Source of the DNA: Emticicia oligotrophica DSM 17448
GTDB taxonomy: Bacteria > Bacteroidota > Bacteroidia > Cytophagales > Spirosomataceae
Reading direction: 5' to 3'
DNA: 38,576 nucleotides
Assembly: GCF_000263195.1 (NCBI RefSeq)
Contig: NC_018744.1
Location: forward strand, 1-38,576
This document shows, one piece after another, positions 1-38,576 of the stretch. Below the pieces are notes generated by a model. The model was not told where the DNA came from, ran no database searches, and saw only the letters and a list, made by a program, of their open reading frames with translations. The position numbers and the translations under genes are program-made. How positions within the stretch are numbered: position 1 is the stretch's first letter; every line of letters starts with the position of its first letter.

Positions 1-193
1 TCACACGTTTATCCCTAATTTGGGAACAATCATAACTTCATCTATTGATTAGAGTGAAAGTGATAAAATAAAAACTTTTAAGCTATTAATCATATAGATC
101 ACTACTAAATCCATACGTTTGATTAAATACTGAAAATGTATTTAAAAAAACCTTTTTGTTGGAAGAAAGTACGTTAATCTATTGAAAAAAGCT

Positions 194-3100
194 ATGTCAC
201 AAACAATTACTAACAACATCTTTAACGCATTTCCATTACCTAGTCTTTTAATCTCTGTTGATTCGTCGTTTACAATTCAAAACGTAAATGATGCCTTCCT
301 GAGAGAAACAAATAAGACCGAAAAGGAACTAATCGGGAAGCAACTTCATACATATTTTACAGAGAATAAGCTAGACTTTACTACATTGGAGCAATCATTA
401 CATCAAGTGATTACTACCAAGCAAACACAAACAATACTTGCAAAAACTATCTCCGAACAAGCGATTGAACTAGAAAATATTCCCATCTTAGATGAACATA
501 AAGAGATTAAACTTATTATTCAATCGTATAAGTTTATCAATAGAACTAACCAAGAAAATGGGAAGAACGAATTAGAGTTATTGAAAAAATATACCAAAGA
601 GTCATTAATAGAGATAAACAATAAACAAAAAGAACTAGAGGCTCACTTTAATGCTCTCATAGAAAATACACCAGACCTCATTTATTCAATTGATTTGAAT
701 TTTAATCTGATTACCTTTAACTCTGCTTTATCCAATCTGATGTTTGCTTTAAAAGGGGTAAACTTAGAACCTGGTATGAATATTCTAAAACATTTTAGCG
801 AGGTTAAAAGGGAGAAATACACACATCTTTTAAAAAAAATAATCAAACAGGGAAGGTACGTTTTTGAAGATGAATTTATGTTCAACAACGAAATGCTCGT
901 GTTCAATGTAGCTGTTAACCCCATTTTCAATGAAAAAAAACGATTGATAGGTGTTACAATTTTATCAAAAAATATCACTCAGCAAAAGCAACTTAAAAAG
1001 AAAGAAGAAGAACAGCGAGCAGAATACAGAGCCTTAGTTGATAACATGTCTGATGTTGTATATTCATTGGATATGGATTTAAACCTAATCACGTTCAATA
1101 AGGCAATGGTTGAAGCTTCCATGTCACTAATCGGTCAGACTCCACATAAAGGAATGAGCTTGATTGAAAATTTTGCCATTGAAAAAAGTGTATGCCTACG
1201 GGAAAACCTTGCAAAAGCATCGGAGGGAAAAAGAATAACATTTTTGTGCGAAGAAGCATTAAAAGATGAGTTACAAATTTATGAGGTAACCATCTATCCA
1301 ATTTTTAATGATGATGCCATACAAACAGGTTTTTTGGTTCATTCAAAAATCGTTACTGAAAAAGTTAAAGCCGAAAGAGCCCAAGAGAAAATACTCCACA
1401 CGCTCAATAATATCATGTCTTTATCCTTAGATGTCATTTGCACCATTGACAATAAGGGTATATTTACCAATGTCAACGCCGCAGCATATAACCTATTAGG
1501 CTATCACCCAGAAGAACTTATCGGAAAATCTTGCTTTGATTTTATTTATCCAGAAGATTTACCCAAGTCAATAGAGATGGTAAATAAATTGGATAGTATA
1601 AATAATACTTGCATTCTTGAAAACCGCTATGTACATAAAGATGGTAGAGTGATTGATGTTTTGGGGTCTATTAGAAAAGAAAATGAAGAAGGAGTATTAT
1701 ACTGTACTGCTAAAGATATTACTGAGAAAAAAGCAAATGAAACTCGCTTGAATGATTCTTTGAATCGATACAAATATCTTTTTGAGAATAATCCTGCACC
1801 CATGTTTATTTTTGACTTTAAGACATTACAATTAATTGATTGTAATATCGAAGCATTATATCTATATGGCTATGAGAGAGAAGAGTTTTTACGCTTAACA
1901 TTAAAAGATATACGTCCAGCAGAAGAACTTCCCTTTTTAAAAGAAAAGACGAGTAGTGAGGAGGCATTTGGTAAAATTCTTCGTACCAAGGTTAAACACC
2001 TCAAGAAAAGTGGCGAAATAATGGTTGTGGAAACAGTAGGCCATTTGGCTGAGTTACAAGGCAATAAAGTAGTGCTGGTCCAAATCAATGATGTGACAAA
2101 AAGAGAAAAGGCACTCCAAGAGCTTAAAGATAAAGAAGCAAAACTGAGAACCGCTACCGTAATTGCTAAATTAGCTTATTGGCAATTAAATATTGATAGA
2201 CAATTTTCTACTTCCGAAGAAATATTTAATGTTTTGGGGCTTCAGGAAACATCCCCTTTGAATTACGATTCATGGCTTAAACTTATACATGAAGATGATA
2301 AAAAAATATATCTAGAAGCTGAAAATGCAGTTTTTATAGATAAAAATGAGATCGATATTCAAATTAGAATTACTCCTAAAACCGAAGTGATCAAATGGGT
2401 GCACATCAAAGGCAAAGCTGTAAAAGATAGCCATGAAAATATCATTTTTCTTGAGGGAACATTGCAAGATATCAGTGAACAGAAAAAAGCACAAATTGCT
2501 TTAAATGAACGTAATTTTTTCATTGAAACTGCTTTTCAAAATCTGCCAATTGGGATTGCAGTATCAAACATGGATACTGGTAAAAATACATTGATGAATA
2601 AACAATTTGAGGAAATATATGGTTGGCCAAAGGAGGAGATGAGTGATACACCTGAGTTTTTTGGTAAGATTTACGGTGACGTAAAGCTTGGTGCAGAAGC
2701 GTTTGAACAATTTGTCGAAGATGCGAAAGGGGGGCGAACTAGCTGGGAGGATATTCAAATTACAACTAAAAGTGGTGAAAAAAGAATAATAAGAGCCAAA
2801 AACATTCCTATCTATGAGCAAAATTTTTTAATCAAAACTGTAGTAGATGATACAGAGCGAGTAAAAGCCAAAAATAATCTCATTTTGAGCAATGAGCGTT
2901 ATAACCTTGTAACACAAGCTACTTCTGATGCCATTTGGGATTGGGATTTAGTGAGTAATTCGTTTTTTAGAGGAGGAAGTTTTGAAAAAATATTTGGTCA
3001 TAGTGAAAGTAATTTATCATCTATTGATTCTTGGAGTGTTTATCTACACCCCGATGATGCTAATAGAGTTTTGAATGGTATTCACGCAGCCATTGAGAGT

Positions 3101-5122
3101 GATGCCATCAATTGGAAGGATGAATATTGTTACCAAAAAGCAGATGGAAAATATGCTTATGTATTAGATAAAGGCTTTATTCTGAGAGACAATACCGGAA
3201 AAGCTATTCGAATGGTTGGGGCAATGCAGGATATTACCGAACGTAATGAAAGAGAACAACAGTTAAAATTATTCGAATCAGTTGTTATTAATTCAAATGA
3301 TGCGATTCTAATTACCGAACCAGAACCATTTGATGAGCCAGGTCCTAAAATCATGTATGCTAATAAGGCCTTTACGAAAATGACTGGTTATGAAGTGGAG
3401 GAAATTATTGGAAACACTCCTAGTATACTACAAGGTCCAAAGACGGACGCCAAAGAATTAGCTAAGTTAAGTCAAGCATTACAAAAATGGGAGTCTTGTG
3501 AAGGAACTTCTATTAATTACAAAAAAAATGGAGAAGAGTTTTGGGTGAATTTCACATTAACTCCAGTAGCCAATGAAAAGGGGTGGTTTACGCATTGGAT
3601 TGCCATCGCACGTGATATTACTGAAAAAGTGAATTACGAACGTGATTTAATAGAAGCTAACAATAAGGTAATAACGACCCTCGAAAGTATCCGAGACGGT
3701 TTTTATTCTATGGATAAAAATTGGGTAGTTACCTATTGGAATAAAGAAATGGAAGTGTTAACTGAGGTTAATAGGACTGATATCATTGGCAAAAATCTGT
3801 GGGAGTATTTCCCAGATTTAGTTGAAACAAGATTTTACTTCGAATATAAAAGAGCAGTTGATGAAAATGTCGTAGTAAGATTTGAAGAATATCTTACTAT
3901 TTCAGAACAATGGTTTGAAGCGAATGCTTTCCCTTCTGAAAATGGGCTAACTGTTTTTATTAGAGATATTACCGAAAGAAAACTGAATGAACAGAAAATA
4001 AAATCAGAAAGGAAACTTCTAAGAACCTTGATAGATAATTTGCCAGATTCTATTTATTTCAAAGACACCAATGCTCGTAAAGTGATCAGCAACAAAGTTG
4101 ATTTACGCTTGCAGGGGGTTTCTAGTGAAGAGGAAGTTTTGAGTAAAACAGATACTGAAATTTATCCTTATAAACCATCTTGTCTTGGTTATGAACAAGA
4201 TTTGGAAGTTTTAAATTCAGGAAAAGCACTTATTGACTATGAAGACTCTTTTATCAGTAATGAAGGGCAATTATCGTGGTACCTTACCTCAAAGGTTCCT
4301 GTTTATGATGATAACAAAAATATCATGGGACTTTTGGGTATCGGAAGAGATATCACCGAACGAAAACTAGCTGAGCAAAAATTAGAGGCTGTTAATAATG
4401 AACTACAAAAAAAAGTTCAACAACTGGTTATTTCCAATGCAGAACTTGAACAGTTCGCCTATGTTGCCTCGCATGATTTGCAAGAGCCTCTGCGAATGAT
4501 TACCAGCTTTTTGTCGCAAATCGAAAGGAAATATAAAGATGTGATTGATGAAAAAGGTAAGCAGTATATTTACTTTGCTGTTGATGGTGCCAAAAGAATG
4601 AGACAAATTATTCTAGATTTGCTTGAGTTTTCAAGGGTCGGAAGAATGGAAGATAAGCAAGAATTGGTAAATCTAAATGATTTGGTGAATGATATCCTTA
4701 TTCTTTATAGAAAGCAAATCCAAGAGAAAAAAGCGATTATTCATTTAGATACACTTCCAACGGTCAAGGCTTCCAAAAGTTCGATGCGTCAGGTGTTTCA
4801 AAACTTAATTTCCAATAGCTTAAAATACGTAAGTACAGAGGAGCGTGTGGTACCCCAAATAAAAATCACTGTTGAATCAGTGAACAATGAGTGGATGATA
4901 GCAATAAAAGACAATGGTATAGGTATTGATTCACAATATTTTGACAAGATTTTTATTATTTTCCAACGATTACACAACAAAAATGACTATTCAGGAACGG
5001 GCATAGGTCTGGCCATTACAAAAAAAATAATTGAAAATTTAGGCGGTAGAATTTGGCTCGAATCTGAGCCAAACAAAGGAAGTACATTTTATTTTACAAT
5101 ACCAAAACAGGAAATACATTGA
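194..5122 (+). CDS. Multi-PAS cytoplasmic sensor histidine kinase
   Basis: This is a very large hybrid-free sensor kinase of about 1642 residues. I count roughly eleven PAS/PAC modules in tandem, each ending in a typical D-I/V-T-E/K-K/R linker (for example near nt 1715, 2470, 3230, 3620, 3965 and 4350). They are followed by a HisKA domain with phospho-acceptor His in ASHDLQEPLRM (about residue 1427) and a HATPase_c domain (N box NLISNSLKY, G boxes DNGIGI and GTGIGLAI). There is no signal peptide or membrane segment, so it should sense cytoplasmic or diffusible signals. The ninth PAS resembles a LOV domain (GNTPSILQGP) but lacks the flavin-binding cysteine. An ATG at 194 is preferred over the in-frame TTG at 182. 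The stop overlaps the next gene's ATG by one base (TGATG), so the two proteins are almost certainly co-translated partners. The ligands are unknown. Confidence 0.93.
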   Translation: MSQTITNNIFNAFPLPSLLISVDSSFTIQNVNDAFLRETNKTEKELIGKQLHTYFTENKLDFTTLEQSLHQVITTKQTQTILAKTISEQAIELENIPILDEHKEIKLIIQSYKFINRTNQENGKNELELLKKYTKESLIEINNKQKELEAHFNALIENTPDLIYSIDLNFNLITFNSALSNLMFALKGVNLEPGMNILKHFSEVKREKYTHLLKKIIKQGRYVFEDEFMFNNEMLVFNVAVNPIFNEKKRLIGVTILSKNITQQKQLKKKEEEQRAEYRALVDNMSDVVYSLDMDLNLITFNKAMVEASMSLIGQTPHKGMSLIENFAIEKSVCLRENLAKASEGKRITFLCEEALKDELQIYEVTIYPIFNDDAIQTGFLVHSKIVTEKVKAERAQEKILHTLNNIMSLSLDVICTIDNKGIFTNVNAAAYNLLGYHPEELIGKSCFDFIYPEDLPKSIEMVNKLDSINNTCILENRYVHKDGRVIDVLGSIRKENEEGVLYCTAKDITEKKANETRLNDSLNRYKYLFENNPAPMFIFDFKTLQLIDCNIEALYLYGYEREEFLRLTLKDIRPAEELPFLKEKTSSEEAFGKILRTKVKHLKKSGEIMVVETVGHLAELQGNKVVLVQINDVTKREKALQELKDKEAKLRTATVIAKLAYWQLNIDRQFSTSEEIFNVLGLQETSPLNYDSWLKLIHEDDKKIYLEAENAVFIDKNEIDIQIRITPKTEVIKWVHIKGKAVKDSHENIIFLEGTLQDISEQKKAQIALNERNFFIETAFQNLPIGIAVSNMDTGKNTLMNKQFEEIYGWPKEEMSDTPEFFGKIYGDVKLGAEAFEQFVEDAKGGRTSWEDIQITTKSGEKRIIRAKNIPIYEQNFLIKTVVDDTERVKAKNNLILSNERYNLVTQATSDAIWDWDLVSNSFFRGGSFEKIFGHSESNLSSIDSWSVYLHPDDANRVLNGIHAAIESDAINWKDEYCYQKADGKYAYVLDKGFILRDNTGKAIRMVGAMQDITERNEREQQLKLFESVVINSNDAILITEPEPFDEPGPKIMYANKAFTKMTGYEVEEIIGNTPSILQGPKTDAKELAKLSQALQKWESCEGTSINYKKNGEEFWVNFTLTPVANEKGWFTHWIAIARDITEKVNYERDLIEANNKVITTLESIRDGFYSMDKNWVVTYWNKEMEVLTEVNRTDIIGKNLWEYFPDLVETRFYFEYKRAVDENVVVRFEEYLTISEQWFEANAFPSENGLTVFIRDITERKLNEQKIKSERKLLRTLIDNLPDSIYFKDTNARKVISNKVDLRLQGVSSEEEVLSKTDTEIYPYKPSCLGYEQDLEVLNSGKALIDYEDSFISNEGQLSWYLTSKVPVYDDNKNIMGLLGIGRDITERKLAEQKLEAVNNELQKKVQQLVISNAELEQFAYVASHDLQEPLRMITSFLSQIERKYKDVIDEKGKQYIYFAVDGAKRMRQIILDLLEFSRVGRMEDKQELVNLNDLVNDILILYRKQIQEKKAIIHLDTLPTVKASKSSMRQVFQNLISNSLKYVSTEERVVPQIKITVESVNNEWMIAIKDNGIGIDSQYFDKIFIIFQRLHNKNDYSGTGIGLAITKKIIENLGGRIWLESEPNKGSTFYFTIPKQEIH

Positions 5123-5556
5123 TGAAACCCATTCATATACTTTTAGTGGAAGATAACGAAGGCGATATTTTACTCACTATGGATGCTTTAGAGGAAGGAA
5201 GAATTAGTAACAAAGTTAGTGTTATCAAAGATGGGAATGAAGCGATTGATTTTCTAATGCAATCTGGTAAATATGCTGCGGAAGATTTACCAGATTTGAT
5301 TTTACTGGATGTTAATTTACCCAAGCGAAATGGTCATGAAGTGCTAAGTTTTATAAAAAATACAGAGTCACTCAAACAAATTCCTGTAATTATGCTCACC
5401 ACCTCATCTTCAGAAATTGATATTGAGAAAGCTTACAAGGGTTATGCCAATTGTTATATTACGAAGCCATTTGAAGTCAACGACTTCATAACAACCGTTA
5501 TGAAAATTGCTGATTTTTGGCTTAGTATCGTTTCTCTACCTCCTAATTCAAAATAA
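5122..5556 (+). CDS. Single-domain response regulator (Rcp1-like CheY fold)
   Basis: This 144-residue protein is only a receiver domain. The acidic pocket is E10/D11 with a further Asp at D15, the phospho-acceptor is D63 in LLDVNLP, T93/T94 lie in MLTTSS and the conserved Lys is K115 in ITKPF. The long insertion before the phosphorylation site (DGNEAIDFLMQSGKYAAEDLPD) is typical of the Rcp1 family, the phosphorelay partners of phytochrome-type and multi-PAS kinases. The ATG at 5122 shares one base with the kinase stop codon, so it is the likely direct phosphotransfer partner. It has no DNA-binding or enzymatic output domain. It must therefore act by protein-protein contact or pass phosphate onwards. 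Confidence 0.93.
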   Translation: MKPIHILLVEDNEGDILLTMDALEEGRISNKVSVIKDGNEAIDFLMQSGKYAAEDLPDLILLDVNLPKRNGHEVLSFIKNTESLKQIPVIMLTTSSSEIDIEKAYKGYANCYITKPFEVNDFITTVMKIADFWLSIVSLPPNSK

Positions 5557-5726
5557 TTTGGTTTTAATAGATACGTATGCTACCCCCATTAAATATTAAA
5601 TTTTTCTTTCATTTTTTGATAAAATTCTGGCAAGACTTTTTGTCTGATTTATAAAGGACTTCGCCATTATTATTCCAATTTAATAAATTTCACAACAGAA
5701 TTATCAATTACATTATGCTTTATTAT

Positions 5727-5775
5727 ACTGATTAAATAGTTAACTATTTAATCAGTTCGTCTTTTTATAAAAGAC
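5727..5775. repeat. 30-bp perfect palindrome plus adjacent 17-bp inverted repeat upstream of parA
   Basis: Positions 5727-5756 form an uninterrupted perfect palindrome (half-site ACTGATTAAATAGTT followed by its exact reverse complement). It is followed two bases later by GTCTTTT-TAT-AAAAGAC (5759-5775). Nothing else is recognisable in the 330-bp gap between the response regulator and parA apart from the parA promoter. The position makes it a candidate centromere (parS-like) or operator. A weak terminator for the response regulator is the main alternative, because T-rich sequence follows. Confidence 0.6.
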
Positions 5776-5828
5776 AAGTTCCGTCTTCTTTTTTAAGATA
5801 GGAATTTATCAGAATAAAATATCTAATT

Positions 5829-5872
5829 TTTGGGTATAATTTTACCAAAAAATATTATATTTGGGTAAAATT
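5829..5872 (+). promoter_or_regulatory. parA promoter with overlapping inverted-repeat operator
   Basis: A TAnnTTTG-type -7 element (TATATTTG, 5856-5863) lies about 24 bases upstream of the parA ATG. A TTTG -33-like element sits at 5829-5832, with a slightly long 23-base spacer. Nine-base arms AATTTTACC (5838-5846) and GGTAAAATT (5864-5872) flank the -7 element, and a further GGGTA half-site lies at 5832-5836. A protein bound here would block transcription. ParA proteins with an N-terminal DNA-binding region, like this one, commonly autoregulate in this way. Confidence 0.5.
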
Positions 5873-5886
5873 AAAAGACGCTACTT

Positions 5887-6843
5887 ATGAGTAACCAAAC
5901 CCAAATTCTGAAATTTATCAGACATAACCCAGCTCTATCAGTTAGTACACTTGAAAAAGAAGCAGATATTCCTCGCCAAACAATTACCAGAGCCTTAAAT
6001 GAAGGAAGAGCCATACCTGAGAAACATTTAGACCAACTGTTACCCATTCTTTCTAAATATGGCTACTCTCCTACCCTATACCAAAAAGCACGCATTATTT
6101 CTGTTGTGAACCACAAAGGTGGCGTCGGAAAAACTACCACAACAGTTTCCCTTGGGGAAGCATTAGCCAACCGAGGTTTCAAGGTATTACTGATTGACCT
6201 TGACCCACAAGGGAATCTGAGCCAAGTGCTTGGAATAGACTTACCAGAAGTACAAGTAGCCGATGCCTTACTTGATAACGCTCCTTTTCCGGTTGTACAA
6301 ATAGAACAAAATCTCGATTTAGCCCCATCGGACATCGAGTTGGCGAATGTTGAAATGCGTTTTCATGAACTAACCGGCGGTGAGTTTCGCCTAAAAAATC
6401 GAATGGCACATTTACTCGAAAACTACGATTATATTATTATAGACTGTCCACCATCGCTCAATAAACTAACCATCTCGGCACTAACTGCCTCTTCGAGTTG
6501 CCTAATAACGCTACTACCCGAAATGTCGGCAGTTAAAGGTCTAAATTCAATTTGGGGAAAAATTTCAGAAGTACGCCGTGACCTCAATGCTACACTTGTT
6601 ATCGATGGTATTGTTTTCACAATGGTCAAACGAAATACAGTACATGATGGAATAAAAGCACACGTGAAAGAGGAAGTGACTAACGTGAAGATTTTTGAAT
6701 CAGAAATTAAACACTTGATTGATTTTCAAAAATCACAAATCGCACAAAATGCCATTGCCAAATTTGCGGATGGTTCTGAGGCAGCTAAATGCTATAAAGA
6801 TTTCTGCGATGAATATATAGCCTATCTTCAAATTGTAAAATAA
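5887..6843 (+). CDS. parA: ParA-type partition ATPase with N-terminal helix-turn-helix
   Basis: This 318-residue Walker ATPase moves plasmid copies apart during segregation. The deviant Walker A box KGGVGKTT is at residues 77-84, the A' motif is in LLIDLDPQGNLSQ, and the Walker B-like motif is IIIDCPPSL. Residues 1-65 contain a helix-turn-helix-like segment (STLEKEADIPRQTITRAL), as in the larger type Ia ParA proteins, which also repress their own promoter. It starts at the ATG just downstream of a promoter with an inverted repeat, and it is followed after only six bases by parB, forming a standard partition operon. The downstream iteron origin and rep gene confirm that this is a replicon maintenance region and not a chromosomal ParA orphan. 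Confidence 0.95.
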   Translation: MSNQTQILKFIRHNPALSVSTLEKEADIPRQTITRALNEGRAIPEKHLDQLLPILSKYGYSPTLYQKARIISVVNHKGGVGKTTTTVSLGEALANRGFKVLLIDLDPQGNLSQVLGIDLPEVQVADALLDNAPFPVVQIEQNLDLAPSDIELANVEMRFHELTGGEFRLKNRMAHLLENYDYIIIDCPPSLNKLTISALTASSSCLITLLPEMSAVKGLNSIWGKISEVRRDLNATLVIDGIVFTMVKRNTVHDGIKAHVKEEVTNVKIFESEIKHLIDFQKSQIAQNAIAKFADGSEAAKCYKDFCDEYIAYLQIVK

Positions 6844-6849
6844 TTCACG

Positions 6850-7779
6850 ATGAAAACTAACATAAAAGATATTTTAGCAACGAAGACCAAACAAGCTCTT
6901 TCGAGTAATATTTTGCAAGCTGATAACATCAAGAAAAATATTGTTATAATAGATGAGCTTCGAAGCCTCATACCACCTTTGTCTTCAGAAGAATATGCTC
7001 AACTCGAAACTAATATTCTAACACATGGCTGCCAAACCCCACTACAACTTTGGCAAACACCAAAACAAAGTTTGGGAATTACGGCGAGTAATTCTGATGA
7101 AATTGCCTACGTTTTAATTGATGGTCATAATCGTTTTAAGGTTTGCTCTGCACACAATCTCCCTTTCGAAATATATCAACTGTCTTTTGATTCTATCAAA
7201 GAAGCCAAGGATTATATGATAAATTTACAGTTAGGTAGACGCAATCTTTCCCCAACTCAAATTGCATATTTTAGAGGTTTGAGATACAACAACGAAAAGG
7301 CAAATAAAACTGAAAATCTATCGAAGGGACAAAATGTCCTTTCGGGAAAAAATGAAGAAGATTTTGTCAATGTCCCCCCGAAGGGACAAAATGTCCCTTC
7401 GAAACTTTCGACGGCTGAAAGGCTTGCAGAAGAGTATAAAGTAAATCCAAAAACTATTAAAAGAGACGCTGAATTTGCCAAAGGTCTTGAAAAATTAGAA
7501 TCAAGTTTAAGAAACCAAATTTTGGATGGAACCATTAAAATTGATAAATCAGCTATTCAAGAAATTGGTAAAAATTACCATTCCGATAATCTAATTGGAG
7601 ATATTGCTGAGATTGAAAACTTAACTTTAACCAACTCACATACAAAAGAAGTTATTCCAATCAAAGAAAAATTAGATGAGATTTCGGCACTTTTAAAAAA
7701 GTTCTCGAAGACTCAAAAAAAGTCAGATTTAGAAGAACTAATCAAGACTGCTAAAGAAACACTCAAAATATTAAAATAG
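6850..7779 (+). CDS. parB: ParB-like centromere-binding partition protein
   Basis: This is a 309-residue ParB/Spo0J-family protein, the partner of the preceding ATPase. The N-terminal ParB/Srx-like nucleotide-binding domain contains the motif GHNR (residues 92-95, in LIDGHNRFKV) and LGRRNLSPTQ, which is typical of the family's conserved boxes. A helix-turn-helix follows around residues 186-212 (STAERLAEEYKVNPKTIKRD). The C-terminal tail is rich in Lys and Glu and probably dimerises. Between the two domains lies a variable linker containing a repeated KGQNV(L/P)S peptide at residues 158-165 and 177-184, which is encoded by two near-identical DNA palindromes. It is separated from parA by six bases. 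Confidence 0.9.
   Translation: MKTNIKDILATKTKQALSSNILQADNIKKNIVIIDELRSLIPPLSSEEYAQLETNILTHGCQTPLQLWQTPKQSLGITASNSDEIAYVLIDGHNRFKVCSAHNLPFEIYQLSFDSIKEAKDYMINLQLGRRNLSPTQIAYFRGLRYNNEKANKTENLSKGQNVLSGKNEEDFVNVPPKGQNVPSKLSTAERLAEEYKVNPKTIKRDAEFAKGLEKLESSLRNQILDGTIKIDKSAIQEIGKNYHSDNLIGDIAEIENLTLTNSHTKEVIPIKEKLDEISALLKKFSKTQKKSDLEELIKTAKETLKILK
7322..7401. repeat. Two in-frame palindromes inside parB
   Basis: The sequence at 7379-7401 is a perfect inverted repeat with arms CGAAGGGACA / TGTCCCTTCG and a three-base AAA loop. A copy at 7322-7344 differs at one arm position. They lie 57 bases (19 codons) apart, stay in frame and encode the repeated KGQNV peptide. They are much more GC-rich than the surrounding DNA. 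They could be binding sites for ParB itself (a parS inside the gene) or inserted palindromic elements. Confidence 0.75.
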
Positions 7780-7906
7780 AGTAGGAGGGTGGCTACTTCC
7801 TTTTCTAGTCAATATCAAAATTACATTACTACCTTACACTATAAACTTCGAACTATTACAAAAAACGGATTTACTATAATTTGAGACGACCGAATAGCAT
7901 TTATAG

Positions 7907-8085
7907 TCCGTTATTTGTAATAGTTTAGTCTTCATAAAAATCCAAACAAAAGCGACAACTACTATTTTTTCCGTTATTTGTAATAATTGAGTGCTTAATT
8001 TTAAAATAAAAAGCTATTATGAGCTACTCAATCCGTTATTTGTAATAGTACCAAAGCTTATATTTGATTTCCGTTTTAGATAATA
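7907..8085 (-). repeat. Inverted-orientation iteron array (four copies)
   Basis: Three exact copies of TCCGTTATTTGTAATA occur at 7907-7922, 7970-7985 and 8032-8047. A degenerate copy (TCCGTTTTAGATAATA) lies at 8070-8085. They are the reverse complement of the third iteron type in the rep-proximal array, and their spacing (63, 62 and 38 bases) is roughly three times the spacing of that array. Confidence 0.85.
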
Positions 8086-8228
8086 ATTGCTAAAACATTA
8101 ATTTTAAAAGAACGAAAATTTAATACAACACCATCCATACGTGTTTGATATGTTTATATATATTTTATTTCTTTTATGTATTTTAGAGAGTCATAACTAC
8201 TTGATTTAAAGGTATTTGTAAGATTTAT

Positions 8229-8378
8229 TATTACAAAAAGCGGAGTAAGTATTACAAAAAACGGACTATCTATTACAAATAACGGAAAGTATTATTACAA
8301 AAAGCGGAATAAGTATTACAAAAAACGGACTATCTATTACAAATAACGGAAATATAATCTAATATTACATTTGGCGGA
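8229..8378 (+). repeat. Rep-proximal direct iteron array (seven copies)
   Basis: Iterons start at 8229, 8250, 8271, 8293, 8314, 8335 and, in degenerate form, 8363. The steps are 21 or 22 bases, two helical turns, so bound initiators would sit on one face. The first three and the next three form a 64-base tandem duplication with a single difference early in the unit. The seventh copy (TATTACATTTGGCGGA) overlaps the -33 element of the rep promoter. Confidence 0.88.
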
Positions 8379-8401
8379 ATAGTAAATATAATCTATATTT
8401 G
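8370..8401 (+). promoter_or_regulatory. rep promoter
   Basis: TTTG at 8370-8373 and TATATTTG at 8394-8401 are separated by 20 bases, a near-ideal Bacteroidota housekeeping promoter. Transcription should start close to 8408, which leaves a leader of about 12 bases before the ATG at 8421. This argues against the in-frame TTG at 8409 as the start. The -33 element lies inside the last iteron. Confidence 0.7.
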
Positions 8402-8420
8402 TTAGACATTGATTGTAAAT

Positions 8421-9815
8421 ATGACTGAAAATGTAAAGGCAAGAGGAATAAAGTTTATTCGTAAATCAAACAACCTTGTTGAAGGTCGTTATAGATTTGA
8501 TATTTGGGAAATGAGAATTTTTGTAAAAATGCTCACGATGATACAGCCCAATGATGAAGATTTTAAACGATATCGAATTTATCTTAAAGACATAATTTCT
8601 GAATTTGATTTAGAAAAAAATAATCGTTCGTACGAAGAATTAAAAAGTGGGGCCGAAAAGTTGGCAAGTCGCGAAATAAGAATACCGATGCTTTCTCCCC
8701 AAGGAGAAGCAATGGAATTATTTACGCATATCGCTTCTGGGGTGAAGAGTTTCTTGGATAATCGACAAGGAAAATACATAGAGATAGATTTTCATCCAGA
8801 TATGAAGCCATATCTTCTACAGCTTCAGAATAAATTTTTAATGTACGATGCTCGCAATGTTTTAAAACTACCAAGCTCATTTTCGATCAGAATCTATGAA
8901 TTACTTAAGCAGTACGAAACAATAGGTAAAAGAAAGTTAACGATCGAAGAATTAAAAGTAATGCTTGACATTGACGATAAATATTCCCTTTATGCAAATC
9001 TTAAAAAAAGAGTAATCTTAAAAGCACAAGAAGATTTAGAAAAATACACAGATATAAAATTTACTTTTCAAGAAGTAAAAAGGGGGAAATCAATTTATGA
9101 AATCATATTTTTTATTTCGAAAAATGTAGATATCATAAATACGCGAGATGACGCAAAAGAATTAGAGATACATTCAAGTGTGACGGATGAAGATTTAATA
9201 GTAAATGAGATTTTTAAAGTAGTAAAGAAATTTAAAGGAGCTAATAAATCAACGATTGAGAAATGGGTAGAAAAGTATTCAGTTGAACACATACAAGGAC
9301 GAATTAATTTTGTATTAAATCAAATAGAAAAAGGTAAGGAGATTAGGAATCCGATGGGGCTTCTACAAAAGATGATGGGAGAAACAAATCTATTTGACCC
9401 AATTCAGGAGGAAAAGAATATTAAAGAAATTCAAAGTCAGAGGTTAAAAGAGGAACAAGAAATTAAACTTTTGAAAACCCAAAAAGAAGATTTACTAAAA
9501 CAAAATATAAAGTCTTTAGATGAAGCTAAATTTAATCTGATCGAAACTTTATTCAACGAACATATAAACCTTAACTTGATTTTTTTGGATGAATTTAGAA
9601 GGCTTCGTGAGCAACCCAATACTCCGTTTATTGTTGAATTGGCATTTGATAATTACGAAACAGATATTGAGGGGATAGATATAGGAAGTAAAGAGGAATT
9701 GCTCTATAATTTTAAAATGGGAGGAAGTTTTGGGGCATTTTTTTTAGAATGGTTTGAAAAACGATTTAGTACAGAATTCCAATTATTGTATGAAAAGTTT
9801 GAAGTGAGAATATAA
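8421..9815 (+). CDS. repB: Rep_3 (RepB/RepE-type) plasmid replication initiator
   Basis: This 464-residue protein has the layout of a Rep_3-superfamily initiator. The first winged helix (about residues 15-130) includes YRFDIWEMRIFVKML and the YEELKSGAEKLASREIRIP segment. The second winged helix (about 140-240) includes KLPSSFSIRIYELLKQYETIGK and TIEELKVMLDI, followed by YANLKKRVILKAQEDLEKYTD. The C-terminal 220 residues are coiled-coil-rich and longer than in minimal Rep proteins. The protein should bind the adjacent iterons, open the origin and recruit the host replisome. The start is the ATG just downstream of the promoter. The last iteron covers that promoter, so Rep probably represses its own gene. 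Confidence 0.9.
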   Translation: MTENVKARGIKFIRKSNNLVEGRYRFDIWEMRIFVKMLTMIQPNDEDFKRYRIYLKDIISEFDLEKNNRSYEELKSGAEKLASREIRIPMLSPQGEAMELFTHIASGVKSFLDNRQGKYIEIDFHPDMKPYLLQLQNKFLMYDARNVLKLPSSFSIRIYELLKQYETIGKRKLTIEELKVMLDIDDKYSLYANLKKRVILKAQEDLEKYTDIKFTFQEVKRGKSIYEIIFFISKNVDIINTRDDAKELEIHSSVTDEDLIVNEIFKVVKKFKGANKSTIEKWVEKYSVEHIQGRINFVLNQIEKGKEIRNPMGLLQKMMGETNLFDPIQEEKNIKEIQSQRLKEEQEIKLLKTQKEDLLKQNIKSLDEAKFNLIETLFNEHINLNLIFLDEFRRLREQPNTPFIVELAFDNYETDIEGIDIGSKEELLYNFKMGGSFGAFFLEWFEKRFSTEFQLLYEKFEVRI

Positions 9816-9899
9816 ATTGTCTGTATTTTTTGAAATTATATCGGTATTATTTCGTTTTAATTTCAATAAATGTGTATATTGCACCAATAAATAGATTTT

Positions 9900-10196
9900 A
9901 TGCCTACACTCGATAGAAGTAAATTCAAATATAACGCAAAAGTTTTTGAAAAAACTTGTTTGTATTGCGGAACTGTTTATTTCGCTAATCGTTCTACTGC
10001 GAAATACTGTTCATCAACTTGTCGTGGTTATGCAAACCAAGCCAAAAATCTCAATGAAGCTGCTCCTTGGAACGAAGAAGACCGTACCGTTGATGCCTTA
10101 CTTTCGCAGGTGGCATATCTGAAAGGACAATTGCAACACTACGTCAATGAAAACGAAGAATTGAAAAGAATCATTGAACAAATAAAAAAGCCTTGA
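9900..10196 (+). CDS. Small zinc-finger protein with C-terminal coiled coil
   Basis: This 98-residue protein has four cysteines at 20, 23, 37 and 41 (CLYC and CSSTC), spaced as a compact zinc ribbon that resembles MYND- or FCS-type fingers. A charged C-terminal helix follows (about residues 64-97, VAYLKGQLQHYVNENEELKRIIEQI) that is likely to form a coiled coil. I do not recognise a named family. It lies 84 bases downstream of rep in the same direction, so a role in replication control or DNA binding is plausible but not shown. Confidence 0.75.
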   Translation: MPTLDRSKFKYNAKVFEKTCLYCGTVYFANRSTAKYCSSTCRGYANQAKNLNEAAPWNEEDRTVDALLSQVAYLKGQLQHYVNENEELKRIIEQIKKP

Positions 10197-10423
10197 TTAA
10201 TCCACAACATTGATTCTAAATAAATTTTGTAGGATATATTAAAACAAAGTAAGTTTCTCAAATACAAATGAGTGAAGGTACGATTAAAAAATGTTTGTTA
10301 CCGTCAATGAAACAAAACTATATTTCAATACTTGTGTTTGCAATCTAGTCTTGACGAGTTTAAATACCCTGTAGTACAGTAAGGTTTTTATTCCTTTCTA
10401 AGAAATTAATATTGGTTGGTTTA

Positions 10424-10473
10424 GGTATTGCCCTTAAGTAGGATTTAAAAAGGTAGGTATTACTGGCAATACC
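10424..10473 (-). terminator. Alternative hairpins beyond the nitrilase gene
   Basis: GGTATTGCC (10424-10432) pairs exactly with GGCAATACC (10465-10473). On the minus strand, the segment nearest the gene can instead form GGTATT-GCCAGT-AATACC. The two folds exclude each other and begin 16 bases after the stop codon of the minus-strand nitrilase-like gene. A 3'-end processing or termination role is likely, although no strong U-tract follows. Confidence 0.4.
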
Positions 10474-10488
10474 ATATAAACTACAGAT

Positions 10489-11448
10489 CTACTCTTTTTC
10501 GTCTATATTTAGCCAAACAACTTTTTGCTCAGAAGTATGATGTTGTCCAAGAATATCTCTATACAATTCAGGACGCCTTGCTTTCATATAACGATTTCCG
10601 CCTGCTTGAATAAGCTTATCAGGTGTAACAGTAGCCGTAACAAAACTATCATCAAAACTGCGGCATTCAGCAATTATATCTCCAAAAGGGTCAATTATCA
10701 TAGACAACCCAGGTTTTAATTGATCATGATCCATACCAATTGCATTCGAAAAGATAACATACACAGCATTGTCATAAGCTCTTGATGGAAGCCATTTCAT
10801 TAACCAAGCTCTCCCTTTCATACCATCAAATTCCAATCTTAGAGACGTCGGATCTGCTTCTCTGTTTTTCCAAAGGTCAGGACTAACAAAACCAGCACCT
10901 GGTCGAGTAGAAGGAGTACACATTGTTACATGAGGCATAAAAATAATATCAGCACCTAATAGTTTAGTGGCACGTACATTTTCAATAATATTGTTATCGT
11001 AACAAATTAAGATACCACATTTCCAACCATGAATATCAAAAATAGTATAGCTTTCACCTGCGTTCACATGTGGGTTTATGAATGGATGAATTTTTCGGTG
11101 TTTTGCAATTAAGCCATTTCCATCTACACAGACGTAAGGTTTGTAGAGTTTATCATTTTCATCTTTTTCAAAAAGTCCGGCCAAAATAATCATGTTGTAC
11201 TTGGCCGCAATTTTAATTAATTCATTAGTACTTTCTCCACTAGGCACCAACTCTGCTAAGTCAAGCATTTGTTTCTTGTCTAAATTCCTTGCAAAAGTGT
11301 ATCCAGTGATAGAACACTCGTGAAATGCAATCACATTTGCCCCTTCTTCTGAGGCCTTTTTAGTGAGCTTTTCAATAACAGATAAATTGTATACTTTGTC
11401 TCCGTCTTTTGCTTCAAATTGAGCTGTTGAAATTTTCAAATTGACCAT
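10489..11448 (-). CDS. Carbon-nitrogen hydrolase (nitrilase superfamily)
   Basis: This 319-residue cytoplasmic amidohydrolase has the full nitrilase-superfamily triad: E44 (FHECSITGY), K119 (AKHRKIHP) and the nucleophile C149 (GILICYD). Such enzymes hydrolyse carbamoyl groups, amides or, less often, nitriles. The motif context is closer to amidases and N-carbamoyl hydrolases than to true nitrilases, but the substrate cannot be read from sequence. An AraC regulator lies 76 bases upstream in the same direction. The gene also has its own TAATTTTG promoter element (11478-11485), so it may be either co-transcribed with or controlled by that regulator. Confidence 0.9.
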   Translation of the reverse strand: MVNLKISTAQFEAKDGDKVYNLSVIEKLTKKASEEGANVIAFHECSITGYTFARNLDKKQMLDLAELVPSGESTNELIKIAAKYNMIILAGLFEKDENDKLYKPYVCVDGNGLIAKHRKIHPFINPHVNAGESYTIFDIHGWKCGILICYDNNIIENVRATKLLGADIIFMPHVTMCTPSTRPGAGFVSPDLWKNREADPTSLRLEFDGMKGRAWLMKWLPSRAYDNAVYVIFSNAIGMDHDQLKPGLSMIIDPFGDIIAECRSFDDSFVTATVTPDKLIQAGGNRYMKARRPELYRDILGQHHTSEQKVVWLNIDEKE

Positions 11449-11477
11449 AATATTTTGTTGAATTAAAAAATCTGGGA

Positions 11478-11485
11478 CAAAATTA
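11478..11485 (-). promoter_or_regulatory. -7 element of the nitrilase-like gene
   Basis: On the minus strand this reads TAATTTTG, a full match to the Bacteroidota TAnnTTTG consensus, about 30 bases upstream of the ATG. No well-spaced -33 element is visible, which would fit activator dependence. Confidence 0.4.
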
Positions 11486-11524
11486 TTTTATAGACTTGAA
11501 GATAAATTGTACAAAACCGACATT

Positions 11525-12331
11525 CTACATTTTAGATATAGTGACAAAGTTTATAGCTAATTTATTTACATTGTTTTGGTAGGAAGTAGGCGTAAATCCA
11601 GTAATTTTTTTAAATTCTTTAATCAAATGTGATTGATCAGAATATCCTACTTGATAGTCTAATTCAATCAAGTTTGTGTTGCTTTTTTTATTTTTAAGCT
11701 GTTGCAAAAAATTATGCAGTTTTAAGATATTTGCAAAATGCTTTGGGCTAATACCCACAGAATCTAAAAACAATCTTTCAATATGTCGCTGGCTATAGCC
11801 CGTAAACTTTTCAAGTTGATTACTAGAAATTTGTCCTTTGCTTTTACGAATGAAATTAACTGATTCAGTTACTAAATCTTCTTTCCCTTTTAAAACTTTT
11901 AAAGCAATTCTAGTAAAAAATATATTTAGAATATTCAATTTATCATTGATAGATTTAGCCTCCTTCAATCTCTCTTCAATCAGATTACTTTCCTTATTAA
12001 AAATATGCTCTAAAGAGATAATTTTATCTTTAATTTCAAAAGCAGGAATTCCCAATAATTTTTTAATTCCCGTTGGCTGGAAAACAACAATTATCAAAGA
12101 TAGATTTTTTGAAGATTGAATATCTTTAAATTGTGTAATTTGGCCGTATAGGAAGGAGCTTGGCAAGATATTTTTGTCAAATTCAAGCGATAAATTATTA
12201 TTGGAATTAAAAACTATACCAGTATTCCCATCAGAAAAAAGCCGCAGAGTTTGTGGTTCAAATCCATTACTCTCTAAAAATAGATAATGCTTTATTATGT
12301 CTTTTAATATGTCGAAGGGTGGAATTTGCAT
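11525..12331 (-). CDS. AraC-family transcriptional regulator
   Basis: This is a 268-residue regulator with a C-terminal double helix-turn-helix of the AraC/XylS type (about residues 165-260). It includes SSNQLEKFTGYSQRHIERLF and the second helix pair ending in GYSDQSHLIKEFKKITGFTPTSY, a textbook family signature. The N-terminal half is a DUF6597-like or cupin-type effector domain that I cannot assign further. The reading frame stays open to 12481, but the ATG at 12331 (MQIPPFDILKD) fits the family start. The upstream extension would also run through a perfect palindrome. It probably regulates itself and the adjacent amidohydrolase. Confidence 0.88.
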   Translation of the reverse strand: MQIPPFDILKDIIKHYLFLESNGFEPQTLRLFSDGNTGIVFNSNNNLSLEFDKNILPSSFLYGQITQFKDIQSSKNLSLIIVVFQPTGIKKLLGIPAFEIKDKIISLEHIFNKESNLIEERLKEAKSINDKLNILNIFFTRIALKVLKGKEDLVTESVNFIRKSKGQISSNQLEKFTGYSQRHIERLFLDSVGISPKHFANILKLHNFLQQLKNKKSNTNLIELDYQVGYSDQSHLIKEFKKITGFTPTSYQNNVNKLAINFVTISKM

Positions 12332-12362
12332 AATTACCTTAAAATTGAATCTTACACTTGAA

Positions 12363-12381
12363 GATACAAAAGTTTTGTATC
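12363..12381. promoter_or_regulatory. 19-bp perfect palindrome upstream of the AraC gene
   Basis: GATACAAAA-G-TTTTGTATC has perfect nine-base arms around one central base. It starts 32 bases upstream of the regulator's ATG at 12331. The position suits an operator. Confidence 0.5.
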
Positions 12382-12691
12382 GTTTTATATTTTTGAACAT
12401 AATTATCCAACACAGAGTGGGGACACGAGGCTGATGGCAAGCAAAGTAAGGTGGCAGTCTCAAATTGATTTTGAAAGCCAAACCACAAAAACAAATTTAT
12501 TCGACCATAAGTATGATAATTATTTTGTTTGTATGGGTATTGTTTCAAGGTTAAAAAGTTGGCTAATTTTTGTTTACAAAATATTTTGAAGGGAATTAGT
12601 TGAAATGGTCTAAAAAATATTAACTTGCATTAATTAACACGTTGGCAGGAAGGCTAATGGACTGCTGTAAATCAACGGATAACTGACAAGC
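12382..12691. other. Intergenic region without a recognisable gene
   Basis: Short open frames here show no family resemblance or coding signature. The segment contains no RNA gene that I can recognise. Confidence 0.5.
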
Positions 12692-12716
12692 CGTTTAGGC
12701 TTTGTTGTCCTAAACG
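12692..12716 (+). promoter_or_regulatory. Hairpin just upstream of the acyltransferase start
   Basis: CGTTTAGG (12692-12699) pairs exactly with CCTAAACG (12709-12716) across a nine-base loop, ending ten bases before the ATG at 12727. It could modulate translation of the acyltransferase. No terminator-like T run follows. Confidence 0.35.
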
Positions 12717-12726
12717 AAAGTATAAA

Positions 12727-13812
12727 ATGGCATTAAATAAAGAGGTCACTAAATTCAAATTACCAAGTCTAAATGGGCTGAGAGCAATCAGTATCTTATT
12801 AGTAATTTTTCGCCACTTAGAAATAGAGTATCATCTACTTTTAGACAAGCTACCAAACGCACTAAAACCTTTTTATATTTTCTTTTCAGATGGACAATTA
12901 GGTGTCAATATGTTTTTTGTTATTTCTGGTTTCTTAATTACGACCTTACTCATCGTTGAAGAAGAAAAAACAAAAACAGTTTCACTGAAAAACTTTTATA
13001 TCAGACGTACATTAAGAATATTTCCTGCATATTATTTCTATCTACTTGTTTTATTGATTTTGCAATTAACTAATGTTATTTATATCAATAATGAGTCTTG
13101 GCTTACGGCTGTCACATACACAAAATATTTTAATTGGTCTTCAGATTGGTTTACTTCACACGGTTGGTCATTGAGTATAGAAGAACATTTTTATCTGATG
13201 TTTCCACTCATATTTACATTTGGCGACAAGATAAGAAAACGTGCATCCCTTTTTCTCATACTAATTGTTCCTGTTATCAAAGTTTTAGTTCATTTCTATC
13301 CAGTTTCTTGGATAAACGATTACACAATTTTCAAAAGAATTGATGCATTAGTAATTGGCTGTGTGATTGCTTTTTACAAAGACAGTTTACTAAATTTATT
13401 GGATAAACATTTTAAAACTTGGTTTTACTTATCACTCGTAATACTTTTTGTAATTGGATTTTTACCTGGAATTGGAGAAAGATTAAATCTGAATTTAGAC
13501 TTTATAATAATTCCTTTTGGCTCACGTTACGGAACATTTGCAAATATCTGTATTGGGGTTGTTCTTCTATATTCTATCTACGGTCATAAAGGAATTTGGT
13601 TTAAGTTACTCAACACCAAAGTGCTTGACTATATTGGGCTACTCTCGTATAGCATTTATCTTTGGCAACAACTTTTTATTAGTGGTAGTAGCTTATCTTG
13701 GGCATCATCTTTCCCTTTAAATATATTGTTTTTCATCAGTGCTGCTTTATTCTCGTATTACTGCATTGAAAAACCATTTTTGAAGTTTAAAGACAAATTT
13801 CAGAAAACGTAA
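12727..13812 (+). CDS. Membrane acyltransferase 3 family protein (OafA/YrhL-like)
   Basis: This 361-residue integral membrane protein belongs to the acyltransferase 3 family, which transfers acetyl or other acyl groups to surface sugars, exopolysaccharide or lipid glycans. Visible signatures are LNGLRAISILLVIFRHLE (with the conserved Arg and His of the first helix), FFVISGFLITTLL, and RRTLRIFPAYYFYLL after the first cytoplasmic loop. About ten hydrophobic helices follow, ending in the typical SYSIYLWQQLF and YYCIEKPFLKFKDKF motifs. There is no SGNH extension. No biosynthetic neighbours are present, so the acceptor is unknown. Confidence 0.92.
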   Translation: MALNKEVTKFKLPSLNGLRAISILLVIFRHLEIEYHLLLDKLPNALKPFYIFFSDGQLGVNMFFVISGFLITTLLIVEEEKTKTVSLKNFYIRRTLRIFPAYYFYLLVLLILQLTNVIYINNESWLTAVTYTKYFNWSSDWFTSHGWSLSIEEHFYLMFPLIFTFGDKIRKRASLFLILIVPVIKVLVHFYPVSWINDYTIFKRIDALVIGCVIAFYKDSLLNLLDKHFKTWFYLSLVILFVIGFLPGIGERLNLNLDFIIIPFGSRYGTFANICIGVVLLYSIYGHKGIWFKLLNTKVLDYIGLLSYSIYLWQQLFISGSSLSWASSFPLNILFFISAALFSYYCIEKPFLKFKDKFQKT

Positions 13813-14216
13813 GAAGCTACAAACAGCAGTTATGTATTCAAAATTAGTAATGCCTTTTGGCAACGGTTAGGCTGTTATTTTCAAATCTTGCTTAGATTTC
13901 AGTTTTTTAAACCTAAATAACTGAGAAGAATTACAGTGGCTTACCTTGATTTTGGAGAAAGAATAATTTAATGTTGGTCTTTGGACAAACGCGAATACTG
14001 GGTTTTCTACTATACTCACATAAGCGTTTGCACTGATTTTAGAGACCAATTATCCGTGCAATTCAGCCCAAGCTGAATGAATAAGGCTAAACCACAGTAT
14101 TCACTTTACTATTCGGAAGTTTGGACTGATAAAGATCTAGCTATCAACTCAGCTCGAAGTCCTGACCCTTCACGGTAATCATTTCAGAGATACCCTAATT
14201 TAAAAATAAAAGAGAT
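13813..14216. other. 404-bp intergenic region; weak terminator only
   Basis: A small hairpin (AAATCT-TGCTT-AGATTT, 13883-13899) followed by CAGTTTTTT may end the acyltransferase transcript. I do not recognise any gene in the rest. A 60-codon minus-strand frame (13867-14049) shows no family resemblance. Confidence 0.4.
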
Positions 14217-14774
14217 ATGCCATCTAAAGGACAGATTTTAAACAATCCAGCCACTGGAGACGTCTATGAGTTTTTAGAAACCGCTAAAGATACCAATGGA
14301 CAACGAGTTACAATAAAAATGACTCTTAAATCGAAAGGTGAATTGGTTCCTAATCATTATCACGCACTACAAGAGGAACATTTTGAAGTTATTTCTGGCA
14401 AATTGACAATATTACTTGATGGTAAGACACAAGTATTGAAACAAGGTGATAAGATTACTTTACCGAAAAACAAGCCACACAATCATTATAATAATGACAC
14501 AGAAACCGTTGTTTTTAAGCAATCAGTTTCGCCGGCATTGGACTTTGATTACTTATTAGAAAATATTATTGGACTTACTATTGATGGAAAAATGCCAAAT
14601 GGAAAAGCAGGATTAATTCAAGAGTTAGTAACCTTAAAATATTTGGATAGCAAAAGTTACCTTGCCAATATCCCACAAGGAATACAAATGTTTTTAATGA
14701 ATGTTGTAGGCCCAATTGGACGTATGTTTGGATATAGAGCTATCTACAAAAAATATTCTGACATAGAAAAATAA
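14217..14774 (+). CDS. Cupin-domain protein
   Basis: This 185-residue protein has a single conserved cupin barrel in its first 110 residues. The first cupin motif is PNHYHALQEEHFEVISGKLTI (metal ligands His, His, Glu) and the second is GDKITLPKNKPHNHYNND (final His). The C-terminal 75 residues contain a more hydrophobic helical tail (IPQGIQMFLMNVVGPIGRMFGY) that may touch the membrane. The reaction is unknown, since cupins cover dioxygenases, isomerases and binding proteins. It stands alone between two intergenic stretches, and a strong hairpin downstream separates it from the convergent phosphoesterase gene. Confidence 0.85.
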   Translation: MPSKGQILNNPATGDVYEFLETAKDTNGQRVTIKMTLKSKGELVPNHYHALQEEHFEVISGKLTILLDGKTQVLKQGDKITLPKNKPHNHYNNDTETVVFKQSVSPALDFDYLLENIIGLTIDGKMPNGKAGLIQELVTLKYLDSKSYLANIPQGIQMFLMNVVGPIGRMFGYRAIYKKYSDIEK

Positions 14775-14937
14775 GCACCGCAATATTTTTTCAATCGAAA
14801 AGTAGGGTGCCAATATTATCATCAAAGTAAAATCAACCTACATTTGAAATTATACAAAACCAGTTATCTACGTTTAATTCCATATCCTAATCAAATTACA
14901 AGTAGATTTAAAATAGATTTCGTATAGATTGGAAATT

Positions 14938-14969
14938 AAGATAGCTTGGCTAGAAACCCAAGCTGTCTT
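14938..14969. terminator. Bidirectional intrinsic terminator
   Basis: AAGATAGCTTGG pairs with CCAAGCTGTCTT over 12 positions (one G-U wobble) across an eight-base loop. AATTTTTATT follows on the plus strand. It lies between the convergent cupin and phosphoesterase genes and ends nine bases before the latter's stop codon. Confidence 0.75.
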
Positions 14970-14977
14970 AATTTTTA

Positions 14978-17728
14978 TTATTTCTTGTTTTTATTCTTCT
15001 TCGATTTTTGTTTCAATTTTTCTACCTTATCATCATCATCACGTCTTTTTTGCATAGTTTCTGTGCGGTCAAGTTCTTCCGAGCTTACAAAGAATTTCCA
15101 ATCAAACTTTTCATCGAAAGGCGTTAATGCTTTTTCTGGGTCGAAAATTCGGAGGTCGGATTGCACAGCATTATAGGGCGAAAAATCTGGTTTATCCGTA
15201 AAAATATCGGCCATATCGGTTGCTCCAGCATCATACTGATTTAAGTACGGAATACCTAAAATATGCCAAAAAGTCTTGAAAATACTACCAAAACTGTAAT
15301 GAACTTTACTCACGTAATCTTTTTTGGTGTAGGGCGAAGCCACCATTAAGATACTACGGTGGGCATCTACGTGGTCAACGCCACCTTGAGGGTCATCTTC
15401 GGTAATAAAAATCGCCATGTTTTTCCAGTAAGGCGTTTTTGATAAAAATTCAATCGTACGACCAACTGCTAAATCGTTATCAGCCATGTAACTCGCCTGA
15501 AATGGATAACCTGCGTGCGGACGCTCGCCCGTACCGTGGTCGTTGGGTAACATAAGCGTAATTACCGAAGGCAAATTCCCTTTTGACCAACGCTCGTTAA
15601 ATTCTTTCATAAACAAATCGGCTCTAAATTGGTCAGGAATGGCCATATTATAGGTTGGAAAAGTCTTTGATGATTTATCAATAAGAGGAGCGGGGAGGGG
15701 GTAATTAACAGTATAAAGTTCGCCAATGTATTTCATCGTGCTATCACTAAAAGCTCCAGCCATTTCAACTCCAAAACCAAAATTATAAAAGTCGATTTTG
15801 TTACGGTCGAGATGTTCCCACATGCTACCTCCCTCGTTATAGTCTTCGGGATAAATTGAGCCTGCTGAACCATAAATGGCTAAATTCCCTGGAGCATTTG
15901 AGGTATCTCGTTGCGAAAGTTTTCCGCCGTAAGATGCCGCCGTTTCGGTTTCGCACCATTCATTGGGATAAGTATTTACGAGCCAACGGTGGCCATCAGC
16001 CGAAACATCAGAATCACAGAAGAAATTATCGCTTATTGCAAATCTCTTTGCCAAAGCAGCATGGTTTGGCATCACTCTGGCATCAGGAATTACTTTTGTA
16101 CCTTTTCGATTGATAACTTTTACTCCATTCCCAAAACGAGCTAAAGTAGAGTCGCCATCACCATTTTTATTTTGCCCAAAAACTTCATCATAAGTACGAT
16201 TTTCTTTTGCAATAAATACAATGTATTTGATTTCATCCGACGGCTTTTTATTGGTTGAAGGAATAGGATTTTTTCCTTTTCGTGGTTCGGTAAATTTAAA
16301 ATTATTTTGAATAACTACCTGTGTTTCAGCCTTTAATTGTTCATCAGCTGGAATATCAATTACTGAAACTAAACCCTTCATTAACCCACCAATATAACTA
16401 CCTTCGGCTCCCATTTTAAAGTTTTTACCAGCATTTGGTCCACTTCCAAAGCCTTTTGCATTAGCAACGATAAGTTTCTTGCCATCATTACTCACTTTTA
16501 ATTTTGAAGGAAACCAACCAGTCGGAATATGCCCAATAACCTCGAGGCTGGATACATCAATTACCGCAACTGCATTTATACCCGATTCAGCAACAAAAAG
16601 GCGTTTTTGGTCGGGCGAAAGCGTGATGCCGAAAGGAATAACTCCTCTCAAATTCCCTAAACGTTTATCTATTGCAAGAGGAATATTTTTTAGTACTTTT
16701 CCTGCCTTAATATCAATCACCGAAATACAATCATTATTGCCGTTACTTACAAAAACATAGTCGTTTGTAGCTACAACCGAGTTTGGACTGCTACCACCAA
16801 CCGCAGGAAAATCTTCAATCATTTGTCCGACTAAAAAACCAGTTTTTATCTTTGCATTTGGTTGAGTAGATTGAGTTGGGTAAATCCAAACTGAAAAGGA
16901 TTCGGGGGCATTTGGGTCACCAAGAGCGGGAATTCCATTGGCAGCGTCACCTTCTAACATTTCCTTTGAACCGTATTTCGTTGAAGGAAATTTATGAGCA
17001 GTTCCTTTGATATTTTTGGGGTCTAAATCAGTAAATCTTTTGTATTCAAAAACACCTACATTGGCAACTATCACATTTTTTTCGTCGGGTGTAAGTGTAA
17101 TTCCAAAAGGATAACGCCCCGTAGGAATATTTTGGATGATTTTCTCGCTAGCAATATCAATTACGGCAATTCGGAAACCTATTTGGTCAACTACATAAAT
17201 CGTCTTGCCATCTTTAGTCATAACCATATCGCCCAAATATCCGTGCCTAAAGTCTTGACCATTAGCCTTTACTGCACAATTGATTGAGCCCTTTGGTTTA
17301 CCGGTATTGACATCATATTTGAAAATTTTGTTCGATGCACCACCTGATACATAAACTGTTTGGTTATCAGGGCTAATGGCTAAACCCATAAAGCAAGCTT
17401 CTAAAATACCTTCGTTATTTTTTGCCCCTTCGGGAACTTGAATCGTTTCAGGGTTGGCAGAAAGTATATTTTTAATAATAGAAATAGAAAATGGGCGAAT
17501 ACCCGAATTGGCGGTAATCGCCGTGTTTCCATCAGGACTCAAAACCAAACCATATGGATGTGGAGCTGTTGAAATCTGCACGCCACGAGGCGTAATAATA
17601 CGACCATTGGGAATAACCGTTTTGCCTGCTTTATCTATTTTTGCAGGGATATTTCCTGCAGGGGCTTCAATGACTACTTGGGCTTGCATAACAAACGGAA
17701 TAGTCACTAACAGTAAAAGTTTCTTCAT
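14978..17728 (-). CDS. Secreted YVTN beta-propeller / phosphoesterase fusion
   Basis: This 916-residue exported protein begins with a signal peptide (MKKLLLLVTIPFVMQAQ). Residues 50-470 form a YVTN-type beta-propeller, with repeated blades such as ISVIDIKAGKVLKNIPLA and AVIDVSSLEVIGHIPTGWFP. From about residue 500 a phosphoesterase domain follows, of the phospholipase C / acid phosphatase (PF04185) type. It is recognised by IAKENRTYDEVFG, PNDHGTGERPHAGY and a metal-site-like FITEDDPQGGVDHVDAHRS. The C-terminus is very Lys-rich. It should hydrolyse phosphate esters outside the cytoplasm. A TonB-dependent receptor gene lies 82 bases upstream in the same direction, so the pair probably works in phosphorylated-compound scavenging. 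Confidence 0.9.
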   Translation of the reverse strand: MKKLLLLVTIPFVMQAQVVIEAPAGNIPAKIDKAGKTVIPNGRIITPRGVQISTAPHPYGLVLSPDGNTAITANSGIRPFSISIIKNILSANPETIQVPEGAKNNEGILEACFMGLAISPDNQTVYVSGGASNKIFKYDVNTGKPKGSINCAVKANGQDFRHGYLGDMVMTKDGKTIYVVDQIGFRIAVIDIASEKIIQNIPTGRYPFGITLTPDEKNVIVANVGVFEYKRFTDLDPKNIKGTAHKFPSTKYGSKEMLEGDAANGIPALGDPNAPESFSVWIYPTQSTQPNAKIKTGFLVGQMIEDFPAVGGSSPNSVVATNDYVFVSNGNNDCISVIDIKAGKVLKNIPLAIDKRLGNLRGVIPFGITLSPDQKRLFVAESGINAVAVIDVSSLEVIGHIPTGWFPSKLKVSNDGKKLIVANAKGFGSGPNAGKNFKMGAEGSYIGGLMKGLVSVIDIPADEQLKAETQVVIQNNFKFTEPRKGKNPIPSTNKKPSDEIKYIVFIAKENRTYDEVFGQNKNGDGDSTLARFGNGVKVINRKGTKVIPDARVMPNHAALAKRFAISDNFFCDSDVSADGHRWLVNTYPNEWCETETAASYGGKLSQRDTSNAPGNLAIYGSAGSIYPEDYNEGGSMWEHLDRNKIDFYNFGFGVEMAGAFSDSTMKYIGELYTVNYPLPAPLIDKSSKTFPTYNMAIPDQFRADLFMKEFNERWSKGNLPSVITLMLPNDHGTGERPHAGYPFQASYMADNDLAVGRTIEFLSKTPYWKNMAIFITEDDPQGGVDHVDAHRSILMVASPYTKKDYVSKVHYSFGSIFKTFWHILGIPYLNQYDAGATDMADIFTDKPDFSPYNAVQSDLRIFDPEKALTPFDEKFDWKFFVSSEELDRTETMQKRRDDDDKVEKLKQKSKKNKNKK

Positions 17729-17810
17729 TGGTTTTTTGATGAAAAAATTAGAGTTATCTAGTTAAAAATTAAGTTATTGTTGGACGAAGTTTGCAACCTC
17801 AACCAGAAAT

Positions 17811-19811
17811 TCAGATTTCAAAATGCAAAGTCAGCCATAAACTACGACCTACGCCATTGATTCCTGAGCCGTGTGTGCGGTAATCTTTATTTGTAAGGTT
17901 TTGAGCAGAAAGATTGATATTCAACCATTTATATTCGTATCCTCCGTAAATATTCACAATTTGCCAAGCGGCTGTTCCATTTTTACCGATCCGATTATCG
18001 TCTTTGTCTCCTTGTGCAAGACGTTCTTGCTTGGAAGCAAACAACAGTTCGGGACGAATAAAAAAGCTATTTTTGCGAAATTCTAAACCCAAACGACCAT
18101 TGAGTGGCGGAATACGTCGCATCGGTTCATTTTTCGTAATATTTTGTCCATAGGTGTATGAAATGCCGCCGTAGGTTTTCAAGTCTTTGCTCATTAGTGC
18201 TTCAAACTCAGCTTCGATGCCTTTGATGTAAGCTTTTTCGATATTTTCTTTTCGATAAACACTGTATGTATTAATTACTTGATTGGGTACTTTTACTCTG
18301 GCAATTAAATCACGCAAATCGCTGTAATAAAAAGCAGTAGCCGCCGAAAAACGATTACTTCTAAATTTGTACCCTATTTCATAATTATTCGATTTTTCGG
18401 GTTTCAAATTATTTGTGGGCAACTCATATCGAAAATCTACGATGCCAAGCGTACCTAAATCATCGACATTTGGCGTGCGAAAACCTGCATTGTATGAGGC
18501 ATAAATATTTGATTTTGAACCAATTAAATAAGAAATTGAAAAATTTTTTACGAGTGTTTGTGGTGTTAAGTTTGTTTTACCGATAGTTTCATCGGGAACA
18601 ATAATCGAAAAACCATTATAACGAAGACCAGCCGAAAACTGCCAATGATTTTGTATAAACTGATGTAAAGAATAAAGTGAATAATTTAAAAAAGTAGAAT
18701 TATCGGGGTAGAGACCACGCAAATTTTTTGGTGCTTCTGAAGAAGTAATAGAAGCGGGTCTATCTACTTTCGAGCTTCTTACCAAATCATGGTAAATTTC
18801 AATGCCAGAATTAACCGTCCATTTCTCCGAAAATTCAGAGAAAATATTAGTAGTCAACCCTTTGGTATAAACTTTATCGGTTTCTTGAATCAACCTTGTT
18901 GAACCATTCTTTTGGCTATTCCTACCTTCATAAGTCATTTGTAATGAGCCAATTAATGAAACTTCATTAAAGATTTTTGAATTGTTTTTTTGGTTAAACT
19001 TCGCATAAGAAAGATTTCGTCTTTGAAGTTGAAATTCATTAATTGCAAAATTTTCCAGTACTACTTTATGATAGACGGGTACATCTTTTGCTTCAAAATA
19101 TTGGTTTGCTAACACCAAAATTCCCTTTCCGAGTTTCAGTTTGGCTTTGAAATTCCCCATTTGTTCGTCATAACCTGAAGGTGATTGGCGGCCCGTGAGT
19201 TTTCCACCAACTAAATCACCAAAATTTCGATAACCAAAACTTGCGGAAACCGCTAACTTTTCACCTCCATAATTTATTTCACCACGAGCGGTTTGCTCCA
19301 TACCTTGAGTAGCGATTCTACCTAGGAAATTACCTTTCCATTTTGTATTAAATTCAGGTTCGGCCGTGAATATTTGGATAGTTCCACCCAAAGCATCAGA
19401 ACCGTATTGCACCGAACCACCCCCTTTCAATACTTCAATTTTACTAATCGAAAATGGGTCTATTGTATTAAAATACTGGTTAGGGCCGTAGCGAAAGGTG
19501 CTGTTGCTAAGGCGAATCCCATCAACCATCAATAAAGTTTGATTTCCTGTAAGCCCACGCACGAAAGGAGAACCGCCCCCATGATTGGTTTTCTGCACAA
19601 AAACACCATTTATTCCAATCAATGCTTCAGGAGTTGTTCTAGATGCATACGTTTTAAGGTATTTTTTATTCAGAATCTTGATGTTATTAGGTGTTTGAAA
19701 CTCTTGATTTGCCGAACGACTTGCGGTAATAACAACTTCATTCAGAAGTTCGGTTTTGGTTGAATCGGTCGATGGATTTAACAAACCCAAATACATTAAA
19801 AGTAATTTCAT
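17811..19811 (-). CDS. TonB-dependent outer-membrane receptor (BtuB/heme-receptor-like)
   Basis: This 666-residue outer-membrane receptor has a plug domain (about residues 30-145) with EVVITASRS as the TonB-box region, FVRGLTGNQTLLMVDGIRLSN, and KIEVLKGGGSVQYGSDALGG. A 22-strand barrel follows, ending in an aromatic C-terminus (SLWLTLHFEI), as expected for outer-membrane insertion. It lacks the carboxypeptidase-like N-terminal domain and the SusC features. The ATG at 19811 (MKLLLMYLG, signal peptide) is preferred over the longer frame beginning at 19838. It precedes the propeller-phosphoesterase gene and is probably co-transcribed with it. The transported substrate is unknown; a product of that esterase is an inference. 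Confidence 0.92.
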   Translation of the reverse strand: MKLLLMYLGLLNPSTDSTKTELLNEVVITASRSANQEFQTPNNIKILNKKYLKTYASRTTPEALIGINGVFVQKTNHGGGSPFVRGLTGNQTLLMVDGIRLSNSTFRYGPNQYFNTIDPFSISKIEVLKGGGSVQYGSDALGGTIQIFTAEPEFNTKWKGNFLGRIATQGMEQTARGEINYGGEKLAVSASFGYRNFGDLVGGKLTGRQSPSGYDEQMGNFKAKLKLGKGILVLANQYFEAKDVPVYHKVVLENFAINEFQLQRRNLSYAKFNQKNNSKIFNEVSLIGSLQMTYEGRNSQKNGSTRLIQETDKVYTKGLTTNIFSEFSEKWTVNSGIEIYHDLVRSSKVDRPASITSSEAPKNLRGLYPDNSTFLNYSLYSLHQFIQNHWQFSAGLRYNGFSIIVPDETIGKTNLTPQTLVKNFSISYLIGSKSNIYASYNAGFRTPNVDDLGTLGIVDFRYELPTNNLKPEKSNNYEIGYKFRSNRFSAATAFYYSDLRDLIARVKVPNQVINTYSVYRKENIEKAYIKGIEAEFEALMSKDLKTYGGISYTYGQNITKNEPMRRIPPLNGRLGLEFRKNSFFIRPELLFASKQERLAQGDKDDNRIGKNGTAAWQIVNIYGGYEYKWLNINLSAQNLTNKDYRTHGSGINGVGRSLWLTLHFEI

Positions 19812-20146
19812 AAAGTTGATGTATCGTTTACTACTCAATTAATCATTATACCTTATTTTAGGTACATTATGATGACAAGATACGAAGAGCATATTAGTTT
19901 TGGTTATAACTAAATTTTATTTTTATTAGCAAAAACACTGTCTTACTTTTGGAAATAATGAATATAATTTGGTAAGAGAAGGATCATGGCTAAAAATATA
20001 TTTGAAGCAGGAATTCCTATTTAAAATAATCATAAGAATAAAATTAGAGGGTTAGGGGTATTCGAATTAAAAGCAAAAAGCAAATGTAGAAATGTCAGAT
20101 AAATTGTGAGTTAAAAAATTGTGATTGTATTGTTATGAATCTGTAA
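19812..20146. other. Intergenic region upstream of the TonB receptor
   Basis: An imperfect inverted repeat, TACCT-TATTTT-AGGTA, lies about 40 bases upstream of the receptor start and might be an operator. I recognise nothing else here. Confidence 0.35.
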
Positions 20147-20350
20147 AATGTTAATAATCTTGATTTATCTGGTAGCAATCAAACAGGAATATGGCATATA
20201 GATTATGTCTTTCCTTATGATAGTAGAATTGATATCAATAAAGATTAAAAATTTGCTGGTTCGCTGTTCAGTACCATTTTCAAAATTGACAAATAAAGTT
20301 TAAGTAGTGATTTCAATAGGTTAGAAGAAAAATACACTTATAATGTACCC
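20147..20350 (+). pseudogene. Decayed coding-like segment, family uncertain
   Basis: One plus-strand frame reads coherently with biased composition (for example GSNQTGIWHIDYVFPYDSR, FAGSLFSTIFKIDK and SDFNRLEEKYTYN). It is broken by in-frame TAA codons near 20245 and 20293 and has no start codon. It looks like the tail of a dead gene running into the recombinase gene. The WHIDYVF motif recalls endonuclease/exonuclease/phosphatase proteins, but that is not enough to assign it. Confidence 0.3.
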
Positions 20351-20359
20351 TTCTTACTT

Positions 20360-20953
20360 CTATTGTTTTAGATTATAAGCTCCAATTTTTACCCCTCGAT
20401 ATCTTAAGTATTTATAAAGTGTCATTTTAGAAACACCAATTTCTTTAGCAATCTGATTAACACCCAGCTTACCCTCTTTATAATAGGTTTCTGCGAGAAT
20501 TGCTTTTTGCTCGGCACCTTTGGTCATTCCTTGTCTTCTTCCTCCTTTTCTACCCCTAGCACGTGCCGCTTCCAAACCAGATTTTGTCCTTTCGCGTATC
20601 AGTTCTCTTTCAAATTCAGCAAATGAGGCTGAAATATTAAAGAATAATCTACCCTGAGGAGTTGTCGTATCAATAGCATCATTGATACTTCTGATACCTA
20701 CTTCTTTTTGGTTAAGTTCTGCCACCACTTCTAGCAGATGCTTCAAAGAGCGGCCAAGACGGTCAAGTTTATAAACCACTACGATATCTCCTTTACGAAG
20801 ATGACTCAATAGTTTTTGCAATTCAGGCCTTTCAGTTTTTGCACCAGACGCCGTTTCTTTAAAAATCATTTCGCAGCCGTCTTTCGTGAGTGCATCGATT
20901 TGTAGGTCTAAAACCTGCTCTTTGGTACTAACCCTTGCATAACCTATTTTCAT
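20360..20953 (-). CDS. Serine recombinase (Tn3-type resolvase/invertase)
   Basis: This is a 197-residue small serine recombinase. The catalytic Ser is S9 in GYARVSTKEQ. The conserved VVYKLDRLGRSLKHLLE segment carries the active-site arginines, and the E helix region is AEFERELIRERTKSGLEAARARGRKGG. A C-terminal helix-turn-helix follows (GVNQIAKEIGVSKMTLYKYL). Length and layout match resolvases and invertases of about 190 residues. No transposase, transposon ends or invertible segment is visible, so a plasmid multimer-resolution role is the simplest reading. Two sets of inverted repeats upstream are candidate crossover or operator sites. Confidence 0.93.
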   Translation of the reverse strand: MKIGYARVSTKEQVLDLQIDALTKDGCEMIFKETASGAKTERPELQKLLSHLRKGDIVVVYKLDRLGRSLKHLLEVVAELNQKEVGIRSINDAIDTTTPQGRLFFNISASFAEFERELIRERTKSGLEAARARGRKGGRRQGMTKGAEQKAILAETYYKEGKLGVNQIAKEIGVSKMTLYKYLRYRGVKIGAYNLKQ

Positions 20954-20959
20954 ATTGCT

Positions 20960-21023
20960 GTATATTTTTGATTAACTTAGATAAATATAAATATACTTTA
21001 ATTAATATACAACAAAAATATAC
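20960..21023. repeat. 11-bp inverted repeats upstream of the recombinase gene
   Basis: GTATATTTTTG (20960-20970) and CAAAAATATAC (21013-21023) are exact inverted copies 42 bases apart. They start seven bases upstream of the recombinase ATG. Related ATATAC and TATAC half-sites lie between them and just beyond. This matches the crowded half-sites of a resolution site or self-regulatory operator. Confidence 0.5.
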
Positions 21024-21073
21024 TTTTGTATGGTTTACCTCTTTCTAAAAAATAGAGATTTTTCAACAATTAT

Positions 21074-21107
21074 TTTGTATAGATAAACACTCGTTTATTT
21101 ATACAAA
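21074..21107. repeat. 34-bp near-perfect palindrome, candidate recombination site
   Basis: TTTGTATAGATAAAC (21074-21088) and GTTTATTTATACAAA (21093-21107) match at 14 of 15 positions in inverted orientation around an ACTC spacer. The site lies about 120 bases upstream of the serine recombinase gene, a size and position suited to a crossover site. A terminator is less likely because another hairpin already ends the neighbouring AraC gene. Confidence 0.5.
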
Positions 21108-21124
21108 GTAATTCAATTAAACAT

Positions 21125-21153
21125 AAGCCAATAATTTTAAAAACTATTGGCTT
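21125..21153 (-). terminator. Hairpin at the end of the AraC gene
   Basis: AAGCCAATA (21125-21133) pairs exactly with TATTGGCTT (21145-21153) and overlaps the regulator's stop codon. The stem is AT-rich and the U-tract is short. Confidence 0.5.
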
Positions 21154-21986
21154 TTAAAGTTTTTGGGAGTCGTACTCTTATATTTTTTAAATACTTTATT
21201 AAAGTACGAAACATCTCCAAATCCACTTTCAAAAGCAATTTGGCGAATCGGCAAGTCGGTTTTTTGAAGTAACTGGCATGCGTATTGTAATCGAAATTCT
21301 AGCATAACTTCTACAAATGTTTTTTGTGTAATTGTCTTGAAATATCTACAAAAAGAAGTAGGTGATAAATCAGCTACATCAGCAATTTCTTCAAGAGAAA
21401 TATTTTCCTTAAAATTTTCAATTAAATAAGAAAAGACCTTTTGGAATCGTGCGGTTTCTGATTGATTATATTGATTTTCGATGAATGAAAAATCAATACT
21501 AGATATTTCTTTTGCTTGACTAAGTTCATCTAAAATTTCAATTAGTCCCAAGATTCTCTGCAAAGGCGTTTTTTCAATCAACTGAATAATACTTTTACTA
21601 ATTTTCTTTTTTGTTTCGCCTAAAATGGTAAACCCAGATTTTGCTTTTAGTAAAAATTTCTTAATCTGCTCTATCTCTGGTAATTCCAAGAATGTTTTAC
21701 CCAAAAAGTTCTCATCAAATTGTATTACTATTGCCGAAACATACGCTTCTTCATTGGGCTGATTTACCCAACAATGAGGAAGGTTATCACCCAAAAATAC
21801 CAAGTCTCCCGCATAAAAATTATTAACTTGCCTCCCTACGTAGCGTTGTCCTTCACCCTTTAAGATTAAAGTTAATTCAAACTCTGGATGGAAGTGAAAA
21901 GGAGCATCAAAGTTTTTTAAATCAAATTTTCTAATTAAAATCGAATTAGTATGCTCTGTTTGCAACTTTTCAAATACGGCTTTCAT
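21144..21986 (-). CDS. AraC-family regulator with N-terminal cupin sensor
   Basis: This is a 280-residue regulator. Residues 20-90 form a cupin-like effector domain (FDAPFHFHPEFELTLILKGEG, then YAGDLVFLGDNLPHCW), as in regulators that bind sugars or small acids. Residues 185-278 are the AraC double helix-turn-helix (ISLEEIADVADLSPTSFCRYFKTITQKTF, then IRQIAFESGFGDVSYFNKVFKKYKSTTPKNF). It is transcribed divergently from the dioxygenase-dehydrogenase-esterase genes, with a 138-bp shared control region containing an 18-bp palindrome. It is most simply the activator of that operon. Confidence 0.92.
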   Translation of the reverse strand: MKAVFEKLQTEHTNSILIRKFDLKNFDAPFHFHPEFELTLILKGEGQRYVGRQVNNFYAGDLVFLGDNLPHCWVNQPNEEAYVSAIVIQFDENFLGKTFLELPEIEQIKKFLLKAKSGFTILGETKKKISKSIIQLIEKTPLQRILGLIEILDELSQAKEISSIDFSFIENQYNQSETARFQKVFSYLIENFKENISLEEIADVADLSPTSFCRYFKTITQKTFVEVMLEFRLQYACQLLQKTDLPIRQIAFESGFGDVSYFNKVFKKYKSTTPKNFKSQ

Positions 21987-22081
21987 AGTTTCATTTTTTC
22001 AGATTAACAATATCAATTTTAAAATAATGATAATATTAGACAATTATTTGAAAATTTAAACAAAAGGAGTAGTAAAAAAAA

Positions 22082-22099
22082 ATATGACATTTGTCATAT
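22082..22099. promoter_or_regulatory. 18-bp palindromic operator between the AraC and PhyH genes
   Basis: ATATGACA-TT-TGTCATAT is a perfect palindrome, 25 bases upstream of the PhyH start codon, and it includes a TTTG -33-like element. A protein bound there would control the catabolic operon. AraC proteins usually prefer direct repeats, so another regulator may use it. Confidence 0.5.
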
Positions 22100-22124
22100 A
22101 ATTATATTATAAATACATAGTAAG

Positions 22125-22931
22125 ATGAATAAAATATTAAATCAACCTTATCAGCTTTCTGAGGAAGCCATTGAATTTTATCAGAAAAACCGTTATATTA
22201 AATTAAAAAATGTTTTAGATGCTGAAACCTTAGCTTATTACGGTGAAGCCATCACAAAAAAAGTAAACGAATTAAATAGCCAGGATAAACCAATTGATGA
22301 ACGTGATACTTATGGAAAAGCGTTTTTACAAATTTTTAATCTTTGGTGTCAAGATGAAGTATGCAAAGAATTTGTGTTGAGTAAGCGATTAGGCCAAATT
22401 GCAGCTGAGTTAATGCGTGCAGATGGTTCAAGACTTTACCACGACCAAGCTTTATTCAAAGAAGCAGGTGGTGGCATTACCCCTTGGCACGCTGACCAGT
22501 ATTACTGGCCTTTATCAACGGATAAGACTATTACGGCTTGGATTCCACTGCAGCCAGTTCCTGTTGAAATGGGACCTCTGGAGTTTAGTGCCGGAAGTCA
22601 TGTGATTGTAGAGGGGCGAGAATTAGCAATTAGTGATGATAGCGAGCAAAAAATAGCCCAACGTTTACGTGTAACTGATTTTAAGCATGTTGCAGAACCT
22701 TATGATTTGGGGGAAGTTAGTTTTCATTCAGGTTGGGTGTTTCATAGAGCAGGAGCGAATAATACCGACCAAGTGCGTAAGGTAATGACCATGATTTATA
22801 TGGATAAGGATATGATTTTGAAAGAACCCGAAAATGAAAATCAAAGAAAAGATTGGGAAGTATGGTGTCCTGGGGCTGAAATTGGGAAAATTATTGATAC
22901 GCATTTAAATCCAATTGTATATTCAAAATGA
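22125..22931 (+). CDS. Phytanoyl-CoA dioxygenase (PhyH) family Fe(II)/2-oxoglutarate oxygenase
   Basis: This 268-residue enzyme has the intact facial triad H122 / D124 (PWHADQYYWP) and H207 (WVFHRAG), plus R218 for the 2-oxoglutarate carboxylate. Further family markers are GPLEFSAGSHV and LGEVSFHSGW. Such enzymes hydroxylate, or through hydroxylation demethylate or dealkylate, small substrates. Its stop overlaps the dehydrogenase start by four bases (ATGA), so the product is probably passed to that enzyme. The substrate is unknown, and length and motifs do not favour phytanoyl-CoA itself. Confidence 0.9.
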   Translation: MNKILNQPYQLSEEAIEFYQKNRYIKLKNVLDAETLAYYGEAITKKVNELNSQDKPIDERDTYGKAFLQIFNLWCQDEVCKEFVLSKRLGQIAAELMRADGSRLYHDQALFKEAGGGITPWHADQYYWPLSTDKTITAWIPLQPVPVEMGPLEFSAGSHVIVEGRELAISDDSEQKIAQRLRVTDFKHVAEPYDLGEVSFHSGWVFHRAGANNTDQVRKVMTMIYMDKDMILKEPENENQRKDWEVWCPGAEIGKIIDTHLNPIVYSK

Positions 22932-24034
22932 TAACTTGTAAAGCGGCAATTGCCGATGGAAATGGCTGTTTTTCCATCGAAAATATTATGGTAGATGAAC
23001 CTATCGGTGATGAGGTATTGGTTCAAATAAAAGCGGCAGGTGTTTGTCATACTGACTGGGACTCTCAATCTTGGAAAAAACCACTTGTGATGGGGCATGA
23101 AGGAGCTGGCGTGGTTGTTAAGGTTGGAGAAAGAGTAAAATCATTAAAGGTTGGCGATAAAGTAATGCTTAATTGGGCGATTCCTTGCTATGAATGTTTT
23201 CAGTGTCAAGAAGGAAATCAGCATATATGTGAGCGTAATTCTGCGGTGATTGCTGGAAACAAAGTAAGCGAAGGCCATGCAAAGTTTGATTCAACAACTT
23301 TTCAAGGTAAGCCAATCGAACGGGCATTTAGTTTAGGAACAATGTCAGAATATACCTTAGTCAGAGAAGCGGCTTGCGTTAAAATTAATGTCGAAATTCC
23401 GTTTACTTCTGCCGCAATTGTAGGTTGTGGCGTGATGACTGGTTATGGCTCAGTTGTGAATGCTGCTAAAGTACAAGCAGGAAGCTCGGTTGTGGTATTA
23501 GGTACTGGTGGCGTGGGTCTAAATGTCATACAAGGGGCAAGAATTGTTGGTGCAGGCAAAATTATTGCGATTGATGTAAACCCAAATCGTTTGGAAATGG
23601 CAAAGGAATATGGTGCAACGCATACTATCTTGGCTAATAGAGATGATAAAGGTTTAATGGAAGCATCAAAGATAGTAAAGCAAATGACAGGTGGCCGTGG
23701 TGCAGATTACGCTTTTGAATGTACCGCCATTCCAGAATTAGGAGCAGCTCCTTTAGCAATGGTGCGTAATGCTGGTATGGCCGTACAAGTCAGTGGAATC
23801 GAGCAAGAAATATCAATAGATATGAATCTTTTTGAGTGGGATAAAATTTATATTAATCCTCTTTATGGCAAAACACGTCCTCAAATAGATTTTCCAATTT
23901 TGCAAAATCTTTATGCAAAAGGTGATTTGATTTTAGACCAAATGGTAACACGAACCTATAAACTTGAAGAGCTCGCAGATGCTTTTGCTGATATGCATGC
24001 AGGAAAAAATGCCAAAGGTGTAATAGCGTTTTAG
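22928..24034 (+). CDS. Zinc-dependent alcohol dehydrogenase (MDR, class III-like)
   Basis: This 368-residue cytosolic dehydrogenase has catalytic zinc ligands C40 (AGVCHTDW), H57-E58 (MGHEGAG) and a Cys in VGCGVMTG. The structural zinc site is complete (C87, C90, C93, C101). The Rossmann motif is GTGGVGLNVIQGA, followed by an Asp (AIDVN) that favours NAD over NADP. Segment order and the GCGV / IAF C-terminal signature place it near the class III (formaldehyde/S-hydroxymethyl-thiol) dehydrogenases. It overlaps the dioxygenase gene by four bases and is followed by an esterase, so it likely oxidises the alcohol or aldehyde produced by the dioxygenase. Confidence 0.93.
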   Translation: MITCKAAIADGNGCFSIENIMVDEPIGDEVLVQIKAAGVCHTDWDSQSWKKPLVMGHEGAGVVVKVGERVKSLKVGDKVMLNWAIPCYECFQCQEGNQHICERNSAVIAGNKVSEGHAKFDSTTFQGKPIERAFSLGTMSEYTLVREAACVKINVEIPFTSAAIVGCGVMTGYGSVVNAAKVQAGSSVVVLGTGGVGLNVIQGARIVGAGKIIAIDVNPNRLEMAKEYGATHTILANRDDKGLMEASKIVKQMTGGRGADYAFECTAIPELGAAPLAMVRNAGMAVQVSGIEQEISIDMNLFEWDKIYINPLYGKTRPQIDFPILQNLYAKGDLILDQMVTRTYKLEELADAFADMHAGKNAKGVIAF

Positions 24035-24131
24035 ATTGAATAATCGTATTTAATGATTGAACCTTAAAATAGAAAGTCTGCGATTATTTTAAATGAATAA
24101 AATGGTCTAAAAGGAAAGTAAATTTTATCCA

Positions 24132-24935
24132 ATGAGCAAATCACAATTTTTTAAAACTGAAATCGCTGAATTTCAAGGGCTTCATTTTATTACTGTAAAA
24201 AGTAATGCTCTGAAAAAAAGGGCTGATATTACGGTGTATAATGGATGTAAAAATTATAAAAATCTAAAATCAGTCCCTTTAGTTATTTTACTTCATGGTG
24301 TTTATGGGAGTCATTGGGCTTGGGCTCTTAAAGGTAGAGTTCATGAAACCTTACAGAAATTAATTAATGAAAAGCAAGTTTCTCCGATGATACTTGCCAT
24401 GCCCTCTGATGGCCTATTTAGCGATGGAAGTGGGTATGTTCCTCATCAATTAGAAGACTACGAAAAATGGATAGTTGAAGATGTTATAGATGTGATGAAG
24501 GAGCAGTTTACTCAGATTGATGAGCAATCTCCAATTTTTATTACTGGTCTTTCGATGGGTGGTTTTGGAGCTCTAAGGATTGGTGCTAAATATCCAAAAC
24601 TATTTAAAGGATTTTCTGGACTTTCTTCTATAACAAACTTTCAGCAACTTGAATTATTTTTAGAAGACTTTGAGCAGTTGAAAATGGCCGCCATTACTCA
24701 AGAAAGCGTTTTAGAGTGGATGATTGCTAATCGTGAAATACTACCCCCGTTTCGCTTTGATTGTGGTAGAGATGATTTATTGATAGATTATAATAGAGAA
24801 TTACGTTCAGCGTTGAAAAAAAATAAAATTAATCATCAATACCAAGAATTTAGCGGTGGACACACGTGGTCATATTGGGAAAAACATATAGCTAAGACTT
24901 TGATTTATTTTAATGAACTGGCTAATGAAAGTTAA
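24132..24935 (+). CDS. Alpha/beta-hydrolase, putative esterase (PF00756-like)
   Basis: This is a 267-residue hydrolase of the esterase D / S-formylthiol hydrolase type. The oxyanion-hole loop is LLHGVYGSHWAW and the nucleophile is S141 in GLSMGGFGAL. An Asp in FDCGRDDLLID and a His in FSGGHTWSYW complete the triad. There is no signal peptide, so it is cytoplasmic. It lies 97 bases after the dehydrogenase in the same direction. The pairing of a class III-like dehydrogenase with this esterase family recalls the two-step oxidation of formaldehyde as a thiol adduct, but a sugar-ester or lactone substrate is equally possible. Confidence 0.88.
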   Translation: MSKSQFFKTEIAEFQGLHFITVKSNALKKRADITVYNGCKNYKNLKSVPLVILLHGVYGSHWAWALKGRVHETLQKLINEKQVSPMILAMPSDGLFSDGSGYVPHQLEDYEKWIVEDVIDVMKEQFTQIDEQSPIFITGLSMGGFGALRIGAKYPKLFKGFSGLSSITNFQQLELFLEDFEQLKMAAITQESVLEWMIANREILPPFRFDCGRDDLLIDYNRELRSALKKNKINHQYQEFSGGHTWSYWEKHIAKTLIYFNELANES

Positions 24936-24958
24936 TATTTTATAACTGTGATCGTGTA

Positions 24959-25272
24959 GGATACTTAGTTGAACCAAACATCAGGAACCCATGCAATTAT
25001 AGGTCTTTTGAATAATTTATCTTTCTGCCGATGTGTTGTTGATGTATGCTGAAGCCAAAATTGAACTTAACGAAATAGACCAAAGTGTGCATGATGCTAT
25101 GAATGCAGTAAGAACCTAAGGCCTTACACCAATGGCTGAAATTCAAATCAACCCGAATATGAAGCAGAATGAAGTGTATTAAGTAGTCCACAGTCTTTAG
25201 TCGACAAATCCACAGAAAGAAAATTGGCATATATCAAGTTATTTAACTATTTACAGAATTATCGATTATAAC
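24959..25272 (+). pseudogene. SusD/RagB-family lipoprotein relic
   Basis: Reading across frames gives the typical C-terminal SusD series: GYLVEPNIRNPCNYRSFE, then ADVLLMYAEAKIELNEIDQS, DAMNAVRT and GLTPMAEIQINPN, and finally TERKLAYIKLFNY. At least three in-frame stops (TAA near 25012, 25118 and 25180) and two frame changes break it, and the signal peptide and N-terminal two thirds are missing. SusD proteins bind glycans at the cell surface beside a SusC channel, and no SusC gene is left here. It begins 23 bases after the esterase gene, as if an insertion or deletion cut into an older locus. Confidence 0.65.
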
Positions 25273-25397
25273 TACTTTATTACTTAACAAAGTATAGATT
25301 TAGGAAATTTTTAAAAATTTCCTAAATCTTACTCGAAACTTCTCAAAAAACCATAACCAAACCCATTCCATCAGATTTTAACTTTTAAGAAAAAATT

Positions 25398-25793
25398 ATG
25401 TACGTACAAGTGTATCGTTTCACACAATATATTACCCTGCTACTATTGTGTACGTATAATATTGATGCCTACACACAACATCACGATACTATTCCCTATT
25501 TTTTGAGGGATAAAAGTAGATTATACGCTAAATCACCCAAAAAAGCAACACTTACTTGGTATAATGGGACACGTTTGGGAATGTTTATCCATTAGGGTGT
25601 TTAGGGAAAATATCACGCCGCAGGGGCTATGTTCAATCAGAAAATTCCTTTTGCAGACTATCAAAAAACGGCTTTATCAGTTGATGCTTCGGGATTTAAT
25701 GCCAATGAAATAGTCAAACTTGCTGAAGAAAGCGGTATGCGATACATTACTTTTGTTGCCAAATACTTTCGAAAAAAAATCCGAAAATCTTAA
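25398..25793 (+). pseudogene. GH29 alpha-L-fucosidase N-terminal fragment, nonsense-mutated
   Basis: An N-terminal signal-like region is followed by fucosidase segments: LTWYNGTRLGMFIH, then GV, then DASGFNANEIVKLAEESGMRYITFVAKY. GH29 enzymes normally read FGMFIHWGVY here, and the Trp and Tyr codons are both TAG (25593-25595 and 25602-25604). The match stops after the AKY that usually precedes HDGF, and the frame ends at 25793. At least the C-terminal three quarters of the enzyme are absent. It is a relic of a fucose-releasing locus. Confidence 0.7.
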
Positions 25794-25836
25794 TCGTAGT
25801 AATCCATAACATTAATTCAATTTTAGTCAGCCTAAT

Positions 25837-26991
25837 TCAACTTCCAACTTCATGAGAACTTTTTAATTTTTTCATTAATTTACCAAGTAAAATACCCTGT
25901 TTTTCAACTAAATCTAAAGTTTCAACAATTGCCTTTTCTAATGTCATTGGCGACTTTAAAATTGAAGTTGCGTACATAACATTTGGCTGTTGGGCAATTT
26001 TTTCAACATCTTGTAGTGTTCCACAAATAGCGATTACAGGTACTTGATAGTTGGAGGCCAAGTTCAATAATCTCGAAATCAATTTGCCTTCCCAAGTCTG
26101 GCTATCTATTTTACCCTCCCCAGTTATCAAAATTTGACTTTCAGAAATATGTTTTTCTATATCATTGAGTTTTATTATCCAATCTGCTGCCGAAATAATT
26201 TTAGCTCCAAATAATGCAGCAACTCCTCCACCAATTCCACCGCCAGCACCACTTCCGGTAATATTTTGTGGGTTTATTTGGGTATGTTTTTCCAATACTG
26301 ATGCATAGTTTTTTAATCCACTATCTAAAAGCAAAACACTTTCTTCATCGGCTCCCTTTTGTCGGGAAAATACATGTGCAGCACCTTTCTGTCCATAAAA
26401 TGGATTTTCGACATCGGTTGCAATAATAAAAGACACTTTATTTCGATTGAAAACTAATTCACTATCGTCAATTTTGTGAATATACCTGAGGTTTTGACCA
26501 ATGGGTAATAAACTCTCGCCATCCTTATCAAAGTACCTAACACCTAATGCCGAAGCAATGCCAATAGCCGCATCATTAGTTGCAGTTCCACCTACGGTGA
26601 GCACAATTTCTGTAGCTCCTTTTTCGATTGCATCTCGAATTAATATGCCCGTTCCAATACTACTTGTGAGCATACAATTCCGATTTTCAGGTTTTATTAA
26701 TTCAATACCAGATGCCCTTGCTGTTTCAATTACAGCCATTTTTTTCTCTGGAAGCAAAAGATATTTTGCTTCTATTGGATTAAAAAAAGGATCCTGTGTT
26801 AAACAAGAAATCCATTGGGCATTAAGAGCCAAACTGATGCTTTCGAGTGTACCTTCTCCTCCATCTGCCAATGGTTTTAAGGTACAAACCGCTTCAGGAA
26901 AAGTTGATTTTATTCCTTTTTCCAAAGCAATACAGATATCTGCTGCGGTTGCGGCATCTTTAAATTTATCTGGAGAAATTAAGATTTTCAT
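25837..26991 (-). CDS. glxK: Glycerate 2-kinase
   Basis: This 384-residue kinase belongs to the GlxK/GarK glycerate kinase family, which phosphorylates D-glycerate (usually to 2-phosphoglycerate) for entry into lower glycolysis. Family signatures are the N-terminal MKILISPDKFKDAATA, PLADGGEGTLES, TVGGTATNDAAIGIASALG, GSGAGGGIGGGVAALFGA and LITGEGKIDSQTWEGK. Length is normal for the family. It is the last gene of a minus-strand operon, nine bases after a sodium:solute symporter and behind a GH63-type hydrolase. The glycerate is therefore probably released inside the cell from a glycerate glycoside. Confidence 0.95.
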   Translation of the reverse strand: MKILISPDKFKDAATAADICIALEKGIKSTFPEAVCTLKPLADGGEGTLESISLALNAQWISCLTQDPFFNPIEAKYLLLPEKKMAVIETARASGIELIKPENRNCMLTSSIGTGILIRDAIEKGATEIVLTVGGTATNDAAIGIASALGVRYFDKDGESLLPIGQNLRYIHKIDDSELVFNRNKVSFIIATDVENPFYGQKGAAHVFSRQKGADEESVLLLDSGLKNYASVLEKHTQINPQNITGSGAGGGIGGGVAALFGAKIISAADWIIKLNDIEKHISESQILITGEGKIDSQTWEGKLISRLLNLASNYQVPVIAICGTLQDVEKIAQQPNVMYATSILKSPMTLEKAIVETLDLVEKQGILLGKLMKKLKSSHEVGS

Positions 26992-27000
26992 CTAAAATTA

Positions 27001-28563
27001 TTATTGAAATAGATTACTGAGGTTTAAACAAAGAATTATTATAAAGATGAAAAATAAGAGTAAGATTAAAATATTCCTTTTGTCTATTTCTAATTTAACT
27101 TTAAAAATTTCACTTTTTTGGTCTGTTGAAACATAAACCATACTTGCTAAAAGTGCCACTATAATCGTAACAAAAGCCCCAACGATATTCCACCAAAACC
27201 AAAAAATTTGTGGGACAAAAATCCAAAGAAACATATTAACCAATACCCCAGCCAAGAGCCCAATATTCATGGCTTTACCATTAACTCTTGAAATTAGTAC
27301 TGCCACCAAAAATGTAGCCAGCATAGGGCCGTAAAATACAGAACCAATTTTATTAATGGCCTCGATGACAGTTTTAGCAATACTACCTACAAAAAAGCTG
27401 AATCCCAAAGTTGCAGCACCCCAAATAACTGTTGTCAATTTACTGTAAAAGACATATTTACTGTCATCAAAACCATTTCTTTTACTGATTATTTCTTCCA
27501 TTGAGACAGCACTGAGTGAATTAAGAATAGAACTATAGGCAGACATTGCCGCTGCGATGATGGCAACTACCAATACACCTATCACACCATTCGGCAAATA
27601 ATGCTCAATAAATATTGGAATCATCAAATCCGTTTTCCCTGCTGGAATTAAAGACATAAAATGTTGGTTTTGCAAGGCAAATGTTCCTAAAATTAAGCCT
27701 CCGATACAGTAACTAAGTGTAATTGGAAATCGAAGTAAACCATTGGCGAGTAAAATATTTTTAAGTGTAGGAACATCTTTTGCGGATATTATGCGTTGGG
27801 CTTGCATTTGGTCAGTGCCATAATAGGAAGTATAAAGAAAAATACCACCTAACAACATTGGGAAAAATCCGTATTCATCACCATTGATTCCAAAGTTGGA
27901 AAAGTCTATCACATGAAGTCGACTTTGGTCAACATGTTTTATAAGTTCTCCCCAACCTCCCATATTTTTTAACCCAAAATATACAATGATAAAAATACCA
28001 GTTACTTTAATTATCATTTGCACAACCTCGCTATAAACGATGGCTTTCATACCTCCCTCAAATGAATAAACGATAGTTGAAACCCCAACAATCAATAAGG
28101 TCATATTGAATGACAAATGTAAAAGCGATGCTAAAATTAGAGAAACAGCATACACAGTTACGGCTCCAGCAAACGACCTACTGAATAAAAAAACTGATGA
28201 AAGTATAAGCCTTGTGCTTGCACCAAATCTTTTTTCTAAAAAAGAATAAATACTCACAACTCCACTTCGGTAAAGAATTGGGCCAATAAAAGTCATAACC
28301 AATATCATAGCAATGGGGACACCCAGCTCGAAAGTGAGCCATTTCATTCCTCCACCTACACGTAAGCCAACAAAAGCAGGTGCCGAAACAAAGCTAATAA
28401 CTGATAACTGAGATGCCATTGCTGACATCGTCAGTGAAAACCAACCAAAATTCTTGCCCCCCAAAAAATAGTCTTTTGAATTTTCTTGTTTTTTAAGGTA
28501 ATAACCCAATACTAACATACCGATTATATAGGCGGCTATGATCGTGTAATCGAGGTAATTCAT
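27001..28563 (-). CDS. Sodium:solute symporter (SSS/SLC5 family)
   Basis: This 520-residue inner-membrane transporter has about 13-14 hydrophobic helices. Family features include YYLKKQENSKDYFLGGKNFGWFSLTMSAMASQLS (written here as its two halves QENSKDYFLGG and WFSLTMSAMASQLS in practice), the FEGGMKAIVYSE loop, YYGTDQMQAQR and AAAMSAYSSILNSLSAV. Members of this subfamily import sugars, sugar acids or related solutes with sodium. It lies 24 bases after the hydrolase and nine bases before glycerate kinase, so it is the likely inner-membrane uptake step for the glycerate glycoside. It could also import free glycerate. Confidence 0.93.
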   Translation of the reverse strand: MNYLDYTIIAAYIIGMLVLGYYLKKQENSKDYFLGGKNFGWFSLTMSAMASQLSVISFVSAPAFVGLRVGGGMKWLTFELGVPIAMILVMTFIGPILYRSGVVSIYSFLEKRFGASTRLILSSVFLFSRSFAGAVTVYAVSLILASLLHLSFNMTLLIVGVSTIVYSFEGGMKAIVYSEVVQMIIKVTGIFIIVYFGLKNMGGWGELIKHVDQSRLHVIDFSNFGINGDEYGFFPMLLGGIFLYTSYYGTDQMQAQRIISAKDVPTLKNILLANGLLRFPITLSYCIGGLILGTFALQNQHFMSLIPAGKTDLMIPIFIEHYLPNGVIGVLVVAIIAAAMSAYSSILNSLSAVSMEEIISKRNGFDDSKYVFYSKLTTVIWGAATLGFSFFVGSIAKTVIEAINKIGSVFYGPMLATFLVAVLISRVNGKAMNIGLLAGVLVNMFLWIFVPQIFWFWWNIVGAFVTIIVALLASMVYVSTDQKSEIFKVKLEIDKRNILILLLFFIFIIILCLNLSNLFQ

Positions 28564-28587
28564 ATATTAAATTGTTTTGGATGGATT

Positions 28588-29916
28588 CTATTCCATAATG
28601 AGTAATAATATGGCGGCAGTCCAAGAAAAGTCTTCGCCCCCATATCCTATTTTAAATTCTTCTGATTTAATTGGACTGAAATACTCATAAAACCCTTTTT
28701 TCACTGATAATTCAATGATATCGTTTCTGAGTTTTTCAGCAATTTCTAAAAATCCATACTGTTTAAAACCAATCGCTAAAAGCCAGTTTATATGCGGCCA
28801 AATGGGACCTCTCCAATAACGAACTGGGTCGAATGCGGAAGAAGAATATCCTAAACTTGGACAAAGGTATCCATCTAAATTTTCGCCTAAAAAGTGTTTG
28901 CTTAGAATTAATTCTGCCATTTTATTAGCTCTTTCTTCAGAAGCAATTCCAGCGAAAAGTGGAGCAAAACCCATAGCCGTTGGTTCTGAAATTTGAACAT
29001 TATTTTTTAAATCAAAATAGGTATATTGCCCTAAAACATCATCAAAAAGTTTTGTGTTGATGCCATGGGCCGTTTTAGCGTACCATTCATCAAACTGTAC
29101 AGATAATTCGGGTAAATCTAATGCATTTGATAATCTTGAAAGGCACTGATTTGATTTGGCTAAAATGCTATTGAAAAGTGGATCTTGAATCAAAAATGGC
29201 AAAATTTCGTACATTTTTTGTTCATCATAACCACAATTTCTCGACAACTCTATCAGATTCATGTAATAATTGTAATCTTTCTTAGTTGGCCTTTGCGATT
29301 GGTCAACATGCAAGGTATCCTTTCGGACAAAATCATACGTTGGTGCACTATACCTTGCCCAAACACTATCCCACACGGCACAATTATCAGTACCCGATTC
29401 CCAATTATGGCGAATATAAACCAGCCCTTCGTTTTTGGGATCTCTATTTTGATATAAATATTGATGAAAACGAAAAACTGATTTTACTGCTGAACGATAA
29501 AAATCAAGATATTTTTGTTTGTCAATTTCGTTTTCAAATAAGAATTCCAAGACAAATCCCAATACAGGGGGTTGTGTCATTCCTGTAGTTTTCACATGCT
29601 TTGGCGATAAATCACTGGCCTCTGAGCCATGAAATTTAGCATCGGGGAAATATTGTTTTTCTGGCGAGTCATTATGAAAAATAATATGTGGAATCATACC
29701 ATTTTCCCACTGAGCACCAAATAATGTTTCGAGTTCAAGTCGTGCTTTATATTTGTCAATCAAAGACCAACCCATTGACACAAAACCTGAGTCCCAAAGC
29801 CATTGGAAAGGATATAAATTAGCAGATGGTACAGTAAAACCTTCTCTCCAATTCTTTTTTAAGGTCACTATACTTCTTTCTCTTAAAGATTCAATTGCTG
29901 AATGATTGAAATTCAT
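28588..29916 (-). CDS. GH63-type glycoside hydrolase, mannosylglycerate/glucosylglycerate hydrolase-like
   Basis: This 442-residue protein has the (alpha/alpha)6-barrel layout of the small bacterial GH63 enzymes. Matching segments are YPFQWLWDSGFVSMGWSL, LFGAQWENGMIPHIIFH and the catalytic loop HNWESGTDNCAVWD (general acid region, D177). The C-terminal part has YWRGPIWPHINWLLAIGF and GGEDFSWTAAILLL. There is no signal peptide, so it acts in the cytoplasm. Size and motifs match mannosylglycerate and glucosylglycerate hydrolases, which split the glycoside into hexose and glycerate. The symporter and glycerate kinase directly downstream support this substrate class strongly. Trehalase or another small alpha-glucoside activity is the alternative. 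Confidence 0.85.
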   Translation of the reverse strand: MNFNHSAIESLRERSIVTLKKNWREGFTVPSANLYPFQWLWDSGFVSMGWSLIDKYKARLELETLFGAQWENGMIPHIIFHNDSPEKQYFPDAKFHGSEASDLSPKHVKTTGMTQPPVLGFVLEFLFENEIDKQKYLDFYRSAVKSVFRFHQYLYQNRDPKNEGLVYIRHNWESGTDNCAVWDSVWARYSAPTYDFVRKDTLHVDQSQRPTKKDYNYYMNLIELSRNCGYDEQKMYEILPFLIQDPLFNSILAKSNQCLSRLSNALDLPELSVQFDEWYAKTAHGINTKLFDDVLGQYTYFDLKNNVQISEPTAMGFAPLFAGIASEERANKMAELILSKHFLGENLDGYLCPSLGYSSSAFDPVRYWRGPIWPHINWLLAIGFKQYGFLEIAEKLRNDIIELSVKKGFYEYFSPIKSEEFKIGYGGEDFSWTAAILLLIME

Positions 29917-29977
29917 ATTATTATATTATTGTAAATTGATAAAATTGAAGGACAATTTACATTTTTTACCAAAGTAT

Positions 29978-30022
29978 TTCCCCTTCCAAATGCCAATTCT
30001 ACCTTATAGTTTGGAAGGGGAA
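29978..30022. promoter_or_regulatory. 13-bp-stem hairpin between the TonB receptor and hydrolase genes
   Basis: TTCCCCTTCCAAA (29978-29990) pairs perfectly with TTTGGAAGGGGAA (30010-30022) across a 19-base loop. On the operon's strand it follows the receptor stop codon by 12 bases. No U-tract follows, so a role in mRNA stabilisation or partial termination fits better than complete termination. Confidence 0.55.
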
Positions 30023-30034
30023 TATATTTATTTA

Positions 30035-32758
30035 CTAAAATTTAAACAGAATATAGGTTGTCAATCTTCTTGGAAGAATGGGTCTTGCATTATAGAATGG
30101 GTCGTTTGTAATGACAGATGTATCAGCTACACGAGGGTCGCCTTCTGTAAGTCCACGATTGTTCAGTGCATTATAAACATTTAATCCTACTTTGATTGAT
30201 TCTTTAGCTCCAACTTTAAATGATTTACCCGCTCTAAGATTAAGTATCGCATAAGCTGGTAAAACCACATTATTTTGGTCATCGGCATATCTTTTACCTT
30301 CTTGATTAACCAAAAATCCTAAATCCCAACCTTTTTTATCATAGCTCAATCCAATATTGAATATAGTTTTAGGTTGACGCAAAACCCAGTTCCCTTTATA
30401 ATCTGTAATCACATCATCATCTGTACCGAGTTTACCGTCAGCACCAGAAGTGGTTCTTTTAAAATCAACGTATTCATGATCTTGTAATGTGGCATTCACA
30501 TCAGCAATCAAACCATCTACTAATTTTACTGCAGCCGTTATTTCCACACCTTTGGTAGTAGTTAAACCAACTGGACGAGTTATTTCGCGTAATACACCAT
30601 CAGCACCAGCGATGATTTCGTTCTGCAATCTATTTTTGATATTATTGTAATATAAAGCCATAGTACCAGAGATACGTGGAGAACTATATTTTGCACCAAT
30701 CTCATATTGATAAACGGCTTCGTTTTTCTCGGGAACTACCTGAATAAATTCACCCTTTCCATCTCTATTCACATTTGAAAATGTACGTAGTTCAGGGAAG
30801 TAGTAACCTTTAGATAATGAACCATAAAGGTTAAGGGAATTATTAACACTATAGTTTGCACCTAAAACATAACCAAAATCATCTACTGTAAATTTCCTTG
30901 TAAATACTTTACCTGTTTGCCAACGATAAGAGGCATCCGCAGTATTGGTAGCCGCTGGGTTGGTATATGCTGCCGTTTCTCCAACGGTTACAATGCCCTT
31001 TTGTACTTCATATCTAAGCCCAGCATCAATTCTTAATTTACCAAAAACCATTTCATCACCCGCATAAAATGCCATTCTATTTGCCTCGAAAGTATTGTTA
31101 GTACGTCCTGCAACGTTTTGACGAAAACCTCCCTTGGTGTAGCGTGTGGTAACATTATTAGCATCTATGATTGATAAATCTACCAGACGTGGCATATTTT
31201 TCATTTCTAATAGAACACCAGTTCCAACCTCATCTTGAAGTTGTGAAGTGCTTGATCCGTAAGTACCAAAAGTTAAGTTATGTTCAGAATTGTTTGATTT
31301 AATTTGCTTTGTAATTCGTAAATCTGTTGATAAATCTTTCATAGGGCGATTTCTTAGCGTAATACTTGCTTCAGAAACGTATGTCTTACCGTTATTTGCT
31401 CCGTTTGAGAGTGCCATTGGTAATCCATTATCGGCATAGTTGAAAGTATAAGACTTTAAGTTTGCATTTCTTGCTTTTGCGTAGGTTTCAATCTCGAAAG
31501 TTCTACCCGGTGACCAAAAATCAAAAGTATGGTTGAAACTTGACAATCGAGTTTTGGATTTCACATCCCAACCTCCAAATTGTTTAGCAAATTCAAGCAT
31601 GGTTGAAACACCTTTTGCCGTCACCCCATTGCCCAAGTTACCTTGTATTGTACCGAGTGGATTAACCAATGAAAAAACACCCATTTGCGGGGAATATAAA
31701 GACTGTACGACTTGACCATCATTTCCAGTTGCCGCTTGAACTGTATTTTCGTTAGCTTTTTCTTGTTTTACATGTGGAACTGGCAAATAGAATTGTGCCC
31801 CATCGTCTAAACTACGTACGTACAGACGAACATACCCATTGTCTAACTGTCGTGTGATATTGGCTCTTATTTGGTACCCCTTTGAATTAGCTCCTGTCAG
31901 TAAAGGGCCTTCATCATAACGTGCAAAACCACTTATGTTGTATTGCCATTTGTCGCCTGCAGAACCACCTGTATTAAAGTCAACACGGTAAAGGCTGAAC
32001 TGACCAGTACTTAATTTTACGATTGATTCGCCTTCGCCACCACCTTTTTTAGAAATATAATTGAAAACACCAACTGGCGAGCCATTACCAAATAAAGTTG
32101 ATGAACCTCCTCGTGCAAATTCAAAATTTCCTACTCCTAAATCTGGGCGAAAGAATACATCCTGTGCCGATGAAGTCAGATAGCCTGTTGCTTGTACGGG
32201 CATACCGTCTTCTTCAATGGGTGTATATTTGTATTGACCGCCAGATGGTAAGCCTCTCACCATGATATTTGAAGCTACTTCTCCTCCGCCACCTTCTGCA
32301 TGAACACCTGGAATTACTCTAATAATATCCGCCATTGAATTGGCATTAATTGCTTGGATTTGTTTGGAATTTAGTTGCGAAAGAGAGGCTGTCATTTCTT
32401 TTTGGGTACGGGTAGTATTTGTACCTGTTACTACAACTTGATCAAGGTTGAAAGCATCTTCCTCAAGAACATAATTCTTCTCAATCGTAGCATTGTTAAG
32501 CTCTATTGTTTCCGTTTTAGTTTTATACCCGATGTAGCTGATCAAAATTGTGGTTTTACCTGTGCCTTCAATTTTAAGTTTATAGTTTCCTTCCATATCA
32601 GTTAATGCTCCAATTTTTGAGCCTTTCAGAGCCACAGTAACTCCAACGAGTGCCTCGCCAGATTTGTCTTTGATGGCCCCATAAAGTAGTGTCTGTGCCA
32701 TTACATTCTGTCCTATTAGAAAGGAAAGTAAAATGGTCGAAAATAGTTTTAATTTCAT
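30035..32758 (-). CDS. TonB-dependent receptor with carboxypeptidase-like N-terminal domain
   Basis: This is a 907-residue outer-membrane receptor. A signal peptide (MKLKLFSTILLSFLIGQNVMAQ) is followed by a CarboxypepD_reg-like domain (about residues 24-105, GAIKDKSGEALVGVTVALKGS). A plug follows, with LDQVVVTGTNTTRTQKE, IPGVHAEGGGGEVASNIMVRG and FARGGSSTLFGNGSPVGVFNYI. The barrel ends in TTYILFKF. It is shorter than SusC proteins and has no SusD partner, so a small substrate is more likely than a polysaccharide. It is the first gene of the operon containing the GH63-type hydrolase, symporter and glycerate kinase, with a divergent LacI regulator upstream. It is therefore the probable outer-membrane entry route. 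Confidence 0.92.
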   Translation of the reverse strand: MKLKLFSTILLSFLIGQNVMAQTLLYGAIKDKSGEALVGVTVALKGSKIGALTDMEGNYKLKIEGTGKTTILISYIGYKTKTETIELNNATIEKNYVLEEDAFNLDQVVVTGTNTTRTQKEMTASLSQLNSKQIQAINANSMADIIRVIPGVHAEGGGGEVASNIMVRGLPSGGQYKYTPIEEDGMPVQATGYLTSSAQDVFFRPDLGVGNFEFARGGSSTLFGNGSPVGVFNYISKKGGGEGESIVKLSTGQFSLYRVDFNTGGSAGDKWQYNISGFARYDEGPLLTGANSKGYQIRANITRQLDNGYVRLYVRSLDDGAQFYLPVPHVKQEKANENTVQAATGNDGQVVQSLYSPQMGVFSLVNPLGTIQGNLGNGVTAKGVSTMLEFAKQFGGWDVKSKTRLSSFNHTFDFWSPGRTFEIETYAKARNANLKSYTFNYADNGLPMALSNGANNGKTYVSEASITLRNRPMKDLSTDLRITKQIKSNNSEHNLTFGTYGSSTSQLQDEVGTGVLLEMKNMPRLVDLSIIDANNVTTRYTKGGFRQNVAGRTNNTFEANRMAFYAGDEMVFGKLRIDAGLRYEVQKGIVTVGETAAYTNPAATNTADASYRWQTGKVFTRKFTVDDFGYVLGANYSVNNSLNLYGSLSKGYYFPELRTFSNVNRDGKGEFIQVVPEKNEAVYQYEIGAKYSSPRISGTMALYYNNIKNRLQNEIIAGADGVLREITRPVGLTTTKGVEITAAVKLVDGLIADVNATLQDHEYVDFKRTTSGADGKLGTDDDVITDYKGNWVLRQPKTIFNIGLSYDKKGWDLGFLVNQEGKRYADDQNNVVLPAYAILNLRAGKSFKVGAKESIKVGLNVYNALNNRGLTEGDPRVADTSVITNDPFYNARPILPRRLTTYILFKF

Positions 32759-32812
32759 AAGACTTTAATTAGATTAGTATAATTATAATTTGAAATAATT
32801 GTATTATTGCTA

Positions 32813-32820
32813 CAAAATTA
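32813..32820 (-). promoter_or_regulatory. -7 element of the TonB receptor operon
   Basis: On the minus strand this reads TAATTTTG, a full match to TAnnTTTG, about 55 bases upstream of the receptor ATG. The -33 region is not obvious. Confidence 0.4.
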
Positions 32821-32892
32821 TTTTATACATTTACAGAAAAAAAGTATTTTAAAATATTTAAAATGTTGATAATCAATTATTTACAATGCAAC

Positions 32893-32911
32893 CGTTTACG
32901 TAAACGTTTAC
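32893..32911. promoter_or_regulatory. LacI-family operator: two overlapping palindromes
   Basis: CGTTTACGTAAACG (32893-32906) and GTAAACGTTTAC (32900-32911) are both perfect palindromes and share seven bases. The second has the central CG step and TAAACGTTTA core typical of LacI-family operators. It ends 16 bases before the lacI-type ATG. The overlap may let two dimers compete or bind opposite faces. Confidence 0.75.
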
Positions 32912-32927
32912 ATAAAAAAGAATTTTC

Positions 32928-33974
32928 ATGAAAAAAGGAAGAGTAAAACTTAAAGACATTGCCGAGAAACTAAATATTTCTACTGCTACTGTTTCAAGAG
33001 CCTTAAGAAATAGGATAGAAATTGGAGCAGAAATGCGTGAAAAAGTGAAGGCTGTGGCAAAAGAAATGCATTATCAACCTAACTTTATGGCTTCTCATTT
33101 GCGTTCACAAAGAAATTTTGCTATTGGTGTAGTTATACCCAAAGTTAATCATCAATATATGGCATCAATGATTAATGGAATTTTGGAGGAAGCAACGGAC
33201 AATAATTTCCAAGTTATTATCAATGTAACTGAGCACTCTTACGAAAAGGAAGTAAAAGCTATAGAAATGTTTTCAAGTGGGATAGTAGATGGGCTTTTGA
33301 TTTGTGTGAGTAATCAAACCAAGTATATTTCACATATTGAGCAACTTCAACAAAACAATATTCCTTTCGTTTTTTTTGATAAAGATATACCTAAGATTGA
33401 TGCCCCGAAAGTAGTCGTAGATGATTTTACAGGGGCTTTTGTGGCTGTTGAGCATTTAATTCAACAAGGGTTTAGAAATATTGCTCATTTACAAGACAAT
33501 TTAGTAAATCATGGCTCTCAAAAGCGATTAAAAGGGTATTATTCAGCTTTGAAGAAATACGGAATAGTGAAAAATGAGAATTTCGTTATGCAAATACCCA
33601 ATATTTCAATTGGAGAGGGTCGAATTGCCACTGAAAACTTACTACGGACATATCCAAATATTGATGCTATTTTTGGAATTACAGATGAACTTGCAGTTGG
33701 AGCAATTCAGGCAGCTAAAAATTTAGGAAGGAAAATCCCAGAGGATTTTGGGGTAGTTGGATTTAGTAATTGGCAAATTTCTTCAGTAGTGAACCCAACA
33801 CTGAGTACTGTTTCTCAACCAGGTAATGAAATGGGCAAGATTGCCACTAAATTATTAATTCAAAGAATAGAAGACCCTGAAAAATACTATGAAAAAAAAC
33901 CAATAAAAATTTTAAAAACACAATTATTGGTAAGAGAATCTTCTTCAAGACTTAAAAACTGCCTAAATTATTAA
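32928..33974 (+). CDS. LacI-family transcriptional regulator
   Basis: This is a 348-residue regulator. The N-terminal headpiece is KLKDIAEKLNISTATVSRALRN with the hinge helix YQPNFMASHLRSQ (residues 8-60). A periplasmic-binding-like effector domain follows (AIGVVIPKVNHQYMASMINGILEEA, VVVDDFTGAFVAVEHLIQQGFRNIAHL, FGITDELAVGAIQAAKNLG). It is divergent from the TonB receptor operon, with a LacI-type palindrome immediately upstream of its own start. It probably controls both units, with the glycoside or a product as inducer. Confidence 0.95.
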   Translation: MKKGRVKLKDIAEKLNISTATVSRALRNRIEIGAEMREKVKAVAKEMHYQPNFMASHLRSQRNFAIGVVIPKVNHQYMASMINGILEEATDNNFQVIINVTEHSYEKEVKAIEMFSSGIVDGLLICVSNQTKYISHIEQLQQNNIPFVFFDKDIPKIDAPKVVVDDFTGAFVAVEHLIQQGFRNIAHLQDNLVNHGSQKRLKGYYSALKKYGIVKNENFVMQIPNISIGEGRIATENLLRTYPNIDAIFGITDELAVGAIQAAKNLGRKIPEDFGVVGFSNWQISSVVNPTLSTVSQPGNEMGKIATKLLIQRIEDPEKYYEKKPIKILKTQLLVRESSSRLKNCLNY

Positions 33975-34238
33975 TTTTATTGCCTATACCAAAAAGTTTA
34001 ATTTTAAATAATTCAACTAAATTAAGTAGTATTTTAGACTTTCAGCATTTAATATAAAAAGTTTATAGTCTACTCTATATTGAATTAATTGAACTTTTTG
34101 CGATGACTTCCACTGCTTAAAATAATAACTAAAACAAGAGTAATTGACACAAAATTATTTTTGGAAGCTAAACAGTATTAAACCATTTTCTAACATTATT
34201 AGAAAACTCATAGTGATTCGAAATATGCTACAATTGAG

Positions 34239-35843
34239 TTAATCTTTAGTTGTTTTACTTTTCCACCAATCTTTATTTGGTTGATAGTCTGAACTTAAGA
34301 AATGGAGGCGTTCTTTTTCAAGTTTTGGCATCAGTATTTCCGAGTTGTTTTTGAGCTTTTTATTAGCTAAATCGGCATTAAATTCAGGGTCTTGCACAGG
34401 ATATTGAGCGTTAACACTTTTTAACCACGTCAATAGCTTTGTATTTAACTTTGAGGCTTTTTGTGGTTCTTTAGATGCTAAATCTTTTTGCTCGTATGGG
34501 TCATTAGCTAAATTATAAAGTTCATAATGTCCATCTTCCCAATAGTGAATTAATTTTAAGTTCCCACTTCTAATAATGGAATTCGGTTGGCCTCCTTGAT
34601 TACCATAATGCGGATAATGCCAGAATAGGTCTCTTGTTTTTAATTCTTTACCATCAAATAGGGGTTTGAGGCTAATTCCATCAATATGCTGTTTAGGCAT
34701 GAGGGGAATTCCAGCGAAATCTAAAATTGTTGGGAAAAAATCTGCCCCTGTAACTGGATAATTAAGTTCCTTGATTTGTGGTAACCAAGGTATTTTGATA
34801 AAATAAGGTTCTCTAATACCCCCTTCCCACTGATACCCTTTTCCCCCTCGAAAGGGTAAATTTGTTGTAGAAAAGGCATCTCCAGAGGCTACACCTCCAT
34901 TATCTGAAGTAAAGACTATTATGGTTTGCTGCTCAAGATTTAGCTTTTTGATCGTATTTAAAACTTCTCCAACAGCATCATCCATGCTTTCAACCAAACC
35001 GCCATAAATAGGATTATCTTGTACTTGCCTAATGGGCAGTTCATGCTCCATTGTATATCCATGAGGTAGAATTCCATTTTTTTCTGCTTTATCTTTGTAT
35101 TTTTTCCACTTTTCTTGCGTAGTTTCTATGGGACTATGCACGGCGTAGAAAGATAAAAAGGCAAAAAAAGGTGAATCTCGTTCTTGTTGAATAAATGCCG
35201 ATGTTTCTTTTGCAAGTCTCATAGAAAGGTCTTCTCCATTTCTTTGATTAGGTAATGAAGGGTTTTCCCAAGGTGAGAAATATCCTCCTTTGGGGCTTCC
35301 AGATTCCCAACCACCTTTATTTATATTAAATCCATGGTCTTCAGGATAATCGCCTTTGTTTCCTAAATGCCATTTACCCGCAAAAAATGTTTTATATCCA
35401 TTGGCTTGTAAAACTTCTGCAATGGTTTGTTCGGTTTTAGGTAAATTTTCTACATACCCAGCGGGTAAAAGTTTTGAAAACCTTTTTTCACTACGCCATG
35501 CTATGCCTGATTTTGCACCTATCCAATCTGTAATTCCGTGTCTTGCTGTAAATTTACCAGTCATGATACTTGCTCTTGATGGACTACAAACAGCACTGCA
35601 CGCATACCCTTGGGTAAAGATCGTCCCTTCTTTAGCAATTTTATCAATATTGGGAGTTTCGTAGAAACTACTTCCTAAGCAACTCAAATCTTTTATACCT
35701 AAATCATCAACTAAAATAAAAATAATATTAGGCTTTTTGGGGTTTTGAGGCAAATCTTCAATGGCAAGAGTTGAAAGTGAAGAAGCTATCAGTGTAAACC
35801 AACAAATAAAAAACCTTAGTTCTGAATTTTTAAAAGATTTCAT
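34239..35843 (-). CDS. Secreted S1-family sulfatase
   Basis: This 534-residue enzyme belongs to the formylglycine-dependent (S1) sulfatases. It has a hydrophobic N-terminal export signal (FFICWFTLIASSLSTLA), metal ligands D46-D47 (FILVDDLGI), and the CSPSR motif at C86-R90, whose Cys is converted to formylglycine. The usual GKWHLG, VFTSDNGG and HYPHYGNQGG segments follow. It removes sulfate esters, probably from algal glycans, in the periplasm or at the surface. It is convergent with the LacI gene and has no partner genes close by. No sulfatase-maturation enzyme is present in the window, so one must be encoded elsewhere. Confidence 0.93.
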   Translation of the reverse strand: MKSFKNSELRFFICWFTLIASSLSTLAIEDLPQNPKKPNIIFILVDDLGIKDLSCLGSSFYETPNIDKIAKEGTIFTQGYACSAVCSPSRASIMTGKFTARHGITDWIGAKSGIAWRSEKRFSKLLPAGYVENLPKTEQTIAEVLQANGYKTFFAGKWHLGNKGDYPEDHGFNINKGGWESGSPKGGYFSPWENPSLPNQRNGEDLSMRLAKETSAFIQQERDSPFFAFLSFYAVHSPIETTQEKWKKYKDKAEKNGILPHGYTMEHELPIRQVQDNPIYGGLVESMDDAVGEVLNTIKKLNLEQQTIIVFTSDNGGVASGDAFSTTNLPFRGGKGYQWEGGIREPYFIKIPWLPQIKELNYPVTGADFFPTILDFAGIPLMPKQHIDGISLKPLFDGKELKTRDLFWHYPHYGNQGGQPNSIIRSGNLKLIHYWEDGHYELYNLANDPYEQKDLASKEPQKASKLNTKLLTWLKSVNAQYPVQDPEFNADLANKKLKNNSEILMPKLEKERLHFLSSDYQPNKDWWKSKTTKD

Positions 35844-36119
35844 TGTTAGAGGTCTGTTGAATTATTTGACTGACGTAATTGTATTTATTGTGGAATAATG
35901 TTACTTGTATACAAAAGTACTGATGGTAAATCAGCCATATCTAGCAAATACTCGTGAGTGTAAAGTCTCGCTTAGTTGATGGCATTAAATTAAGAAAAAA
36001 ATAAGCATTTATTTAAAAAAATCCTGTGAATTTAACGATTTTAAAGACAATTTCATAAACAAATTATGGACTAAATCCTTGAAAAATGGCATTATAATCT
36101 GCTATCTAAAGTGAATTAT
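35844..36119. other. Intergenic region between the two sulfatase genes
   Basis: AT-rich sequence upstream of the intact sulfatase. I see no gene, clear promoter or hairpin. A coding-like relic follows at 36120. Confidence 0.45.
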
Positions 36120-36308
36120 TTAATGTGTAAGTTTTTTTAAATGATTTTTAAACTTATTCAGAATAGCTATCGAAGTTAAGATATCATTAGCGGATTTATT
36201 TGTTTGATTTCCCTCGTCATACCGATGTAAAGTTAATAAATCAACTCTCATCTTTTGGGCATAAGCAGCTACAATAAACAGGTGTGCCTATTTTGGGTGT
36301 TGGGGCAT
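36120..36308 (-). pseudogene. Short coding-like relic with one in-frame stop
   Basis: A minus-strand frame of 63 codons reads AHLFIVAAYAQKMRVDLLTL, HRYDEGNQTNKSANDI and LTSIAILNKFKNHLKKLTH. It is interrupted once by TAG seven codons from its first Met. The composition is protein-like, and VDLLTLHRYD resembles a glycoside-hydrolase barrel strand, but the piece is too short to assign. It is probably the remaining tail of a deleted gene next to the sulfatases. Confidence 0.35.
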
Positions 36309-36405
36309 CGAAATTATCATTTTTCTACAAGAAAGTAAATATATAATGATACCTACTCCAATAATTAATTTTAGCAATTTTATTTTGCTCAAATGATTTT
36401 GGATT

Positions 36406-37955
36406 TTAATGGCTATCTCGCTTAGCTTTTTCTTTTATCTGGCTGATTTTCAATGACATTTCTTTTAATAAGTTGGGTTGTTGACTACTTAAATCGTTTC
36501 TTTCGCCATTATCAACTTTTACATTATACAATTGAGGACTGTGTTTGAAACCACCTTCTACACCTTTATTAGCCATAAAATTAGGTAAGTTAGCATTAGA
36601 AGGAAATGGCTCAATGTATTTCCATTCATCTTTTCTAAGAGAGAAAGTATATGATTCTTCAAGCAAATATTCCCTTCCTTTTTCTGTTTTGCCAAGGAAT
36701 GTATTGATGAGATTTTCACTATCAATGGCCTCATTATCAGCTAAAGGCTGATTCAAAAGAGCAGCAATAGAAGCATAAAAATCTACTTGGCTTACCAATG
36801 CGTTACTAACCTTTGGTTTGATTGTTTTATTCCATCGTATGATTGTTGGAACCCTTGTCCCGCCTTCGTAGGCACTATATTTACCTCCTCTGAATGGTCC
36901 GGCGGGTTTGTGATTACCCAGTAATTCTACCGCTTTGTCATCGTATCCATCGTTTAGTACTGGGCCATTATCACTCGTAAAAATTATGAGCGTATTTTCG
37001 TCGAGACCTAACTTTTTTATTTCATTCATTACTTCACCCGTAATCCAATCCATTTGTGCGATGACATCTCCACGAGGCCCCATACTACTAGCACCAACAA
37101 ATTTTTTATTTGGTAATCTTGGTACATGGATATCATGGTAGGAAAAAAAGAGAAAGAAAGGTTTGTTTTTGTCTCATTAATGAATTTTTTGGCTTTGCCT
37201 GTCAGAATATTCGGGAATTCTTCATCTACCCAAAGAGCTTGTTCACCACCTTTCATATAACCGATTCGGCTGACCCCATTGACAATAGTATTACTGTGTT
37301 GTTTATCAGCTTTTTGTTTTAATAATTCTGGGTTATCAATGCCGTTAGGATACCCGTCGAGTTTTAACTCATAGTTTACCTCAATCGGATTTTTGGAATC
37401 TGCATTAACTACACGTTGATTTTCTACATAAATGGTAGGGACTCTATCGCCAGTGGCTGGAATCAGAAAACTGTAGTCAAAGCCAATTTCCAATGGTCCT
37501 GGCTTAATATCTCCATTCCAATTAATTTTACCATCACCAAGACCTAAATGCCATTTCCCGACTACTCCTGTGGCATATCCAGCTTTTTTAAGCATGCTTG
37601 GTAGCGTATGGCTACCCGGTTTTATAAGCAGAGGTGCATCGCCTGGTAAAATAGCTGCTTTATTTCTAAAGGCATATTGGCCTGTAAGAAATGAATATCT
37701 CGAAGGTGTACATGTAGCGGCGGTGCTATGTCCATCCGTAAAAGAAATGCCTTCTCTAGCCATTCTGTCAACAGTGGGTGTTTTTACCCCTTTAGCACCG
37801 TTAAAACCAATGTCACCATATCCTAAATCATCAATATAGAATACTACGATGTTAGGCTTTTTGATTGGAGGTATTTTTGTCTTTTGAGGAATTATAAAAG
37901 CTCCAGTCATAATAAATATAACAAAAGCAACTGATACAACTTTAGCGTATTTCAT
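36406..37955 (-). pseudogene. S1-family sulfatase interrupted by a one-base frameshift
   Basis: Two frames together make one sulfatase of about 516 residues. The 5' part has a signal peptide, D42-D43 (FYIDDLGYG), the formylglycine motif CTPSR (C82-R86) and GKWHLGLGDG. The 3' part resumes with FFLFFSYHDIHVPR, then MDWITGEVMNEIKKLGLDE, IIFTSDNGPV and a normal C-terminus. The join falls at the run of five A residues on the coding strand (37166-37170): one more A restores ETK-NKPFFLFF. In frame, translation instead runs on for about 43 unrelated residues. Both halves are otherwise undamaged, which suggests a very recent mutation, a sequencing error in a homopolymer, or a slippage site. Confidence 0.85.
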
Positions 37956-38464
37956 GAGATTGAAGTTTGATGTTCAGAATTTTAATAAATCTTTACCGCT
38001 CCAATAAAAAAATATATAAGCAGGTAAAAAACTAATAATTAAGCCATTTCTATAGTTTTGAATGGTTAAAAAATTATTTAAAATCTCTTTGCTTATTTGA
38101 TTTCTCGAAATTCAAATGGACAGAATATTTACCGAATAATAAGAATATTTAATATAATTATTATAATCTATGGATTTAATTCCGAAATTATTTTAAATTT
38201 CGAAACTAATTTAAATGAAAAAGTTATGATACCTACCAAAAACAAATTTTTGTTTACTCAAATTTGTCAAATAAATTTTGGCTTCTAATAAAGAAATTTA
38301 TAATTTTTACTTTACGAAAAAAACAATTTGAAATTTTTCAAAACTAAATAGAAATCAAAATGCTGTTGTGTTAAAGCTACATTATATTCAATGATTGTAC
38401 TGTAAAGTATACTCTACTCACTAATGTTCCTTTTTAACCAAAATTCAAAAATATTGACATCTAT
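37956..38464. other. Non-coding region upstream of the broken sulfatase
   Basis: Very AT-rich, with no open frame resembling a protein. A possible TATATTTT -7-like element for the sulfatase lies near 38010-38025 on the minus strand. I recognise nothing else. Confidence 0.4.
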
Positions 38465-38520
38465 AGTGGGGGTATGAACCTTGTATACCCATCCACTGGT
38501 AATGCTATTTACCCCTTTTT
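38465..38520 (+). terminator. Tandem hairpins followed by a T run
   Basis: AGTGG/GGGTAT (38465-38475) pairs with ATACCC/CCACT (38485-38497) with a two-base bulge and a nine-base loop. Directly after it, GGTAA-TGCTAT-TTACC (38498-38513) is followed by CC and five T. The set resembles a terminator or the end of a small RNA. No gene to be terminated is visible on this strand. Confidence 0.4.
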
Positions 38521-38576
38521 ATAATTCACGTGGACAAACTTTAACTTTGTCAATGGCTAGGCATTTTTAGTTTTCA

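Follow-up and report, generated by a model that had tools for sequence, protein, structure and literature searches.

Five adjacent genes of the water bacterium Emticicia oligotrophica DSM 17448 probably form an operon, under LacI control, for the breakdown of mannosylglycerate (digeneaside); glucosylglycerate is a likely second substrate. The genes lie in the window analysed here, which is the whole of contig NC_018744.1 (C3; 38,576 nucleotides). Coordinates and profile matches verified the families, the order and the divergent LacI gene described in an earlier sequence-only reading of this DNA, and all five open reading frames are intact where it had placed them (Table 1). On the transcribed strand, the TonB receptor is followed by the GH63 hydrolase, the sodium symporter and the glycerate kinase, with the LacI gene divergent. 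The gaps between glycerate kinase, symporter, hydrolase and receptor measure 9, 24 and 118 bases, and the set is flanked by an esterase gene (24132-24935) and a sulfatase gene (34239-35843).

Table 1. Features of the putative mannosylglycerate operon, in positions of the window
Feature	Position	Strand	Evidence
Glycerate kinase (GlxK/GarK-type)	25837..26991	-	PF02595, 392 bits; TIGR00045, 389 bits (cut-off 168)
Sodium:solute symporter (SSF), predicted inner-membrane importer	27001..28563	-	PF00474, 114 bits
GH63 mannosylglycerate-hydrolase-type enzyme (MGH1-like)	28588..29916	-	PF22422, 268 bits (cut-off 27)
TonB-dependent receptor without SusD, predicted outer-membrane importer	30035..32758	-	PF00593, PF07715, PF13715 (plug and barrel domains)
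Palindrome TACGTAAACGTTTACATA, predicted LacI operator	32897..32914	.	Core common to LacI-receptor gaps of relatives
LacI-family regulator, divergent	32928..33974	+	PF00356 and PF13377

The hydrolase is, by its best match, its catalytic acids and its glycerate-binding residues, of the mannosylglycerate hydrolase (MgH) type, and this is its predicted activity. A phmmer comparison placed Thermus MgH closest (2z07/4wva-c, 316 bits, versus 212 for MhGgH, the GgH of Mycolicibacterium hassiacum). With residue roles taken from the MhGgH study (PMC6608630), a residue map gave D177 as the predicted catalytic acid and E411 as the predicted base, and the glycerate-binding positions Y35, W39, Y89, R209, Y215 and Y367 are kept. 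At 22 active-site positions of MhGgH, the hydrolase is identical to MhGgH at 19 and to Thermus MgH at 20. The catalytic Asp and Glu, together with the equivalents of Arg216, Tyr36, Trp40, Tyr88, Tyr222 and Tyr375 (MhGgH numbering), show no variation across all 32 Bacteroidota sequences. MhGgH has the same fold and catalytic pair at 30% identity; it differs in carrying Gln434 where the contig's hydrolase, all 32 Bacteroidota sequences and the other references have Phe, in being distant in the tree, and in recycling an internal solute. In that unrooted tree, with MhGgH as the single GgH reference and on a long branch, the hydrolase fell inside the characterised MgH group, apart from GgH and with Rubrobacter radiotolerans MgH (support 98/96), in keeping with the enzyme class named in the sequence-only reading. 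The AlphaFold model (pLDDT 87.9) had 4wvc as its top Foldseek match (38% identity), and by query-normalised TM-score it was slightly nearer MhGgH (0.91) than Thermus MgH (0.88). No leader was seen by eye at the N-terminus, MNFNHSAIESLRERS, which agrees with the signal peptide having been thought absent. The MgH enzymes of Thermus thermophilus and R. radiotolerans (GH63, EC 3.2.1.170) are alike in type, fold and active site but, unlike the Emticicia gene, theirs have no TonB or SSF neighbours; an MFS transporter lies near the R. radiotolerans plasmid gene and an ABC transporter near the Meiothermus homologue.

The five-gene arrangement recurs in other Bacteroidota, as a comparison proposed with the original reading now confirms. 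All five genes in this order were found in 67 of 98 distinct homologous loci among those listed outside the contig, a sample enriched in close relatives, and the order is therefore not due to chance. Sixty of these 67 loci are named Flavobacteriaceae; the order of the contig (LacI, TBDT, GH63, SSF, GlxK) is that of the flavobacterial loci, and it is identical in Zobellia uliginosa (L119/L046). The 80 named loci, which lean towards close relatives, are the top 80 among 571 confirmed matches, and gene contexts were taken from 20 of the 26 other genomes with matches at 1e-40 (G207, G540, G562, G581, G589 and G682 were left out). The duplicate loci L058 and L119 were removed before counting five-gene loci, isomerase genes (below) and loci that miss an adjacent receptor (24 of 98, some of them at contig ends).

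The sequence-only reading had left mannosylglycerate and glucosylglycerate side by side. The MgH-type sequence, tree and residues, the glycerate kinase, the transporters and the conserved order support a glycerate glycoside, and mannosylglycerate becomes the likelier of the two through a mannose-6-phosphate isomerase (PMI) gene that belongs to the same run, directly 3' of the glycerate kinase, in 12 of 84 loci, spread over 7 genera (gaps of -20 to 28 bases; PMI absent in the other 72). The PMI genes tested (4/4) exceeded the TIGR00218 cut-off, the loci held no PMI-like open reading frames besides those directly after glycerate kinase, and PMI presence took 10 parsimony changes on the hydrolase tree. 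A ROK sugar kinase gene directly follows glycerate kinase in Emticicia aquatica, with a 4-base overlap, and lies between symporter and glycerate kinase in one further locus (L039). In two of five plasmid loci from other phyla, the hydrolase is accompanied either by a DUF4147/MOFRL protein, which we take to be a type of glycerate kinase, and a ROK protein, or by a D-lyxose/D-mannose isomerase. The window itself holds no hexose kinase or isomerase gene, neither PMI nor ROK, and only chance-level matches to remnants of either were seen 3' of its glycerate kinase; the 'complete route' first claimed for the operon was thus an overstatement.

An operon mainly for glucosylglycerate from cyanobacteria or other bacteria, with mannosylglycerate as a side substrate, is unlikely. 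According to the available text of PMC6608630, MgH-type enzymes take both glycosides, Thermus MgH about equally, and the sugar therefore cannot be read from an MgH-like active site; the available text of PMC3985010 describes glucosylglycerate in cyanobacterial consortia, and PMI is missing from the contig and most relatives. However, glucose use needs no PMI, which is nonetheless paired with the operon in 12 relatives, and the hydrolase is nearer in sequence to MgH than to MhGgH, scoring 322.8 bits against the NCBIfam glucosylglycerate hydrolase equivalog NF047898 (cut-off 550).

The receptor starts with a hydrophobic leader, as judged by eye, and is co-inherited with the hydrolase: its top match was the gene adjoining GH63 in 10 of 10 other genomes checked, which were preselected for a receptor beside the hydrolase, so that the result identifies this copy as the best match and does not speak to how often it is present. 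It had been described as a TonB receptor without a SusD partner, and this holds, since all neighbours were identified and no SusD gene lies between or beside the five genes; the receptor scored 100.6 bits against the SusC/RagA model TIGR04056 (cut-off 368). A SusC/D polysaccharide locus was rejected on these two grounds. SusC/SusD loci resemble the operon in combining a TonB receptor, a glycoside hydrolase and a regulator, but the operon lacks SusD and an exported hydrolase, and its receptor falls below the SusC cut-off. The best solved matches of the symporter were a sodium/iodide cotransporter, the sodium:solute symporter 5nv9, and monocarboxylate and multivitamin transporters, with sodium/glucose cotransporters behind.

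Mannosylglycerate is of a size that porins could pass, and why it would need a TonB receptor is not obvious; this counts against our preferred explanation, as do the loci that miss an adjacent receptor. The receptor would be accounted for if the substrate were a bulkier or modified glycerate glycoside, such as one acylated or bearing an extra sugar, because TonB receptors mostly handle ligands that are rather large or scarce; in 18 of 98 loci, a GNAT acetyltransferase gene separates hydrolase and symporter. We nevertheless regard such a substrate as quite improbable: even plain maltose or sucrose has known TonB receptors in bacteria, the contig carries no GNAT gene, and the operon has no secreted or second hydrolase. 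The active site of MhGgH and Thermus MgH is moreover closed and capped for a small substrate (available text of PMC6608630).

Recycling of a self-made compatible solute, the role of MhGgH in mycobacteria (available text of PMC6608630), is very improbable here; GH63 does occur without the other operon genes in 5 of 20 fetched contexts of relatives, but the Emticicia operon includes both receptor and symporter, and a search of its genome for two synthesis enzymes found no MpgS family member and only sub-cut-off matches to GpgS (16 weak hits, the strongest at 59 bits against a cut-off of 262). The solute is therefore probably foreign; a PF00535 search returned 33 generic glycosyltransferases and was uninformative. 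We also rejected a trehalase or other disaccharide glucosidase with glycerate kinase nearby by chance, which is just as improbable: PF01204 (53 bits) and PF03200 (26 bits) are above their cut-offs, but PF22422 far exceeds them, YgjK and trehalases lie far behind in sequence and fold, the glycerate-binding residues are invariant, and glycerate kinase is kept in the 67 five-gene loci.

The regulator shares 76% identity with its E. aquatica counterpart, which occupies the equivalent position. The palindrome core AAACGTTT occurs in 54 of 72 LacI-receptor gaps, at 4.6 per kb, against 0.073 per kb in the remainder of these loci (counts that still include L058 and L119), and a second imperfect palindrome (32891-32908) overlaps the predicted operator. 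Across the E. oligotrophica genome, GYAAACGTTTRC has 2 occurrences, one at the operon and one at C5:97369, versus 1 for the reversed control; this search showed no wider regulon, and genome-wide rarity alone is no proof. Scans for sigma-70-type promoters and terminators stayed at shuffle level. The best solved match of the glycerate kinase was 3cwc, 'Putative glycerate kinase 2' (219 bits), and the large contig of the genome carries another copy of the gene (C5:4795538-4796638).

In the proposed pathway, the glycoside, small and anionic, would enter through the TonB-dependent receptor at the outer membrane and the symporter at the inner membrane, and cytoplasmic GH63 would cleave it with inversion to a hexose, mainly mannose, and D-glycerate. 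Glycerate kinase would then phosphorylate glycerate for lower glycolysis, while a ROK-type kinase and then an isomerase would convert mannose to fructose-6-phosphate, steps presumably encoded on the chromosome in this strain and in the same gene run in some relatives. Mannosylglycerate use in E. coli proceeds by PTS uptake through MngA and action of the GH38 enzyme MngB on the phosphorylated glycoside; the two systems have no genes in common.

A dedicated TonB-linked uptake system for this solute had been put forward as new. Digeneaside degradation is already in print, however: the available text of PMC8072126, citing Barbeyron et al. (2016), credits Zobellia galactanivorans with genes for it, and the available text of PMC6298971 counts digeneaside among the possible PUL substrates of North Sea Flavobacteriia. 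We infer that the five-gene set seen in Zobellia uliginosa is the cluster meant there. The predicted substrate of those systems is the same, but the Emticicia operon belongs to Cytophagales and lies on a probable plasmid. The finding is well supported and not wholly new, as marine relatives have the five genes too; no publication turned up by the literature searches assayed a receptor or a hydrolase of a Bacteroidota locus of this kind.

Genes for a replication initiator (Rep3, 8409-9815) and a partition ATPase (ParA, 5887-6843) indicate that the contig is probably a plasmid; a comparison of positions 14000-38576 with the plasmid collection gave no near match. Judged by its species names, Emticicia is not a marine genus, whereas marine red algae are the main known source of digeneaside, and this counts against our preferred explanation.

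With five conserved genes, a shared palindrome and a neighbouring PMI, an annotation guess becomes a testable pathway for a named sugar. If the reading is correct, mannosylglycerate, made by red algae and some bacteria, would be a carbon source with dedicated import and breakdown in many marine Bacteroidota and in Emticicia. We see an even chance that the receptor, together with its co-inherited relatives, represents a family of outer-membrane transporters dedicated to small anionic mannosylglycerate and that, with symporter, hydrolase, kinases and PMI, these receptors give Bacteroidota, including freshwater members, a widespread and plasmid-mobile way of feeding on an osmolyte of algae or microbes. 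This TonB receptor family would then gain a proposed ligand of about 270 Da, far below typical polysaccharide fragments.

The sequence-only reading had described a chain of five genes, one of them a divergent LacI regulator, and this was borne out. All five open reading frames were intact, and Pfam and NCBIfam assigned them to a glycerate kinase, a sodium:solute symporter, an MGH1-like GH63 hydrolase, a TonB-dependent receptor and a LacI regulator. Since the intergenic gaps measure 9, 24 and 118 bases, with 169 bases between the divergent receptor and LacI genes, they look like a single operon with its own regulator. The receptor fell under the NCBIfam cut-off for the SusC type and no SusD gene was identified among its neighbours in the window, in agreement with the earlier description of a receptor lacking this partner.

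Features of the window, with positions and strands
Feature	Position	Strand	Remark
Sensor histidine kinase, multi-PAS (by eye)	182-5122	+	1646 aa
ParA ATPase	5887-6843		plasmid partition gene
Rep3 initiator	8409-9815		plasmid replication gene
Second TonB-dependent receptor and beta-propeller/phosphoesterase protein	14978-19838	-	adjoining; 675 and 916 aa
PhyH-type dioxygenase, zinc alcohol dehydrogenase, putative esterase	22125-24935	+	4-base overlap of dehydrogenase
Glycerate kinase	25837-26991	-	operon
Symporter	27001-28563	-	operon
GH63 hydrolase	28588-29916	-	operon
TonB-dependent receptor	30035-32758	-	operon
Overlapping palindromes	32891-32914		receptor-LacI gap
LacI regulator	32928-33974	+	divergent
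Sulfatase	34239-35843		intact
Sulfatase-like ORF pair	36406-37955	-	ORFs 37029-37955 and 36406-37083

Two overlapping palindromes around AAACGTTT lie in the receptor-LacI gap. The exact core was present in 54 of 72 such gaps (the window and two duplicate loci counted), at 4.6 per kb versus 0.073 per kb elsewhere in the same loci; it was not found in the gap of E. aquatica. A longer palindrome pattern had two sites in the genome, against one for a reversed control. The palindrome is naturally read as a putative operator for the adjacent LacI protein.

Beyond the window, 98 distinct related loci were compared, and 67 of them keep all five genes in this order and orientation: 60 are assigned to Flavobacteriaceae, six carry another family code within the same class, and one belongs to E. 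aquatica. The named loci comprise the 80 best of 571 matches and lean towards close relatives. In a less biased draw across the phylum, 13 of 18 matches from other genomes were examined in context: six had all five genes, two receptor-hydrolase-symporter, one hydrolase-symporter and four the hydrolase alone. The receptor adjoined the hydrolase in 74 of the 98 loci and not in 24, some of which are cut off by the end of a contig. When the window receptor was compared with ten other genomes, its best match in all ten was the hydrolase's neighbour (464 to 1391 bits); the runner-up scored no more than 279 bits in any of them. Four order-level relatives carried hydrolase-symporter-glycerate kinase without TonB receptor or LacI; in one (L040), WYL-regulator and GyrI-like genes lie upstream. 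A GNAT acetyltransferase gene separates hydrolase and symporter in 18 of the 98 loci (e.g., L052:8379-8981, minus strand), a pattern that takes 11 changes by parsimony on the tree of the hydrolase. The operon is real and conserved.

The hydrolase itself is sparsely distributed. At E 0.001, 9 of 11 genomes of the genus had a match, own genome counted; full-length relatives occurred only in the own genome and in a second one (62%), whose hydrolase is identical to that on NZ_CAKLPY010000005.1 of Emticicia aquatica CECT 8858, and the other seven gave partial matches of 25-31%. At E 1e-40, again counting the own genome, it was found in 4/222 genomes of the family and, in even draws, in 6/390 of the order and 19/395 of the phylum.

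Assignment of the enzyme to the mannosyl/glucosylglycerate hydrolase (MgH/GgH) type was upheld by phmmer, Foldseek and active-site residues. Against solved chains, phmmer ranked Thermus MgH (2z07, 316 bits) above Mycolicibacterium hassiacum GgH (MhGgH; 5ohc, 212 bits), so that the sequence leans towards MgH; trehalase and YgjK were far behind (36 and 30 bits). An AlphaFold model (13 relatives in the alignment, pLDDT 87.9) had Thermus MgH 4wvc as its top Foldseek match (38% identity, TM-score 0.88 normalised to the query and 0.94 to the target). MhGgH, the next match (30% identity), scored a little higher when normalised to the query (0.91), and the modelled fold therefore does not tell MgH from GgH. 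At 22 active-site positions that the accessible text of PMC6608630 assigns to MhGgH, the window hydrolase agrees with MhGgH in 19 cases and with Thermus MgH in 20. Fifteen MhGgH residues, including both catalytic acids and Tyr36, Trp40, Tyr88, Arg216, Tyr222 and Tyr375, were invariant in 32/32 aligned Bacteroidota sequences. MhGgH Gln434, a hexose contact according to the same text, is Phe in the window, in all 32 Bacteroidota and in all six other references. In a 40-row tree, midpoint-rooted and with a single GgH reference, the window and 31 other Bacteroidota sequences grouped with Rubrobacter radiotolerans MgH (support 98/96), as the proposed phylogeny check anticipated; Thermus MgH belonged to an adjacent group, and MhGgH had a very long branch. 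As Thermus and Selaginella MgH act with similar efficiency on mannosyl- and glucosylglycerate (PMC6608630, accessible text), the active site by itself would predict an enzyme for both glycosides.

The best evidence for mannosylglycerate came from neighbouring genes, because mannose use requires mannose-6-phosphate isomerase (PMI) and glucose use does not. Of the 84 distinct loci in which the gene immediately 3' of glycerate kinase could be read, 12 have a co-directional PMI gene there, at a distance of -20 to 28 bases. These 12 are spread over seven genera and imply ten changes on the hydrolase tree; the loci contained no further PMI-like ORF. All four PMI genes scanned exceeded the TIGR00218 cut-off (148-173 bits versus 116), and the remaining eight share 64-77% identity with these. 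In E. aquatica a ROK kinase overlaps glycerate kinase by 4 bases; its top model is PRK09557 'fructokinase' (246 bits, under the cut-off of 443), a model that corresponds to the manno(fructo)kinase Mak of E. coli. In another locus (L039), a ROK gene separates the symporter gene from that for glycerate kinase. Among five plasmid loci outside Bacteroidota, ABC transporters adjoin the hydrolase in four. On pDEIPE02 of Deinococcus peraridilitoris, it is followed by a ROK protein and a DUF4147/MOFRL protein, presumably of the glycerate kinase type, and on the SC52 plasmid of a marine Rhodobacteraceae by D-lyxose/D-mannose isomerase; these extra genes would fit the same products. Of the two substrates first proposed, mannosylglycerate is the best-supported, with an active site that fits both.

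The claim of a complete route held in part: genes for predicted uptake, hydrolase and glycerate kinase are present, with no hexose kinase or isomerase in the window. The window has no PMI, ROK, DUF4147/MOFRL or D-lyxose/D-mannose isomerase gene, so that the last step of the route is a prediction; the genome has five ROK genes, as well as another glycerate kinase on the large contig. No MpgS (PF09488; positive control in Thermus) and no GpgS over the cut-off was found in the genome, which, with receptor and symporter in the operon, makes uptake of the solute from outside the likely role.

The window is all of a 38,576-base contig in a 5.22 Mb assembly of six contigs. As it carries Rep3 and ParA genes, it is very probably a plasmid, and the catabolic operon in this Emticicia is therefore probably plasmid-borne; the E. 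oligotrophica type strain has several plasmids. The same contig bears the putative sensor kinase and second receptor listed in the table. The PhyH-type dioxygenase run forms a second small catabolic run adjoining the operon, and the sulfatase-like pair, overlapping in different frames beside the intact sulfatase, is a frameshifted gene or a sequence error.

To the sequence-only reading, a dedicated TonB-linked uptake system for this solute was new. The idea did not prove new: in the accessible text of PMC8072126, Maribacter dokdonensis has digeneaside (mannosylglycerate) degradation genes homologous to Zobellia galactanivorans traits of Barbeyron et al. (2016), and that of PMC6298971 names digeneaside among possible PUL substrates. 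Because Zobellia uliginosa (L119/L046) has the same five genes, the published clusters are probably the same as these loci. Literature on digeneaside, mannosylglycerate and glucosylglycerate, with most subscription journals outside coverage, yielded no assay of a receptor or hydrolase from a Bacteroidota locus of this kind. The operon lies close to known systems: it is a new plasmid-borne, non-flavobacterial case of an already predicted system. To this the analysis adds how widely the order of the five genes is kept, a palindrome common to many of the loci, a receptor inherited together with the hydrolase, and the link to mannose-6-phosphate isomerase.
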